Below, in pieces: positions 1 through 64,000 of a stretch of 64,000 nucleotides of DNA (the first letter of the stretch is position 1; the number at the start of each line of letters is the position of its first letter). The DNA comes from Actinomycetota bacterium. GTDB taxonomy: Bacteria; Actinomycetota; Actinomycetes; Mycobacteriales; HKI-0501. Position numbers and translations under genes: made by a program. The notes beneath the pieces are model-generated. The model saw only the letters and a program-made list of their open reading frames with translations. It made no database searches and was not told the DNA's origin. Where the stretch lies: assembly GCA_030840805.1 (NCBI GenBank), contig JAVEDU010000110.1:1-64000 (forward strand), given 5' to 3'.

Positions 1-69
1 GGGGGCGCCCCCCCCCCCGGGGCCCCCCCCGCCGCGCCGATCCCCACCTTGACCGACGAGGAGGATCCC
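1..69. other. G/C homopolymer edge and leader of the first gene
   Basis: The first 31 bases are almost entirely runs of G and C, including the palindrome GGGGGCGCCCCC. This resembles the end of a contig more than natural coding sequence. A strong Shine-Dalgarno GAGGAGG lies at 58-64, five bases before the GTG at 70. The frame of that GTG stays open to base 1, so the run could instead encode a Pro/Ala-rich segment of a truncated upstream protein. Confidence 0.5.
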
Positions 70-222
70 GTGCAAGCACTCGACCGCGTGGCGACCCCGA
101 TCGTCTGGAGTCTGACGCGCACACGACATGTCCTGGTCATCGACCACACCTGCGTGCTGTTCGGCCGGTACGCCGACCCGCTCGCCGCCGCGCCCGCCCA
201 GACCGACCGGGCGACGCTGTGA
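70..222 (+). CDS. 50-residue ORF coupled to a prolyl oligopeptidase; possible peptide precursor or C-terminus of an upstream gene
   Basis: A GTG codon five bases after a perfect GAGGAGG opens a 50-residue frame whose TGA overlaps the GTG of the prolyl oligopeptidase (GTGA). The product begins MQALDRVATPIVWSL, has a single Cys in IDHTCVLF, and ends in an Ala/Pro-rich tail (ADPLAAAPAQ). Size and position, immediately before a peptidase and two peptide-type ABC exporters, would suit a RiPP precursor. Against this, I see none of the leader or Ser/Cys core motifs of class III lanthipeptides. The frame is also open to the left edge, so it may be the last 73 or more codons of a larger protein. I do not recognise the family. 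The RBS supports real translation initiation at 70. Confidence 0.45.
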   Translation: MQALDRVATPIVWSLTRTRHVLVIDHTCVLFGRYADPLAAAPAQTDRATL

Positions 223-2246
223 ACTACCCGCCCGCCGAGCGCCAGGAGCTCGCGGAACGGCTGCACGGGCAGCTGGTGCGCGACCCCTATCGCTGGCTCG
301 AGGACCCGGCGAACCCCGAGACAAAGACCTGGATGGCCGCCCAGGACGAGCTGTGGACGCGATACACCGCCGCGCTGTCCGGCCGCGACCGCCTGCGCGC
401 CCGCGTGGCCGAGCTCTCCGCCACCGGGACCGTCACCGCACCGCGCTGGCATGCCGATCGGCAGTTCTTCCTGCGCCAGGTGCCGGGACAGGAGCACGCC
501 GTGCTGTACACCGCCGGGCCGGACGGTGTCGCCCGTGCACTGGTGGACCCGGTCGAACGGGACCCGACCGGGGCGACGACGCTGGACCACTGGCAGCCGG
601 ACCGGACCGGACGGCGGCTCGCCTACCAGCTGTCACGGCGCGGGAACGAGCAGTCGGAGCTGTACGTCCTGGACGTGGCGACCCGGACGGTGGTGGACGG
701 GCCGATCGGCCGCTGCCGGTACTCCCCCGTCGCCTGGCTGGCGGACGGCACCGGGTTCTACTACGTCGGCGCGACGGCCGAGGGCCGCCGCGTGTACCTC
801 CACCGGGTCGGCTCGCGCCGGGACGTGCCGGTCTTCGGCGGCGACGCGGCGACGTCGTACGGCCTCGGCATCAGCGAGGACGGGCGGTGGCTCGCCGTCT
901 CGGCCTCCGCCGGGACGTACAACGACCTGTGGCTGGCGGACCTCGACGCGTCCGACCCCGAGACGCCGGCGCTGCGCGAGGTCCAGGTGGGCCACCCGGC
1001 GCGGACGGTCGTGAACGTCGGCCGGGACGGGCGGCTGTACGTCGTCACGGACGCCGGCGCCCCACACGGTCGGCTCTGCACGGCGGACCCGGAGCACCCG
1101 GAGCCCGCGCACTGGCGGGAGTTGCTGCCGGAGGACCCCACCGCGGTACTCGCCGATTTCACGATCCTCGACGGGGCCGCCCTGGCACGGCCGCTGTTGG
1201 CGGCCGGCCGCACCCGCCACGGGATCGGCGAGATCGTCGTCCACGACCTCGCCACCGGCGTCGTGGTCGGCAACGTGCCGCTGCCGGGACTCGGCTCGGT
1301 GGGCTCGTTGTCCACGCGCAGCGGCGGCGGAGGGCACGAGCTGTGGTTCGGCTACACCGACAGCGTCACGCCACCGGCCGTGTACCGATACGACGCCAGG
1401 ACCGGCGAGACGACGCCGTGGGCCACCGCGCCGGGCACGGCCAAGGTGTCCGGCGTCGAGTCCCGCGAGGTCGTGGCCACGTCGCGGGACGGCACCCCGG
1501 TCCGGCTGGTCGTCCTCTCGCGACCGTCCACAGTCTCCGGTCCGCGTCCCACGATCCTCTACGGGTACGGCGGGTTCGGGGTCACGCCCACGCCGTCGTA
1601 CTCCAGCTTCGCGCTGGCCTGGGTGGAGGCCGGCGGGGTGTTCGCGACCGCGCACCTGCGAGGCGGCGGCGAGGAGGGCGAGCAGTGGCACCGCGACGGC
1701 ATGCTCGATCGCAAGCAGAACGTGTTCGACGACGCCGTCGCCGCCGCGGAGGCCCTGATCGCGCACCGCTGGACGACCCCGCGGCAGCTCGGTGTCTTCG
1801 GCGAGTCGAACGGCGGGCTGCTCGCCGGTGCGGTGCTGACCCAGCGGCCCGACCTCGTCGCCGCGGCCGTCTGCTCCGCGCCGGTCCTCGACATGGTGCG
1901 GTACGAGCGGACCGGCCTCGGTCCGATGTGGACGGCCGAGTACGGCTCCGCCGACGACCCGGACCAGTTCCGCGCACTGCTGGCCTACTCGCCGTATCAC
2001 CGCGTCGAGCCGGGCGTGAAGTACCCGGCCGTGCTGTTCACGGTGTTCGGCAGCGACTCCCGCGTCGATCCGCTGCACGCCCGGAAGATGTGCGCGGCGC
2101 TCCAACACGCCAGCGTGGGGCGCCGTCCGATCCTGTTGCGGCACGAGGCCGACGTGGGCCACGGCGCCAGGGCGGCGAGCCGGGGTGTGGGGCTGGCGGC
2201 GGACATGCTGGCGTTCCTCGCCGCGGAGACGGGGCTGCCACTGTGA
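219..2246 (+). CDS. Prolyl oligopeptidase, family S9A
   Basis: This 675-residue serine peptidase should cleave short peptides after proline, as a cytosolic enzyme (no signal peptide). The N-terminal half is the S9A beta-propeller: it opens YPPAERQE, then DPYRWLEDP, a typical S9A start. The C-terminal half is the alpha/beta-hydrolase domain. The catalytic triad is readable: Ser530 in GESNGG, Asp617 in SRVDP and His648 in DVGHG. Length matches the family (about 680-730). The GTG start overlaps the stop of the 50-residue ORF, and the gene's own stop overlaps the first ABC gene, so the genes are translationally coupled. POPs act as leader peptidases in some RiPP clusters, such as flavipeptin-type class III lanthipeptides, and that role is my inference from context. 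The enzyme assignment itself is secure. Confidence 0.93.
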   Translation: MNYPPAERQELAERLHGQLVRDPYRWLEDPANPETKTWMAAQDELWTRYTAALSGRDRLRARVAELSATGTVTAPRWHADRQFFLRQVPGQEHAVLYTAGPDGVARALVDPVERDPTGATTLDHWQPDRTGRRLAYQLSRRGNEQSELYVLDVATRTVVDGPIGRCRYSPVAWLADGTGFYYVGATAEGRRVYLHRVGSRRDVPVFGGDAATSYGLGISEDGRWLAVSASAGTYNDLWLADLDASDPETPALREVQVGHPARTVVNVGRDGRLYVVTDAGAPHGRLCTADPEHPEPAHWRELLPEDPTAVLADFTILDGAALARPLLAAGRTRHGIGEIVVHDLATGVVVGNVPLPGLGSVGSLSTRSGGGGHELWFGYTDSVTPPAVYRYDARTGETTPWATAPGTAKVSGVESREVVATSRDGTPVRLVVLSRPSTVSGPRPTILYGYGGFGVTPTPSYSSFALAWVEAGGVFATAHLRGGGEEGEQWHRDGMLDRKQNVFDDAVAAAEALIAHRWTTPRQLGVFGESNGGLLAGAVLTQRPDLVAAAVCSAPVLDMVRYERTGLGPMWTAEYGSADDPDQFRALLAYSPYHRVEPGVKYPAVLFTVFGSDSRVDPLHARKMCAALQHASVGRRPILLRHEADVGHGARAASRGVGLAADMLAFLAAETGLPL

Positions 2247-3892
2247 CGACGTTCCGCGCCCTGGCCCGGCAGGGCGGCGGCTGGCTGCCGCTGCTCGGGG
2301 TCGCCGACCTGGCCGGCACGCTCGGCACGCTCGCCCTGCCGGTCGTTCTCGGACACGTCATCGACTCCCTGGTGTCGGGGGCGAGCGACCGGCACTGGCT
2401 CGCCGTGGCAGGTGCCCTGATCGCCGTCGCGGTCCTCGCCGACCTCGTCGGCGCGTTCGCCGCGCCCGTCTGTATCGCCCGGACCACCTCGTGGCTGCGC
2501 ACCCGACTGGTACGGCATGTCTTCGCGATCGGTCCCGAGGCCGCCCGGCGCTTCGACACCGGCGATCTCGTCAGCAGGGTCTCCGGTAACGCCGTCGACG
2601 CGGCCCAGGCGGGTCCCGGCCTGGTGGGCGCCGTGACCGCGGTGCTGCCGCCGCTGGGCAGCCTGGTCCTGCTCGCGTATCTCGACGTGTGGCTGGCTGT
2701 GGCATTCCTCGGCGGCCTGGCGCTGGTGGCGTGCGTGCTGACGGCGTTCGCGCGGCGGACCACGGCGGTGATGACGGCGTACCAGCAGATCCAGGGCCGG
2801 ATCGCCGCCCGGCTGGCCGAGTCGCTGGCCGGAGCCCGCACGATCGCCGCCGCCGGCACGGTCGAACGCGAGGAGCGGCGGGTCCTGGAGCCGCTGCCGG
2901 GCCTGCGCGACGAGGGCGGCCGGATGTGGCAGGTGCTCTCCCGCTCCAGCGCGCAGGCGGCCGCGGTCGGACCGCTGGCGCTCGTCGCGGTGCTCGCCGC
3001 CGGCGGGATGGAACTGCTGGCCGGCCGGATCAGCGCCGGTGAGCTGTTCGCGGCCGGCCAGTACGCGGTGATCGGCGCCGGGCTCGGCGGGCTGACCGGA
3101 GTGTTCGGGCAGTTGGCCCGCGCCCGCGCCGCGGCGCACCGCGCCGAGGAGGTCCTCGGCATCGCGCCGGTGGCGTACGGCCCGCAAGGGCTGCCGCCGG
3201 GCCCGGGTCAGCTCGTATTCCTGCACGTCACCGCCCGCGCGGAGGGCACGACGCTGCTGGACCGCGTCGACCTGGCGCTGCCCGGTGGTGCCGCGGTGGC
3301 CGTGGTCGGCCGGTCCGGTGCCGGGAAGTCCGTGCTGGCGGCGCTGGCCGCCCGTCTCCGCGAGCCGGACGAGGGTCAGGTCGTCCTCGACGGCGTGCCG
3401 CTGGACCGGCTCACCCACGCCGAGCTGCGGGACGCGGTCGGCTGCGCGTTCGAGCGTCCCGTGCTGGTCGGCGAGACCGTTGCGGACGCCGTCGGGCTGG
3501 GGCTCCCCGCCGACCGCGTCAGGGCCGCGGCGCGGGCGACCTGCGCCCACGACTTCGTGAGCCGGTTGCCGGAGGGATACGACACGCTCCTCGCGGATGC
3601 CCCGATGTCCGGCGGCGAGGCACAGCGGCTGGGCCTCGCCAGGGCGTGGCACGCGGGGCGGCTGCTCGTCCTCGACGACGCCACGTCCAGCCTGGACATG
3701 GTGACGGAGCTGCAGGTCGGTCGGGCGCTCACCGCTGACCGCGGCCGGCGTACCCGGCTCATCGTCACCCACCGGGCGGCGACCGCGGCCAGAGCCGATC
3801 TCGTCGTCTGGCTGGACGCCGGGCGGGTGCTGGGCGTCGGACCACACGACCAGCTGTGGACGGCGCCCGCGTACCGGGAGGTCTTCGGATGA
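2243..3892 (+). CDS. ABC exporter half-transporter with degenerate nucleotide site (subunit 1)
   Basis: A 549-residue half-exporter with a six-helix membrane domain (about residues 15-290) followed by an ATPase domain. Walker A is GRSGAGKS with Lys362, the signature is MSGGEAQR, and the H-loop reads VTHRAA. Two positions deviate. The Walker B catalytic Glu is Asp479 (VLDDATSSLD), and the Q-loop Gln is Glu404 (AFERP). Asp at the catalytic position is a hallmark of the degenerate subunit in heterodimeric exporters such as TM287/288 and BmrCD. There is no N-terminal C39 peptidase domain, so leader removal, if any, would fall to the coupled oligopeptidase. The GTG start overlaps the POP stop by four bases, and the stop overlaps the next ABC gene. 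Confidence 0.92.
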   Translation: MTTFRALARQGGGWLPLLGVADLAGTLGTLALPVVLGHVIDSLVSGASDRHWLAVAGALIAVAVLADLVGAFAAPVCIARTTSWLRTRLVRHVFAIGPEAARRFDTGDLVSRVSGNAVDAAQAGPGLVGAVTAVLPPLGSLVLLAYLDVWLAVAFLGGLALVACVLTAFARRTTAVMTAYQQIQGRIAARLAESLAGARTIAAAGTVEREERRVLEPLPGLRDEGGRMWQVLSRSSAQAAAVGPLALVAVLAAGGMELLAGRISAGELFAAGQYAVIGAGLGGLTGVFGQLARARAAAHRAEEVLGIAPVAYGPQGLPPGPGQLVFLHVTARAEGTTLLDRVDLALPGGAAVAVVGRSGAGKSVLAALAARLREPDEGQVVLDGVPLDRLTHAELRDAVGCAFERPVLVGETVADAVGLGLPADRVRAAARATCAHDFVSRLPEGYDTLLADAPMSGGEAQRLGLARAWHAGRLLVLDDATSSLDMVTELQVGRALTADRGRRTRLIVTHRAATAARADLVVWLDAGRVLGVGPHDQLWTAPAYREVFG

Positions 3893-5679
3893 GGCGGGAG
3901 GTGCGCTTCGGGGTCGCCGCGATGCCCCGGCGGCCGCTGCTCTCGCTCGCCGTGTGGTCGGTACCGGAGGCGCTCCCGAGCGCGCTGTTCGGCATCGCGG
4001 TGGCACGTGCGGTGGACCGCGGGTTCCTCGCCGGGCGGCCGCTGGTCGGGCTCGCGTGGCTCGGCACCCTGGTGCTCGCCGGGATCGTCGGCGCCGCCGG
4101 TTCCCGGCAGGTGTACCGGCGGCTCGGCGAGCTGGTCGAGCCGTTCCGCGACGAACTGGTCCGCCGGGTGGTCGGCGGCGCGCTCCGACACCGCATCGCG
4201 GGACGCGCGGAGGACGGCGCGGTGGCGCGCCTGACCCGGCAGGTCGAGATCGTCCGGGACACGTACGCCGGGCTGATCGTCGTCGTCCGCGGGTTCGTCG
4301 TGACGGTCGGCGGGGCCGTCGTCGGGATGCTGTCCGTCGCGCCGGTCCTGGCGCTGCTGATCCTGCCGCCGTTCCTGCTCGGGGTCGCCGGGTTCCTCGC
4401 TACGCTCGGCGTGTCCGCCGGCCGGTACGGGGCCTCGGTGCGGGCCGACGAGCGACTGTCGGCGACGGCGGGGGCGGCCCTGGCCGGTACGCGGGACGTC
4501 GCGGCCCGCGGCGCCGAGGAGCACGTCGCCGCGCTGGTCGCCGGGCCGATCGCCGACCAGGCCGCCGCCGAACGCGCACTCGCCCGCGTCGCCGTTCTGC
4601 GTGGACTGTGTTTCGCCGTCGGCGGCTGGCTGCCACTGGTCGTCCTGCTCGGCGCGGGCCCGTGGCTGATCGGCCGCGGGCTCACCGCCGGCGTGATCAT
4701 GGGCGGGCTGACGTACGTCCTCTTCGGACTGCAGCCGGCCCTGGGCACGCTGATCTCCGGGCTCGGCGGCAGCGGGCTGCGGTACGTCGTGACACTGGGC
4801 CGGATCCTCGACGCGACCACCCCGCCGGCCGTGTCGCCGCCGCGCACCGCCGTCGTCACGGGGTACGACCTGGAGTTGTCCGGCGTGACGTTCGCGTACG
4901 GGCCGCACGCCGAGCCCGTGCTGCGGGATCTCGACCTCGCCGTGCCCGTCGGCGACCACCTCGCGATCGTCGGATCCAGCGGGATCGGGAAGTCCACCTT
5001 GGCCGGGCTGCTCTGCGGGCTGCTCCGCCCCGACGCCGGCACGGTCGCCCTCGGTGGCGCGCCCGTCGCGGACCTGCCGCCGGACTGGCTCGCCACCGCG
5101 CGCGTGCTGATCCCGCAGGAGGCGTACGTCTTCGGCGGCACCGTCCGGGACAACCTGACCTACCTGCGTCCCGATGCCACCGATGCCGAGGTGACCGGCG
5201 CCGTGGCGGCCGTCGGGGCGGAGCCCCTGCTGGCGCGCCTCGGCGGCTACTCGGCCGAGCTGGCGCCGGCCGAGCTGTCCGGCGGGGAGCGGCAGGTCGT
5301 CGCGCTCGTACGGGCCTACCTGTCCCCCGCACCCGTGGTCGTACTGGACGAGGCGACGTCCAATTTGGACCCCACGGCCGAGCGGCGGGCCGAGGAGGCG
5401 TTCGCCGCACGGGGCGGCACGCTCATCGTCATCGCGCACCGGCTCAGCTCGGCCCTGCGCGCCCGCCGCGTCCTCGTCCTCGACGGCACCACCGCGACCC
5501 TCGGGGACCATTCGACGCTGCTCGCCACGTCGTCGCTGTACCGGCAGCTGTTCGGGGCGTGGGACGGTACCGACCTCGGACCGTCCCGGAATGTCGGTAC
5601 GGCGTTTCCGGAACGCGCACGGGCGACCGCGGACCCGCGTTCCGCCCCCGAAACGCCACGAATCAGAGAAACGGGTTGA
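3889..5679 (+). CDS. ABC exporter half-transporter with canonical nucleotide site (subunit 2)
   Basis: A 596-residue half-exporter, the likely partner of the preceding gene. The membrane domain (about 20-300) is followed by a complete ATPase: Walker A GSSGIGKST with Lys368, Q-loop Gln410 (LIPQEAY), signature LSGGERQ, Walker B VLDEATSN with catalytic Glu488, and H-loop IAHRLS. I chose the ATG at 3889 because it overlaps the upstream TGA (ATGA); an in-frame GTG at 3856 would lie inside the upstream gene. The last 40 residues after the ATPase are poorly ordered in appearance (PERARATADPRSAPETPRI). One canonical and one degenerate site fits a heterodimeric exporter. The substrate is unknown; a small peptide is my inference from the linked peptidase. 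Confidence 0.92.
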   Translation: MRREVRFGVAAMPRRPLLSLAVWSVPEALPSALFGIAVARAVDRGFLAGRPLVGLAWLGTLVLAGIVGAAGSRQVYRRLGELVEPFRDELVRRVVGGALRHRIAGRAEDGAVARLTRQVEIVRDTYAGLIVVVRGFVVTVGGAVVGMLSVAPVLALLILPPFLLGVAGFLATLGVSAGRYGASVRADERLSATAGAALAGTRDVAARGAEEHVAALVAGPIADQAAAERALARVAVLRGLCFAVGGWLPLVVLLGAGPWLIGRGLTAGVIMGGLTYVLFGLQPALGTLISGLGGSGLRYVVTLGRILDATTPPAVSPPRTAVVTGYDLELSGVTFAYGPHAEPVLRDLDLAVPVGDHLAIVGSSGIGKSTLAGLLCGLLRPDAGTVALGGAPVADLPPDWLATARVLIPQEAYVFGGTVRDNLTYLRPDATDAEVTGAVAAVGAEPLLARLGGYSAELAPAELSGGERQVVALVRAYLSPAPVVVLDEATSNLDPTAERRAEEAFAARGGTLIVIAHRLSSALRARRVLVLDGTTATLGDHSTLLATSSLYRQLFGAWDGTDLGPSRNVGTAFPERARATADPRSAPETPRIRETG

Positions 5680-5713
5680 TCGGGGCCGTTCCGGCCCATT
5701 CGCGACTCGGCCC

Positions 5714-5741
5714 TCAACCTTCGGGTCCGCGCCGCCGATGG
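5714..5741 (+). promoter_or_regulatory. Sigma-28/WhiG-like promoter for the PAS-GGDEF gene
   Basis: TCAA at 5714-5717 and GCCGATGG at 5734-5741 are 16 bases apart, close to the flagellar/WhiG-type consensus TAAA-N15-GCCGATAA. The predicted transcription start near 5748 lies 30 bases before the ATG. A small palindrome, CTGATG-TCGT-CATCAG (5744-5759), overlaps that start and could be an operator. Judged by eye only. Confidence 0.4.
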
Positions 5742-5778
5742 ATCTGATGTCGTCATCAGCTCTACCGGGGAAGGACCG

Positions 5779-6687
5779 ATGGCTGCGCCTGCCGACCCCA
5801 CCGCGTATGCGCGTGTGGCTGCCGAACGAGACCTGCTCGCCGCCGTGCTCCACGGCGCCGGGCTGCTGCTCGTGGTGTTCGACCGGGCGGGCTCGGTCGT
5901 CCTGCTGAACGGCGCCTGCGAGGCGGTCACCGGCCTGACCGCCGCCGAGGCGATCGGCTCCCCGGCCTGGGAGCTGTTCATGTCCGAGAGCGACGGCGGG
6001 GTCTTCAGGACCGAGCTGGCGAAGGCACGGCCGAGTGACTTCCCGGTGCACCGCGAGCACCTCTGGATCGGCAGCCACGGCAACCGGCACCGCATCGCGT
6101 GGACGTACACCGCGCTGCTCGACGGCGACGGAGCCATCACCCATGTCGTCGGTGCGGGCACGGACGTGACCGAGCAGCGGAGCGCCGAGGCCGCGCTGCG
6201 GCAGCGGGCGGAGACGGACCCGCTCACCGGGGTGCCGAACCGCGCCGCGTTCGAGAGTGCGCTCGCCGCCCATCTCGACCCCGAGATGGGGCTGGGCTGC
6301 GGGCTGCTGTTCTGCGACGTCGACGGCTTCAAGGCCGTGAACGACACCTACGGCCACGGCGTCGGGGACCAGGTGCTCATCGGCATCACCCAGCGGTTGC
6401 GCTCCACCGTCCGCGACAGCGACCTGGTGGCGCGGCTCGGCGGGGACGAGTTCGTGATCCTGCTCCCCGGCGTCGGCTCCATCGAGGTCCGGGCGCTCGC
6501 CGCCCGCATCGAACGGGTGGTGCGCCGACCCCACCCGGTCGGCGAGGTCACCGTCAAGGTCGGCATGAGCATCGGCGTCCGGGTCGCCGACGCCGGCGAC
6601 GAGCCCGCCGAGGTGCTGCGGGAGGCGGACGCCGCGATGTACGCGGTCAAGGCCCGCCGCGGCCGGCGCGCACTCACCGTCGCCTGA
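5779..6687 (+). CDS. PAS-GGDEF diguanylate cyclase
   Basis: A 302-residue cytosolic protein predicted to make cyclic di-GMP from two GTP. Residues about 10-135 form a PAS sensor domain, ending in the VGAGTDVTEQR linker typical of PAS-to-GGDEF connections. The GGDEF domain follows, with the intact active site RLGGDEF (GGDEF at 221-225). The inhibitory I-site RDSD sits at 212-215, exactly five residues upstream, so product feedback is likely. There is no transmembrane segment, so the PAS input is probably an intracellular ligand or redox signal. The ATG follows GGGGAAGGA. A sigma-28-like promoter upstream suggests expression with motility genes. A second GGDEF gene in this window (22726) has a membrane sensor instead. 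Confidence 0.93.
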   Translation: MAAPADPTAYARVAAERDLLAAVLHGAGLLLVVFDRAGSVVLLNGACEAVTGLTAAEAIGSPAWELFMSESDGGVFRTELAKARPSDFPVHREHLWIGSHGNRHRIAWTYTALLDGDGAITHVVGAGTDVTEQRSAEAALRQRAETDPLTGVPNRAAFESALAAHLDPEMGLGCGLLFCDVDGFKAVNDTYGHGVGDQVLIGITQRLRSTVRDSDLVARLGGDEFVILLPGVGSIEVRALAARIERVVRRPHPVGEVTVKVGMSIGVRVADAGDEPAEVLREADAAMYAVKARRGRRALTVA

Positions 6688-6852
6688 GCCCGCGTCGGCC
6701 AGGTGGCTCCTGCCCCGACACGCCGGTGTGCCTCGCGGTGGGGACGGACATATCGGCGCGCCTTCCCGGTTCTGTCGGACCCCCGTGTCACGGTGTGGGG
6801 GTCCAGAGCGGAGTGCGGAATCCGCACAGCTCCAGAATCCCGGGAGGTTCAC

Positions 6853-7035
6853 GTGCACGAGTCCTACTGCCCCGACTGCCGGTCCGAGCAGCTGTTCGAG
6901 CAGCCCGAGTGCATCGACGACCACGGCACCGACTGCCCGGACTGGGCCTGCGTGACCTGTGGATACGCGGTCTTCACCGGCCCGTCGCCGCTCGCGGTGG
7001 AGCTCGTCGGCGCCGCCGCCCGCCGCGTCGCCTGA
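6853..7035 (+). CDS. Small Cys-rich zinc-ribbon-like protein
   Basis: A 60-residue protein starting at GTG 6853, five bases after GGGAGG. It has two CxxC knuckles, Cys6-Cys9 (YCPDC) and Cys33-Cys36 (CVTCGY), plus Cys20 and Cys28, and many acidic residues. The spacing suits a single zinc ribbon. The C-terminal 20 residues form a short Ala/Val-rich helix. I do not recognise a named family. An in-frame GTG at 6703 would add 50 residues of low-complexity, Arg-rich sequence without its own RBS, so I rejected it. It stands alone between the PAS-GGDEF gene and a gene-poor stretch. Confidence 0.6.
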   Translation: MHESYCPDCRSEQLFEQPECIDDHGTDCPDWACVTCGYAVFTGPSPLAVELVGAAARRVA

Positions 7036-7504
7036 GCCACCCCGCGCGGGGGAACAAGGATCGAGTGCCCGGCGGTAACAGCGTCGCGGCGCCGCCGCGC
7101 CCGGTACGCCGGACGGAATCTTCACGACCCGCCAGGCCCGGAGCGGGAGGCGGCTGTGTTCGCTTCTGCACCAGCGACGGGCGTCCCGGGCTCGGGGCGC
7201 CGGTCGTCGCGACCACCTCGGCGAGCCGGAACCGGTGCGCCGCGCCGCGTCGGCCGGCTCGCCCGGAACTGCGCAGCCGCACCGACCGCCGCCGGCGGCG
7301 GGTCGCGGCCACCGACGATCCTCCACCGCCGCGAGCCGGAGCCGGCTCGCCCGGCCGGTCGGCTCCGCCCGGAACGGCGTGGCCCGACCGGCCCTGAACC
7401 CCCGGCGACGGCGATCCGCGAGCACGCGGGTGACCACGCCGGCCGAGGTCCGCGGGACGCCCCTGCCACCTGAGCACACCGTGTCGTCGTGGCGCGATCC
7501 GGTA
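7036..7504. other. Gene-poor stretch with no supported gene
   Basis: Nothing in these 470 bases looks like a protein family on either strand. The open frames are Arg/Pro/Gly-rich, as expected from shadows in very GC-rich DNA. SoxR genes usually lie next to a regulated oxidoreductase gene; none is visible here, so a neighbour may have been lost. Confidence 0.5.
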
Positions 7505-7507
7505 AGT

Positions 7508-7521
7508 TGAAGTCGACTTCA
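7508..7521. promoter_or_regulatory. Palindromic SoxR-type operator
   Basis: TGAAGTCGACTTCA is a perfect 14-base palindrome, 17 bases before the GTG of the soxR-like gene. SoxR boxes are palindromes of this general layout overlapping their promoters, so this is a plausible autoregulatory or target site. The protein made from the downstream gene is predicted to be truncated. Confidence 0.5.
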
Positions 7522-7538
7522 GGTCGAGGAGGCGCGCC

Positions 7539-8008
7539 GTGACAGCAGCCGACCTGCTCACCATCGGCGAGGTCGCCACCGCGCCGGGATCGCACATTCC
7601 GCGTTGCGCTACTACGAGCGCGAGGGCCTGATCAGCGCGGTCCGTTCACCCGGTGGACAGCGCCGGTACCCGCGCGGCGTGCTGCGGCGCCTCGCCTTCG
7701 TCCGGACCGCCCAGAACGTCGGACTGTCGTTGGGGGAGATCCGCACCGCGCTCGCGACACTGCCGGAGGCGCGGACACCGACGAAGGCGGACTGGGCGCG
7801 CCTCCCCGGATCCTGGCGGTCCCGGCTCGACGAGCAGATCAACGGCCTGATCGCCCTGCGCGACGGTCTCAGCTCGTGCATCGGCTGCGGTTGCCTGTCG
7901 CTGCGGCGGTGCGCACTGTCCAATCCGGACGATGTCGTGGGCGCCGCCGGACCGGGGCCGCGCTTCCTCCCGCCGACGCTCCGGCGGACGCCCGAGACCG
8001 TCCGCTAG
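7539..8008 (+). pseudogene. soxR: Redox-sensing MerR-family regulator SoxR, frameshifted
   Basis: Reading starts at GTG 7539 after GAGGAGG and gives the MerR-type opening LLTIGEVAT, then derails. One base appears to be missing at 7580/7581: adding a C restores RAGIAHSALRYYEREGL, the second half of the winged helix. The downstream frame then runs to 8008 and contains CIGCGCLSLRRC, the four-Cys [2Fe-2S] motif diagnostic of SoxR. As read, translation from the true start ends after about 30 residues. Either the gene is inactivated or a C was lost from a CCC run in sequencing. Everything else is intact, which makes a sequence error quite possible. SoxR normally activates genes in response to redox-cycling compounds. 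The 3' end overlaps the convergent cbs gene by four bases. Confidence 0.85.
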
Positions 8009-9369
8009 TGCGCGAGGAACGACAGCAGGTCCTGCCGGGTCAGCACGCCGATCGGCTTGCCCTCGTCCAGCACGACCGCGGCGTCGGCCTTCTCCAGCGC
8101 GGCCACCGCCTCGGCGACCGGCTCACCCGCGCCCACGGTCGGCAGCGGGGCGGACATGTGCTTGCCCACCGGATCGGTGAGCGACGCGCGGCCGGCGAAC
8201 AGCTCGTCGAGCAGGTCCCGCTCGACCACCGCGCCGACGACCTCGGCGGACATCACCGGCGGCTCGCCGATCACCACGGGCATCTGCGAGACGTGGTACT
8301 CCCGCAGGATGTCGATGGCCTCGCGGATCGTCTCCGCCGGGTGTCCGTGCACCAGCTCGGGCATGTTGGCGCTCTTGCGCCGCAACACGTCACCCACGCT
8401 CGTCTCGTCCGAGGTGACGAGGAAGCCGTAGTCGGCCATCCAGTCGTCGTTGAAGATCTTCGACAGGTACCCGCGGCCGGAGTCCGGCAGCAGCACGACC
8501 ACCACGTCGTCCGGCCCGGCCCCCCGGGCCACCTCCAGCGCCGCGACGACCGCCATCCCGCAGCTGCCGCCGACCAGCAGGCCCTCCTCGCGGGCGAGCC
8601 GGCGGGTCATCAGGAACGAGTCCCGGTCGCTCACCCCGATGATCTCGTCCGGCACCGAGGGGTCGTACGCGGTGGGCCAGAAGTCCTCCCCCACGCCCTC
8701 GACCAGGTATGGCCGGCCGTCGCCGCCGGAGTACACCGAGCCCAGCGGGTCCGCGCCGATCACCCGGACGCCCCCACCGGAGGCGTCTTTCAGGTACCGC
8801 CCGGTGCCGGTGATCGTGCCGCCCGTGCCCACTCCCGCGACGAAATGCGTCACGCGGCCGTCCGTGTCCGTCCAGATCTCCGGCCCCGTCGAGCGGTAGT
8901 GCGACTCGGGGCCCTCCGGGTTCGCGTACTGGTTCGGCTTCCAGGCGCCGTCGATCTCCCGGACGAGCCGGTCGGAGACGTTGTAGTACGAGTCGGGGTG
9001 CTCCGGCGGCACCGCGGTCGGGCACACCACGACCTCGGCGCCGTACGCCCTCAGTACGTTGATCTTGTCCGCCGACACCTTGTCCGGGACCACGAACACG
9101 CAGTGGTAGCCGCGGGTCTGCGCGACGATCGCCAGCCCGACACCGGTGTTCCCGCTGGTGGGCTCCACGATCGTGCCGCCCGGCCTCAGCTCGCCGGACT
9201 TCTCGGCGGCCTCGATCATCCGGAGGGCGATGCGGTCCTTCACGCTGCCGCCCGGGTTGAAGTACTCCACCTTGGCGAGAACCGTGGCCTCGATGCCGTC
9301 GGTGACGTGGCGGAGCTTGACCAGCGGGGTGTTCCCCACGAGATCGACGAGTGAGTCGTAGTACCGCAC
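8005..9369 (-). CDS. cbs: Cystathionine beta-synthase
   Basis: This 454-residue PLP enzyme condenses serine (or O-acetylserine) with homocysteine to cystathionine, the first step of reverse transsulfuration. The catalytic fold-type II domain covers about residues 1-310. PLP is bound by Lys44 in NPGGSVKDR, and the substrate loop is TSGNTG near residue 75. The phosphate-binding GVGTGGTITG follows. Residues about 325-454 are a pair of CBS modules (ISQMPVVIGE-like core), typically regulatory. I chose GTG 9369 because AGGAGG lies nine bases upstream; 12 further in-frame residues have no RBS. It is convergent with soxR, with a four-base overlap. Confidence 0.94.
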   Translation of the reverse strand: MRYYDSLVDLVGNTPLVKLRHVTDGIEATVLAKVEYFNPGGSVKDRIALRMIEAAEKSGELRPGGTIVEPTSGNTGVGLAIVAQTRGYHCVFVVPDKVSADKINVLRAYGAEVVVCPTAVPPEHPDSYYNVSDRLVREIDGAWKPNQYANPEGPESHYRSTGPEIWTDTDGRVTHFVAGVGTGGTITGTGRYLKDASGGGVRVIGADPLGSVYSGGDGRPYLVEGVGEDFWPTAYDPSVPDEIIGVSDRDSFLMTRRLAREEGLLVGGSCGMAVVAALEVARGAGPDDVVVVLLPDSGRGYLSKIFNDDWMADYGFLVTSDETSVGDVLRRKSANMPELVHGHPAETIREAIDILREYHVSQMPVVIGEPPVMSAEVVGAVVERDLLDELFAGRASLTDPVGKHMSAPLPTVGAGEPVAEAVAALEKADAAVVLDEGKPIGVLTRQDLLSFLAH

Positions 9370-9634
9370 GGCGGGTGGCCTCCTGCGTCTCCGCGGGACC
9401 GGCACGCTGCCGGGACGACCGCGTCACAACCAGGGTAATCGAGAGACCTCACGGGCACGTTTCGACTGCCGACGGGAGCGAGGTCACCGTACGTCACCGG
9501 GGGTCCGCCGTGTTCCGGCGTCGGCGTCGCCCCGCCCCGCCCACCGGCAAGGCCAAGAGCCCCCGCGACCTGGTGGTCAAGGCCCGGGCCTGACCGTACG
9601 ATCCGCACCTGCCCCGAGAACGAGGAGGTACGCC

Positions 9635-10045
9635 GTGGACCTCGACGAGGCGCGCGAGGTGGTCCGGGCGCAGCACCACGCCGTGCTGGCGACGATGCGA
9701 CGGGACGGCACGCCGCAGATGTCGCCGGTGGCGGCGGGCGTGGACGACGCCGGGCGGATCGTGATCAGTACACGGGAGACCGCGTACAAGACGCGCAACC
9801 TCCGCCGGGATCCACGGGCGTGGCTCTGCGTGCTGCCGGACGGTTTCTACGGACGGTGGATCCAGGTGTCCGGCGACGTGGAGATCGTCTCGCTGCCGGA
9901 CGCGATGGAACCGCTGGTCGACTACTACCGAGCGGTGGCCGGCGAGCACGCGGACTGGGCCGAGTACCGCGCGGCGATGGAGTCCGAGCAGCGCTGCGTC
10001 GTCCGGATCACGCCCACCGCGGCGGGTCCCGACCGGGCCGGCTGA
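9635..10045 (+). CDS. PPOX-class F420/FMN-dependent split-barrel enzyme
   Basis: A 136-residue single-domain protein of the pyridoxamine-phosphate-oxidase-like split-barrel fold. It has the features of the actinobacterial PPOX class F420-dependent family: LATMRRDGTPQMSPV near residue 20 and the central TRNLRRDPRAWLCV segment. Members such as mycobacterial Rv1155 and Rv2074 bind F420 and reduce biliverdin or other small molecules; the substrate here cannot be read. The start is GTG 9635, six bases after GAGGAGG. It appears monocistronic. F420 dependence is family knowledge. Confidence 0.85.
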   Translation: MDLDEAREVVRAQHHAVLATMRRDGTPQMSPVAAGVDDAGRIVISTRETAYKTRNLRRDPRAWLCVLPDGFYGRWIQVSGDVEIVSLPDAMEPLVDYYRAVAGEHADWAEYRAAMESEQRCVVRITPTAAGPDRAG

Positions 10046-10180
10046 CCCCGGCGGCCCGGGGAGCCGGCCGAACCGCCGTACCACCCGGCCAACCGGCCCC
10101 CCTGACCGGCCTCAGACAGCCAGGTCGGTGCCGGGCGAGCTACGGTTGCCGAACGCACCGGATCGGAGGGGGTGACCCGC

Positions 10181-11203
10181 GTGGGCAGGGCTGCACATGC
10201 GCGCCGGGTGGCCGCCGCGGCGGCGTACGGCGGCGGTGGACTCGGACTGGCCGGAATGGCCGCGTACGGACTGCTGATCGGGCAGGCCAAGCTCGCCCGG
10301 CGGGCGATTCCCCGCGCCGAGGTACCGCCCCCGTCCTCCGACGGGCTCTACGGCACCGACCACGAGGGATCGCCCGTCACGCTGGCGATGCTCGGGGACT
10401 CGAGCGCGGCCGGCTACGGCGTCGGGCTGGCCCGGGAGACCCCCGGTGCCCTGCTCGCAGCCGGGCTGGCCGAGGTCGTCGGCCGGCCGGTGCGACTGGT
10501 GTGCCGGGCCGTCGTCGGCGCCCGCTCGGCGGGACTCGAGGCACAGGTCGAGGCCGTCCTGCCGGAACGCCCCGCCATCACCGTGATCATGATCGGCGGC
10601 AACGACGTCACCCAGCGGGTCCGCGCCCAGGACGCCGTCCGGCAGCTCGACCAGGTCGTCCGGCGGCTGCGCACCGAGGGCAGCGAGGTCGTCGTCGGGA
10701 CCTGTCCCGATCTCGGCACGATCCGGCCGATCCAGCCGCCGCTGCGGTGGGTGGCCCGGCGGGCCAGCCGTACACTCGCCGCCGCCCAGACCATCGCGGT
10801 GGTGGAGGCCGGCGGCCGATCGGTGTCCCTCGGTGACCTGCTGGGGCCCGAGTTCATGGCCTCGCCGGCGGAGATGTTCTCGGCGGACCGATTCCACCCG
10901 TCCGCGGAGGGGTACTCCGCCGCGGCCGCCGCCCTGCTCCCCTCGGTCGCCGCCGCACTCGGGGTCTGGGACCCCGCCGAGGACGTGCCCAGCAGTGCCC
11001 GCGGCGAGGGGGTGCTCCCGCTCGCGCAGGCCGCCGTCGAGGCCGTCGACGCCGCCGGTACCGAGGTCAGCGGTGCCGCCCTGGCCGGACGCGACCGCGG
11101 CACACTCGGCCGCTGGGCGCAGCTGCGGCACCGCATCCGGCTGTTCACCACGGCGCCGGCGGATCCCACCGTGCCGCTGCCCGCGCCCGGAGGGCCGTCG
11201 TGA
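10181..11203 (+). CDS. Membrane-anchored SGNH/GDSL hydrolase (first of a tandem pair)
   Basis: A 340-residue SGNH-family hydrolase (esterase, lipase or deacetylase type). An N-terminal hydrophobic helix (about 8-30) probably anchors it with the enzyme outside. Conserved blocks are all visible: block I LAMLGDSSAAGYG with the nucleophile Ser after GD, block III IGGNDVT with Gly and Asn, and block V DRFHPSAEGY with Asp and His. A C-terminal extension of about 70 residues is Ala-rich. GTG 10181 is ten bases after GGAGGG; GTG 10172 in the same frame is only one base away, so I preferred the former. The next gene overlaps by four bases and is a shorter paralogue. The substrate is unknown. Confidence 0.85.
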   Translation: MGRAAHARRVAAAAAYGGGGLGLAGMAAYGLLIGQAKLARRAIPRAEVPPPSSDGLYGTDHEGSPVTLAMLGDSSAAGYGVGLARETPGALLAAGLAEVVGRPVRLVCRAVVGARSAGLEAQVEAVLPERPAITVIMIGGNDVTQRVRAQDAVRQLDQVVRRLRTEGSEVVVGTCPDLGTIRPIQPPLRWVARRASRTLAAAQTIAVVEAGGRSVSLGDLLGPEFMASPAEMFSADRFHPSAEGYSAAAAALLPSVAAALGVWDPAEDVPSSARGEGVLPLAQAAVEAVDAAGTEVSGAALAGRDRGTLGRWAQLRHRIRLFTTAPADPTVPLPAPGGPS

Positions 11204-11976
11204 CCGCGGGCCGGCTGCTGATCCGCACCGGGGCCGGCGTGCTCGCCCTCGGGTTGCTGGGCGGGGCCGGCCTGGCGCTGGAGGGGCTCGTCGCCGCACG
11301 ACGCACCTACGTGTCTTCCGACAGCGCGCCCGCACCCGAGGGGACGTACGGCCCCGCGGATGGCCCCACCCTCCGGCTGGTGCTGCTCGGTGACTCCACC
11401 GCGGCGGGCCTCGGCGTCACCCGGACCGAGGACACCGTCGGCGGGCGGCTCGCGACGCTCCTCGGCGGCACCGGCCGACGGGTCGTGCTCGACGGCGTCG
11501 GGGTGTCCGGCTCCCGGGCCGGCGATCTGCGCACCCAGGTGTCCCGGGCGCTTCTGCACGGCCGGCCCGACGTGGCCGTGGTCCTCGTCGGCGCCAACGA
11601 CGCGACCCACCTGACCTCGCTCGACGCGGTACGGCGCGATCTCGGCGATGCCGTGGCGCGGCTGCGCGCCGCCGGGATCGCCGTGGTCGTGGGCACCTGC
11701 CCGGACCTCGGCGCGGCACGGGCGTTCGCCCAGCCCCTGCGGGAGATCGTGGCCTGGTCGGGCCGGCGGACCGGGGCGGCGCAGCGGGAGACCGTACGGC
11801 AGGCCGGCGGCGTGCCGGTGGACCTCGCCGCGCGGACCGGGCCGGTGTTCCGCGCCGATCCGGGAACGCTGAGCGAGGACCGCTTCCACCCCTCCGCCGA
11901 CGGGTACGACCTGTGGGCTCTCGCGCTCTATCCCGCCGTCTACGACGCCGCGCAGTCGGTCGCCGCGCCCCGCTGA
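11200..11976 (+). CDS. Membrane-anchored SGNH/GDSL hydrolase (second of a tandem pair)
   Basis: A 258-residue paralogue of the preceding gene, translationally coupled to it through GTGA. The N-terminus is a hydrophobic anchor (about 8-30, VLALGLLGGAGLAL). Catalytic blocks match: LVLLGDSTAAGLG, VGANDATHL and EDRFHPSADGYD. It lacks the long C-terminal tail of the first copy. The two share the phrase VVVGTCPDLG, so the pair arose by tandem duplication. Paired secreted SGNH hydrolases of this kind are common in actinomycetes without an assigned substrate; cell-envelope deacylation is a guess. Confidence 0.85.
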   Translation: MTAGRLLIRTGAGVLALGLLGGAGLALEGLVAARRTYVSSDSAPAPEGTYGPADGPTLRLVLLGDSTAAGLGVTRTEDTVGGRLATLLGGTGRRVVLDGVGVSGSRAGDLRTQVSRALLHGRPDVAVVLVGANDATHLTSLDAVRRDLGDAVARLRAAGIAVVVGTCPDLGAARAFAQPLREIVAWSGRRTGAAQRETVRQAGGVPVDLAARTGPVFRADPGTLSEDRFHPSADGYDLWALALYPAVYDAAQSVAAPR

Positions 11977-11990
11977 CGGTGCGCTAGTTT

Positions 11991-12006
11991 CTGAACGTCC
12001 GTTCAG
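11991..12006. promoter_or_regulatory. TetR-family operator upstream of the thiolase
   Basis: CTGAACG-TC-CGTTCAG is a perfect inverted repeat 23 bases before the thiolase ATG. GAACG-NN-CGTTC is a recurrent binding-site layout for actinobacterial TetR-family regulators of fatty-acid and acyl-CoA degradation genes. Its position would let a bound repressor block transcription of the thiolase. No TetR gene lies in the window. Confidence 0.55.
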
Positions 12007-12029
12007 TCGTACGACAGAGGAGCACGCGC

Positions 12030-13262
12030 ATGGCCGGTTCCACCGGGCCCGACGCCGTCATCGTCGCCACCGCCCGTTCGCCGTTCGGCCGGGCCTTCAA
12101 GGGCTCGCTGAAGGACGTCCGGCCGGACGACCTGACCGCCGAGATCATCCGGGCCACGCTCGCGAAGGTCCCCGAGCTCGACCCCGCCGACATCGTCGAC
12201 CTGCACCTGGGCTGCGGTCTCCCCGGCGGCGAGCAGGGCTTCAACATGGCCCGCACCGTGGCCGTGCAGCTCGGCTACGACCACCTCCCCGGCGTCACGC
12301 TCACCCGGTACTGCTCGTCCAGCCTGCAGACCACCCGGATGGCCTTCCACGCGATCAAGGCCGGCGAGGGCGACGTGTTCCTCTCCGCCGGCGTCGAGAC
12401 GGTGTCCCGGTTCGTCAAGGGCAACTCCGACTCGCTGCCCGACACGATGAACCCGAAGTTCGCCGACGCGGCGGCCCGCACCGAGACGGCCGCGGCCGGC
12501 GGTACGACGTGGCACGACCCGCGCGCGGACGGCAACGTTCCCGACATCTACATCGCGATGGGGCAGACCGCCGAGAACGTCGCCGACCTCGAGGGGATCA
12601 CCCGCGCGGAGATGGACGAGTTCGGCGTCCGGTCGCAGAACCTGGCCGAGAAGTCGATCGCCAACGGCTTCTGGCGGCGCGAGATCACCCCGGTCACGAC
12701 GCCGGACGGCACCGTCGTGTCCACCGACGACGGTCCGCGCGCCGGCGTGACGATGGAGGGCGTGGCCGGCCTGAAGCCGGTGTTCCGCCCCGACGGCCGG
12801 GTCACCGCCGCCAACGCGTGCCCGCTGAACGACGGCGCCGCCGCGGTCGTCGTGATGAGCGCGACGAAGGCCGCCGAGCTGGGCCTCACCCCGCTCGCAC
12901 GCATCGTCTCCACCGGCGTCTCCGGGCTGTCCCCGGAGATCATGGGACTCGGCCCGGTGGAGGCCACCCGGCGCGCGCTCGCCACCGCCGGCATGTCGAT
13001 CGACGACATCGACCTCGCCGAGATCAACGAGGCGTTCGCCGCGCAGGTCATCCCGTCGGCCCGCCAGCTCGGCATCCCGATGGACAAGCTGAACGTCAAC
13101 GGCGGCTCGATCGCGGTCGGCCACCCGTTCGGCGCGACCGGGGCGCGACTCACCGGGACGCTGATCAACTCGCTCCAGTTCCACGACAAGCAGTTCGGGC
13201 TGGAGACGATGTGCGTCGGTGGCGGTCAGGGCATGGCCATGGTCATCGAGCGCCTGAGCTAG
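12030..13262 (+). CDS. Acetyl-CoA C-acyltransferase (thiolase)
   Basis: This 410-residue thiolase catalyses thiolytic cleavage of 3-ketoacyl-CoA, or the reverse condensation of acetyl-CoA. The nucleophile Cys95 lies in TRYCSSSLQ, the catalytic His365 in VGHPFGATG, and the second Cys395 in CVGGGQGMAM. Length is typical. It resembles FadA-type degradative enzymes, but chain-length preference cannot be read. The ATG follows GAGGAGCACGCGC. The only regulatory sign is the TetR-type palindrome just upstream. It is convergent with the liv operon, separated by a large hairpin. Confidence 0.94.
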   Translation: MAGSTGPDAVIVATARSPFGRAFKGSLKDVRPDDLTAEIIRATLAKVPELDPADIVDLHLGCGLPGGEQGFNMARTVAVQLGYDHLPGVTLTRYCSSSLQTTRMAFHAIKAGEGDVFLSAGVETVSRFVKGNSDSLPDTMNPKFADAAARTETAAAGGTTWHDPRADGNVPDIYIAMGQTAENVADLEGITRAEMDEFGVRSQNLAEKSIANGFWRREITPVTTPDGTVVSTDDGPRAGVTMEGVAGLKPVFRPDGRVTAANACPLNDGAAAVVVMSATKAAELGLTPLARIVSTGVSGLSPEIMGLGPVEATRRALATAGMSIDDIDLAEINEAFAAQVIPSARQLGIPMDKLNVNGGSIAVGHPFGATGARLTGTLINSLQFHDKQFGLETMCVGGGQGMAMVIERLS

Positions 13263-13273
13263 CGGCGGTACGT

Positions 13274-13344
13274 CCCACCTTCGTGATCACCACCCCTTTT
13301 TCGCACGGGGGCGACGGCAAACCGGTGGTGATCACGAGGGTGGG
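13274..13344. terminator. Long inverted repeat between convergent genes, probable bidirectional terminator
   Basis: Arms of 21 bases (13274-13294 and 13324-13344) pair with one mismatch around a 29-base loop. The arms share the core GTGATCACCACC. The element lies between the stop of the thiolase and the stop of livF, where both transcripts need to end. There is no U-tract, but that is usual in high-GC actinomycetes. Confidence 0.65.
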
Positions 13345-13352
13345 GCGCGGGT

Positions 13353-14063
13353 TCACGCCACCCCGAGGTACGCCTCCTTGATCGCCGGGTCGCCGAGCAG
13401 CTCCCGCCCGGTCCCCTCCTTGACGATCGAGCCGGTCTCCAGGATGTACGCCCGGTCCGCCACGGACAGCGCCTGCTGGGCGTTCTGCTCCACCAGCAGC
13501 ACGGTGGTGCCCTGGGTGTTGATCTCCCGGATGATCGAGAAGATCTGCTGGATCAGCTTCGGCGCGAGGCCCATCGACGGCTCGTCGAGCAGCAGCAGCC
13601 GCGGCCGGGCCATCAGCGCCCGGCCGATCGTGAGCATCTGCTGCTCGCCGCCGGACATCGTGCCGGCCACCTGGGTCCTGCGCTCCTGCAGCCGGGGGAA
13701 GAGCCCGAACACCCGGTCGAGGTCCGCCCGGAAGTTGCCGCGGTCGCGACGGGCGTACGTGCCCATCTCCAGGTTCTCCATGACGGTCATGCCCGGGAAG
13801 ATTCCCCGTCCCTCCGGCGCCTGCGAGATGCCGCGCACCACCCGCAGGTCCGCCCGCACGTGCGTGAGGTCCTGCCCGTCGAACCGGATCGACCCCCGCG
13901 AGACCGGACGCAGGCCGGAGATGGCCCGCATGGTGGTCGACTTCCCGGCGCCGTTGGCACCGATCAGGGTCACCACCTCCCCCTCGGAGACGGTGAGGCT
14001 GATGCCGTGCAGGGCCTGGATCCGGCCGTACGCGACCACGAGGTCCGAAATCTCAAGCAGCAT
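13353..14063 (-). CDS. livF: Branched-chain amino acid ABC transporter ATPase LivF
   Basis: One of two ATPases of a hydrophobic amino acid importer, 236 residues. Walker A is GANGAGKST, the signature is MSGGEQQML, Walker B is LLLLDEPSMGLAP, and the LVEQNAQQAL segment is characteristic of LivF rather than LivG. Its ATG lies inside the 3' end of livG, overlapping by 11 bases. It is the last gene of the operon, and a long hairpin follows its stop. Confidence 0.95.
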   Translation of the reverse strand: MLLEISDLVVAYGRIQALHGISLTVSEGEVVTLIGANGAGKSTTMRAISGLRPVSRGSIRFDGQDLTHVRADLRVVRGISQAPEGRGIFPGMTVMENLEMGTYARRDRGNFRADLDRVFGLFPRLQERRTQVAGTMSGGEQQMLTIGRALMARPRLLLLDEPSMGLAPKLIQQIFSIIREINTQGTTVLLVEQNAQQALSVADRAYILETGSIVKEGTGRELLGDPAIKEAYLGVA

Positions 14064-14832
14064 CCTCGGGTACCCCCAGGTAGGCGGCGATGACCGCCGG
14101 GTTGTCCCGGATCTCCGCGGGGGCGCCCTCGGCGATCTTCTTGCCGAACTCGAGGACCACGATCCGGTCGGTGACCCCCATGACGAGCCGCATGTCGTGC
14201 TCGATGAGGAGCACGGTGTAGCCGTCGTCGCGGATGCGGCGGATCAGCTCCAGCAGCTTGGCCTTCTCCGCGGGGTTGAACCCGGCGGCGGGCTCGTCCA
14301 GGCACAGCAGCTTCGGGCCGGTCGCGAGCGCGCGGGCGATCTCCAGCCGGCGCTGGTCCCCGTACGGCAGGTTCCGCGCCGTCTCCTCGGCCCGGTGCGC
14401 GACCCCCACGAGGTCGAGCAGGGCCAGCGCGCGCTCCCGCCCCTCGCGTTCCTCCCGGCGGTGCCGCGGCAGCCGGAACAGTGCCGACAGCACGCTGGTG
14501 CGGTGCCGCGCGTCGGCACCGACCATCACGTTCTCCAGCGCGGTCATCTCCGGGAACAGCCGGATGTTCTGGAACGTGCGCGCGATGCCGAGCCGGGTGA
14601 TCTGGTGCTTCTTGCGCCGGCCGAGCTTCCGCCCGTCGAAGACGACGCTGCCGCTCGTGGGCTGGTACACGCCCGTCATCACGTTGAAGCAGGTGGTCTT
14701 CCCGGCGCCGTTCGGGCCGATCAGCCCGAGGATCTCGCCGCGGTCGATGTGGAAGCTGACCCCGTCCAGCGCCGTCACGCCGCCGAACCGCAGCGTGACG
14801 TCGCGGACATCGAGCATCCTGTCCTCAGACAT
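14053..14832 (-). CDS. livG: Branched-chain amino acid ABC transporter ATPase LivG
   Basis: Second ATPase of the importer, 259 residues. Walker A is GPNGAGKTT, followed by the LivG-specific RTFQNIRLF. The signature region is [13 protein letters not shown], Walker B is [13 protein letters not shown] and the H-loop is LIEHDM. It starts at ATG 14832, eight bases inside the end of livM, and runs 11 bases into livF, so all three genes are coupled. Confidence 0.95.
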
Positions 14833-15943
14833 TGACCCCCGCCTCCACCTGGTCCTGCCGGGCCGCCAGCTCCACCGCGCGTCGCCGGCTCGGCAGCAGT
14901 CCCTGTGGGCGGAACACGCTCATCACGATCAGCGCCAGCCCGAACACCAGGATCCGGTACTCGGCCAGCTCGCGGAACCGCTCCGGCAGGTACGCCACCA
15001 GGATCGCCCCGACGACCACTCCGAGCCGGTTGCCGGCCCCGCCGACGACGACCGCGGCGAGGAACAGGATCGACAGCTGGATGATGAACGACTCCGGGTT
15101 GATGAACCCCTGCTGCCCGGCGAACACCGCACCGGCGAGACCACCGACCGCCGCGCCCATCGCGAACGCCCAGAGCTTGAACTTGAACGTCGGTACGCCC
15201 ATCAGCTCGGCGGCGTCCTCGTCCTCGCGGATCGCCAGCCATGCGCGGCCGACCCGGCTGCGCTCCAGGTTCCGGCTGGCGGCCACGATCACGAAGATCA
15301 GCCCGAGCGCCAGCCAGTAGTACGGCTTGGCGTCGATCACCCCGAACAGCCGGGAGCCGTCCGCGAGCTCACCGGGCGGCGCCGGTACGTCGGAGATGCC
15401 GGCCGCGCCACCCAGGACCCCGGAGTTCAGCGCGGTGAGCCGGACGATCTCGCCGAAGCCGAGGGTCACGATCGCGAGGTAGTCCCCGCGCAGCCGCAAG
15501 GTGGGCGCGCCGAGGACGACACCGGCGACCATCGCGAGGGCGATGGCGATCGGTACGCACACGAGCCACGGGTACGCGGTCGCCAGCTGGCTCGACGGCG
15601 ACCCGAACACCGCCACGGAGTACGCCCCGACCGCGTAGAACCCCACGTAGCCGAGGTCGAGAAGCCCCGCGAGGCCGACGACGATATTGAGCCCGAGGGC
15701 CGCGAGGCAGTACACGCCGACGATGAACAGCACGGTCGGGAAGTCGCTGTCCGGGGTGGACAGGATCGGCGGGTCCAGGATCGGCAGCAGCACGAGGAGG
15801 ACCGCGAACGCCCCGAAGGCGACCCACTGGACCGGCTTCGGGAGGCCGTTCCACCACTGCCGGGGCCGCGTGACGAGCTGGACCCGGCGGTCGTCCAGGG
15901 CCCTGAGCCTGTCCGCGAGACCGAGCCGGTCGGAGATCGTCAT
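14825..15943 (-). CDS. livM: Branched-chain amino acid ABC transporter permease LivM
   Basis: This 372-residue inner-membrane permease begins with a cytosolic segment of about 45 residues, then eight or more hydrophobic helices. The cytoplasmic ATPase-contact loop [18 protein letters not shown] is the typical LivM EAA-like motif. [17 protein letters not shown] is also characteristic. I use the ATG at 15943, which overlaps the livH stop by four bases; a much longer frame upstream is the shadow of livH. The last 20 residues are a charged tail. Confidence 0.95.
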
Positions 15944-16884
15944 GCCCGCGCCTTCCCGAGCGACTCGCCGAGGATGCCGGTGGGCCGGAACATCAGCACG
16001 ACGATGAGGAACACGAACGCCACCACGTCGCGCCACTCCGACCCGATGATGGCGGAACCGTAGTTCTCCATCAGGCCCAGGAGCAGGCCGCCGAGGAGGG
16101 CGCCGCGCAGGTTGCCGATGCCGCCGAGCACGGCCGCGGTGAACGCCTTGATGCCGAGGACGAAGCCCGCGTTGAACCGGGTCACCCCGAACTGGAGGTC
16201 GTAGAGGACCGCCGCCCCGCCGGCCATGAGACCGCCGAGGATGAACGTCAGTGCGATGACGCGGTCCTTGTTCACCCCCATCAGCGCCGCGCTGTCCGGG
16301 TCCTGCGACACCGCGCGGATGCCCCGGCCGAGGCGGGTGCGGCGGATGAACTGGTCCAGGCACAGCATCATCACGATCGCGGCGGCGACGATGAGGAGCT
16401 GGCGGTTGTTCACCGACGCGCCGAACAGGTGGAACTGCGTCTGCGGCTCGATGAGGTTCGGGACCCGGACGTTGTTCCGGTCGACCAGCACACCGAACGC
16501 CTCGGAGATCGCGAACGAGGCGCCGATCGCGCTGATCAGGAACACCAGCGGCGGGGCGTTGCGCCGGCGCAGCGGCCGGTACGCCACCCGCTCGACCACG
16601 AGCGCGGTGGCCGCGGAGGCGACCATCGCGCCGACCGCCGCCGCGGCGATGTAGAGGACGACCATGCCGGCGGACGGCACCGGGTCGTCACTGCCGAGCC
16701 CGAACGCGTGGAGCACGAAGATGGAGGCGAAGGTCCCGGTGACGAACACCTCGGAGTGGGCGAAGTTGATCAGCCGCAGGACGCCGTACACGAGCGTGTA
16801 CCCGAGCGCGATGAGCGCGTAGATGGCGCCCTGGGTGAGCCCGGTGACGGACAGGTCCCAGAAGTTGTCCAGCAGGAATTGCAC
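15940..16884 (-). CDS. livH: Branched-chain amino acid ABC transporter permease LivH
   Basis: A 314-residue permease, almost wholly hydrophobic with about eight helices. [16 protein letters not shown] near residue 40 is the LivH signature, and [14 protein letters not shown] is the ATPase-contact loop. The start is GTG 16884 ([10 protein letters not shown]). It lies 77 bases after the binding-protein gene and overlaps livM by four bases. It pairs with LivM to form the membrane channel. Confidence 0.95.
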
Positions 16885-16961
16885 GGGCTCCAGGCCTCAG
16901 CCTTCTGGCGTGACGCGGCCGGGCACCGGTGAGGGCGCCCGGCCGCAGACGGTAGGTCGTC

Positions 16962-18104
16962 CTACTTGATCTCCTGCTCCTCCACGATCTGACCGGCCTT
17001 CACCTTGTAGGCCCAGATGACCTTGTCGGTGACCTCACCCTTGGCGTCGAACGCGATCGACTTCGTGACGCCCTCGCCGTGGAACGACCCGATGAAGTCG
17101 TTCAGCGCCTCGCGGGTGGTCTTGCCGGCCTTGATGCCCTCGATGAAGACGGTGGCCGCGTCGAACGCCTCACCGGAGTACGTGCCGGCGTCGACCTTGA
17201 ACGCCGCCTTGTAATCCGCGGCGAACGTGCCCTTGGTCTTGCTCGGCGGCAGGCACGGGCAGGTCAGGATCGTGCCCTCGGCGGCGGCCTGACCGGCGGC
17301 CTTGACGAAGCCGGGGTCCTTCACGCCATCGGCCGCGACCATGACGATGTCCTTGCCGCCCGCGTCCGTGAGCTGCTTACGGAGCAGGCCACCCTCGGCG
17401 TAGTAGCCGCCGTAGAAGAACGCCTTCGCGCCGGACGCCTTGATCTTCGTGACCGTGGCGGCGAAGTCGGTCTGCTTCGCCTGGACCGTGTCGGTGCCGA
17501 TGACGGCGCTGCCGAGGTCGCTCTTCACGATCGTCGCGAGGCCCTTGCCGTACTCGGTGGCGTCGTCGACGACGAAGACCTTCGGCGCCTTCATGACGTC
17601 CTTGATGTACCGCGCCGCCGCCGGGCCCTGCGAGGCGTCGTTGCCGAGGATGCGGTGGAAGATCTTCCAGCCGTTGTCGGCGAGGGCCGGGTTGGTCGCC
17701 GACGCGGTGATGATCGGCAGCTTGCCCTGGTCGAACGTGCCGTTCGCCGCCTTCGACTCGCCGGAGAACGCGGGGCCGATGATGCCGAGCACCGTCTTGT
17801 CGGTGACGGCCTTCCGCGCCAGCCCCGGCGCCTGCGCCGGGTCACCGGCGGAGTCGAACTCCTTGAGGCCGACGCAATCCTTGGCATCCTTGTTGTACTG
17901 GTCGATGGCGAGCTTGGCGCCGTTGCGGATGTTGATGCCCAGGTTGGCCGAGTCGCCGGTGAGCGCTCCGAAGTAGCCGATCTGGTACTTGCAGCTGCCG
18001 GCGTCGCCGCTCCCGCCGCTACCGTCCGAGCTCCCGCAGCCGGCCGCTGCGAGCGCGACCACCGCTGCGGTGACCGTCATACGTGCCATGCGCTGGAACC
18101 GCAC
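16962..18104 (-). CDS. livK: Branched-chain amino acid-binding lipoprotein LivK
   Basis: This 380-residue extracytoplasmic binding protein delivers Leu, Ile, Val or related ligands to LivHM. It starts at GTG 18104, six bases after GGAGG. The signal sequence ends in a lipobox, LAAAGC, with Cys23 as the lipidated residue, followed by a Ser/Gly linker. The mature part is a type I periplasmic-binding fold: KYQIGYFGALTGDSANLG is the typical first strand and helix. It is the first gene of the liv operon and would set its expression. Ligand specificity cannot be deduced. Confidence 0.93.
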   Translation of the reverse strand: MRFQRMARMTVTAAVVALAAAGCGSSDGSGGSGDAGSCKYQIGYFGALTGDSANLGINIRNGAKLAIDQYNKDAKDCVGLKEFDSAGDPAQAPGLARKAVTDKTVLGIIGPAFSGESKAANGTFDQGKLPIITASATNPALADNGWKIFHRILGNDASQGPAAARYIKDVMKAPKVFVVDDATEYGKGLATIVKSDLGSAVIGTDTVQAKQTDFAATVTKIKASGAKAFFYGGYYAEGGLLRKQLTDAGGKDIVMVAADGVKDPGFVKAAGQAAAEGTILTCPCLPPSKTKGTFAADYKAAFKVDAGTYSGEAFDAATVFIEGIKAGKTTREALNDFIGSFHGEGVTKSIAFDAKGEVTDKVIWAYKVKAGQIVEEQEIK

Positions 18105-18135
18105 CTGAGACCTCCACCTGAACACTGGGCACCCC

Positions 18136-18189
18136 ACGGACCGTGTTTCACACCACAGTCCGTGTCTGGATCTGGTGGACCGCACTATA
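18136..18189 (-). promoter_or_regulatory. Putative promoter and palindrome in front of the liv operon
   Basis: On the minus strand TATAGT (18189-18184) is a good -10 hexamer in otherwise GC-rich DNA. Downstream of it lies an imperfect palindrome at 18136-18163, ACGGAC followed 16 bases later by GTCCGT, with three further paired bases per arm after one mismatch. It sits in the 5' leader, 32 bases before the livK start, where a repressor or an RNA hairpin could act. I see no convincing -35. Confidence 0.35.
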
Positions 18190-18262
18190 GAAGCGCCGTG
18201 TAACGGGAGACAGCACCGGGCCGCGTCGTGACCTCACCGTTACCTTGATACCGGCATACCGG

Positions 18263-18598
18263 TCAGAGTCGGTCAGTCGCGACGGCCACCGCGGCCGCCG
18301 CAGCGGCCAGGGCCGTGGCGTCGCCGGTGCGCAGCAGGTCGGCCGCCATGACCTCGAGCTGGTCGGGCAGCACCAGGTCGTGCTCCGGCCGGGGCACCGC
18401 GCGCGGGGGCCGGCCCTCGGCCTCCGCGCCGAGATCGGCGAGTCGCTGGACCAGCGCGTACAGCACCTCGGCACGGGCGGCGCCGTCCGGACACGACGCG
18501 GCCCAGCGGGCGGGACTCCAGCTCGCCGTCCGGCCGGTCAGCCGGTCGACGAGTGCCCGCAGCCGCTGGGCCGCGTCGGTGTGCTCGGTCAGGGTCAG
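18263..18598 (-). CDS. Conserved small acidic protein downstream of the Bax-inhibitor-like gene
   Basis: A 111-residue protein, all-helical in appearance, beginning LTLTEHTDAAQRLRAL and containing PEHDLVLPDQLEVMAADLL, ending in an Ala/Val run. No ATG or GTG fits. A CTG at 18598 overlaps the TGA of the upstream gene (CTGA), and a second CTG is at 18592, so a CTG start with translational coupling is my best reading. I do not recognise a named domain. Regular coding character and coupling to the neighbouring gene support it as real. Confidence 0.6.
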   Translation of the reverse strand: MTLTEHTDAAQRLRALVDRLTGRTASWSPARWAASCPDGAARAEVLYALVQRLADLGAEAEGRPPRAVPRPEHDLVLPDQLEVMAADLLRTGDATALAAAAAAVAVATDRL

Positions 18599-19419
18599 CG
18601 CCGCAGGTAGCTCAGCAGGCGCAGGATCTCCAGGTACAGCCAGACCAGGCCGACCAGGATGCCGAAGCTGGCGAACCAGCCGAACCGGCGCTGCACCCCA
18701 CGGGCAACGCCGTCCTCGACCACCGCGAAGTCCTGGATGAACGTCAGCGCCGCGACGCCGATGCAGACCAGGCTGAACACGATCGCCAGCGGGCCGCCGT
18801 CCCGCAGGCCGAGGTTCACGCCGAACATCGCGAGGATGAAGTTCGCCGCCATCAGGACGATGACGCCGATCATGGCGCCGAACAGCCACTTGGTGAACTT
18901 GGGCGTCGCCCGGATGATCCGGAACTTGTACAGCGCCGCCATCCCGGCGAACACCGCGAACGTGCCGATCACCGCGGAGATGACGATCCCCGGGTAGGCG
19001 TTCTCGTAGTACTTGCTGATCTGGCCGAGCAGGACGCCCTCGACCGCCGCGTAGGCCATGATCGCGACCGGGTTGGTGACCTGCTTGAACGAGATGATCA
19101 GCCCGAGGACCAGCCCGATGCCGAGCGCTCCGAACAGCGCGATCGGCGCGAGCAGGGGCGGGATCATGGCCCACGAGACGGCACCCGCGACGAGGACGAC
19201 GCCCAGCAGGGTCAGCGTCTTCATCACGACGTCGTCGACGGTCATCCGGTCCGTGGCCGCCGCGACCGGCGCACCCTGGCCGGTGGGCGCGTACTGCCCG
19301 GGCGCCTGCTGGTACTGCCCCTGCCACTGCGGCTGGCTGCTGTACTGGCCCTGGTAGGGGTTCGACGCGGCGTCCTGGCGCCAGGGATCCCGACCCAGGA
19401 CCGGGTTGTTGCTGCTCAC
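18595..19419 (-). CDS. Bax inhibitor-1/YccA-family membrane protein
   Basis: A 274-residue protein with a Gln/Pro/Tyr-rich cytosolic N-terminus (about 1-65, with repeats such as PYQGQYSSQPQWQGQYQ) and seven transmembrane helices (about 75-265). FIQDFAVVEDGV and the loops around it match the bacterial Bax-inhibitor-1-like family, some members of which are pH-dependent calcium leak channels. The physiological role in actinobacteria is not established. GTG 19419 follows GAGGAGG by four bases; a longer frame would run into the tRNA gene. Confidence 0.85.
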   Translation of the reverse strand: MSSNNPVLGRDPWRQDAASNPYQGQYSSQPQWQGQYQQAPGQYAPTGQGAPVAAATDRMTVDDVVMKTLTLLGVVLVAGAVSWAMIPPLLAPIALFGALGIGLVLGLIISFKQVTNPVAIMAYAAVEGVLLGQISKYYENAYPGIVISAVIGTFAVFAGMAALYKFRIIRATPKFTKWLFGAMIGVIVLMAANFILAMFGVNLGLRDGGPLAIVFSLVCIGVAALTFIQDFAVVEDGVARGVQRRFGWFASFGILVGLVWLYLEILRLLSYLRR

Positions 19420-19501
19420 CGTGCCTCCTCGACACACTCCGCGACGGTCGCCGCGAACGGCAAGCTTATCCCGGTGCGGCAACGTCGGCCGGGTACGGCC
19501 G

Positions 19502-19585
19502 TGCCCGGGGCGGGACTCGAACCCGCACGCCCTCACGGGCAGCCGCTTTTAAGGCGGCCGTGCCTGCCGATTACACCACCCGGGC
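19502..19585 (-). tRNA. bldA: tRNA-Leu (anticodon UAA), the bldA-type tRNA
   Basis: On the minus strand the acceptor arms GCCCGGG and CCCGGGC pair perfectly around a class II cloverleaf with a long variable arm. The T-arm contains GGTTCGAGTCC. The anticodon stem encloses CTTAAAA, giving anticodon TAA, which reads the rare UUA codon. The discriminator base is A and CCA is not encoded. In streptomycetes this tRNA (bldA) gates development and secondary metabolism because TTA codons are rare. I saw no in-frame TTA in the genes of this window, though my scan was not exhaustive. Confidence 0.93.
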
Positions 19586-19619
19586 CAGGAGCGGTCGGGT
19601 CACACCGTACGGGACCGGC

Positions 19620-20972
19620 TCAGTCCACCGAGGCTTCGCGCTTGAGCTTGTCGGTCGGCGTCGCGTACATCTCGAACGACTCCCGCGGCTCGTGCAGCTG
19701 GCCGAGCGAGACGACCTCCCGCTTCAGGAACAGCGCGAGCGTCCAGTCGGCGATCACCCGGACCTTGCGGTTGAAGGTGGGTACCCGGCTCATGTGGTAC
19801 GTCCGGTGCATGAACCACGCCGGGAAGCCCTTCAGCTTCACGCCGTAGATCTGCGCCACACCCTTGTACAGGCCGAGGCTCGCGACCGAGCCGGCGTACT
19901 TGTGCCGGTACTCCTTCGGCGGGCCGCCCCGGAGCACGGCGATGATGTTGTCGGCGAGCTGCTTGGCCTGGCGCACCGCGTGCTGGGCGCTCGGCGAGCA
20001 GGTCGTACCGGGGACCGGGCTGGTGAGGTCGGGGACCGCCGAGCAGTCGCCGGCGCTCCACGCGCCCTCGACCACGTTGCCGTTCGGGTCCACGGCCTGG
20101 AGCGTCGCGAGGCAGGTCACCCGGCCGCGCGCGTCCAGCGGCAGGTCGGTCTTCAGCAGCAGCGGGTGCGCCTTCACGCCGGCCGTCCACACCACGGTGC
20201 TCGCGTCGAACTCGGCGCCGTCGGACAGCACGATGTGGCCGCCGACGCAGGACTCCAGGCGCGTGTTGAGGCGCAGGTCCATGCCCCGGTCCAGCAGCCG
20301 CTGGATCGTGTAGGCGCCCATCTCCGGGCCCACCTCGGGGAGGATCCGGTTGGCGGCCTCGACGAGCACCCAGCGCATCTGCTTCTGGTCCAGCTCGGGG
20401 TAGTACCCGATCGCGTCGCGCGCCATGTCCTCGAGCTCGGCGAGCGCCTCGATGCCCGCGTACCCGCCGCCGACGAACACGAACGTCATCAGGCACTGAC
20501 GCAGCGCCGGGTCGTCCGCGGTCGCGGCCGCGTCCAGCTGGGCCAGCACGTGGTTGCGGAGGTAGATCGCCTCGCCGATGGTCTTGAAGCCGACCGCCGT
20601 CTCCCGGAGGCCCGGGATCGGCAGCGTCCGGGCCACCGAACCGGGCGCCAGCACGATGTGGTCGTACGGGATCTCCCGGCGGGCCCCGGCGGCCGGGTCG
20701 ATCAGCGCGACCTTGCGCGAGTGGTCGACGCCGACGACCGAGCCGGTGAGGATCTTGCACTTCCGCAGGACCTTGCGCAGCGGCGCGACCACGTGCCGCG
20801 GCGACAGGTTCCCGGCCGCCGCCTCGGGGAGGAACGGCTGGTAGGTCATGTGCGGCTGCGGGTCGACGACGGTGATGTCAGCCTCGCGACCGGCGAGCTT
20901 GTGCTGTAGCCGCAGGGCGGTGTACATGCCGACGTACCCGCCACCGACCACGAGAATGTGCGGACGACTCAT
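19620..20972 (-). CDS. ndh: Type II NADH dehydrogenase
   Basis: This 450-residue peripheral-membrane flavoprotein passes electrons from NADH to quinone without proton pumping. FAD-binding ILVVGGGYVGMYTA is at the N-terminus, and the second dinucleotide fold FVFVGGGYAGIEAL, near residue 170, binds NADH. VEGAWSAGDC is the usual FAD-contact motif of NDH-2 enzymes. The amphipathic C-terminus probably holds it on the membrane. The start is ATG 20972. It lies just upstream of the tRNA gene on the same strand. Confidence 0.92.
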   Translation of the reverse strand: MSRPHILVVGGGYVGMYTALRLQHKLAGREADITVVDPQPHMTYQPFLPEAAAGNLSPRHVVAPLRKVLRKCKILTGSVVGVDHSRKVALIDPAAGARREIPYDHIVLAPGSVARTLPIPGLRETAVGFKTIGEAIYLRNHVLAQLDAAATADDPALRQCLMTFVFVGGGYAGIEALAELEDMARDAIGYYPELDQKQMRWVLVEAANRILPEVGPEMGAYTIQRLLDRGMDLRLNTRLESCVGGHIVLSDGAEFDASTVVWTAGVKAHPLLLKTDLPLDARGRVTCLATLQAVDPNGNVVEGAWSAGDCSAVPDLTSPVPGTTCSPSAQHAVRQAKQLADNIIAVLRGGPPKEYRHKYAGSVASLGLYKGVAQIYGVKLKGFPAWFMHRTYHMSRVPTFNRKVRVIADWTLALFLKREVVSLGQLHEPRESFEMYATPTDKLKREASVD

Positions 20973-21081
20973 ATCGCCAGCGTACGGCTGCCGGCCGGAA
21001 GACACCCAGCCGAGGTTCCCCACCGCGGCATGACGCGCGCCACAGTAGCCCTCGCCTCGACATTTCTTGCGGTGATCGTGG

Positions 21082-21819
21082 TCACCCGGCGAGCTCGACG
21101 GCCCTCGCGAACACGTCGTCGAGCATGACCTCGGTGAGTCGTCCGGTGAACGTGTTCTGCTGGCTGACGTGGTAGCAGCCGAGCAGCGTCACCCCGTCGA
21201 GGTGGACCTCGGCGCCGTGTCCGAAGACCGGACGCGGAGTCGGGGCGGCGAGGGCCGACCACAGCGCGGTCCAGCCGAACCCGCCCAGCACCACGATCAC
21301 CCGGGGCCGGACCAGCTCCAGCTCGCGGACGAGCCAGGGTCGGCAGGTGTCCCGTTCCGCCGGGGTCGGCTTGTTGGCGGGCGGCGCGCAGCGGACGGCG
21401 GCGAACACGCGGGTGTTCCGCAGCTCCAGGCCGTCGTCCACGGACACCGAGGTGGGCTGGTTCGCCAGGCCCGCGCGGTACAGCGCCGCGAACAGCCAGT
21501 CGCCGCTGCGGTCGCCGGTGAACACCCGGCCGGTGCGGTTGCCGCCGTGGGCGGCCGGGGCGAGCCCGACGATGCCGATCCGGGCGTCCGCCGGGCCGAA
21601 GCCGGGGATCGGGCGGCCCCAGTACTCCTCGGCGGCGAACGAGGCACGCTTCACGCGCGCCGTCTCCTCCCGCCAGGCGACCAGCCGCGGGCACGCCCGG
21701 CAGCACGCGACGGCGTCGTCGAGAGCGGCCAGATCGGCGGCGTCCCGCGCGTACCTGGCCACCTGCCGCGCCGTTCCGGCGACCGGGCCGGTCGCCGCGA
21801 GATAGGGCGGGACCGTCAC
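21082..21819 (-). CDS. udgB: Family 5 uracil-DNA glycosylase (UdgB type)
   Basis: A 245-residue DNA-repair enzyme that excises uracil and some deaminated purines. Motif 1 [13 protein letters not shown] is the family 5 form, lacking the catalytic Asp of family 1. The second motif is [10 protein letters not shown]. Cysteines for a [4Fe-4S] cluster are CCRACPRL near the N-terminus plus later Cys in RCAPPANKP and DTCRPW. Length and layout match mycobacterial UdgB. The GTG start overlaps the stop of the upstream hydrolase by four bases. Confidence 0.9.
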
Positions 21820-22493
21820 ACCAACCGCGACCGGAAGACCTCGAGCGTCCGCGCCCAGGCGGCCCGCGCCGCGTCGTCGGCGTACACCTCGGGGCGGTCG
21901 TCGTTGAAGAACGCGTGCCGGGTGCCCGGGTAGTCGTACACGGCCACCTCGCCGCCCGCCGCCGCGATGGCCTTGCGCGCGAGCTGGATGCCGTCGGCGG
22001 CGGACGTGCCGTCCTCCTCGGAGCAGTGGAGGACGGCGGTCTTGCCGGCGTAGTTGCCCCACTCGGGGTTCGTCCGCTGCCACGGCACGGCGGGATAGAA
22101 GCCGACGGCGGCCACGATGTCGTCGGACAGGGCCGCGGACCACAGCGCGAGGCTGCCGCCCATACCGAACCCGACCGCGCCGACCGGCCCGCCGAACTCG
22201 GCGCGCAGGTGCCGGGCCGCCTCGGCGATGTCCTCGGCCGCCTTGTCCATGGCGAGCCCCATCATCAGCCGCATGGCCTCGTCGGGCTCGCCGGTCGCGG
22301 CGCCGCCGTACAGGTCCGGCGCGAGCGCGACGAACCCCTCGGCGGCGAACCGGTCACAGACCGACCGGATGTGCCCGACGAGACCCCACCACTCCTGGAT
22401 CACGACCACGCCCGGGCCGGTGTCGGCGGCGGGGACGGCGAGGTAGCCGTCGGAGGTACCGCCGTTGCTGGTGAACGTGACATTCTCGCCCAC
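21816..22493 (-). CDS. Dienelactone hydrolase-family protein lacking the nucleophilic Cys
   Basis: A 225-residue alpha/beta-hydrolase of the dienelactone hydrolase family. The fold is intact: [10 protein letters not shown] with Glu34, and GTRHAFFND with His193. The nucleophile elbow, normally GFCMGG with the catalytic Cys, reads GFGMGGS, with Gly110 encoded by GGT in place of Cys. A single base change (TGT to GGT) would explain it. If real, the protein should lack classical carboxymethylenebutenolidase activity; Ser114 after the elbow is not in nucleophile position. GTG 22493 follows GAGGAGG by nine bases. It is coupled to udgB. Confidence 0.85.
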
Positions 22494-22725
22494 GGGTCCT
22501 AGCCTCCTCGGCCGAACGAATGGCGGTACCCAACCACGAATCCGGACCCACGGGTACCGCACGCGACGACCATCACCTCGCGCGCCCGGACGCACGCCGC
22601 GCAACCCGGGCTTTCGTGACACAGGAGCGCATAACGAGCACACACAGTGACGCCTATCACGCAATCTCGCCTCCGGCGGTTGCGCGGGGCTGGGATCATG
22701 ATCAACATCGGGAAGGGACGGACGG

Positions 22726-23673
22726 ATGACGCAGCCACGGCGGTGGACGAGAACGCCCGAGGTCTGGGCGCTGATCGCCATGCTCGCCATCTCCGGACTG
22801 GCCTGCGTGCTGGGCATCCTCGCGCCGATGAGCGAGCGAGCCCCCGTCGCGCTGAAGGCGGTGCTCGCCATCATCGCCGGTGTCCTCGCCCTCTGGCTGT
22901 GGTGGGCGGGCCGGGAGCCGCGGCGGGTGTGGCTCCACGGCGGGCTGATCATGTGCGTCGCCGGGGCCACCGCGATCATCGCCGCCGCGCAAACGCCGCA
23001 GGGCGCAGTGGCGTGCTCCCTCAGCTACCTGTGGGTCACGGTGTACGCAGCCTTCTTCCTGGGGCGGACCGCGACGCGGTGCTACGTCGGGCTGGTCAGC
23101 GTGGCCTTCGCGATCGCGCTGGTGCTGTACCCGTTCCCGGGCGCCGTCCAGATCTGGGTCCTCGTCATGGTGACCGTGGCGATCGGGGCGGAGGCCGTGG
23201 CGGCGATGGTCGCCAAGCTGGGAAGGCTGGCCGAGACCGACCAGCTCACCGGCCTGTTCAACCGCACCGGTCTGCAGCGGGCGGCCGTCCGGACGCTGGC
23301 CGAGGCCACCCGGCGGGACACCCCGCTCACCGTGACGGTCATCGACCTCGACGGGTTCAAGCTGATCAACGACCGGGACGGTCACGCGGCCGGCGACCGG
23401 CTCCTGGTGGACCTGGCGTCGGCGTGGCAGGGCTGCCTCCGCGCGTCCGACGTGCTCGCCCGGCTGGGTGGCGACGAGTTCGCCCTGCTGCTCCCCCACT
23501 CCGGCGCCGAGGAGACCGAGGCGGCCCTCGCCCGGCTCCGGGCCGCGTCGCCGACCCACTGGTCGGCCGGAACCGCGATCGCCCGGCCGGGGGACGACCT
23601 CGACGACCTGCTCGCGCGCGCCGACCGGCACCTGTACCTGGACAAGGCCCGCGACCGCGAGACGGCCAGTTAG
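22726..23673 (+). CDS. Membrane-bound GGDEF diguanylate cyclase
   Basis: A 315-residue protein with five or six hydrophobic helices in the first 155 residues, a membrane sensor of unknown input. A GGDEF domain follows: ETDQLTGLFNRTG at the start, VIDLDGFKLIND, active site RLGGDEF (248-252) and inhibitory site RASD (239-242). It should make cyclic di-GMP at the membrane with product inhibition. ATG 22726 follows GGGAAGGGACGG. The domain is slightly short at the C-terminus but ends regularly. It is divergent from the dienelactone hydrolase-like gene, with a 232-base intergenic region. Confidence 0.92.
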   Translation: MTQPRRWTRTPEVWALIAMLAISGLACVLGILAPMSERAPVALKAVLAIIAGVLALWLWWAGREPRRVWLHGGLIMCVAGATAIIAAAQTPQGAVACSLSYLWVTVYAAFFLGRTATRCYVGLVSVAFAIALVLYPFPGAVQIWVLVMVTVAIGAEAVAAMVAKLGRLAETDQLTGLFNRTGLQRAAVRTLAEATRRDTPLTVTVIDLDGFKLINDRDGHAAGDRLLVDLASAWQGCLRASDVLARLGGDEFALLLPHSGAEETEAALARLRAASPTHWSAGTAIARPGDDLDDLLARADRHLYLDKARDRETAS

Positions 23674-23699
23674 CCGCGGTCCGCGGTCCGCACGCCGCC

Positions 23700-23939
23700 C
23701 GCGACAGCAAGGGCCGCCGCATCACGACGCAGTACGCGGAGCGGGCGGCGCGGTACGGCCCCTCGACGGTCACCCGCCGCGGGCGGAAGTCCCTGACCGG
23801 CGGCGACGGCCACTCGCCGCGGGTGTCGTTCCGCGTGACCGCCGAGTTGCAGGCGAGAACCGAGGAGATGGCGGCGCCGCGCGGCCAGCCGCTGTCCGCG
23901 CTGGCGCGAGAGGCGCTGGAGCGCTACCTCGCGTCCTGA
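23700..23939 (+). pseudogene. Ribbon-helix-helix-type small protein without a recognisable start codon
   Basis: The frame encodes RDSKGRRITTQYAERAARYG, then HSPRVSFRVTAEL and LSALAREALERYLAS, a pattern seen in small actinobacterial RHH/antitoxin-like DNA-binding proteins. Homologous layouts begin a few residues before RDSKG, but here no ATG, GTG or TTG occurs in frame between the GGDEF stop (23673) and this point. A near-tandem GCGGTCC repeat at 23675-23688 marks a possible deletion junction that removed the start. Internal GTG codons near 23823 would leave only about 39 residues. It overlaps the end of the convergent ppx gene by 16 bases. It may be a remnant, or use an unusual start. Confidence 0.5.
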
Positions 23940-24871
23940 CCGACCGGCGGTATGCGGCCGGGCGAGGCCACCGACAGCGCGATCCCGTCCAGGATGTCGT
24001 GCTCGCTGGCCACCACCGACGCCGCGCCGATCTCGTCCATCAGCACCCGCAGCACCAGCGCGCCGGCGCCGATCACGTCCACCCGGCCGGGGTGCACCAC
24101 CGGTAGCCCGGCCCGCTCGGCCCGGGTCGCGCCGAGCAGCATCGCGGTCACCTCCGCCACCCGGTCGCGGGAGATCCGGGCGTGGTGGATGCGGGTGGAG
24201 TCGTACGCCGGCAGCTCCAACGCCAGCGCGGTCACCGTGGTCACCGAGCCGGCGAGCCCCACCAGCGTCCGGGCCTCGGCGACCGGGACGGTCTCGGTGG
24301 CCAGCGCCACGGCGGCCCGGATGTCGGCCTCGGCGGCCGCGATCTCGGCCGCGGTGGGCGGGTCGGAGTGCAGGTGCCGCTCGGTCAGCCGCACGCAGCC
24401 CACGTCCACCGACCGCGCGGCCTCCACTGTGGAGGTACCGAGCACGAACTCGGTGGAGCCGCCGCCGATGTCCACCACGACGTACGGCCCCTCGACCGGC
24501 AGGCCGCGGACCGCCCCGGTGAAGCTGAGCCGCGCCTCCTCGTCCCCCGTGATGACCTCCGGGTCCTGCCCGAGCACCGCGCGGACCATCGCGCGGAAGT
24601 CCCCGGCGTTGGAGGCGTCCCGGCTCGCCGAGGTGGCGACCATGCGCACCCGCTCGGCGCCGGTCTCGGCGATCGTCTCGGCGTACCCCTCCAGCGCGAT
24701 CCGGGTCCGGTCGATCGCCGCCGGGGACAGCCGGCCGGTCCGGTCCACGCCCTCGCCGAGCCGGACGATCTCCATCGTCCGGACGACGTCGGTGAGCCCG
24801 CCGCCGTCGAGGTCGGCGACCAGCAACCGGATCGAGTTCGTCCCGCAGTCGATCCCCGCGACCCGCGTCAC
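23924..24871 (-). CDS. ppx: Exopolyphosphatase of the Ppx/GppA family
   Basis: A 315-residue enzyme of the actin-like ATPase fold that degrades inorganic polyphosphate or pppGpp. Phosphate motif 1 is GIDCGTNSIRLL, and the second is VDIGGGSTEFVLG. LAGSVTTVTAL and the SEHDILDGIAL helix near the end complete the short actinobacterial form, which lacks the C-terminal HD-like domain of E. coli GppA. The GTG start overlaps the DUF501 stop by four bases. It is the last gene of eno-ftsB-DUF501-ppx. Which substrate is preferred cannot be told from sequence. Confidence 0.92.
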   Translation of the reverse strand: MTRVAGIDCGTNSIRLLVADLDGGGLTDVVRTMEIVRLGEGVDRTGRLSPAAIDRTRIALEGYAETIAETGAERVRMVATSASRDASNAGDFRAMVRAVLGQDPEVITGDEEARLSFTGAVRGLPVEGPYVVVDIGGGSTEFVLGTSTVEAARSVDVGCVRLTERHLHSDPPTAAEIAAAEADIRAAVALATETVPVAEARTLVGLAGSVTTVTALALELPAYDSTRIHHARISRDRVAEVTAMLLGATRAERAGLPVVHPGRVDVIGAGALVLRVLMDEIGAASVVASEHDILDGIALSVASPGRIPPVGQDAR

Positions 24872-25392
24872 GCCGGGTCCTCCACGTGCACGCACGGCCC
24901 CGCGCGCCACCACTCCGGCAGCGCGGCGAGGGCCTCGTCGCCGAGCGGGTTCACGCCCGGTCCGGCCGCGAGCGAATGCGCCACCAGGACGTGCAGGCAT
25001 TTCACCCGGGTCGGCATCCCGCCCGCGGAGGTGCCGGCGATCTCGGGGACCTCGATACCGTCCTCGGCGCCGATCTCAGCGCGGCGCGCCAGGTATGCCT
25101 CGTGCGCGGCCTCGTACCGCTCCGCGAGCCGCGGGTCGGCCGCGATCCGCTCGGTCATCTCGCGCATCATCCCGGCGGCCTCCAGCGTGCCGATGGCCGA
25201 GCACGCCCGGGGGCACGTCAGGTAGTACGTCGTCGGGAACGGGGTGCCGTCCGGGAGCCGCGGCGTCGTCTCGACGACGTCGGGGCGGCCGCACGGGCAC
25301 CGGTGCGCGACGGCCCGGGTACCCCGCGGCATCCGCCCCAGCTGAGCCTCGACAGCCGCGAGATCGGCCGCCGAGGGGGGTTCGGGGCTCAC
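24868..25392 (-). CDS. DUF501 family protein
   Basis: A 174-residue protein conserved in actinobacteria between ftsB and ppx, function unknown. Cys pairs occur in RCPCGRPDVVETTPRLPDG and TCPRACSAIG, and a later RVKCLHVLVAHSLA segment adds a Cys and His, so metal binding is possible. Its GTG overlaps the ftsB stop by four bases and its stop overlaps ppx by four bases. The gene order is the usual actinobacterial one, which supports the assignment. Confidence 0.88.
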   Translation of the reverse strand: MSPEPPSAADLAAVEAQLGRMPRGTRAVAHRCPCGRPDVVETTPRLPDGTPFPTTYYLTCPRACSAIGTLEAAGMMREMTERIAADPRLAERYEAAHEAYLARRAEIGAEDGIEVPEIAGTSAGGMPTRVKCLHVLVAHSLAAGPGVNPLGDEALAALPEWWRAGPCVHVEDPA

Positions 25393-26003
25393 TTGCCGGG
25401 CGCCGGGAGGACGGCCGGCGACGCGGGCACCGCGGCCGGGTTGTCGGCGGCGCGGACCCCGGACCAGAGCTTGCCGTACCAGGGGCCGTCCACCCGGGCG
25501 CGGGACGCGCGGGGCACCTCGGGGGTGTCCGAGGCGGCCGGCGGCTGCGCCGCGGACTTGTCGGTGATCACGTACGCCACCTCGCCCGGCAGCACGTACT
25601 GGAGCCGCTCACGGGCCTGCGCCTTGACGTAGGCCGGGTCGTTCCACTTCTGCCTGCGCTCCACCAGCGCCGCGATCCGCTCCCGCTGCGCGGCTTGCGC
25701 CTGTTCCATCCGGGCGATCTCGGACTGCTGTGCCAGATACCGCTGCGCCGGGTACGCCAGCGTCAGCACCAGCGCGGACAGCACCAGGCCGAGCACCGCG
25801 GCGCGGCCGGTGAGCCCGCCCCGGCGCCGGCGGGCCGGTCGGCCCGCCGCGCCCGAGCCGGTGCGGCGCTGCGGTGCCGGGCGGCTGGCCGAGGACGTCC
25901 GGGTGGTCGCCCGCGTGCCGGCCCGCCCGCCGGACGGGCGGCGGGCAGTGGCCCGGGAGCCAGGCGACTGGCTCCCGGGCGTGCGGCGGGGCGTGGCGGG
26001 CAT
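25389..26003 (-). CDS. ftsB: FtsB/DivIC-type septum formation initiator
   Basis: A 204-residue bitopic membrane protein of the divisome. An Arg/Pro/Ser-rich cytosolic N-terminus (about 1-65) precedes one transmembrane helix (AAVLGLVLSALVLTLAY) and a coiled coil (SEIARMEQAQAAQRERIAAL). The conserved FtsB/DivIC tail follows: KWNDPAYVKAQARERLQYV then PGEVAYVI. The extracytoplasmic C-terminus is Pro/Ala-rich. The start is ATG 26003, seven bases after eno. A very strong hairpin lies in codons 8-18. FtsB links FtsL and FtsQ in activating septal peptidoglycan synthesis. Confidence 0.88.
   Translation of the reverse strand: MPATPRRTPGSQSPGSRATARRPSGGRAGTRATTRTSSASRPAPQRRTGSGAAGRPARRRRGGLTGRAAVLGLVLSALVLTLAYPAQRYLAQQSEIARMEQAQAAQRERIAALVERRQKWNDPAYVKAQARERLQYVLPGEVAYVITDKSAAQPPAASDTPEVPRASRARVDGPWYGKLWSGVRAADNPAAVPASPAVLPAPGK
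25951..25980 (-). other. Perfect hairpin inside the 5' coding region of ftsB
   Basis: Two 13-base arms, GCCCGGGAGCCAG and its complement, enclose a four-base loop. It encodes part of TPGSQSPGSRA, 23-53 bases after the ftsB start. Such a GC stem could attenuate read-through from enolase into the cell-division gene or act as an RNA-processing barrier. It may also just reflect Pro-Gly-Ser codon repeats. Confidence 0.45.
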
Positions 26004-26010
26004 CGCGCTG

Positions 26011-28019
<2,009 letters not shown>

Positions 28020-28044
28020 CCGCCCGGGCCGCGGGGCGCGCCGA

Positions 28045-28518
28045 TCAGCGCGTCCCGCGGACCACCACGACCGGGCCGTCCGCGTGCCTGAGGATCTCCC
28101 GCGTCGTCGAGCCGACCAGCAGCTCACCGAGCGTGCTGTGGCCGTGCGAGCCGACGACGAGCGCCTGGCCCCCGTACTCCTTGGCCACCCGGAGCAGCGT
28201 GTCCGCCACGGTGAGCTCGTCGGCGACGGCGAGCCCGTCGGCGTCCAGCCCCAGCTCCCGCGCCAGTGCGGCGCCCTGCTGCGCCACCCGCTGAGCCTGC
28301 TCGTACATCGCCTGGTCCAGCTCGAACGCCGAGCGGACGTCCACCCCGGCGGGGGGCAGGTCGAGCGTCGGAACCTCCATCAGGTCGAACGCGCGTCCCG
28401 CCTCCCACACGACGACCACCAGCGCAGGGCGCGGGGCGAAGAGTGCGGCCGCTTCGCGGAGGGCCCGCTCCGCCGCGGGCGTGCCGTCGAAACCGATGAC
28501 CACGGGGCCGGATGCCAC
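28045..28518 (-). CDS. Universal stress protein (UspA family)
   Basis: A 157-residue single-domain Usp. VVIGFDGTPAAERALREAA is the typical first strand and helix. The ATP-binding motif GSHGHSTLGELLVGST has the G-2x-G-9x-G-S/T pattern, so it is of the nucleotide-binding type. It is ten bases downstream of the next gene on the same strand, so probably co-transcribed. The role is stress adaptation in general terms; no specific partner can be read. Confidence 0.92.
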   Translation of the reverse strand: MASGPVVIGFDGTPAAERALREAAALFAPRPALVVVVWEAGRAFDLMEVPTLDLPPAGVDVRSAFELDQAMYEQAQRVAQQGAALARELGLDADGLAVADELTVADTLLRVAKEYGGQALVVGSHGHSTLGELLVGSTTREILRHADGPVVVVRGTR

Positions 28519-28528
28519 CCGATCGACG

Positions 28529-29527
28529 CTACTCCTCGTCGGCGAGGTCGGCCGTGTACCAGTTCGTCGGCGTGACCACGTGCAGCCGGCTCCCCCGGCC
28601 GACCATGACCGGCTCGGCGGGGAGCGGGATGCCGCCGGGCAGACGCAGCGTGAGCTCTCGGCGTGGCACGAACGCCCGATCGTCCAGCGTGCCGACGACG
28701 AACCGCGAGTGCTCCTCGTCGTACCCGCCCGCGAGGCCCACCGTGGACCCGTTCACGACCATCGCCGTGGCGCCCTTCACGCGGGTGCGCCACATCCGGA
28801 GCCCGTCCCGGCCGATCCGCACGATCGGGAATCCGGAGTCGTAGTACGCCCACACCCCGTCGTCCGTGACGTTGAGCGCGTAGCAGTCCAGCACCGGCGG
28901 TACGCCCTCCGGCGGCGCGTAGCTCCAGAAGTCGTCGACCCCCGGCCCGAACCGGACCAGGCCCGGCGCCCCGATCGGCGGCGGCGCGCCGTGCTCGCCC
29001 CAGCCGAGGTTCCCGGCCACGCCCTGCTCGGTGTACCCGACCCACACCGCGCCGGTGCCGTCCGCGAACACGTGCTGGGCGCCGTCACCGAAGGTCGCCT
29101 CGGTGAGCAACCGGCCGGCGCGGTCGTACACCGCGGCGTTGCGCTCGGCGCCACCCGGCCGCCACTCGCAGGCCGCGCCGACGAGGACCAACCGGCCGCC
29201 GGGCAGCAGCTGCGGGACGGGGAAGCTCAACGCCACGTCCTCCAGCCAGATCACCTCGACCCGGTCGGGGAGGTGGACGGTGACGCGGACCGGTACGCCG
29301 GGGACGCGACCGCCGCCCCGGCCGCCCGCCCGCTGCGCCACCCGGCCGGACATCAGCAGCTCACGGACCTCCGGGTCCGACCACAGCGCGACGAGCTCGC
29401 CGCGGGGCCCGACCGACGCCTCCACCAGCACGTCGCCGCGCAGGGGCGGCAGCAGCTCACCGCGGTGACGGAGTTCCTCGACGCCACGTTCGACCCTGCG
29501 GCGTCCCCACGCGATTCCAATCGGCAC
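28529..29527 (-). CDS. Unknown protein, probably a beta-propeller
   Basis: I do not recognise this 332-residue protein. It is cytosolic in appearance, with no signal peptide. It is rich in short beta segments ending in Asp-Gly turns (GRLVLVGAACEW, GTGAVWVGYTEQGVAGNLGWG, DDGVWAYYDSGFPIVRIGRDG), which suggests a propeller of four to six blades. Trp and Tyr content is high. It starts at GTG 29527 and lies ten bases before the Usp gene. Homologues in other actinomycetes probably carry no function assignment. Confidence 0.7.
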   Translation of the reverse strand: MPIGIAWGRRRVERGVEELRHRGELLPPLRGDVLVEASVGPRGELVALWSDPEVRELLMSGRVAQRAGGRGGGRVPGVPVRVTVHLPDRVEVIWLEDVALSFPVPQLLPGGRLVLVGAACEWRPGGAERNAAVYDRAGRLLTEATFGDGAQHVFADGTGAVWVGYTEQGVAGNLGWGEHGAPPPIGAPGLVRFGPGVDDFWSYAPPEGVPPVLDCYALNVTDDGVWAYYDSGFPIVRIGRDGLRMWRTRVKGATAMVVNGSTVGLAGGYDEEHSRFVVGTLDDRAFVPRRELTLRLPGGIPLPAEPVMVGRGSRLHVVTPTNWYTADLADEE

Positions 29528-29617
29528 AGGGCCATGATGCCCGAGATTGCGCGTCCGGACCGGCTCGGCCCGGGAACGTCCACGATGGACGCGTACGCCG
29601 GTTGCGGCCGGTGATTC

Positions 29618-31222
29618 TCAGCTCACGCCGAGCAATGCGGAGAGATGACGGGGCGACGGTGAGCCGTGCGCCAGCATCGCGTCGTGCCACGCTCGCGGCG
29701 TCGTACCGCCCGGGCGGGCGGCCCCGATCGCGGCCACCTCGGTGTACCCGACGAAGTAGGTGGACAGCTGCGCGGAGGTGAGCAGCGACCGCCGCCACTT
29801 GCCGGCCGCCTCGCCCTCCTCCTGGAAGCCGCGGCCCGTCATCAGGGCCATCGCGTCCTCTTCGGACAGGTCGGCGCAGTGCACGCCACGGTCGAGGAGC
29901 GCGTTGATCGTCATGCGCAGCTGCATCTTCAGCTGCTGGAGCTTCACCGGCAGCCCGCCGTACCCGGCATCGGTCATCGCCTGCTCGGCGTACACGGCCC
30001 AGCCCTCGATGAACGACCCCGACGCGCACACGGCCCGCACCCGAGTGGACCCCCGGAACCGGCGGGAGTGCGACAGCTGCACGTGGTGACCGGGCATCGC
30101 CTCGTGCACGGTCAGCCCGTGCAGGAGGTGGTCGTTGTACTCCCGGTAGAACGACTCCACCCGCTCCGGCGACCAGTCGGCCGGCGTCGGCGAGATGGTG
30201 AAGAACGTGGGCACCGTCGCCGGCTCCAGCGGCCCCGGCGCGTCGCAGTACGCCACCGCGACGCCGCGCGCGAACTCCGGCATCTCGACGATCTCGCACG
30301 GATCACCGGGCAGGCCGACGAGGTCGTACCGCCGGACGAAGTCGGTGGTGTCCGCCAGCGCGGCCGCTGCCTTGCCGACGATGGTGGCGTTGTCCGGCCG
30401 GTCCTCGGCGAGCCGGGCCAGGGCCGCGCGCACCGACCGGTCGCCGGTCAGCTGTTCGGCGACGTCGGCGATCTCCTCCGACAGCCGCTCCAGGTCCGCC
30501 TCCGCGCGCCGCTGGAGCTCGCCCGCGGTGAGATCGGAGTCCAGCGCGTGCCAGAGCTTGGCCTCCCACAGCCGGGAACCGAGGCGCGGGTCCCGGCCCG
30601 GCTCGGTCAGCCGCTCCCGGAGCCGGTCCCGGTGCCGGTTCACCGCCGCGAGGGCCTCGGCGACCGGCTTGCGGACGAGGTCGGCGCCGCCCGGCACCTG
30701 GTCCGCGAACGCCACCACCTCGTCCCGGATGAGCCGCTCGGTGCCGTCCCATTGCGCCAGCGCCGTCTCGACATGGACCGCCGGGCAGTCGGTGAGCACG
30801 GCGTCCGCGGTCGCGAGGGCGTCCGGCAGTGCCTCCAGGCGTGCGCTGAGGGCGGTCAGGCGCTCGGCGGCGGGTGCCGTGGGCCGGGCCATCAGGCCGT
30901 GGAGCAGGAAGCCGGGGTTGTGCACGAGCGGGTTCCACTCGTGCTCGCGCAGCTCGGTGAGGTCGAACAGGCGGGCATCGACGGCCGCCGACAGCAGCTC
31001 GAGGTCGACGGCGTCCTCGGCGTCGAGCTCATCGGGGTCGACCTCGGCCAGCACGTCGCCCGCCTGCCGGAGCTCGGCGACCCGGGCGCGTACGGCGGCG
31101 TCGGAGTGGTCCGGCAGGACGGCGTCCAGGCGGTGGTCCCCGACCGCCCTGGCGAGCTCCGGGTCGGCGAGCAGGAGGCCGTCGATGATCTGTTCGGCGA
31201 GCGGGACGAAGTCGTGGGGCAT
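29618..31222 (-). CDS. DUF885 metallopeptidase-like protein
   Basis: This 534-residue all-helical protein carries the zinc motif HEAMPGHH (His373, Glu374, His379, His380) and a downstream Glu in EGWAVYAEQAM. This is the gluzincin-like arrangement of DUF885, distantly related to M32/M3-type carboxypeptidases. No signal sequence is present, so it is intracellular. The ATG follows the mazG stop by nine bases, placing it in the mfd-lipoprotein-mazG run. Peptidase activity is plausible, but the substrate is unknown. Confidence 0.85.
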   Translation of the reverse strand: MPHDFVPLAEQIIDGLLLADPELARAVGDHRLDAVLPDHSDAAVRARVAELRQAGDVLAEVDPDELDAEDAVDLELLSAAVDARLFDLTELREHEWNPLVHNPGFLLHGLMARPTAPAAERLTALSARLEALPDALATADAVLTDCPAVHVETALAQWDGTERLIRDEVVAFADQVPGGADLVRKPVAEALAAVNRHRDRLRERLTEPGRDPRLGSRLWEAKLWHALDSDLTAGELQRRAEADLERLSEEIADVAEQLTGDRSVRAALARLAEDRPDNATIVGKAAAALADTTDFVRRYDLVGLPGDPCEIVEMPEFARGVAVAYCDAPGPLEPATVPTFFTISPTPADWSPERVESFYREYNDHLLHGLTVHEAMPGHHVQLSHSRRFRGSTRVRAVCASGSFIEGWAVYAEQAMTDAGYGGLPVKLQQLKMQLRMTINALLDRGVHCADLSEEDAMALMTGRGFQEEGEAAGKWRRSLLTSAQLSTYFVGYTEVAAIGAARPGGTTPRAWHDAMLAHGSPSPRHLSALLGVS

Positions 31223-31231
31223 GCGCCGACC

Positions 31232-32200
31232 CTAGGCGTTCTCCGCCGCCCGCACGGCGTCCGCGAATCGGAGCGCCTCCGCCCGGAGGGCCGCCTCCGC
31301 GTCGATCCCGCGGTCCCGCGCCGCCGCGACGAGGCCGAACAGCGTCCGGCCCAGCTCGTCGGCGGACGCCACCGCGGACGGTGCGGCCCCGGCGTGCGGC
31401 GTATCGACCTCGACCCCGGCCCGGCCGGCCCGGGACAGGTACTTCGCCGCCAGAGACAGTGCGGGCTGGGAGAGCGCCACGCCCTCGGTCACGGACTCGC
31501 GCCCCTTCTCGGCCTGTTTGATCTCGTGCCAGTTCGCGTTCACCTCGGCGGCGCCGTCCACCGTGACGTCGGCGAAGACGTGCGGGTGCCGCCGCACCAG
31601 CTTCGCGACGAGGTCACCGGCCACGTCGTCGACCGACCACCGCTCGCCGGCGGGCAGCTCCTCGGCGAGCCGCGCGTGGAAGGCGACCTGGAGCAGCACA
31701 TCGCCCAGCTCCTCCCGGAGCGCGTCCAGGTCGTCGTCGACGAGCGCGTCGTGCGCCTCGTACGCCTCCTCGAGCAGGTACGGCGTGAGGCTGGCATGGG
31801 TCTGCTCGGCGTCCCAGGGGCAGCCGCCCGGCGAGCGCAGCCGATCCATCACCGCGACGACGTCGAGCAGCCGGGCGCCGGGCGGGTCCCAGGAGCCGAA
31901 CATGACCTCCACGGTCACGTCGTGATGCCCGGCGGTGAGCGCGGTCGTGAGGCCGGCGTCGCCGTCCGGCCCGGCCAGCCACACGGCCGTCTCGGAGCCC
32001 TCGAGCAGGACGGCGATCTCGTCCGCGCGCGCGCCACCGACCACGGTCACGGCGACCCCGGCGGCCCGCAGCGCCGCCACGGCGGACGTGTCGGCCTGCG
32101 CGTACACCGGCGCGGACCGGACGAGATCCCAGGCCTCGGCGGTCAGCAGACCCGCCGGCAGGCGCGGCGAGGTGACGAGGAAGACGACCCGCGCGGTCAC
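31232..32200 (-). CDS. mazG: Nucleoside triphosphate pyrophosphohydrolase MazG
   Basis: A 322-residue enzyme that hydrolyses (d)NTPs to NMP and pyrophosphate, part of nucleotide-pool cleaning. The MazG core starts at VMDRLRSPGGCPWDAEQTH, and LLEEAYEAHDAL with EELGDVLLQVAFHA forms the EExxE...ExxD magnesium site. The N-terminal 110 residues are a tetrapyrrole-methylase-like remnant, as in mycobacterial MazG. Only one core is clear; the C-terminal part is divergent. The GTG start overlaps the preceding lipoprotein gene by four bases. Confidence 0.92.
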   Translation of the reverse strand: MTARVVFLVTSPRLPAGLLTAEAWDLVRSAPVYAQADTSAVAALRAAGVAVTVVGGARADEIAVLLEGSETAVWLAGPDGDAGLTTALTAGHHDVTVEVMFGSWDPPGARLLDVVAVMDRLRSPGGCPWDAEQTHASLTPYLLEEAYEAHDALVDDDLDALREELGDVLLQVAFHARLAEELPAGERWSVDDVAGDLVAKLVRRHPHVFADVTVDGAAEVNANWHEIKQAEKGRESVTEGVALSQPALSLAAKYLSRAGRAGVEVDTPHAGAAPSAVASADELGRTLFGLVAAARDRGIDAEAALRAEALRFADAVRAAENA

Positions 32201-32805
32201 GGCGCGGCCGGGACCTGACCCTGCGGCGCGGCGGCGGGGTCGGGCGAGAGCTGCTTGATGCCGGGCTCGACCGCCGGCAGAACGAGCGCCTGCTGGACGT
32301 CGAACTTGCCGTATCGCGGGTTCACGGTCACCCGCTGCGCGTCCGCGGCCGCGGAGCGCAGCTGCGCCATCCGGGCCTGCACCTCCGCCACCTGGGCGTC
32401 GGTGAGGCCGGCGCTCCCGCCTCCGACCGCCCGCGCGAGCGCGTTCTGGACCGAGACGAAGTATCCGGCGAGCGTGCCGAACACGTCCGGCGACACCCCG
32501 AGCTGCGCCGCCTGGGCCCGGATCTGCTCGTCCTCGCGGGCCCCCGCCACGAACGCGCCGCTGACCTCGATGTGGTTCTTGTCGGCCACCGCCCGCAGCA
32601 GCTGGGTCTGGATGAGGACGTTCAGGGTGTTCTGCGCCGCCTCGCCGCGCGGGCCCTGCGGCGAGCTCGCGACCGCGCGGTCCAGCTGCGTGGTCGTGAT
32701 CCGGTGGTCGCCCACGTACGCCGCGGTGCCGGCATGCGACTGGCAGCCGGCGGTACCGGCCAGGGCGGCCACGGCGAGGGCGGCAACGAGCACACGACGG
32801 ATCAA
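32197..32805 (-). CDS. SurA-N-like lipoprotein
   Basis: A 202-residue predicted lipoprotein. I use TTG 32805, seven bases after GGGAG. The signal sequence ends in LAGTAGC with Cys21 as lipidation site. The mature region (AYVGDHRITTTQLDRAV, then a helix-rich segment to about 165) resembles the N-terminal chaperone domain of SurA/PrsA-type foldases. No parvulin isomerase domain follows. Such proteins lie beside mfd and mazG in many actinomycetes. A role as a secreted chaperone is inference. It starts 47 bases after mfd and overlaps mazG. Confidence 0.78.
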   Translation of the reverse strand: MIRRVLVAALAVAALAGTAGCQSHAGTAAYVGDHRITTTQLDRAVASSPQGPRGEAAQNTLNVLIQTQLLRAVADKNHIEVSGAFVAGAREDEQIRAQAAQLGVSPDVFGTLAGYFVSVQNALARAVGGGSAGLTDAQVAEVQARMAQLRSAAADAQRVTVNPRYGKFDVQQALVLPAVEPGIKQLSPDPAAAPQGQVPAAP

Positions 32806-32852
32806 GGCGTCACTCCCGGGAGGTCGGTACGAATCCCTCCACCCTGCCACAG

Positions 32853-35800
32853 TCACGAACCGACCGTGACCGGCTCGGGGGCGAGGGCGTCGATGACGCC
32901 GGACGCCCACTCCAGCAGCTCGGTGTCGCGCAGCGCCCGGCCGCCGATCCGGGCGGTGGTCGGCGCCGGGATGGCCACCGCACCCACCGTCTGCTTGTAC
33001 ATCGAGCCCGGGTACAGCCGCTGCAGCCGCATGACCCGGCTCTCCGCCAGGGGCAGCGGGGAGAACCGCACGTTCTTGCCCTGGAGCGACACCTCGGTCA
33101 GCCCTGCCTTGCGCGCCTTGACCCGGAACGCGGCCACCGCGAACAGGTTCTGCACCGGCTGCGGCAGCACGCCGTACCGGTCCACGACCTCCGCGCGTAC
33201 CGCCTCGAGGCCCGCCTCGTCGGTGATCGCCGCGAGCTTGCGGTACGCCTCCAGCCGCAGTCGCTCACCCGGCACGTAGTCGTGCGGCAGGTGCGCGTCC
33301 ACCGGGAGGTCGACCTTGACCTCGACGGTCTCCTCCGGCGCCTCGCCCTTGTACTCGGCGACGGCCTCGCCGACGAGCCGGACGTACAGGTCGAAGCCGA
33401 CGTTGGCGATGTGGCCGGACTGCTCGCCGCCGAGCAGGTTGCCCGCCCCACGGATCTCCAGGTCCTTCATCGCCACGGCCATGCCCGAGCCGAGGTCGGT
33501 GTTCTGGGCCAGCGTGGCGAGCCGGTCGTGCGCCGTCTCGGTGAGCGGCTTCTCCGGCGGGTACAGGAAGTAGGCGTACGCGCGCTCGCGGGCGCGGCCC
33601 ACCCGGCCGCGGATCTGGTGCAGCTGCGACAGTCCGAAGGCGTCCGCCCGCTCGACGACGAGCGTGTTCGCGTTCGGGATGTCCAGACCGGACTCCACGA
33701 TCGTGGTGGAGACGAGGACGTCGAAGTCCTTCTCGTCGAAGCCCACCATCACGCGCTCCAGGACGTCCTCGTGCATCTGACCGTGGGCGACGGCGATGCG
33801 CGCCTCGGGCACCAGGTCGCGGAGCCGCTGCGCCGCGCGCTCGATCGACTCGACCCGGTTGTGCAGGTAGTACACCTGCCCGTCGCGGAGCAGCTCGCGG
33901 CGGACCGCCGCGGCGATCTGCCGCTCCTCGTACGGGCCGACATAGGTGAGCACCGGGTGGCGCTCCTCCGGCGGCGTGAGGATCGTCGACATCTCCCGGA
34001 TCCCGGTCATGCTCATCTCGAGCGTTCGCGGGATCGGGGTCGCGGACATCGTGAGGACGTCCACGCTCGCGCGGACCGTCTTCAGGTGCTCCTTGTGCTC
34101 CACACCGAACCGCTGCTCCTCGTCCACCACGACCAGGCCGAGGTCCTTGAAGCGGGTGGAGCTCTGCAGCAGCCGGTGGGTGCCGACCACGATGTCCACG
34201 GTGCCCTCGGCGAGCCCGCGGACGACCTCGGCCGCCTCGGCGTCGGTCTGGAACCGGGACAGCTGCTTGATGGTCACCGGGAACTGGGACATCCGGTCGG
34301 TGAACGTCTGGAAGTGCTGCTTGGCGAGCAGCGTCGTCGGCACGAGCACCGCGACCTGCTTGCCGTCCTGCACGGCCTTGAACGCGGCCCGCACGGCGAT
34401 CTCGGTCTTGCCGTACCCGACGTCACCGGCGATGACCCGGTCCATCGGGTACTGCTTCTCCATGTCGGCCTTGACCTCCTCGATGGCGGTCAGCTGGTCC
34501 GGCGTCTCGGTGTACGGGAACGCGTCCTCGAGCTCACGCTGCCACGGCGTGTCCGGGCCGAACGCGTGCCCCGGCGTGGAGGTGCGTGCCGCGTACAGCC
34601 GGATCAGCTCGCCGGCGATCTCCTTGACCGCCTTGCGCGCGCGGCCCTTCGCCTTCTGCCAGTCCGCGCCGCCCATCCGGTGCAGGGTCGGCGCCTCGCC
34701 GCCCACGTACCGGGTGAGCTGGTCGAGCGCGTCGGTCGGGACGAACAGCCGGTCGCCCGGTTGTCCCCGCTTGCCCGGCGCGTACTCCAGGATCAGGTAC
34801 TCGCGCTCGCCGCCGTTGATGGTGCGGCGGATCATCTCGACGTACCGGCCCACGCCGTGCTGCTCGTGCACCACGTAGTCGCCGGGCTGGAGCTGGAGCG
34901 GGTCGACGGCGTTGCGGCGGCGGGAGGGCAGCCGCGTCTCGCGGGTACCGACCCCGCGCGCGCCGGTGATGTCGGCCTCCCCGAGGACGGCGACGCGTGG
35001 CCCGGCGAGCGTGAAGCCCCGGTCCAGCCGACCGGTGGTGATCGTGACCGAGCCGGGCTTCGGGGCGTCGTCGATGCTCGGGACGAGGGTCGCACCGAGG
35101 TCGTGCTCGGCCAGGACCTCCAGGGCGCGCTGCGCGGTGCCGTGGCCGGCGAAGACGAGGACGGTGGCCCAGCCCTGCGCGGCCCAGCCCCGGACATCAC
35201 CCACCGCACGGTCGGTCTCGCCGCGGTAGTTGTCGGCGGCCCGTGCCTCCAGGGTCAGGCCGGCGCCGGCGTCCGGGGCCCCGTCGTCCTGCGGCGCGGC
35301 GCCGAACGGGCTCACCGACCACCAGGGCAGCCCCAGGTCCGATGCCGCCTGCCGCACGTGGGCGAGGTCGCGGAAGGCCGCGGCGCCGAGGTCCACCGGC
35401 GCGGTGCCGCCGCCCGCCGCGGCGGCCCAGGACGCGCCGAGGAACTCGTCGCTGGTCGCGACCAGGTCGTGCGCGCGGGTCCGGATGCGCTCCGGGTCGG
35501 CGAGGACGACATGGGTACCGGCGGGCATCGCGTGGAGCAGCAGTTCGAGCGAGTCGCCGCCCAGCAGCGCCGGGGTGAGGGACTCCATGCCCTCGACCGC
35601 CGTGCCGTCGGCGAGCTTGTCGAGCATCTCGCGCAGCTCGGGGTGGCGCTCGGCCAGGACGCGCGCCTGCTCCCGCACCTCGGGGGTGAGCAGCAGCTCG
35701 CGGCACGGCGGGGCCCACAGACCGTGCGTCGCCACCTCCAGCGAGCGCTGGTCGACGACCGCGAAGTACCGGACCTCCTCGACCTCGTCGCCCCAGAACT

Positions 35801-36416
35801 CGACCCGGAGCGGGTGCTCCTCGGTCGGCGGGAACACGTCGAGGATGCCGCCGCGTACCGCGAACTCGCCGCGCTTCTCGACCAGGTCGACCCGGGCGTA
35901 CGCGATGTCGACGAGCCGCTCGACGGTCGCCTCCAGGGACGCCTCGGTCCCGGCGGCGAGCTCGACCGGCGCCAGGTCGCCGAGACCGGCCGGCATGGGC
36001 TGGAGGACGCTGCGGATCGGCGCGACGACGACCTGCACCGGGCCCGTGGTGGGGTCGTCCGTGCTCGGGTGGGCGAGCCGGCGCAGGACCGCGAGCCGGC
36101 GGCCGACCGTGTCCGCGCGCGGGGAGAGGCGCTCGTGCGGCAGCGTCTCCCAGGACGGGAACGTCACGATGCCGTCCGCGGGCAGCAGGCAGGTCAGCGC
36201 CGCGGCGAGGTCGTCGGCCTCCCGGCTGGTGGCCGTGACCGCGAGGACGGGGCGGCCCGCCCCGCCGCGGCCGGGGTCACCGGCGAGGGCCGCGACCACG
36301 AACGGACGCAGCGCCTCCGGTGCGGTGAGGTCGACGGAGTCGGTACCGGCCGCCTGCACCGCCGCGGTGAGCGCGGGGTCGGCGACGACGGCGTCGAGCA
36401 GACCGGCAAGGGTCAT
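32853..36416 (-). CDS. mfd: Transcription-repair coupling factor Mfd
   Basis: This 1187-residue DNA translocase removes stalled RNA polymerase and recruits UvrA. The N-terminal UvrB-like module (about 1-350) is followed by the RNA-polymerase-interacting domain ([15 protein letters not shown]). The SF2 motor has Walker [10 protein letters not shown] with Lys670, DEEQRFG as motif II and the TRG-region QIRGRVGRA. The C-terminal D7 domain, which masks UvrA binding, completes it. Length is normal. ATG 36416 follows GGAGG by nine bases. It is divergent from ppc, with a palindromic repeat between them. Confidence 0.97.
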
Positions 36417-36507
36417 GGTGTGGAGCCTCCGGGCACACGCAAAGCCCCCAACCGTGATGGACAGGGGGTAGAGCCCAAGCCTACGCCGGGATCTCGACGC
36501 CCCTTCG

Positions 36508-36571
36508 CGTTGATCATGGGGTTGTCGGCAGACCCGCCGGCGTGTCGGGCCGAAGCCCCACGATCACCGCG
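36508..36571. repeat. Dispersed palindromic intergenic element, copy A
   Basis: Arms TGATCATGGGGTTGTCGGC (36511-36529) and GCCGAAGCCCCACGATCA (36550-36567) form an imperfect hairpin with an inner GACC/GTGTC stem. Copy B at 56859-56912 has the same core sequence and architecture. This copy sits in the divergent mfd/ppc promoter region. A second small palindrome, GATCACC-GCGG-GTGGTGATC, follows directly. Confidence 0.7.
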
Positions 36572-36639
36572 GGTGGTGATCGCGGCGGGACCCTCGTTAC
36601 GCTCCGGAACGGACACCCCACGACGCCCCGGAGGCCCCC

Positions 36640-39423
36640 GTGTCGGACCCGCAGGGCGAGGACGTGATGCCGGACCCCAACGGCGCACCGCAGGACGACT
36701 CCGCGCTGCGCGCCGACATCCGGCGGCTCGGGAACCTGCTCGGCGAGTCCCTCGTCCGGCAGGAGGGCCAGGAGCTGCTCGACCTCGTGGAGCAGGTCCG
36801 CCGGCTGACCCGCGACGACCCCGCGGCGGCCGCCGACCTGCTCCGGGACGTCGACGTCCGGACCGGGATCCAGCTGGCCCGGGCGTTCTCCGAGTACTTC
36901 CATCTCGCGAACGTCACGGAGCAGGCGCACCGCGGACGGGAGCTGCGGCAGCGCCGGGCCACCTCCGGCGGGTGGCTGGACGAGTTCGCGCGACTGGTCC
37001 GGGAGCGCGGGGTGCCGCCGGAGGAGATCGCCGCCGCCGCGGAGCAGCTCGCCGTGCGACCCGTCTTCACGGCGCACCCGACCGAGGCCGCGCGCCGCTC
37101 GATCCTGTCGAAGCTGCGCGCCGTCGCCGACCTGCTGGACGAGGAGGCCACCGCCGCCGCGATCACCTCCACGATCGGCGGTGCCGTGAACGTCCGGACC
37201 AACCGACGCCTCGCCGAGGTCATCGACGTGCTGTGGCAGACCGACGAGCTGCGGCTGGCACGCCCGGAACCCGCCGACGAGGCCCGCAACGCCGTCTACT
37301 ACCTCGCCGACCTGTACGCCGACGCCGCGCCCGACGTGCTGTCCGACCTGAGCGACACGCTCGCGGGCCTCGGCGCCCCGCTGCCGGCGACCGCGCGACC
37401 GCTGACGTTCGGCACCTGGATCGGCGGCGACCGGGACGGCAACCCGTACGTGTCCGCCGACGTGACGATGCAGGTGCTGACCATCCAGCACGAGCACGGC
37501 ATCCGCGGCGCGGAGCGGGCGGTCGCCCGGCTCGCCGAGGAGCTGAGCGTCTCGCGGCGGATCGCCGGTGCCTCGGACGAGCTGTCCGGGAGCGTCGCCG
37601 CCGACCTCGAACGCCTGCCCGAGATCGCGCCGCGGTACCTGCGGATCAACGCCGAGGAGCCGTACCGGCTGAAGATCCGCTGCGTGCAGGCAAAACTGGC
37701 CAACACCCGCGCCCGGCTCGCCCGTGGTCTCGCCCACGAGCCCGGGCGGGACTACCTCGGCGCGGGTGAGCTGATCTCGGACCTGGAGGTCATGCGGCGG
37801 TCGATGGCCGAGAGTCCCGCGGGCGAGCTGATCGCGGACGGCCGGATCGCCGAGGTGATCCGGGCGGTGTCCGCGTTCGGCCTGCAACTGGCCACGATGG
37901 ACATCCGAGAGCACGCCGATGCGCACCACGCCGTGCTCGCGCAGCTGTTCGACGCGCTCGGCGAGACCGAGCGGCCGTACGCGGAGCTGGACCGTTCGCA
38001 GCGGACCGAGCTGCTCGTCGGGGAGCTGTCGGGCCGGCGGCCGCTGGCGGGTGCCGATCCGCACCTGGACGAGCCGGGGACGAAGACCTTCGGGGTGTTC
38101 ACCACGATCCGCGAGGCGTTCGAGCGGTTCGGTCCCGACGTCGTGGAGTCCTACATCGTCTCGATGACCCGGGGGGTGGACGACCTGATCGCGGTCGTCC
38201 TGCTGGCCCGCGAGGCGGGGCTGGTGGATGTCCACAGTGGACAAGCGCGGATCGGGTTCGTCCCGCTGCTGGAAGAGGTCGCCGAGCTGAAGTCCGCCGG
38301 TGACATCCTCGACGCGCTGTTGTCCGTCCCGGCGTACCGCGCGCTCGTCGCGGCTCGCGGCAACGTGCAGGAGGTCATGCTCGGGTACTCGGACTCCAAC
38401 AAGGACGCCGGGATCGCGACGAGCCAGTGGGAGATCCACCGGGCCCAGCGCGCCCTGCGGGACGTGGCCGCACGCCACGGCGTCCGGCTGCGACTGTTCC
38501 ACGGTCGCGGTGGGACGGTCGGCCGCGGTGGCGGTCCCACCCACGACGCGATCCTGGCGCAGCCGTGGGGCACCCTGGACGGTGCGATCAAGGTGACCGA
38601 GCAGGGCGAGGTCATCAGCGACAAGTACTCGCTGCCGTCGCTGGCCCGGGAGAACCTGGAGCTCACCGTCGCCGCCGTGCTGCGCGCGACCGTGCTGCAC
38701 ACCGAGCCGCGGCAGCCCGCGGAGGCACTGGCGCGGTGGGACGGCGTGATGGACACCGTCAGCGACGCCGCGCATGCCGCATACCGCGAACTGGTCGACA
38801 CCGAGGACCTGCCGCGCTACTTCTGGGCCTCCACGCCGACCGAGCTGCTCGGCGCGCTGAACATCGGCTCCCGGCCGGCCAAGCGGCCCGACGCGGATGC
38901 GGGGCTGAGCGGCCTGCGCGCGATTCCGTGGGTGTTCGGGTGGACCCAGTCCCGGCAGATCGTGCCGGGTTGGTACGGCGTGGGCTCCGGGCTCGCCGCA
39001 GCCCGGTCCGCCGGCCTACAGGACGCGCTGGCCGACATGTACGGCGAGTGGCACTTCTTCCGAACGTTCGTGTCCAACGTGGAGATGACGCTCGCGAAGA
39101 CGGACCTGTCGATCGCCCGGAGGTATGTGGACCGGCTCGCCGACCCGGCGCTGAAGCACGTGTTCGACCTCGTCGTCGCCGAGCACGACCGGACGGTCGC
39201 GGAGGTGCTGCGGCTCACCGGCGCGGACGAGCTGCTGGCCGCGCAGCCGCAGTTGCGACGGACCCTCGCGGTGCGCGACCTGTACCTGTCGCCACTGCAC
39301 CACCTGCAGGTGGAGCTGCTGGCGCGGTACCGGGCCGGCGAGGGGACGGAGAACCCGTCGCTGCTGCGGGCCCTGCTGCTCACCGTGAACGGCGTGGCGG
39401 CAGGCCTGCGGAACACGGGCTGA
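36640..39423 (+). CDS. ppc: Phosphoenolpyruvate carboxylase
   Basis: This 927-residue anaplerotic enzyme carboxylates PEP to oxaloacetate. The catalytic His146 lies in [12 protein letters not shown], Lys588 in [10 protein letters not shown], and the glycine loop is [14 protein letters not shown]. Length is typical of the bacterial family. The start GTG 36640 lies five bases after GGAGG. The first 25 residues are acidic and variable. It ends one base before the stop of the convergent LLM oxidoreductase. Confidence 0.97.
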
Positions 39424-39424
39424 G

Positions 39425-40399
39425 CTACGCCGGGCCCAGCTCCTGGCGCAGCACCGGCAGGAGCTCCCGCTCCGCCCAGTCCAGGAACGGCCCCTGCACG
39501 TCCCCACCCACCTGTATCAGCGCCACGTCGGTGAAGCCGGCCTCGGCGAACGGCGTCAGCTTCTCGACCCACTCCCCGACGTCCGCGCCGCACGGCATCG
39601 ACCCCGCGACATCCTCCGGCCGGACGAACTGCGACGCGCCGGCGAACGAGGCGGGCCCGGGCAGCTCGGCGTTCACCTTCCACCCGCCGCCGAACCACCG
39701 GAACTGCTCGTGCGCCCGAGTCACCGCCGCGTCCCGGTCGGTGTCGTAGCTCCCGGGCAGCTGGCCCACCCGCGGCTTGCCGCCACCGCCGAACTCGTCG
39801 AACCACCGCGTCAGCTCGGCACGAGGCTCCACCGCGACGAGCACGTCCGCGTGCGCACCCGCGATCCGGCAGGACTGCCTGCCGGAGACGGCGATGCCGA
39901 GGGGCACCCGGGTGTCCGGCAGGTCCCAGAGCTTCGCCGACTCGACGTCGAAGTACTCGCCGCGACGGTTGACGTACCCGCCGTCGAACAGGTCGCCGAT
40001 GATCCCCACGGCCTCGACCAGCATCTCGTGCCGCACGTCGACCGAGGGCCACCCGCCGCCGACCACGTGCTCGTTGAGGTTCTCGCCCGCGCCGAGCCCG
40101 AGGGTGAACCGGCCCTCGGACAGGATCTGCACGGTCGCCGCCTTCTGCGCGACCACGACCGGGTGGTAGCGGACCGTCGGGCACGTCACGTACGTCATCA
40201 GCGGGATCCGCGAGGTCGCCTGCGCCGCCGCGCCGAGCACGCTCCACGCGTACGGCGAGTGTCCCTGCTCGTCCAGCCACGGGAAGTAGTGGTCGCTGAT
40301 GACCGCGAAGTCGAACCCGGCCTCCTCGGCCCGGACGACGTCGCGGACGAGCTCGCGGGGACCGGACTGCTCACACATCATCGTGTATCCGATTCGCAT
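39425..40399 (-). CDS. LLM-class F420-dependent oxidoreductase (G6PD-related subfamily)
   Basis: A 324-residue TIM-barrel enzyme of the luciferase-like monooxygenase superfamily. It opens MRIGYTMMCEQSGPRELV. AEEAGFDFAVISDHYFPW and the LSEGRFTLGLGAGENLNEH core are typical of actinobacterial F420 enzymes related to F420-dependent glucose-6-phosphate dehydrogenase. The true substrate is unknown; many in this subfamily act on alcohols or hydroxylated metabolites. ATG 40399 was chosen; an in-frame ATG 24 bases upstream is also possible. Both lie in a perfect hairpin. Confidence 0.87.
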   Translation of the reverse strand: MRIGYTMMCEQSGPRELVRDVVRAEEAGFDFAVISDHYFPWLDEQGHSPYAWSVLGAAAQATSRIPLMTYVTCPTVRYHPVVVAQKAATVQILSEGRFTLGLGAGENLNEHVVGGGWPSVDVRHEMLVEAVGIIGDLFDGGYVNRRGEYFDVESAKLWDLPDTRVPLGIAVSGRQSCRIAGAHADVLVAVEPRAELTRWFDEFGGGGKPRVGQLPGSYDTDRDAAVTRAHEQFRWFGGGWKVNAELPGPASFAGASQFVRPEDVAGSMPCGADVGEWVEKLTPFAEAGFTDVALIQVGGDVQGPFLDWAERELLPVLRQELGPA

Positions 40400-40424
40400 G
40401 GGCCCCAGCCTGCTGGGGCCCATG
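40397..40424 (-). terminator. Perfect 12-base inverted repeat covering the LLM start codon
   Basis: CATGGGCCCCAG and CTGGGGCCCATG pair around a four-base loop. It lies 19 bases after the stop of the upstream PKD gene and includes both candidate ATG codons of the LLM gene. It could end the PKD transcript, hide the LLM start in RNA, or both. Confidence 0.5.
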
Positions 40425-40443
40425 CGTGGTGGCAACCCCGCGA

Positions 40444-43400
40444 TTACCGCTGCGGTGCGAGCACCACCGTGAACGTCACCGACCGGCCACTGGCCGCATC
40501 CGTCGTCGCGACCCGGCCGCCGTACGTCCCGGTCGTCACCGGGCCGCCCGAGTCGGCGGACAGCGAGGTGACGCGCCCGGCCCCGGTGCCGTACAGCGTG
40601 ACGCGGGACGTCACGTCCGCCGGGGGCATCCAGGCCGTGGTGGCCGAGGACTTGTCCGCCCAGTACGACACGACCCAGGCGCCCGGGTCCGTGACCGCCA
40701 CGTCCGGGGTCGTGTGGCTGGTCAGCCCGGCCGCCTCTGCCGTCTTCGCCGCGGTTGCGACCGGCGCGGTCGTGGAGGTGCCGCGGTACGCCAGGAGCTG
40801 GATGTTGATCTTCTGGGTACTCGGCGCGGTGACCCCGACGGTCGTGCCGGCGTCGTCCGCGACCGCGACGCGCTGGTACACGCTGGTCGTCATCTGGTTG
40901 ACGACCCGGTCCACGAGCTGCCAGCCCGCGGGCTCGGTCAGCGCGATGGTGCCGTTGGACGTGACGGCCAGCAGCATGCCGTCGTCCGCCTGCACCGACG
41001 CCGGGACCGTCACGCTGGCCGAGGTGCCGTTGACGTCCCGCACGGCCGAACCGCGGAACGCGATGACGCCCGCCGACGAGTCCACCACGACATCGCGGGT
41101 GGTCTCCCCGGTCAGCCCGCCCGCGTCGGTCACGGTCAGGCGCACCGGATAGGTGCGGTCGGCATCGAACGTGTGCGTCACGACCGAATCCGTCCCGGTC
41201 GTCCCGTCACCGAAGTCCCAGGCGTACGAGGAGATCGAACCGTCCGGGTCGGACGAGGCCCCGCCGTCGAACCGGCACACCGTCGCGGAGCACGTGGAGG
41301 TGAACGAGGCGGTGGGCGCACGGTTGGGCGCGACCTCGAGCTGCGCGGTCGCGGTACCGACCAGGCCCTCGTTGTCCGTCGCGGTGAGCGTCACCGTGTA
41401 CGTGCCCGCGGTGCGGTAGGTCCGCGACGCGGTCGCGCCGGTGGCGGTGGAGCCGTCGCCGAAGTTCCAGCTGTAGGACTTCACGGTGCCGTCGGCATCG
41501 GTGGTGCCCGCCGAGTCGAACTGGCACGCCATCCCGAGGCAGCTCGTGGCGACCTTGGCGACGGGCGCGGCATTCGCGACCGCACCGCCGGGCCGGAGGA
41601 ACAGGGCGCGGGCCCGCCAGTCCTTGCCGTCCACACCGGATCCGCTGAGGACGGTGCCGCCCGTCGTGGGGAGCCCGCCGACGAAGGGTGCCGACCGCAG
41701 TACGCCGTTGCCACTGTCTGCCCACAGCAGACGGTCACCGGCGAGTGTCATCCCGGCGACCCTGCGCCAGTCGAGGTCGGCGAGGCTGTCCGTCGCGGTG
41801 AACCGCTGGGCCCCGACGATCCCGCTCTCCGGCGTGAAGTACCGGTAGTACAGCGACGACTGACCGGACTGGGTGTAGTACACCCGGCCGTTCCAGAAGA
41901 ACATGCCGGTCGCGTTCCGCAGCTCGTTGCTGAAGTCGGTGAGCCCGTTGAGGGGCACCGTCGTGGTGACGCCCGGCGTGCGGCCGTCGAACGTCCGCCG
42001 CTGGAACGTGCCGTTGGTCCCCCCGGTCCAGAGGGTGTTGTCGGTCATGAACGCGGCACGGACCGCGCCCCAGGACGTACCGCCGGCGGGCGCCGTCACG
42101 TTGGCGCCGACCACCGGGCGCTGCGACGTGTCGACCCGCCGGTACTGCAGGTCGTTGGAGTAGCTGACGGTCGTCCGCGGACCTGCCAGGAAGACCTCGT
42201 TCGGCAGGACGCCGGTGGTGTCGGCAGGAAGGCTCTTGCCGCCGGCGAGCGGCACGAACGCCATGCGTCCCCGGTACTGCTGGTTGAACCGGTCGGTGTC
42301 GCTGCCCACCCAGAGTCCGGTCGGCGTGGCGTACAGCTCCCGCGCGCCGACGCCGCGCGAGCGGCCCGGGTTCCACGACAACGGCAGACCGTTGCGGGGG
42401 TCGAGCGCGGCCACGCCCTCGCGGGACACCGCGCCCTGACCGGCCGCGTCGGCCTTGAACGGGTTGTTCAACCAGCGCTGGTGGCCGCCGACATAGACGA
42501 CCGAGCCGGTGATCGCGACCGAGTGCAGCGTGTCGCCGCCGGTGTAGTCGACCCAGGTCGGCTCCTGCCCGGCACCGGACCGGGCGGTCTCCCAGCGCGC
42601 GGCCGTGTCGCAGAGCGTGCCGGCGAACCCGCCGCCGGTGGAGACGACGACGAAGTAGCTGCCGTCCGGTGCGAAGTCGATGTCCCGGACGTAGGAGTCG
42701 TAGGCCCGGTCCGCGCAGGCGGGCTGGTACCGGGTGGTGGACCAGGAGCTCACCGCGGCGGTGTCGCCGGAGAGGTCCGCCATCACGGCCTGGTCGCGGG
42801 GCAGCCCGTCGACGGTGGTGAAGTTGCCGATGGCCACGAGCGTCTTGCCGTCCGGCGTGATGTCCAACTTGTACACACCGATCGCGCCGCCGTTGCGCGG
42901 CGCGGCGAACGTCAGGCCGAAGAACGGGTCGAGCGCGCCGGTGGCCGCGCTGATCGCCACGACGCTCGGCCGGCCCTGGCCGCGCACCTGGGTGAACGTC
43001 CCGCCGAGGTACAGCCGGGTGCCGTCGGTCCGGATGTCGCGTACGACGCCGTTGATGCCGGGGACGGCGAAGCCGGGCACGGCCTTGCCGGTGGCCACGT
43101 CGAGCCGCGCGATGCTCTTGCTGCGTACGCCGTTGACGGTGTTGAAGGCACCGACCACGTACACCGACTTGTTGTCGGCGGCGGGCAGCAGCGCCCACAC
43201 GCCGCCGTCGAGCTCCGGTGCGAATCCGGCGTCCAGCCTCCCGGTCGCCGCGTCGAAGGCCATCAGGTTCGCTCGCGGGTACGTGGTCGCCCGGTCGGGC
43301 GACGCGACGGACGCGAAGTTGCCGCCGGCGAAGATCCGGCTTCCGATCTGGACGATGCCGAGCACGTCGCCATCGAGCACGTGCGGCGTCTTGGCCGACG

Positions 43401-43521
43401 GCTGCTCGGCGACCTGACCCTCCTGCGGCACCTGAACGGCGCCGGCCGGAGCGGACGCCCCCAGAATGGAACAGCTCAATGCCAAGGCTGCCACACCGGC
43501 AGCCCACCGAATTCCCACCAC
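40444..43521 (-). CDS. Secreted beta-propeller protein with two PKD domains
   Basis: A 1025-residue exported protein. The signal peptide ends near ASAPAGA (about residue 28). Residues about 45-640 repeat short units such as SRIFAGGNFASV, KSVYVVGAFNTVNG and TRLYLGGTFTQVRG, a WD/PQQ-like propeller. Two PKD domains follow, marked by WNFGDGST (near 685) and WDFGDGTTG (near 767). Each carries a Cys pair (SCLGMACQF, TCSATVCRF) that could form a disulfide. The last 200 residues are a beta-rich domain ending in VTFTVVLAPQR. There is no sortase signal or C-terminal anchor. A surface adhesin or polysaccharide-binding role fits, and it borders the exopolysaccharide locus. GTG 43521 follows GAGGGG. Confidence 0.82.
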   Translation of the reverse strand: MVGIRWAAGVAALALSCSILGASAPAGAVQVPQEGQVAEQPSAKTPHVLDGDVLGIVQIGSRIFAGGNFASVASPDRATTYPRANLMAFDAATGRLDAGFAPELDGGVWALLPAADNKSVYVVGAFNTVNGVRSKSIARLDVATGKAVPGFAVPGINGVVRDIRTDGTRLYLGGTFTQVRGQGRPSVVAISAATGALDPFFGLTFAAPRNGGAIGVYKLDITPDGKTLVAIGNFTTVDGLPRDQAVMADLSGDTAAVSSWSTTRYQPACADRAYDSYVRDIDFAPDGSYFVVVSTGGGFAGTLCDTAARWETARSGAGQEPTWVDYTGGDTLHSVAITGSVVYVGGHQRWLNNPFKADAAGQGAVSREGVAALDPRNGLPLSWNPGRSRGVGARELYATPTGLWVGSDTDRFNQQYRGRMAFVPLAGGKSLPADTTGVLPNEVFLAGPRTTVSYSNDLQYRRVDTSQRPVVGANVTAPAGGTSWGAVRAAFMTDNTLWTGGTNGTFQRRTFDGRTPGVTTTVPLNGLTDFSNELRNATGMFFWNGRVYYTQSGQSSLYYRYFTPESGIVGAQRFTATDSLADLDWRRVAGMTLAGDRLLWADSGNGVLRSAPFVGGLPTTGGTVLSGSGVDGKDWRARALFLRPGGAVANAAPVAKVATSCLGMACQFDSAGTTDADGTVKSYSWNFGDGSTATGATASRTYRTAGTYTVTLTATDNEGLVGTATAQLEVAPNRAPTASFTSTCSATVCRFDGGASSDPDGSISSYAWDFGDGTTGTDSVVTHTFDADRTYPVRLTVTDAGGLTGETTRDVVVDSSAGVIAFRGSAVRDVNGTSASVTVPASVQADDGMLLAVTSNGTIALTEPAGWQLVDRVVNQMTTSVYQRVAVADDAGTTVGVTAPSTQKINIQLLAYRGTSTTAPVATAAKTAEAAGLTSHTTPDVAVTDPGAWVVSYWADKSSATTAWMPPADVTSRVTLYGTGAGRVTSLSADSGGPVTTGTYGGRVATTDAASGRSVTFTVVLAPQR

Positions 43522-43677
43522 GGAAGAGTTCCCCTCGCGTCGACTACCGGACCCCCCTGGTGGTACGGCGAGGTCAGCATGACCGGCGCGGAGGCCTGCT
43601 TCCAGCACGAGCGGCGAAGTCTGCCCGATCGGCCTACTCAGCGTTACTAAAGGTGCCTCTAAGATTACTGACCGTCA
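43522..43677 (-). promoter_or_regulatory. AT-rich intergenic region before the PKD gene
   Basis: Bases 43636-43680 are strikingly AT-rich for this genome, with TTACTAAAGG and AAGATTACTG on the plus strand. They lie between the end of the GH26-like gene and the PKD gene, about 115-160 bases upstream of the PKD start. This is the likely promoter of the PKD gene, but I cannot fix the -10 and -35 boxes. Confidence 0.35.
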
Positions 43678-44691
43678 TTACTTTGGCGGGTCGGCGCGGA
43701 GCCTCGGCTCCTGCGCGAGATCCCGGAACGCCCGTAGCGCGCCCGGCGAGGAGTCCACCGAGAAGTCGTACCGCGGCTTCCGATCCTGCCGTGCGCTGAA
43801 GTACACGAGCGCCTTGATCTGGGGGTACGCGGGCACGTAGGCGCCCGCCTCCCGGAACCACTTCGCCTTCTGTCCCGGGTTTCCCTCGGTGACGCCGAAC
43901 TCCCCGACCATCACCGGCCGGGGGTGCCCCTCGGCCCACGCCATGAACGGCGCCATCAGCTCGTCGAAGCCCCGGAACTGCTTGCCGCCGTACACGTCCG
44001 CGCACAGCCAGTCGACCTGGTCGTCGCCCGGGTAGTACCGCTGCGCGCGGCCGTCCGCGAACGCGGTCGCCATCGGGCACCACACCCAGCCGGCGTTGGT
44101 GGCGCCGACGTCCGTGAAGATCTGCCGGACGTGCCTCCAGGCCGCGATGTAGTCCTCCGGCGAGTGCACAGTGGACCGCAGATTCGGTCGGTCCATCTCC
44201 CAGCGGAACCGCAAGAGGATCGGTACGCCGAGATCGCGCACGGCGTTCGCCCGCTCCCGGATGAGGTCGTCGTACCGGCCGGTCGTGATCTCCCGCGTGT
44301 CCGTGCCCGACCAGGACAGCAGCAGCACCTTGCCCTGGCCGACGAACGCGAGGTCGGGCTCGTTCGGGAACGCGTCCTCCCAGTGGTGGAAGACGTGCGC
44401 GATCGTCAGCGGCCGGCCGACGGTGTCCTCGAAGCCGCTGAACGCCGCGATCCGCCCCTCCGGCGTGAGGTCACCGGAGTTCGCCCAGGCGCCCAGCCAG
44501 GACCCGGACATCGGCGGCTCCGGGCCCCGTCCGGTGGTCGTGATCGGACCGGTCCGGCTCGGAACCGCCGTCGAGACGGTCACCGGAGGCTCCCGCGGGG
44601 TGCGTTCACCGTGGGTACAGGCGGCGAGGAGCGCGCCCACCAGCAGCGCCGGGACCAGCAGCGTCACGCCACGCCGGGACAGCCCCCGCAT
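43678..44691 (-). CDS. GH26-like glycoside hydrolase lipoprotein
   Basis: A 337-residue lipoprotein: the signal sequence ends in LLAAC with Cys25, then a Thr/Pro-rich linker. The TIM-barrel domain resembles GH26 beta-mannanases, with acid/base Glu165 in RWEMDR and nucleophile Glu264 in VGEFGVTEG, about 100 residues apart as in that family. In Wzx/Wzy loci such secreted glycanases usually trim or release the polymer. The GH26 family hydrolyses mannans and some 1,3-xylans or glucans, and the true substrate is unknown. It lies four bases downstream of the flippase gene in the same operon, with GAGGGG seven bases before its ATG. Confidence 0.82.
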   Translation of the reverse strand: MRGLSRRGVTLLVPALLVGALLAACTHGERTPREPPVTVSTAVPSRTGPITTTGRGPEPPMSGSWLGAWANSGDLTPEGRIAAFSGFEDTVGRPLTIAHVFHHWEDAFPNEPDLAFVGQGKVLLLSWSGTDTREITTGRYDDLIRERANAVRDLGVPILLRFRWEMDRPNLRSTVHSPEDYIAAWRHVRQIFTDVGATNAGWVWCPMATAFADGRAQRYYPGDDQVDWLCADVYGGKQFRGFDELMAPFMAWAEGHPRPVMVGEFGVTEGNPGQKAKWFREAGAYVPAYPQIKALVYFSARQDRKPRYDFSVDSSPGALRAFRDLAQEPRLRADPPK

Positions 44692-44695
44692 CCGG

Positions 44696-46288
44696 TCACC
44701 CCTCGCACTGTCGGTCGTCCTGTCCGGAGCCTTGCACACCGGCACCACCTCGCGGCGGAGGGCGGCGGCGTATCCCCCGCAGCGCGGACAGCCGCAGCGG
44801 GCCCCGGGCGGCCCACAGCCCGGCCCCGTACAGCGCCACCCCGACGACCGTCGTCCCGATCAGCACCGGCAGCGTCCGCCCGGCGAGCACCGCGGCCGCC
44901 AGCGGCAGCGCCCCGAAGCAGGCCACGGCCAGCCCCGCCGCGACGGCGGTGCCCCGCCCGAACGGGTGCAGTCCCATCGACCACCCGAGCTGGGCGAGCG
45001 GCAGCAGGTTGTTCGCCGCGATCGCGGCCGCCCACGCGACGGCCGCGCCGAGGATCCCGATCCGCGGCACCAACAAGAAGTTCAGCGCCACGTCGAGCGC
45101 CAGCGCGAGGAGCGCGTTGGTGAGCGTCCAGGTGGTGCGACCCGCCATGTTGAGGACGTTGTCGACCATCCCGCACCCGGTCGCGACGAGCATGGTCAGC
45201 GCCAGCAGCACCATCACGGGCTCGGCGACGGCGTAGCCCTTGCCGAACAGCGCGAGCACGAACGGCGAGAACACCGCGAACAACAGGTACAGCGGCCACG
45301 TCAGCACCATCAGCCATGCCGTCGAGGTGCGGTACAGCTCGGCGGCCGCCGCCCGGTCCCCCGTCGCGAACAGCGTCCCGAACCGGTGTTGCACGCCCGT
45401 GCCCAGCGCCGTGCCGCCGAGCTGGCCGAAGACCAGGAACCGCGTCGCCGCGGTGTACAGCGCGGCTTCCGCCGGACCGGCGAGCGCCGCGACCAGCACG
45501 ATGTCCAGCCGCTGCAACGCGATCTGCGCGACGCTGCCGAGCGCCCGTGGGCCGGTGAAGGCCCAGAACTCCCGCCACGGCGGCCCGTCCGCGACGTCGG
45601 GAGTGCCCCCCCGCTCGGCCCGCCGCACCAGCCGGCCGAGCCACACCGCCGCGACGGCGGCGCTCAGCAGGTACGGCCCCGCCCACACCAGCGGCAGCGC
45701 GACCGACACCGACCAGCCGGCGGCGACGGCCACCCCGAGCCCGGCGACCTGGGCGAACGGCCGCCCGACCTTGTCCACCAGCACCAGCGGCCGCACCCGC
45801 CCGAAGCCCCGCGCCGCCGCCAGGAACAGGTCCGACAGCGCCGCGAGCGGGACGAACCCGGCGAGCACCCGCAGCGGCAGCACCGCCGCGTCGCTGTCAC
45901 CGCGCGCGATCAGGTCGCTGATCGCCGGCGCGAGCACGAACAGCCCCGCGCTCAGCACCACCGACAGCACCGTCACCGGCAGGAGCGCCACGCGCAACGT
46001 CGGCCGCAGCCGGTCCGGCCGCCCGAGCGCCCGGTGCCGGGTCAGGAAGTACACGGCGCCGGTACCGGTGCCCAGCCGCGCGATCGTGTACAGCAGCAGG
46101 AACACCGACGTGGCCGAGAAGAACACACCCGCCTCGACCGCGCCCACCCCACGGGTGACCCCGATGGTGAACACGGCGCCGAGGACCGCCGTCACCCCGG
46201 CGCCCACCATGCCGGCCGAGCCGCTGCGCGCCACGCCGCCCAGGTCCGCGCGACTCCGTGGCGCCGCGCTCACCACGGGCATCGGCAC
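44696..46288 (-). CDS. Wzx-type polysaccharide flippase
   Basis: A 530-residue membrane protein with about 14 hydrophobic helices in the MOP/MATE-like polysaccharide-export arrangement. The N-terminal SGSAGMVGAGVTAVLGAVF helix and the repeated inverted halves are typical of Wzx-like flippases, which turn lipid-linked oligosaccharide repeat units across the membrane. The start is uncertain: GTG 46288, ATG 46282 and the GTG codons at 46276 and 46273 are all possible, and none has a strong RBS. It lies 21 bases after the sulfotransferase gene in the same operon, so units may already be sulfated before flipping. Confidence 0.88.
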   Translation of the reverse strand: MPMPVVSAAPRSRADLGGVARSGSAGMVGAGVTAVLGAVFTIGVTRGVGAVEAGVFFSATSVFLLLYTIARLGTGTGAVYFLTRHRALGRPDRLRPTLRVALLPVTVLSVVLSAGLFVLAPAISDLIARGDSDAAVLPLRVLAGFVPLAALSDLFLAAARGFGRVRPLVLVDKVGRPFAQVAGLGVAVAAGWSVSVALPLVWAGPYLLSAAVAAVWLGRLVRRAERGGTPDVADGPPWREFWAFTGPRALGSVAQIALQRLDIVLVAALAGPAEAALYTAATRFLVFGQLGGTALGTGVQHRFGTLFATGDRAAAAELYRTSTAWLMVLTWPLYLLFAVFSPFVLALFGKGYAVAEPVMVLLALTMLVATGCGMVDNVLNMAGRTTWTLTNALLALALDVALNFLLVPRIGILGAAVAWAAAIAANNLLPLAQLGWSMGLHPFGRGTAVAAGLAVACFGALPLAAAVLAGRTLPVLIGTTVVGVALYGAGLWAARGPLRLSALRGIRRRPPPRGGAGVQGSGQDDRQCEG

Positions 46289-46309
46289 GAGCTCAGCGCC
46301 GCCATGCGG

Positions 46310-47170
46310 TCAACGCCGCCATGACGGCGTTCTCCCCCACCAGGCGGCGAGCCGCTCGTCGTACGGCCGGTAGTGCTCGTCGAGGCGCGCCCGCAGCTCG
46401 TCCGGCATCGGCGAGCGCGGCCGGGCGTTGTGCCTCTCGAACTCGATCCCGCCGGCGCTCGGCAGCCCGAGGAACCGTTCCACCTCCGCGAACGCCGGGG
46501 CCGGGTCGTCGAAGAAGTCCTGACTGTCCACAACGCAGAGCCGCTCGCGGCCGAACACGGACTCCAGGTGCTCCAGCTGCTCGATGTACTGCCCGCGCGT
46601 GACGTAGGCGTTGTGCCGCCAGTGGTCGCTGTCGTACCCGGGCTCCGCGCGCAGCTTGTCGACCTCGCCGGCGATCCGGACCGGCTCCAGCTCGAGCGCG
46701 TGGGGAAACTCCTCGGTCTCGAAGCCGCGCGCCTTCTCGTGCGTGTAGGCCGAGTACGCCCGCTCGACCGGGTCACGCACCAGCACGACGAGCCGGACGT
46801 CCGGCAGGTCCACGGCGATCCGCTCCGGCGCCAGCGGGTGGAACATGTAGTACGGGCTCGACTCCCCGGTCACCGCCCGCGGACCGGCCGCGCGGCGCGC
46901 CGCCCGCACGGTCGGAAAGTGCCCCACGTACCACGGCAGGCCGCGGTCGTAGTTCACGTCGAAGTAGTGCACCCCCTTGTGGAACACCGCGGGCATCACC
47001 GAGGGGTGCTGGCCGAGCGTCTTCATCATCGACGTCGTCCCGCACCGCTGGGCACCGACCACCAGGAACCCCGGCCGCATCCGGTGCGTGTGTGTGAGGC
47101 GCCCGACGGCCCGCGTCACCACGCGCACCGTGCGGCGTGCCCTCGTCCGCATCGTCAACGGTCTGCTCAT
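46310..47170 (-). CDS. PAPS-dependent sulfotransferase (stand-alone, heparan-sulfotransferase-like)
   Basis: A 286-residue cytosolic sulfotransferase. The 5'-phosphosulfate loop GAQRCGTTSM (residues 39-48) and the 3'-phosphate motif VLVRDPVERAYSAY match the family that includes heparan-sulfate sulfotransferases and bacterial NodH-like enzymes. KGVHYFD, ESSPYYMF and the C-terminal FLGLP helix are also typical. It should move sulfate from PAPS to a sugar hydroxyl or amino group. The ATG overlaps the TGA of the upstream kinase-like gene (ATGA). The flippase gene follows. It is not closely similar to the other two sulfotransferase domains of this locus. Confidence 0.92.
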   Translation of the reverse strand: MSRPLTMRTRARRTVRVVTRAVGRLTHTHRMRPGFLVVGAQRCGTTSMMKTLGQHPSVMPAVFHKGVHYFDVNYDRGLPWYVGHFPTVRAARRAAGPRAVTGESSPYYMFHPLAPERIAVDLPDVRLVVLVRDPVERAYSAYTHEKARGFETEEFPHALELEPVRIAGEVDKLRAEPGYDSDHWRHNAYVTRGQYIEQLEHLESVFGRERLCVVDSQDFFDDPAPAFAEVERFLGLPSAGGIEFERHNARPRSPMPDELRARLDEHYRPYDERLAAWWGRTPSWRR

Positions 47171-48396
47171 CCCGTACGTCCCCGTCCTGTTCTCGTCAGT
47201 TCCCGCGACAACTGTCCCAGTACCGGCAGCAGCCACTCGCCGAGCCTGCCCAACCGGGCCCCGGCCTCGGCCTGCCCGTCGGCCAGGTACCGCGTGCCCA
47301 GCTCCACGAGGTAGAGCGCGGCCACCACGGGAGCGGCCTCGACCGGTACCCCGAACGGCGCCAGCAGCTCCGCCGCACGGACCACAGTGGACGCGGCCGC
47401 CTCGTCGGCGGGCACCCGCCGCACGGTGATCGCCGTCTGCAGGTCCAGGTGCAGCGCGTCGTATCCGAGCGGTACGCCGGAGTCGAACCGTTCCCAGTCC
47501 CAGATCAGGACCCGGTCGGCGAGCGTGGCCAGGTTGCCGGCGTTCCAGTCCCCGTGCCAGCAGCCGGTCGGCAGCGTGACGGCCGTGGTCACCGCCGCGG
47601 CCAGCGCCCCGGCGAGCGCGGCCCCGCCGGGCCGGTCGCCGAGCGCGTCGACCCGGTCCGCCAGCCCGTCCGTGTACGGCCCGCGAACGGGCTGTTCGGT
47701 GACCCCCGCGACGCCGGCGACCTCGACCATCGCCGCGACCCGGCGCGTCCCGTCGTCCGCGGCGCGCGGCAGCCACACCGGGAGCGCGGACTGCACCAGG
47801 ATCTCGGCGCCGTTCCACGAGCCGTGGTGCAGCACGGCCGGCACCTCGACGCCGCGCAGGGAGTGCCCCGCCAGCATGCGCAGCGCCTCGGCCTCGTCCG
47901 CGACCAGCCGCCGGGTCAGCGGGTCGACGCCGACCTTGGCGAACCCCAGCGGCTCGCCCGCCTCGTCCAGCACCTGGAACACCGGCTTCCGGTTCGCCCG
48001 GGCCGGTCCGATGTGGAGCGCAAGCACGACGGGGCGGCCCAGCACCGCGGCGAGATGGTCCTCGATCGTGTCGCCATGCGGAGCCCGCACCGACAGTCGC
48101 TGACCGAACACCGTTCCGGCCGCCCCGGTCCGGAACAGCCCGGCGAGCACGGCCGTGCGGGCCCGGGCCCGGGCGGTGCGGTGCTCGGTCGCACGGCGCA
48201 CCGCCGCCGCACCGGCCCGGCGGGACCCGGCGGGCACGAGCAGCTTCGGGTTGCCGGCAGACGGGACGAGGACGTAGGTACGGTCGTCGCCGGCCCGCCG
48301 CGCTCCGATGTGGACGGATGCGGGCGGCGGCCAGAGCACGGGCACGAGGCTGCGCAGGTATCCGGCCGCCGACGTGTCCCGCGGCCCGGTGGTCAC
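47167..48396 (-). CDS. APH-fold phosphotransferase in the exopolysaccharide operon
   Basis: A 409-residue protein whose C-terminal half carries the aminoglycoside/choline-kinase catalytic motifs: WHGDWNAGN (Brenner motif with catalytic Asp) and LIWDWERFDSG (metal-binding Asp). The N-terminal 150 residues are atypical and include LVPSAGNPKLLVPAGSRRA. It probably phosphorylates a small sugar or sugar-like substrate. Drug resistance is unlikely because it is translationally coupled on both sides, overlapping the polymerase stop and the sulfotransferase start by four bases each. The exact substrate is unknown. Confidence 0.8.
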   Translation of the reverse strand: MTTGPRDTSAAGYLRSLVPVLWPPPASVHIGARRAGDDRTYVLVPSAGNPKLLVPAGSRRAGAAAVRRATEHRTARARARTAVLAGLFRTGAAGTVFGQRLSVRAPHGDTIEDHLAAVLGRPVVLALHIGPARANRKPVFQVLDEAGEPLGFAKVGVDPLTRRLVADEAEALRMLAGHSLRGVEVPAVLHHGSWNGAEILVQSALPVWLPRAADDGTRRVAAMVEVAGVAGVTEQPVRGPYTDGLADRVDALGDRPGGAALAGALAAAVTTAVTLPTGCWHGDWNAGNLATLADRVLIWDWERFDSGVPLGYDALHLDLQTAITVRRVPADEAAASTVVRAAELLAPFGVPVEAAPVVAALYLVELGTRYLADGQAEAGARLGRLGEWLLPVLGQLSRELTRTGRGRTG

Positions 48397-49856
48397 CGGG
48401 AGTCCCGCGCGGCGCGTGCCGCGGCTCTCCGCTGCAGGTCGTTGCGCCACAGCAGCCCCACCCCGATGAACGACAGCGCGAGCGGCATTCCGATCGCCGG
48501 GTACACCACCATGTAGAACAGCGGCAGCAGCACGGCGAGCCCGCCCGCGATGCCGATGGGCGTGCTGTCCCGTCGGTACCGCCAGGCCACCGCCAGGAAG
48601 AACGCGACATAGCAGAACGCGCCGACGAACCCGTTCTGCAGCAACAGGTTCCAGAGCTGGCCATCGCTGCCCACGTCGCGGTTGCCGCACAGCGGACACG
48701 CCTTCGTGGCACCCACGGCGATCGACTGGTTGCTGCCGATCGTCTGCCGTGTACCGCCGTAGCCGAGCACCGGTGAGCTGACCGCGGCCCGGAACGCGAT
48801 CCCGTTGAGCGAACTGCGGGTGTCGTTGCTGTGCCCGCTGTTGACCCGAGTGGTGATCATGGTCTGGACCGGCGTCGTGACGAACAGCACTGCCGCGACC
48901 GCCAGCCCCGCGGTGAGCCACCCGACCGGAGCCAGCCGCCCCTGCATCGCGAACCGCACGACCACGTACGCCACCGACAGTCCCAGCCCGATCCAGAGCC
49001 CCCGGTTCAGCGAGTACACCACCGGGTACAGCGACACCAGGAGCACCGTCACCGCGACGGCCTTGCGGAGCAGCGACGTGCGCACCAGCCAGCCGACCAC
49101 GAACCACGGCAGCAGCAGGCTGTAGCAGTAGCCCCAGGTGTTCGTGTAGGCGTACGGCGCGGCCGGCCGGCCCACGCCGCCGAGGACGTCCTGGACCTGC
49201 GCGAAGTTGACCGTGGTGAGCCGGCCGACGAAGCCGTTGTCCAGCAGGGATCTCGGCAGGACGTACGACAGCGGGGTCGCGAAGCTGCCGTGCGGGAACG
49301 CCGCGCCGACCACCCCGCCGGCGACGGTGCTGAGGAACAGCACGCCGAGCAGCGAGACGACCAGCCGCCGCGGGACCTCCCGCTCCCACATCGTGCCGAT
49401 CCAGAGCATGACCACGGTGATCGAGGTGTACTGCATGACCCGCAGCACGAACGGCGCGATCTTGATGCCGGCCGGCGGCATCGTCGCGGGCGCGGTCTCG
49501 CCCAGCACGAGGAACCCGAGCAGCACCCACACCAGCAGCAGCGCCCACAGCCCGAAGCCGGGCGGGAACCGCAGCCGCCGGCGCCGGAGGAGCTGCACGG
49601 CCATCGGGGCAGCGGCCCCCACGAACGCGAACGTGGTGAGCCCGAGCGCCCACCAGATCGGATATCCGGCCAGCAGCACGACGAGCGGCCAGGCCGTCGG
49701 GATCCGGACCAGGGCCGGCACGTCCGGGCGGCGCCGGGCCGGGGTGGACGCCGCGTGCTGGGGGCCCTCCGAGCGCGGTGCTCCGGCGTCGTGCGGCGAC
49801 CCTGCGGCCGGGGGCGGCGGCGGCTCGCCCGTCGTGGGCCACCGCGTCTGCGTCAC
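48393..49856 (-). CDS. O-antigen ligase/Wzy-type polymerase
   Basis: A 487-residue membrane protein. The first 55 residues are a Pro-rich cytosolic tail, then about 12 helices. A large outer loop lies in the C-terminal half and contains RSSLNGIAFRAAVSSPVLGYG, the Wzy_C/WaaL-type loop, followed by ACPLCGNR, an unusual CxxC motif. SLNRGLWIGLGLSVAYVV is the flanking helix. It should polymerise flipped repeat units (Wzy) or ligate glycan. GTG 49856 follows GGGAGG. It lies 43 bases after the Wzz-like gene and overlaps the kinase-like gene by four bases. Confidence 0.85.
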   Translation of the reverse strand: MTQTRWPTTGEPPPPPAAGSPHDAGAPRSEGPQHAASTPARRRPDVPALVRIPTAWPLVVLLAGYPIWWALGLTTFAFVGAAAPMAVQLLRRRRLRFPPGFGLWALLLVWVLLGFLVLGETAPATMPPAGIKIAPFVLRVMQYTSITVVMLWIGTMWEREVPRRLVVSLLGVLFLSTVAGGVVGAAFPHGSFATPLSYVLPRSLLDNGFVGRLTTVNFAQVQDVLGGVGRPAAPYAYTNTWGYCYSLLLPWFVVGWLVRTSLLRKAVAVTVLLVSLYPVVYSLNRGLWIGLGLSVAYVVVRFAMQGRLAPVGWLTAGLAVAAVLFVTTPVQTMITTRVNSGHSNDTRSSLNGIAFRAAVSSPVLGYGGTRQTIGSNQSIAVGATKACPLCGNRDVGSDGQLWNLLLQNGFVGAFCYVAFFLAVAWRYRRDSTPIGIAGGLAVLLPLFYMVVYPAIGMPLALSFIGVGLLWRNDLQRRAAARAARDSR

Positions 49857-49899
49857 GGGGTGCCCACCTCCCACTGCACGTCGGCCGGTCCGCGCACGA

Positions 49900-51738
49900 T
49901 CAGCGCGAGCGGGTGCCGCGGGACCCCGATGCCAGGTCGGTGTCGCCCTGGCCCTCGGGCCGGGCCGGACCCGGCGACTCGGCGTCGCCGTGGGTGAAGA
50001 CGAACGTGACCGTGTCGTCGTCCTGGAGCGGGTGGACCGGCGTGTCGCGCGCGTCCGGCGCGGCGGAGGCCCGGACCACGTCGGCACGGCCCGTCGCGGG
50101 CTCCGTGACCACCGGGTGGGGCGGCGCGGCCACCGGGCCGGGCTCGGCGGCACGGGGCGCCGGCTCGGCGGCGACCGGAGGGCCCGCCGCCCGCGTCCGG
50201 TCGGTCCCGGCGCGCGGCGCCTTGCCGAGGAACCCGACCACGACGGCCCCGACGAGCCGCGCCCGGACCTCCTCGAACCGGCGGAACGACTCCGCGAGCT
50301 CCTGCGTGCGGGTCCGCTTCGTCTCGACGACCACCAGCACGGCGTCGGCGTACCCGGCCATCACCTGGCCGTCGATCGCGACGTCCGGCGGCGGGGCCTC
50401 GAACAGTACGTACCCGGACCGGCCCCGCAGCTCGGCGACGAGGCCTCGCACCCGGTCCTCGCGCATCTCCTGGGTCAGCACGCCGGTGGCGTCGGCACCG
50501 CCGGGGCCCAGCACGACGAGTCGTGACCGGTCCGCCACCTCGGTGACCGCGGCGTCCAGGCTCAGCTCACCGCGCAGCACCTCGACGAGTCCGGGTCCCG
50601 GCTGCACGCCCAGCGCGTCGAGGGTCCAGGAGCGCGGATCCGCGCAGATCACGAGCACCGGGACGCCGAACCGGTCCAGCGACGCGGCGAGGTTCGCGGT
50701 GACCAGGCCGGCCGCCTGTCCGGCGGACGCGCCGGACATCACGACGATGCGGGCCTGGGCGTCCGTCGCACCGCCGTCCCCGGCGAGCGCCGAGGCGAGC
50801 GTGTTCCGGAGCCGGCCGAAGTCCCGGCCGGCCGCACTCTGGTAGGTCGCCACGTCGGGCGGACCGCCCCGGCGGAAGTCGAGCAGCACCGGCATCCCGG
50901 TGCGGGTCGTGACCTCGGCGGCCCGGCGGAGACGGGTGTCCGCCCGGTCGATCAGCAGCGCGAGCAGGAGCCCGGCGAGCACGCTCGCGGCGAGCCCGGT
51001 GCCGAGGTTCAGCACCAGCTTCGGCTCGGTGGGCGCGGTCGGCAGTTCCGCCTTCGTGATGATCGAGCCGGGCGTCGGCTCGGCCGCCTGCAGGGGGCTC
51101 AGCCGGGAACCGATCTGGGTGAGGCTGTTCTGCACCACCGCGAGCTGGGACTCGGCGCGGTTGCGGTTGACCGAGTTCGGCGCCAGCTGGGCGATCTGCC
51201 CGGACAGGTCCTGGAGCGCCTTCAGCTGGGCGGCCTGCTGCTTCTCCAGGGCGGTGACCTGGGCGGTGATCTCGTCCTGGGCGTTCGCCCGGCGCTGGTC
51301 CAGGTAGGCCTGCGCGAACGCCGCCGAGCCCGCCCGCGCCTCGCTCGGCGTCGGCGCGGCGAACGCGATCTCGAGCACCTGCGTGTTGGCCGGGACGGTC
51401 ACCGACACCCGCCGCGCGAGTTCCGTCGCCGACGTCCCGCTGCCGAGCTGCTCCTTGGCGCGCTCGGCGACCACGAGGGAGGTCACCAGCTGCGCCTCGG
51501 TGTCGAGGTTGAGTCCGGAGATGTTGCGGGCACCGGTCTGGGTCTGGTCGGTGCTGGTCCCGGTCGCCTGCACGAGTACCGCGCTCGAGGCGTCGTACAC
51601 CCGCTGCTGCCGGGCCGTGACGACCCCGGTCGCGACGAGCCCGAGCACGACGACGGCCACGATCGCCCACCACCGGCGCTGGATCCAGCCGGTGTAGTCG
51701 ACGATGGAGCGCGAGCCCTCCTCGTGCAGCGAATCCAT
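49900..51738 (-). CDS. Wzz-like chain-length protein with degenerate BY-kinase domain
   Basis: A 612-residue membrane protein. Transmembrane helices near 25-45 and 250-270 flank an extracytoplasmic domain with a coiled coil (about 140-215, Gln/Ala-rich), as in Wzz/CapA co-polymerases. The cytosolic part resembles a bacterial tyrosine kinase, but the Walker A site reads SGASAGQAA (335-343) without Lys, and Walker B is VLFEAPPPD. The tail is Pro/Ala/Glu-rich and lacks a Tyr cluster. ATP-dependent autophosphorylation is therefore unlikely, and it probably acts as a structural chain-length regulator. The start is ATG 51738; it is the first gene of the operon running to the GH26-like gene. Confidence 0.87.
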   Translation of the reverse strand: MDSLHEEGSRSIVDYTGWIQRRWWAIVAVVVLGLVATGVVTARQQRVYDASSAVLVQATGTSTDQTQTGARNISGLNLDTEAQLVTSLVVAERAKEQLGSGTSATELARRVSVTVPANTQVLEIAFAAPTPSEARAGSAAFAQAYLDQRRANAQDEITAQVTALEKQQAAQLKALQDLSGQIAQLAPNSVNRNRAESQLAVVQNSLTQIGSRLSPLQAAEPTPGSIITKAELPTAPTEPKLVLNLGTGLAASVLAGLLLALLIDRADTRLRRAAEVTTRTGMPVLLDFRRGGPPDVATYQSAAGRDFGRLRNTLASALAGDGGATDAQARIVVMSGASAGQAAGLVTANLAASLDRFGVPVLVICADPRSWTLDALGVQPGPGLVEVLRGELSLDAAVTEVADRSRLVVLGPGGADATGVLTQEMREDRVRGLVAELRGRSGYVLFEAPPPDVAIDGQVMAGYADAVLVVVETKRTRTQELAESFRRFEEVRARLVGAVVVGFLGKAPRAGTDRTRAAGPPVAAEPAPRAAEPGPVAAPPHPVVTEPATGRADVVRASAAPDARDTPVHPLQDDDTVTFVFTHGDAESPGPARPEGQGDTDLASGSRGTRSR

Positions 51739-51887
51739 CCCGGGGTTCCTCACTGGAATGCAGGTGGACAGCGGCGGCATGTCCTGCGGCCAGCATAAGC
51801 GCCCACCCCGAGCCGCCCGGTCGTCTTGTCCGATCCCGTCCGGACGGACGACTCCGTTCGGACCGGACGTCCAGCTAGGCTCGGCCG

Positions 51888-52814
51888 ATGCGCGTCGGCT
51901 ACCTCATCCAGAGCCATCGGGACCCGGAACAGGTGGCGCGGCTCGTCCGCACCCTCAAGGCCGGCAGCCCCGGCGCGGCCGTCCACGTGAGCCACGACTT
52001 CTCGTCGTCGCCGCTCGACGTGGCCGCGCTGACCGCCGTTCCGGGGGTGCTCGTGCGCCCCGCGGAGGGCGGGTACGGCGACTTCAGCCACGTGCGGCGG
52101 TACCTCGACGCCGTCGACGACCTCGTCGCCGAGGGCATCGCGGTGGACTGGGTCGTCAACATCACCGGCCAGGACTACCCCCTCCGGCCGGTCGCGGACG
52201 CGGAGGCGGATCTCGTCGCGGGCGGCGCGGACGGGTACCTGGAGTACTTCCCGGCGATGGACCCCGCCCGGAGCACGTGGCCGGTCCGGCGGGCGCGGTC
52301 GCGGTACCTGTTCCGGCACCGCCGCATCGCCACGCTGTCTCCCGCCGCGAAGCGCCGGCTCCGTCCGCTGCAGGCGATCAACCGGGTCCAGCCCCTCGTG
52401 CGCGTCCACGTGTCCTACGGGCTGATGGTGGGCGTGCGCCGGCGGTCACCGTTCGGCCCGGGCTTCGAGCTCTACGGCGGGTCGGCGTACTCGTCGCTCT
52501 CCTGGCCGGTCGTGGCGTACCTGCGGGAGTTCTGCGCCGCCCGGCCGGACCTGATGCGGTACTACGAGCAGTGCCTGTCCCCGGTCGAGTCGATCTTCCA
52601 GACGATCCTGGTGAACAGCGGGCGCTTCACCCTGGTGGACGACTGCAAGCGGTACTTCGACTTCCGCGACAGCACGATGAACCACCCGAAGTTCCTCTCG
52701 GTGGCCGACCTGCCGAGGGCGCTGGCGAGTGGCGCCGACTTCGCCCGCAAGATCGACGACCCCGGGGTGCTCGACGCCCTGGACGCCCGGCTCGCGAGCA
52801 GCGGTCAGCGGTAG
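51888..52814 (+). CDS. GT14-type glycosyltransferase (core-2/I-branching and xylosyltransferase family)
   Basis: A 308-residue cytosolic glycosyltransferase. It begins MRVGYLIQSHRDPEQVARLV and contains NITGQDYPLR (from Asn91), the hallmark of the GT14 branching-enzyme family, plus SYGLMVG and CLSPVESIFQTILVNS with the conserved C-terminal acidic block. Animal relatives add GlcNAc branches or the xylose that starts heparan and chondroitin chains; bacterial members act in capsule and exopolysaccharide loci. The donor sugar cannot be read. It starts at ATG 51888, divergent from the Wzz-like gene, and overlaps the convergent sulfotransferase by ten bases. Confidence 0.87.
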   Translation: MRVGYLIQSHRDPEQVARLVRTLKAGSPGAAVHVSHDFSSSPLDVAALTAVPGVLVRPAEGGYGDFSHVRRYLDAVDDLVAEGIAVDWVVNITGQDYPLRPVADAEADLVAGGADGYLEYFPAMDPARSTWPVRRARSRYLFRHRRIATLSPAAKRRLRPLQAINRVQPLVRVHVSYGLMVGVRRRSPFGPGFELYGGSAYSSLSWPVVAYLREFCAARPDLMRYYEQCLSPVESIFQTILVNSGRFTLVDDCKRYFDFRDSTMNHPKFLSVADLPRALASGADFARKIDDPGVLDALDARLASSGQR

Positions 52815-53779
52815 CCGAACCGCCGCCGCAGCGGCCACGTCACCGCGGACACGAACCGGCGCAGCGACGACGGCAGGGCGGTACGCCACTCCTCGTCCAG
52901 CCGCAGCGGCATGAGGCCGGTGCGCATCCGGACCCGGCCGCCCGCGACCGTGTGGGACTCGCCGAGTCGCAGCCCGTCGGGGGTGAGGATGCCGGACAGG
53001 TCCGGCTCCGGGCCCCCGGTCGACACGGCGGCGACGCGGCGCAGGGCGGCCGCCGGTTCCCGCACGAGGTCCTCGTACCGCACGAGCACGGTCGGCACCC
53101 CGAGCCGGCGCAGCGTCGCCGTCATCAGCGTCACGGTCACCCACCGGCGGCTGATCTGCCGCGGCGAGCGCTGGTTCATGTACGGCTTCGGCGCCGCGCC
53201 CGCCGGCATCTTCACCTGCTTGGTCCACGAGTACACGACCCCGCGCGGGTCCCGGACCACGTGCACGAGCCGCAGGTCGATGCCCGGCGCGCGCCGCAGG
53301 ATGTACGCCAGCGACGGCCGCTTGGTGGAGTCGACCACGACCTCGGCCCCGGACACGGTGGCGATCGCGGCGTACAGCGCGGTGAGGACCTCGGTGTACT
53401 CGTCGAGCCGGCTCCGGAAGCCCGGCAGGCGCCGCGCGCCGAGGATCGCCGGGAGGCGGGACGTCCGGTCCACGTCGGCCTGCAGCGCGAGCACCCGGCC
53501 CGTGTCCACACGGTCCCAGCCGCCGAAGGCGACCCGGCCGACCTCGGTCCAGAACGGGCAGGCGCCGAACCGTTCCCCGCACGCGCACAGCAGGTCCCGT
53601 TCGACCCCGTCGCGCCAGAGGTAGAAGAGCTCGCCGACATCGCAGTGCGCCGGGAGCTGGCCGAGCATCAGGTCGAGCAGCGTCGAACCGCTACGCGCCA
53701 TCCCGCCGATGTAGAGGACACGGACGGGGTGGGGGCGGGCGGCTCCGGACGGACCCGCGCCCTCGGCGCTGCTCACCAC
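52805..53779 (-). CDS. PAPS-dependent sulfotransferase with CxC-x6-C motif
   Basis: A 324-residue cytosolic sulfotransferase. The 5'-phosphosulfate loop is IGGMARSGSTLLD (residues 24-36), and the 3'-phosphate motif is VVRDPRGVVYSWTKQ. Cys65, Cys67 and Cys74 form CACGERFGACPFW, repeated almost exactly in the C-terminal half of the fusion protein at 54419, so the two are close paralogues. VVVDSTKRPSLAY is the usual central motif. Two GTG codons in tandem are possible starts; 53779 is the first. A hairpin covers the GGGAGG Shine-Dalgarno. The Cys trio may bind a metal. Confidence 0.92.
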   Translation of the reverse strand: MVSSAEGAGPSGAARPHPVRVLYIGGMARSGSTLLDLMLGQLPAHCDVGELFYLWRDGVERDLLCACGERFGACPFWTEVGRVAFGGWDRVDTGRVLALQADVDRTSRLPAILGARRLPGFRSRLDEYTEVLTALYAAIATVSGAEVVVDSTKRPSLAYILRRAPGIDLRLVHVVRDPRGVVYSWTKQVKMPAGAAPKPYMNQRSPRQISRRWVTVTLMTATLRRLGVPTVLVRYEDLVREPAAALRRVAAVSTGGPEPDLSGILTPDGLRLGESHTVAGGRVRMRTGLMPLRLDEEWRTALPSSLRRFVSAVTWPLRRRFGYR

Positions 53780-53783
53780 TGAC

Positions 53784-53802
53784 GGCCTCCCTCTGGGAGG
53801 CC
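53784..53802 (-). promoter_or_regulatory. Hairpin occluding the RBS of the sulfotransferase gene
   Basis: GGCCTCCC-TCT-GGGAGGCC is a perfect eight-base inverted repeat ending five bases before the GTG at 53779. In the minus-strand RNA the GGGAGG Shine-Dalgarno is one arm, so folding would hide it. This may lower or regulate translation of the sulfotransferase. Confidence 0.5.
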
Positions 53803-53945
53803 GATTCTAACGGCCGTCACTCCCGTCATCGGCTCGGTTGCAGAGCGTTTCATCTGTATGGCGCATGTTCGGTGACCGTTCGGCCGTCTTGGCTCCACCC
53901 CCACGGCGGCGGCGTAAGGTCCGAGTCTGACGAGGAGGTCAGAAA

Positions 53946-54422
53946 GTGCGCGGTTCGCCGAGTTCGGACGCCGGAGATCTGCTCTTCGTCGGCTCGAGCG
54001 GTGGACACCTTGCCCAGCTGGTGGCACTGCGGCCCTGGTGGGCCGGCCGGCGGAGGCGCTGGGTCACCTTCCGCACCCCCGACGCCGAGTCGCTGCTCGC
54101 CGGCGAGAGCGTCGAGTGGGCGTACCACCCGACCACGCGCCACGTCGGCAACCTGCTCCGCAACACCGTGCTCGCCGCGCGCACCCTGCGCCGGTACCGT
54201 CCCGACGCGATCATCTCGACCGGGGCCGGGGTGGCGCTGCCGTTCTTCGTCCTCGGCCGGCTCGCCGGGATCCCGACCGTGTACATCGAGGTGTACGACC
54301 GGATCGAGACCCGGACGCTCACCGCGCGCCTGTGCCGACCCTTCACCTCCGCTCTGCTCGTGCAGTGGGACGAGCAGCTGCGGCTGTACCGCGGTGCCAC
54401 CCTGGTCGGGCCGCTGCTGTGA
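53946..54422 (+). CDS. Alg14-like glycosyltransferase subunit (PssD/CpsF type)
   Basis: A 158-residue protein resembling the N-terminal acceptor-binding half of two-part GT28 enzymes (Alg14, PssD, Cps14F). LLFVGSSGGHLAQLVALR is the Gly-rich first loop, and STGAGVALPFFVLGRLAG the second, with a hydrophobic segment for membrane association. It normally recruits an Alg13-like catalytic subunit, which is encoded by the next gene in overlapping frame (GTGA). GTG 53946 follows GAGGAGG by seven bases. The pair usually adds the second sugar of the lipid-linked repeat unit. Confidence 0.9.
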   Translation: MRGSPSSDAGDLLFVGSSGGHLAQLVALRPWWAGRRRRWVTFRTPDAESLLAGESVEWAYHPTTRHVGNLLRNTVLAARTLRRYRPDAIISTGAGVALPFFVLGRLAGIPTVYIEVYDRIETRTLTARLCRPFTSALLVQWDEQLRLYRGATLVGPLL

Positions 54423-55915
54423 GCGACTCCCTCGTGGTGATGGTCCTCGGCACGGACGTCCACCGGTTCGACCGCGCGGTCGAGTGGCTCGACCGCTGGC
54501 TCGCCGACCAGCCCCAGCCGGCTCCCCGCTGCATCGTGCAGCACGGCTCGGCGGCGGCACCGCGGCTCGCCGAGGGCCGGGACTTCCTCGACCACGCCGA
54601 GCTCCAGCGGCTCATGGCCGAGGCCACCGTCGTCGTGGCCCACGGCGGCCCGGCGACGATCACCGAGGCCCGGCGTACGGGCCACCTCCCGATCGTGGTG
54701 CCCCGCGACCCCGGCCGCGACGAGCATGTCGACGACCACCAGCAGCGGTTCGCCCGCCGGCTGGACGAGGCCGGCCTGGTGCACGTGTGCGAGACCGAGG
54801 AGGCGCTGCGGGCGACGCTGGACCGGGCGGTCGCCGACCCGGACGCGTTCGCGGTGGCCACCCCGGAGGAGGCCGCCGACGGCACCGCGCCGGTGAACGA
54901 GGCGGTCCGAGCGGTCGGCCGGGTGGTCGACGGGCTGACGGCCGCACGGCGGCGCTCGTGGCCGCGCCGGCGCCGTCGTCCACGCCGCGACCTGCGCGTG
55001 CTGTTCGTCGGCGGGCTCGGGCGCAGCGGCTCGACGCTCGTCGACCGGATGCTCGCCCAGATGCCGGACGTGGCGTCGGTCGGCGAGCTGGTCCACATCT
55101 GGGAGCGGGCCGTCCGCGACGACGAGCGCTGCGGCTGCGGCGAGGCCTTCTCGGCGTGCCCGTTCTGGCAGAAGGTCGGCCAGCTCGCGTTCGGCGGCTG
55201 GGAGAACATCGACGTGGACGAGGTGCTCCGGCTGAAGGCGCTCGCCGACCGCACCCGGTTCGTCCCGGCGCTCGCGCTGCCGCGGCTCTCCGCGCAGCGG
55301 CGCGCGGACGTCGTCGCGTACACCTCCTACTTCGCCGCGATCTACGCCGCGGTGCGCGAGGTCAGTGGCTGCGACGTCGTGGTCGACTCGAGCAAGCACG
55401 CCTCGCTGGCGTTCGCGCTGCGCTGGGCGCACGAGATCGACCTACGGGTGCTGCACCTCGTCCGGGACGCCCGCGGCGTCGCGTACTCGTGGTCCAAGCG
55501 GGTGCTGCGCCCGGAGGTCGTCGGCGACGAGCAGTACATGACGCAGTACTCCCCCGCCGAGGTCGGCGTGCTGTGGACCGCGCAGAACGCGGCCTTCGGC
55601 GTCCTGGACGCGACCGGCGTGCCGGTGCTCCGGCTGCGGTACGAGGACGTGCTCCGCGATCCCGGGGCGGCGCTGGCGCGGCTGCGCCGGCACGCCGACC
55701 TGGGCGAGCGGGCGGACGCGCTGGACTTCCTCGGCGCCGGTGGCATCGACCTCGACGTGGACCACACGGTCGCGGGGAACCCGATGCGGTTCCAGACCGG
55801 ACACGTCCCGCTGCGGGCCGACGACGAGTGGCGGACGAAGCTGCCGCGCGGTCACCGCCGGCTGGTCTCGGTGCTCACGCTGCCGCTGCGCCTGCGGTAC
55901 GGGTACCTCCGGTGA
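54419..55915 (+). CDS. Fusion of an Alg13-like glycosyltransferase and a sulfotransferase
   Basis: A 498-residue bifunctional protein. Residues about 1-165 are the Alg13/PssE-type catalytic half of GT28: MVLGTDVHRFDRAV and VVVAHGGPATITEARRTGHL with VPRDPGRDEHVDDHQ. An Arg-rich linker (about 175-192) leads to a complete sulfotransferase, with P-loop GGLGRSGSTL (198-207), Cys238, Cys240 and Cys247 in CGCGEAFSACPFW, VVVDSSKHASLAF, and 3'-phosphate motif LVRDARGVAYSWSKR. The frame has no break between the parts. The start GTG overlaps the Alg14-like gene and the stop overlaps the GT2 gene, so all three are coupled. The fusion suggests that one sugar is added and then sulfated at once. I know of no described equivalent. 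Confidence 0.92.
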   Translation: MSDSLVVMVLGTDVHRFDRAVEWLDRWLADQPQPAPRCIVQHGSAAAPRLAEGRDFLDHAELQRLMAEATVVVAHGGPATITEARRTGHLPIVVPRDPGRDEHVDDHQQRFARRLDEAGLVHVCETEEALRATLDRAVADPDAFAVATPEEAADGTAPVNEAVRAVGRVVDGLTAARRRSWPRRRRRPRRDLRVLFVGGLGRSGSTLVDRMLAQMPDVASVGELVHIWERAVRDDERCGCGEAFSACPFWQKVGQLAFGGWENIDVDEVLRLKALADRTRFVPALALPRLSAQRRADVVAYTSYFAAIYAAVREVSGCDVVVDSSKHASLAFALRWAHEIDLRVLHLVRDARGVAYSWSKRVLRPEVVGDEQYMTQYSPAEVGVLWTAQNAAFGVLDATGVPVLRLRYEDVLRDPGAALARLRRHADLGERADALDFLGAGGIDLDVDHTVAGNPMRFQTGHVPLRADDEWRTKLPRGHRRLVSVLTLPLRLRYGYLR

Positions 55916-56829
55916 CCGCGCCGTCGCATCCCGCCGTCGACGTCGTGGTGCCGACCCGCGACCGTCCGGAGATGCTCCGGGAGGCACTGGACGCGATCGT
56001 CGGCCAGGACTACCCCGGGACGATCACGGTCCGGCTGGTCTTCGACCAGAGCCCGCCGGACGCCGCGTTCGCCCTCGACACGCCGGACCGGCGGGTGGTC
56101 CTGCTGACGAACGACCGGACGGCCGGGCTGGCGGGTGCGCGGAACACCGGGATCCTCGCGTGCACGGGCGAGTTCGTCGCGTTCTGCGACGACGACGACA
56201 GGTGGCTCCCGGGTAAGCTCCGGGCGCAGGTCGCCGCGGCGGAGCCGGCCGACGAGCTGGTGAGCTGCGGGATCCGGGTGCGGTACGACGACCGGCTGGT
56301 CGACCGTCCGCTGACCGCGACCCAGGTGACGCTGGCCGATCTGCTCCGGTCCCGGCTCACCGAGCTGCACCCGTCGACGTTCCTGTTCCGCCGCGCGACG
56401 CTGGCCGACGGGATCGGGCTGGTGGACGAGCAGATCCCGGGCAGCTACGGGGAGGACTACGAGTTCCTTCTCCGGGCCGCCCGCCGCGCGCCGATCCGCA
56501 ACCTCTCGGACGTGCTGGTCGAGGTCCGCTGGCACCGCCGCTCGTACTTCAGCAGCCGGTGGGACACCATTTCCACGGCGCTCCAGTGGCTGCTCGACCG
56601 GTACCCGGAGTTCCACGGCGAGCCGCGGGGCCGGGCCCGGGTGACCGGGCAGATCGCGTTCGCGCGGGCGGCGGCCGGGCAGCGGCGCGACGCCGTGCGG
56701 TGGGCCGGGCGCACCCTGCGCGGCAACGCCCGGGAGCCCCGCGCCTACCTCGCCCTCGCGGTGGCCACCGGGGCCGTGAGCGCGGACGCGGTGCTGCGGA
56801 TGCTGCACACCCGCGGCCGGGGCATCTGA
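55912..56829 (+). CDS. GT2-family glycosyltransferase
   Basis: A 305-residue GT-A fold enzyme. VDVVVPTRDRPEMLREAL is the nucleotide-binding start, ARNTGILACTGEFVAFCDDDD contains the metal-binding acidic cluster (Asp93-Asp96), and PGSYGEDYEFLLRAARR carries the ED catalytic base region. It acts in the cytosol, adding a sugar to the growing lipid-linked unit. No C-terminal membrane helix is evident; the last 60 residues are helical and Arg/Ala-rich. It is coupled to the Alg13-sulfotransferase fusion through GTGA. A palindromic repeat follows its stop. Confidence 0.92.
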   Translation: MTAPSHPAVDVVVPTRDRPEMLREALDAIVGQDYPGTITVRLVFDQSPPDAAFALDTPDRRVVLLTNDRTAGLAGARNTGILACTGEFVAFCDDDDRWLPGKLRAQVAAAEPADELVSCGIRVRYDDRLVDRPLTATQVTLADLLRSRLTELHPSTFLFRRATLADGIGLVDEQIPGSYGEDYEFLLRAARRAPIRNLSDVLVEVRWHRRSYFSSRWDTISTALQWLLDRYPEFHGEPRGRARVTGQIAFARAAAGQRRDAVRWAGRTLRGNAREPRAYLALAVATGAVSADAVLRMLHTRGRGI

Positions 56830-56858
56830 CAGCTCGGCGTCCCCGCCCCTTCCGGATC

Positions 56859-56912
56859 GATCATGGGGCTTTCGGCCGACACGCCGGGTGTCGCGCTGAA
56901 AACCCCATGATC
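56859..56912. repeat. Dispersed palindromic intergenic element, copy B
   Basis: Arms GATCATGGGGCTTTCGGC and GCTGAAAACCCCATGATC pair with two mismatches around an inner perfect stem CGACAC-GCCGG-GTGTCG, a two-tier hairpin. It shares sequence and layout with copy A at 36508-36571. It lies between the GT2 gene and the APS kinase gene and may also end the upstream transcript. Confidence 0.75.
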
Positions 56913-57011
56913 AACGCGGGGTATGGGATGGATCTCCGGGGAGGTTGTCATGTCCACCTGCCCCACATGTCAGACTGACGAAGTAGGAAAGCCGTGCGAG
57001 TGAGGAGACCG

Positions 57012-58322
57012 ATGGGCCGGGACGCGTCCGACACCACCCTGGACGGCGCCTCCCTCGACGACCTCGAGCTGCTCCTCGGTGGCGCCTATGCGCCGCTGAC
57101 CGGGTACCTCGCGGCCGACGAGGCGGCGCGGCTGCGAGAGACCGGCCGGCTCGACGACGGCACCGCGTGGCCGCTCGCGCTCACGCTGGCCGCCGCCGAC
57201 GGCGCCGCTCCCGGCGTACCGCTGGTCCTGCTCGATCCCGAGGGCGCCCCGGTCGGCCGGGTCACGGTCACCACGGTGGCCGCCGGGCTGGTCGCCGGGC
57301 CGGTCGAACAGGTGGCGCCGCGGGAGGTGGCCACGTTCGGGTTCCTGCGACGGCCCGCCCGCGAGGTGGCCGCCGAGGTGAGCGGCCCGGTGCTCGGCGT
57401 ACCCGTCGACGGGCCGTTGTCCGTCGCCCAGCTCGACCACCTCGCCTCGGTGGCCGCGTCGCTGGGTGCGCGCGTCCTGCTGCTCCCCCTGGTCGGCGCG
57501 GGCCGGCCGGAGGACCCCGACGCGCTCGTCCGGATGACGCTCGCCGCCGCGGCCACCCTCCCGTCGACGGTGCGCGTCGTCGCCGTACCGCTGCCCGCCC
57601 GGCCCGAGACGGTCGACGCTCCGCTGCGGGTGCACGTCGCCGCCGCGTACGGCGCCACACACGTCGTGTCGGCGGTCCCCGCCGCCGCGGTGCCGGTGAT
57701 CGCGCCGGTGGTCGACCCGGAGCCGGTCCATCCCGACGCCGTCGCCGCCGAGCTCCGCCGCACCCACCCGCCGCGGACCGAACAGGGGCTGACCGTGTTC
57801 TTCACGGGCCTGTCCGGCTCCGGGAAGTCGACGATCGCCCGGGCCCTCGCCGGCCGGCTCGCCGAGCGGGGCGACCGGACGGTCAGCCTGCTCGACGGCG
57901 ACGTGGTCCGCCGCAGCCTGTCCGCCGGCCTGGGATTCTCGCGCGAGGACCGCGACCGGAACGTCACCCGCATCGGCTGGGTCGCCGCCGAGGTCACCCG
58001 GCACGGTGGCGTCGCGGTGTGCGCACCGATCGCCCCGTACGAGTCCGTCCGCGCCGAGGTCCGGCGGATGGTCGCGCGGCACGGCGGGTTCGTCCTGGTC
58101 CACGTTGCCACCCCGATCGAGGAGTGCGAGCGGCGCGACCGCAAGGGGCTGTACGCCAAGGCCCGCGCGGGCGTGATCCCGGCGTTCACCGGGGTGTCCG
58201 ACCCGTACGAGGTACCGGCCGACGCCGATCTCACGATCGACACGACCGGGCTGACGATCGCCGAGGCGACGGACCGGGTACAGCGGCTGCTCGTCGATGC
58301 CGGCTGGCTGCGGGAGGCCTGA
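57012..58322 (+). CDS. cysC: APS kinase with an N-terminal ATP-sulfurylase-like domain
   Basis: A 436-residue enzyme that phosphorylates adenylyl sulfate to PAPS. The C-terminal domain (about 262-436) is a complete APS kinase: GLSGSGKSTIA with Lys272, GLGFSREDRDRNVTRIGW, APYESVRAEVRRM and KGLYAKARAG. The first 255 residues resemble ATP sulfurylase: LELLLGGAYAPLTGYL is its PUA-like start. The catalytic QxRNPxH motif is absent, so this part should be inactive and perhaps regulatory, since CysDN is encoded nearby. ATG 57012 is preferred because TGAGGAGACCG precedes it; GTG 56994 is possible. The TauE-like gene follows two bases later. Confidence 0.9.
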   Translation: MGRDASDTTLDGASLDDLELLLGGAYAPLTGYLAADEAARLRETGRLDDGTAWPLALTLAAADGAAPGVPLVLLDPEGAPVGRVTVTTVAAGLVAGPVEQVAPREVATFGFLRRPAREVAAEVSGPVLGVPVDGPLSVAQLDHLASVAASLGARVLLLPLVGAGRPEDPDALVRMTLAAAATLPSTVRVVAVPLPARPETVDAPLRVHVAAAYGATHVVSAVPAAAVPVIAPVVDPEPVHPDAVAAELRRTHPPRTEQGLTVFFTGLSGSGKSTIARALAGRLAERGDRTVSLLDGDVVRRSLSAGLGFSREDRDRNVTRIGWVAAEVTRHGGVAVCAPIAPYESVRAEVRRMVARHGGFVLVHVATPIEECERRDRKGLYAKARAGVIPAFTGVSDPYEVPADADLTIDTTGLTIAEATDRVQRLLVDAGWLREA

Positions 58323-58324
58323 GC

Positions 58325-59278
58325 GTGGACTGGATGATGGCCGGTGCCGGCTTCTTCGTCGGCATCGTCGTCGGGCTGACCGGGATGGGCGGCGGGGCGC
58401 TGATGACGCCGATGCTCGTCCTGGGCTTCGGCGTGCCGCCGCTCGCCGCGGTGTCCTCGGACCTGCTCGCGTCGTTCGTGATGAAGCCCATCGGAAGCAT
58501 CGTGCACCTGCGCCGCGGCACCGTGCACCTGAAGATGGTGGGCTGGCTGATGGTCGGCTCGGTGCCGAGCGCGTTCGCCGGCGTGCTGATCCTCAAGGCG
58601 CTCGGGGACAGCGAGCAGGTGCAGAACGCCGTGAAGACGTCCCTCGGCGTCGCGCTGCTGCTCGCGACCGCGGGGCTGATCGGCAAGGCGTACCTGCAGA
58701 TGCGGGACAAGGCCCGGCGCCGCCGCGGCGAGCTGCCGCCCCGGCCGCCGGCCGGCACACCCGTGCTGGTCCGGCCGCTGGCCACCGTGATCGTCGGCGT
58801 CGTGGGCGGGCTCGTGGTCGGGATGACCTCGGTCGGCTCCGGATCACTGATGATCATCGCCCTGATGATGCTGTACCCCGCGCTGTCCGCGTCGCGGCTC
58901 GTCGGCACCGACCTGCTCCAGGCGGTGCCGCTGGTCGGCGCCGCGGCGCTGGGGCACGCGTTCTTCGGCGACCTGCACCTGGACCTGACCGTGGCGCTGC
59001 TGATCGGCAGCGTTCCCGGGGTGTACCTGGGCTCGCGGATCTCGTCCCGGGCGCCGCAGGGCATCGTCCGGCGGGCACTCGCGCTGGTGCTGATCGCGTC
59101 CGGGCTGAAGCTGCTCGGGGTCGGCACCGTGGAGTTGGCCTGGGCCGTGCTCGCGGTGTGTGTCGCCGGACCGCTGGCGTGGGCCTGGGTCCGGTCGCGG
59201 CAGGGCCTGGCGCCCGTCGCGTTCCTGGAACGGAAGAGACGGCCGGCGGAGCGGGATCTGGAGCCGTCGGCGGGCTGA
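58325..59278 (+). CDS. TauE/SafE-family sulfur-anion permease
   Basis: A 317-residue membrane protein with about eight helices in two similar halves, separated by a basic cytosolic loop (KARRRRGELPPRPPAG). GLTGMGGGALMTPMLVLGFG and GMTSVGSGSLMIIALMML are the paired glycine-rich motifs of the TauE/SafE (DUF81) family. Members move sulfite, sulfonates or related anions. Two bases after the APS kinase gene, with GGGAGG seven bases before its GTG, it is probably co-transcribed. Sulfate supply for the locus is the likely role, but direction and substrate are unproven. Confidence 0.85.
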   Translation: MDWMMAGAGFFVGIVVGLTGMGGGALMTPMLVLGFGVPPLAAVSSDLLASFVMKPIGSIVHLRRGTVHLKMVGWLMVGSVPSAFAGVLILKALGDSEQVQNAVKTSLGVALLLATAGLIGKAYLQMRDKARRRRGELPPRPPAGTPVLVRPLATVIVGVVGGLVVGMTSVGSGSLMIIALMMLYPALSASRLVGTDLLQAVPLVGAAALGHAFFGDLHLDLTVALLIGSVPGVYLGSRISSRAPQGIVRRALALVLIASGLKLLGVGTVELAWAVLAVCVAGPLAWAWVRSRQGLAPVAFLERKRRPAERDLEPSAG

Positions 59279-59312
59279 GCCGCCCACGAGCGGTGGCGCG
59301 TGTACCGCTGCG

Positions 59313-59559
59313 TCAAGTCGCGTACCGCTGACGGGCGGCCTGCTTGCTGACACCCAGGACGATCCCTATCCGGCCCCGGCATCGGCCGTTGTGCCTGGCC
59401 GCGTCGACCGCCTCGTCGAGGCTGCGCTGGGCGGCGGCGAGCGTGGTCGAGGCGGCGGGCGGCGGGGTCGTCGATCTCCGCCGCCTCGGGGTGCGGGGAG
59501 TCCCGCCACGCCTCGGCGTCGGCCGCAGTGCGCTCCAGGTCTTCGCGAGTGCGTGGCAT
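59313..59559 (-). pseudogene. Frameshifted HTH-type antitoxin-like gene
   Basis: From ATG 59559 the product begins PRTREDLERTAADAEAWRD. It leaves frame near 59455, in a CGCCGCC run. Removing one base there joins it to TTLAAAQRSLDEAVDAA and GRIGIVLGVSKQAARQRYAT, ending at TGA 59313-59315, a helix-turn-helix antitoxin-like tail. The gene is thus about 81 codons with one extra base. It follows the toxin-like gene by ten bases on the same strand. Either decay or a sequencing error in the repeat is possible. Confidence 0.65.
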
Positions 59560-59569
59560 GGCCGTCACC

Positions 59570-59794
59570 TCAGAGAAGCCTCAGGAACTCGGTGGGCATC
59601 GCATTGCGTGGATGATCACGGGGGTCGCCTTCCGGATCGACAATGACGAACTCCAGGAGCGTCGGGCCGATGACGAGCATCCGCTCCGCCCCCTGGCGAA
59701 CGAGCCGGAGCGGGTTGCGCACCGTATGGAGCATCTCCGCCTCGCGCCCACCATGCTTGCGAGCGCTGTCCGCCACCTGCACGAGACAACGCAC
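59570..59794 (-). pseudogene. DUF4258/BrnT-like toxin gene with altered C-terminus
   Basis: A 74-residue frame. ADSARKHGG, EMLHTVRNPLRLV, ERMLVIGP and LLEFVIVDPEGDP match the short RNase-like toxin family usually ending VIIHAMP(L/A)R.KF. Here that end reads PRDHPRNAMPTEFLRLL, as if one extra C and then five extra bases had been inserted, disrupting VIIHAM (still visible in the neighbouring frame) and restoring the frame afterwards. The start GTG 59794 has no RBS. With the downstream antitoxin-like gene it forms a decayed toxin-antitoxin-type pair. Activity is doubtful. Confidence 0.6.
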
Positions 59795-59878
59795 GTGGTC
59801 GACAAGTCCGGGGTCAGCGCCCCGGTGACTCGGTCGTCACGCTCATCGAGATACCGCTGCGCCGGTCGCGGACAACGC

Positions 59879-59918
59879 GAAGGCCCGGTCCCACCGTCCG
59901 GCGGTGGTCCCGGCCTTC
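59879..59918 (-). terminator. Probable terminator of the cysQ-cysD-cysN operon
   Basis: GAAGGCCCGGTCCCACCG and CGGTGGTCCCGGCCTTC form a long imperfect hairpin with a five-base loop, 50 bases after the cysN stop on the minus strand. Actinomycete terminators often lack a U-tract, as here. Confidence 0.65.
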
Positions 59919-59968
59919 ACTTCTCGACACCTGCAGGAGTCGAGCTCGTCATCGCGCCAGCGATCGCG

Positions 59969-61234
59969 TCAGGCGGCCTGGACCACGATCCCGGCCGCGA
60001 CGGTCCGGTTGGTGCCCTCGTCCACCAGGATGAACCCGCCGGTGGAGCGGTTGCGCCGGTACTCGTCCACGAACAGCGGCTGCGTGGTCCGCAGTGTGAT
60101 CCGGCCGATCTCGTTGAGCGCGAGGTGCCCGGGCGCCTCGTCGCGGTGCAGCGTGTTGACGTCCAGGCGGTACTGGATGTCCCGCACGACGGCCCGCACG
60201 TTCCGCGTCGTGTGCTTGAGGGCGTACTTGCGCCCGGGCTCGATCCTGGCCTGCTCGTCCATCCAGCAGATCATCGCCTCGACGTCCTGCGCGGCATGCG
60301 GGGCGTTGTGCGGCCGGCAGATCATGTCGCCGCGCGAGACGTCCAGCTCGTCGGCGAGCCGGACCACGACCGACATGGGCGGGAACGCCTCGTCCACCGG
60401 TCCGTCGGCCGTGTCGATCGCCTCGATCCGCGTGGTGAAGCCGCTGGGCAGGATCATGACCTCGTCACCGGGCTTCATCACGCCACCGGCGACGGTGCCG
60501 GCGTAACCCCGGTAGTCGTGGTGCGTCGCGGACTGCGGGCGCACCACGTACTGCACCGGGAACCGCACGTCGACCAGGTTCCGGTCGCTGGCCACGTGGA
60601 CGTTCTCCAGGTGGTGCAGCAGCGACTGACCGTCGTACCAGGGCATGTTCTCCGACCGCGTGACGATGTTGTCGCCGTGCAGCGCGGAGATCGGGATGAC
60701 GGTCAGGTCGGGGATGTCGAGCTTGGCCGCGAAGGCGGTGAACTCGTCCTTGATCTCCTCGAACCGCTCCTGGGAGTGGTTGACGAGGTCCATCTTGTTC
60801 ACCGCGAGGACCAGGTGCGGCACCCGCAGCAACGTCACCAGGAAGGCGTGCCGGCGCGACTGCTCCACCAGCCCCTTGCGGGCGTCGACCAGCACGATCG
60901 CGAGGTCCGCGGTGGAGGCGCCGGTGACCATGTTCCGGGTGTACTGGATGTGCCCCGGGGTGTCGGCGATGATGAACTTGCGCTTCGGCGTCGCGAAGTA
61001 CCGGTACGCCACGTCGATCGTGATGCCCTGCTCCCGCTCGGCCCGCAGGCCGTCGGTGAGCAGCGCCAGGTTCGTGTACTCGTCGCCGCGGTCCCGGCTG
61101 GTCTTCTCGACCGCGTCGAGCTGGTCGGTGAAGATCGCCTTCGAGTCGTACAGCAGCCGGCCGATCAGCGTGCTCTTGCCGTCGTCCACCGACCCGGCCG
61201 TGGCGAACCGCAGCATGTCCATGTCGTGGCCCAT
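59969..61234 (-). CDS. cysN: Sulfate adenylyltransferase large subunit CysN
   Basis: A 421-residue GTPase that drives the CysD reaction ATP + sulfate to APS + PPi. GTPase motifs are G1 AGSVDDGKST, G3 DTPGHIQYT and G4 NKMDLV, followed by EF-Tu-like beta-barrel domains 2 and 3. No APS kinase is fused at the C-terminus, unlike mycobacterial CysNC; a separate APS kinase is encoded at 57012. It starts at ATG 61234, two bases after the cysD stop. It is the last gene of the operon that starts upstream with the priming transferase. Confidence 0.96.
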   Translation of the reverse strand: MGHDMDMLRFATAGSVDDGKSTLIGRLLYDSKAIFTDQLDAVEKTSRDRGDEYTNLALLTDGLRAEREQGITIDVAYRYFATPKRKFIIADTPGHIQYTRNMVTGASTADLAIVLVDARKGLVEQSRRHAFLVTLLRVPHLVLAVNKMDLVNHSQERFEEIKDEFTAFAAKLDIPDLTVIPISALHGDNIVTRSENMPWYDGQSLLHHLENVHVASDRNLVDVRFPVQYVVRPQSATHHDYRGYAGTVAGGVMKPGDEVMILPSGFTTRIEAIDTADGPVDEAFPPMSVVVRLADELDVSRGDMICRPHNAPHAAQDVEAMICWMDEQARIEPGRKYALKHTTRNVRAVVRDIQYRLDVNTLHRDEAPGHLALNEIGRITLRTTQPLFVDEYRRNRSTGGFILVDEGTNRTVAAGIVVQAA

Positions 61235-61236
61235 GT

Positions 61237-62142
61237 CTAGAAGTACCCCTCGCGCTTGCGGTCCTCCATGGCGGAGTCGCTGACCTTGTCGTCCCCGCGG
61301 GTGGCCCCGCGTTCGGTGAGCCGGGTGACGGCGATCTCCTCGATGATCTTCGGCAACGTGTCCGCCTCCGACCGCACCGCCGCGGTCAGCGTGGCGTCCC
61401 CGACGGTCCGGTAGCGGACCGTCGCGGTGAACACGTCCTCGCCGTCCCGCGGCACCGCGAACTCGTTCGCGGCGAACACCATCCCGTCGCGAAGGAACAC
61501 CTCGCGCCGGTGGGCGAAGTAGATCGACGGGATCTCGATGGCCTCGCGCTCGATGTACTGCCAGATGTCGAGCTCGGTCCAGTTGGACAGCGGGAACACC
61601 CGGATGCTCTCACCCAGGTGCACCCGGCCGTTGTAGAGGCTCCACAGCTCGGGCCGCTGCGCCTTCGGGTCCCACTGGCCGAACTCGTCGCGGAACGAGA
61701 ACACCCGTTCCTTGGCCCGGGCCTTCTCCTCGTCGCGCCGCGCCCCACCGAACAGCGCATCGAACTTGTGCTTCTCCGCGGCGTCGAGGAGCACCGGCGT
61801 CTGGATCCGGTTGCGGGAACCGTTCGGCTCCTCGCGCACGAGACCCTTGTCGATGCCCTCCTGCACGCTCGCGACGATCAGCTGCACACCGAGCTCGGCG
61901 ACCCGCTTGTCCCGGAACTCCAGGACCTCGGGGAAGTTGTGGCCGGTGTCGACGTGCATCACCGGGAACGGGATCGGTGCGGGCGCGAACGCCTTCTCGG
62001 CGAGCCGCAGCATCACGATCGAGTCCTTGCCGCCCGAGAACAGCAGGCACGGCCGCTGCATCTCCGCGGCGACCTCCCGGAAGATGTGGATCGCCTCGGC
62101 TTCCAGGGTGTCCAGCTGGCTGAGCCGGTAGTTCGAGGTCAC
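61237..62142 (-). CDS. cysD: Sulfate adenylyltransferase small subunit CysD
   Basis: A 301-residue PP-loop ATPase that forms APS with CysN. The PP-motif LFSGGKDSIVML is near residue 35, and MHVDTGHNFPEVLEFRD, FGGARRDEEKARAKER and FPLSNWTELDIWQYI are signatures of CysD rather than of PAPS reductase. The C-terminal MEDRKREGYF is conserved. The GTG overlaps the cysQ stop by four bases (GTGA). It is in the sulfated-polymer locus rather than beside cysH or cysI. Confidence 0.97.
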   Translation of the reverse strand: MTSNYRLSQLDTLEAEAIHIFREVAAEMQRPCLLFSGGKDSIVMLRLAEKAFAPAPIPFPVMHVDTGHNFPEVLEFRDKRVAELGVQLIVASVQEGIDKGLVREEPNGSRNRIQTPVLLDAAEKHKFDALFGGARRDEEKARAKERVFSFRDEFGQWDPKAQRPELWSLYNGRVHLGESIRVFPLSNWTELDIWQYIEREAIEIPSIYFAHRREVFLRDGMVFAANEFAVPRDGEDVFTATVRYRTVGDATLTAAVRSEADTLPKIIEEIAVTRLTERGATRGDDKVSDSAMEDRKREGYF

Positions 62143-62927
62143 AGGCCTTCTCCGGTCGGGCGGACGGCGTCGAGGATCGCAGGTGCCAGGGCAGGCGAAC
62201 AGACGATCAGGTCGGGCAGCAGGGGGTCCGGCTGGTTGTACCTGAGCGGCGAGCCGTCCAGCCGCGACGTGAAGAGTCCGGCGGCCCGGGCCACCGCGGC
62301 CGGGGCGGCGGAGTCCCACTCGTACTGGCCGCCGCCGTGCACGTACGCATCGACCTCGCCGAGGACCACGGCGGAGACCTTGACGCCGGCGGAGCCCATC
62401 GGCACCAGCTCAGCGCCCAGCCGCTCGGCCAGTGCCGTCACGAAGGCCGGTGGCCGACTCCTGCTCACAGCAAGCCTCAACGCGCCGTCGGCCCGAACCG
62501 GTGTCACCGGCGGCACATCGGTGGCGAGGGTCACGCCCCGGGCGGGAAGCGCCACGGCCCCGGCGATCAGCGTGCCGCGCTCCCACAGGGCGACGTGCAC
62601 GGCCCAGTCGGTGCGCCCCTCCTCGGAGAACTCCCGGGTGCCGTCGAGCGGGTCCACGATCCACACCCGGTCCGCGCCGAGCCGGACCGGGTCGTCGGCC
62701 CCCTCCTCGGACAGGACCGCGTCGCCGGGCCGCAGCGCGGCCAAGCGGGCCATCAGCAGCTCGTGCGAGGACCGGTCACCCGCGGCCTTGAGCGCGGCCG
62801 GGTCGGCGAAGCCGGTGGCCGCGCGCACCTCGAGGAGGAGCCGGCCGGCCTCGTCCGCGAGGAGCCGCGCCAATGCAGCGTCGTCTGCGGCGCGACCGTC
62901 TGGTCGCGCCGTGGGATCGGTCTGCAT
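62139..62927 (-). CDS. cysQ: 3'(2'),5'-bisphosphate nucleotidase CysQ
   Basis: A 262-residue Mg-dependent phosphatase of the inositol-monophosphatase superfamily. VLSEEGADD, VWIVDPLDGTREFSEEGR and the YVHGGGQYEWDSAAPAAV motif are the metal-binding landmarks of the actinobacterial CysQ type. It hydrolyses PAP, the sulfotransferase by-product and inhibitor, to AMP. The ATG overlaps the TGA of the priming transferase gene by one base (TGATG), and its stop overlaps cysD by four. Placement between priming and sulfate activation genes ties it to sulfation. Confidence 0.92.
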   Translation of the reverse strand: MQTDPTARPDGRAADDAALARLLADEAGRLLLEVRAATGFADPAALKAAGDRSSHELLMARLAALRPGDAVLSEEGADDPVRLGADRVWIVDPLDGTREFSEEGRTDWAVHVALWERGTLIAGAVALPARGVTLATDVPPVTPVRADGALRLAVSRSRPPAFVTALAERLGAELVPMGSAGVKVSAVVLGEVDAYVHGGGQYEWDSAAPAAVARAAGLFTSRLDGSPLRYNQPDPLLPDLIVCSPALAPAILDAVRPTGEGL

Positions 62928-64000
62928 CAGTAGGCCCCCGAGGTTCGCACCAGCGCGGTGACCGTCCGGAGCAGGATCACCAGGTCGAATGTCAGGGACC
63001 AGTTTTCCACGTACCTCAGGTCGAGCCGCACGGAGTCCTCCCACGAGAGGTCCGAACGCCCGCTGACCTGCCACAAACCGGTGAGTCCGGGCTTGACGAC
63101 CAGCCTCCGGCGGACGTCCTCGGGGTACTGCGCGACCTCGATCGGCAGCGGCGGCCGGGGCCCGACGAGGCTCATCTGGCCGCGCACCACGTTCAGCAGC
63201 TGGGGGAGCTCGTCGAGGGAGAACCGGCGCAGGGTACGGCCGACGGGCGTGACGCGCGGGTCCTGGCGCATCTTGAACAGGACGCCGTCGAGCTCGTTCT
63301 GCTCGTTCAGCTGCTCCTGGTGCCGCTCCGCGTCGGCGTACATCGTGCGGAGCTTGTACAGGACGAACTCCTTGCCGTCCTTGCCGACCCGGACCTGCCG
63401 GAAGAACGCCGACCCGGGGGTGTCCCGCCGGACGAGTGCCGCGAGCACCAGCATCAGCGGTCCGGCGACGACGAGCGCTAGCATCGCGACGACCCGGTCG
63501 AACAGGCCCTTGAGGATGCGGCGGCTTCCGGACAGCTCGGCGTGCTCGACGTGCAGCATCGGGAGGCCGTCGACCGGGCGGATCGTGGTGCGGGGACCGG
63601 CCACGTCCAGCAGGGCGGTCGAGACGACGAGGTCGGTACCGGTGCGCTCGAGCGTCCACGACAGCCGCCGCATCGCGCTGGAGTCCATCTCGGGGCACGC
63701 GAGGACGGCGACCGTGTCGGCGCCGGTGGCCCGGACGGCGCGGTCGACGTCGTCGAACGTGCCGAACACGTCCACGCCGACGTCGTCCAGGCGCGGGCGC
63801 TGCGGCCGGTGCGGCGGCAGGCAGACCCCGACGATCTCCATCCCGTGGTAGCGCTCGCGGCGCAGCTGGCGACAGAAGTTCGCCGCCGCGCGCTCGTACC
63901 CCAGCACGACGACGCGGCGCATGCAGTCACCGCGGTTCCGGAGCCGGAACAGCCGGCGCCGCAGCGCGAACCGCGCCGCCACCCCGGCGACCGTCACCAG
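62927..64000 (-). CDS. Exopolysaccharide-priming polyprenyl-phosphate sugar phosphotransferase (N-terminus beyond the window)
   Basis: The last 357 or more residues of a WbaP/WcaJ-type enzyme that attaches the first sugar-1-phosphate to undecaprenyl phosphate. A central Rossmann-like region (RRVVVLGYERAAANFC) is followed by a membrane helix (ILKGLFDRVVAMLALVVAG) and the catalytic domain, with KLRTMYADAERHQ, FSLDELPQLLNVVRG, SLVGPRPPLP and KPGLTGLWQVSGRSDL. The frame is open to the right edge, so the first four membrane helices are missing here. It overlaps cysQ by one base and probably heads the operon. Sugar specificity cannot be read. Confidence 0.93.
   Translation of the reverse strand: MVTVAGVAARFALRRRLFRLRNRGDCMRRVVVLGYERAAANFCRQLRRERYHGMEIVGVCLPPHRPQRPRLDDVGVDVFGTFDDVDRAVRATGADTVAVLACPEMDSSAMRRLSWTLERTGTDLVVSTALLDVAGPRTTIRPVDGLPMLHVEHAELSGSRRILKGLFDRVVAMLALVVAGPLMLVLAALVRRDTPGSAFFRQVRVGKDGKEFVLYKLRTMYADAERHQEQLNEQNELDGVLFKMRQDPRVTPVGRTLRRFSLDELPQLLNVVRGQMSLVGPRPPLPIEVAQYPEDVRRRLVVKPGLTGLWQVSGRSDLSWEDSVRLDLRYVENWSLTFDLVILLRTVTALVRTSGAY

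Follow-up and report, generated by a model that had tools for sequence, protein, structure and literature searches.

A PssE-type glycosyltransferase half fused to a sulfotransferase in a putative Wzx/Wzy sulfated-polysaccharide locus of Actinomycetota

Introduction

Bacterial sulfated polysaccharides are said to be nearly confined to cyanobacteria (PMC13390465), and marine Vibrio and Cobetia have been reported to make sulfated capsules as well. The literature searched contained nothing on when, or on what, sulfate is added to these polymers. In wps-1 of Actinoplanes missouriensis (PMC13390465, 2026) the conserved series comprises a GT2 glycosyltransferase (WpsA), a sulfotransferase (ST; WpsB), a GH26 hydrolase (WpsE), Wzx, a second ST (WpsH), a kinase-like protein (WpsI), Wzy (WpsJ) and Wzz (WpsK), and a sulfurylase/APS kinase gene adjoins the locus. 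Sulfation of the wps-1 product is predicted, and without any one of the wps-1 genes other than wpsD, sporangium formation or spore release is abnormal; losing WpsB has a mild effect, and loss of WpsH or of the neighbouring sulfurylase/APS-kinase gene damages the sporangium severely (PMC13390465). Synechan (xss) and other cyanobacterial sulfated-polysaccharide clusters similarly combine Wzx/Wzy machinery with dedicated sulfotransferases, although in another phylum and under other regulators, and the excerpts of PMC13125312 that describe them mention no fused glycosyltransferase-ST.

PssD/PssE, EpsE/EpsF and Cps14F/G are split GT-B enzymes encoded by small adjacent genes, with a GGH motif in the first half and a GT28-type C-terminal half as the second. 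EpsE/EpsF adds Glc or Gal through a beta-1,4 linkage to lipid-linked Glc, Agl24 requires the histidine of its GGH motif, and in the fusions described for the Alg13/Alg14 superfamily one half is joined to the other, with no ST present (PMC8993221). Here we describe a locus of the same split-enzyme type in which, in contrast to PssD/PssE, EpsE/EpsF and Cps14F/G, the PssE half carries a sulfotransferase.

Results

The locus lies in the window, the 64,000-nucleotide stretch of contig JAVEDU010000110.1 (assembly GCA_030840805.1) that was analysed, and spans positions 43678–63997. Its gene content suggests that it is very probably a complete Wzx/Wzy-type locus for a sulfated polysaccharide, forming slime or matrix. 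On the reverse strand are encoded a GH26-like glycoside hydrolase corresponding to WpsE (43678–44748; PF02156), a Wzx-type flippase matching MatE and Polysacc_synt (44696–46288), a third sulfotransferase, ST3, which is WpsH by position (46310–47164; PF00685 and synteny), and a kinase-like protein of no clear Pfam family, WpsI by position (47167–48510, start approximate). These are followed by a Wzy-like polymerase corresponding to WpsJ (48507–50060, ends approximate; PF04932 below cut-off) and a Wzz-like chain-length protein corresponding to WpsK (49900–51780; PF02706 just below cut-off), and the assignment of these last three genes draws on synteny. A Core-2/I-branching-like glycosyltransferase (51888–52814, forward; PF02485 just below cut-off) precedes a second, divergently transcribed sulfotransferase paralogue, ST2 (52805–53779, reverse), which is 46% identical to the fused ST domain and keeps its divergent position before PssD in two Micromonospora loci (L005, L006) and in L121 and L122. 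The GH26-like hydrolase lies within a biosynthetic cluster and is present in related loci too, where it ranges from a single copy to several. At the cluster edge a large PKD-repeat protein (40444–43608, reverse), perhaps a matrix or surface protein, recurs beside L114–L117, L119, L156 and L159.

On the opposite side of the cluster lie genes for PAPS supply. An APS kinase whose N-terminal part is of the sulfurylase-type PUA kind (56994–58322, forward; Pfam and NCBIfam) is the sole APS kinase encoded in the genome; Pfam detected no ATP-sulfurylase catalytic domain in it, although relatives are annotated as bifunctional, and the CysD/CysN pair would supply that activity. CysN (59969–61234) and CysD (61237–62142, start placed from its match to the CysD model), the large and small sulfate adenylyltransferase subunits, are both NCBIfam assignments on the reverse strand. 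They are accompanied by a TauE/SafE-type permease (58349–59278, forward; PF01925), a CysQ-like 3'-phosphoadenosine phosphate phosphatase for PAP removal (62139–62930, reverse; PF00459, TIGR01331 below cut-off) and an initiating phosphoglycosyl transferase of the Bac_transf family (62927–63997, reverse; PF02397). A CysH-like reductase is encoded elsewhere in the genome, outside the cluster. Homologous loci have the same gene set.

Window genes were matched to Wps proteins by order and domain through genomes G343 and G363, which show the wps-1 order; the fused ST domain takes the position of WpsB. Wzx, Wzy, Wzz, GT2, at least two STs, the kinase-like gene and GH26 all occur in the conserved order, the Wzy and Wzz assignments resting partly on synteny. 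GT26 (WpsC) is absent within the window and PssD and PssE stand in its place, and the ST of wps-1 is described as a separate protein (PMC13390465).

The gene of interest (54419–55915, forward strand) has a GTG start and is, as the first-pass annotation had reported from the letters alone, one uninterrupted open frame of 498 residues joining two domains; the frame, Pfam domains and predicted fold all bear this out. Its start at GTG 54419 overlaps the stop of PssD (54420–54422) by 4 nt, as GTGA, and its stop (55913–55915) overlaps in the same way, also as a 4-nt GTGA, the GTG start at 55912 of the GT2 glycosyltransferase gene (55912–56829, forward; PF00535), so that both of the flanking overlaps reported earlier were found. 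The N-terminal, donor-binding half (54419–54919) matches Glyco_tran_28_C (PF04101) at residues 61–143 (2.7e-12, over cut-off), with HGGP at residue 75 and DDHQ at 105. NF041548 (PssE/Cps14G) aligns over residues 8–137 with 54.4 bits against a curated cut-off of 120 bits, and the WelK C-half aligns over residues 6–149, also below its curated cut-off. The upstream partner half, PssD/Alg14-like (53946–54422, forward; 158 residues), carries GSSGGH (His21), matches PF08660 over cut-off and aligns over its full length with NF041549 (PssD/Cps14F) at 103.4 bits against a curated cut-off of 110; the GGH motif is found in 21 of 21 PssD homologues. Both halves thus stay under the NCBIfam equivalog cut-offs, and the N-terminal half of the fusion is best called PssE-like on its sequence, not a certified PssE/Cps14G equivalog. 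PF04101, PF08660, the GGH motif and the fold of a GT-B C-terminal half together place the pair in the GT28-type split GT-B enzymes (EpsE/EpsF, Alg14/Alg13 superfamily). The label Alg13-like given earlier is therefore valid at superfamily level, and PssE/EpsF is the closer name, the nearest curated NCBIfam models being bacterial polysaccharide enzymes as opposed to Alg13/Alg14 proper, whose defining reaction is the transfer of GlcNAc from UDP-GlcNAc to GlcNAc-PP-dolichol.

The C-terminal domain, ST1 (54992–55912), has a Sulfotransfer_3 match (PF13469) across residues 195–428 (3.5e-12; 47.5 bits, cut-off 27). Both the 5'-phosphosulfate loop (GG.GRSG.T; GGLGRSG at residue 198) and the 3'-phosphate motif (VRD; VRDARG at 348) of PAPS-dependent sulfotransferases are present, with RYED at 407, and ST1 presumably uses PAPS. 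An AlphaFold2 model of the whole protein (mean pLDDT 80) displays a GT-B C-terminal half, with Foldseek matches to such halves, and a sulfotransferase fold. A sequence search of solved structures with the fusion gave no match and a fold search was needed; the top Foldseek matches of the ST half were tyrosylprotein sulfotransferases (E 1.6e-6) and curacin/olefin-synthase sulfotransferase domains, with modest TM-scores (0.5–0.64 by target), and both kinds differ from the ST half in substrates. The two domains are joined by a linker (54938–54991, residues 174–191) in which 10 of 18 residues are Arg or Lys, and which is predicted disordered and modelled with pLDDT below 50 (residues 176–189). GC by codon position has the pattern of coding sequence through both domains, with the third position mostly at 0.93–1.0 and a fall to 0.78 across this Arg-rich linker only.

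A frameshift near 54900–55000 could in principle have made one gene out of two. In the +1 frame a stop at 54936 is followed by the next one only at 55233, and the +2 frame stays open as far as 55915. A single base inserted or deleted in the linker therefore cannot conceal an end of PssE ahead of the ST motif, and no one-base indel yields a pair of genes with a sensible overlap. The PssE frame can be aligned with separate PssE proteins up to VVDGL-AARR (about 54950). A substitution alone could hide a stop, for instance at the TGG of 54962–54964 (W182), which is one change away from a stop and is followed by an in-frame GTG at 54998. That two genes have been merged by assembly or sequencing is nevertheless extremely improbable, given that the single-frame architecture recurs in 10 other genomes. 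The fusion had earlier been held to be genuine on the strength of the flanking overlaps; it is real, but the overlaps alone are insufficient and the homologues supply the proof.

Whole-genome searches spanned the order, the class and the phylum, a count of about 1,200 genomes that includes some sampled twice. With the window included, they gave single-frame PssE-ST fusions in 11 genomes, which belong to 9 families (the others being G022, G622, G403, G404, G456, G439, G421, G499, G979 and G871). Both Pfam domains were matched in 8 aligned fused proteins and in two more. The 8 aligned homologues are 42–56% identical to the window protein, and both motif sets are invariant in them. Their linkers differ in length and composition, and the Arg-rich linker, rightly noticed in the first-pass annotation, is peculiar to the window genome. 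In G421 a break close to the 3' end of the fused gene (L117, 9034–10160) divides the ST part between two frames, reflecting a broken gene or an assembly error. In many relatives PssE and ST are separate genes with a 4-nt overlap. These include two Micromonospora matches (residues 6–497, 60%) that were considered as fusions and rejected, as each consists of a pair of genes that are read in different frames and share 4 nt (GTGA); separate overlapping genes also occur in G014 (ATGA) and in the PssE-bearing loci of family f15. A search of a plasmid collection gave no record covering 80% of the query. Literature searches, with most subscription journals outside their scope, returned neither a glycosyltransferase-sulfotransferase fusion nor a PssD/PssE pair with a sulfotransferase. 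PssE-ST adds a new domain architecture to a type of locus that has been recognised only recently, without amounting to a new kind of system.

GT2 is the most constant neighbour of the sulfotransferase. Among 53 loci with recognisable ST neighbours, GT2 adjoins ST in 50 and PssE in 31, while a GT26 enzyme (WecG/TagA/CpsF) stands beside ST in place of PssE in 16, one of these being Pfam-confirmed; 6 loci have neither PssDE nor GT26 close to ST. The loci examined at length comprised 25 with PssD and PssE and no GT26, 6 with GT26 and no PssDE, and none with both. In L150–L153, L155 and L161, GT26 occupies the PssD-PssE place beside the same ST-GT2 pair. PssDE and GT26 probably fill the same step, since enzymes of both kinds are known to put the second sugar on a first one that is already lipid-linked, and ST and GT2 persist through their exchange.

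In a tree of ST domains, those of the window, G622 and G022 are placed among GT2-adjacent STs, while that of G871 lies inside a clade of STs adjoining PssE as separate genes (support 100/98). A single clade of all fused STs was rejected (p-AU 0.0005, for a group defined by architecture but tested after a first tree). Thus fusion or fission, gain and loss not being separable in this tree, has recurred with more than one ST lineage. Such recurrence argues for a probable functional coupling of the two steps. In four loci (L127, L135, L138, L158) a tandem pair of STs separates PssE from GT2; the PssE-side ST falls in a distinct clade, one member of which is fused to PssE in G871.

Discussion

The reading that we prefer, with a probability of about 0.62, is that the locus directs synthesis of a Wzx/Wzy-type sulfated exopolysaccharide in which the growing lipid-linked oligosaccharide receives sulfate from the fused ST, either ahead of the GT2 step or at about the same time. 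The initiating transferase would place sugar 1 on undecaprenyl phosphate, and PssD and the PssE domain, as one split GT-B enzyme, would add sugar 2 from a UDP-sugar; the known donors of PssD/PssE relatives are UDP-Glc, UDP-Gal or UDP-GlcA. PAPS made by CysD/CysN and the adjacent APS kinase would feed the fused ST, with CysQ clearing PAP, and the sulfated unit would then be flipped and polymerised, in what we infer to be this order of steps. The fusion may substitute for the translational coupling of overlapping genes, giving a 1:1 ratio and keeping ST beside the membrane-bound PssD:PssE site.

An alternative is that ST acts at the GT2 step, preparing the acceptor for GT2 or modifying the sugar that GT2 adds, in which case the link with PssE would mainly reflect operon position and the fusion would serve stoichiometry or recruitment to the membrane, with no need for the substrates of the two parts to match. 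The near-constant pairing of ST with GT2 speaks for this explanation, as it embraces the 16 loci with GT26 for PssDE and the 6 with neither close by; where two STs separate PssE and GT2, the GT2-side and PssE-side STs also differ in tree position. In every fusion seen, however, the partner is PssE and not GT2, and different ST lineages have become fused to PssE, so we hold action at the GT2 step to be unlikely. The fusion might also be neutral, an indel in overlapping genes having produced read-through between two independent enzymes, with ST sulfating whatever it meets. A 4-nt overlap as the unfused state, the predicted disorder of the linker and the variable length and composition of linkers would all suit such an origin, yet recurrence in 9 families and long retention, at 42–56% identity to the window protein, make neutrality improbable.

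The first-pass annotation had proposed that the sugar added by the Alg13/14-type complex is the one sulfated, at the lipid-linked stage. The second part of this proposal fares well. PssD directly upstream and the presence of PAPS genes in the Wzx/Wzy locus itself point to cytoplasmic sulfation of an undecaprenyl-linked intermediate, and the lipid-linked stage is likely. The identity of the sugar, in contrast, is unsupported as it was put. Recurrent fusion to PssE favours the PssDE-added sugar, but the stronger attachment of ST to GT2 (50 against 31 of 53 loci) and the survival of ST in loci with GT26 and no PssDE weaken it, leaving this sugar a possible target, at somewhat short of even odds; the substrate of ST could be the first sugar, the second sugar or the acceptor that GT2 sees. 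It is possible, at somewhat less than even odds, that PssD and PssE-ST work at the membrane as a single machine, which adds a sugar and then, before release, sulfates this very sugar on the undecaprenyl carrier; such a machine would have evolved more than once, as different sulfotransferases became joined to the same half of the glycosyltransferase.

That half of a glycosyltransferase occurs naturally fused to a sulfotransferase draws attention to one step and offers a defined target for assay, and the exchange of PssDE and GT26 at one locus position makes the order of steps testable. The occurrence of PssE-ST shows that such loci are widespread in Actinomycetota. If sugar and sulfate are indeed transferred by one machine, the stage at which bacterial sulfated polysaccharides receive their sulfate would be settled.
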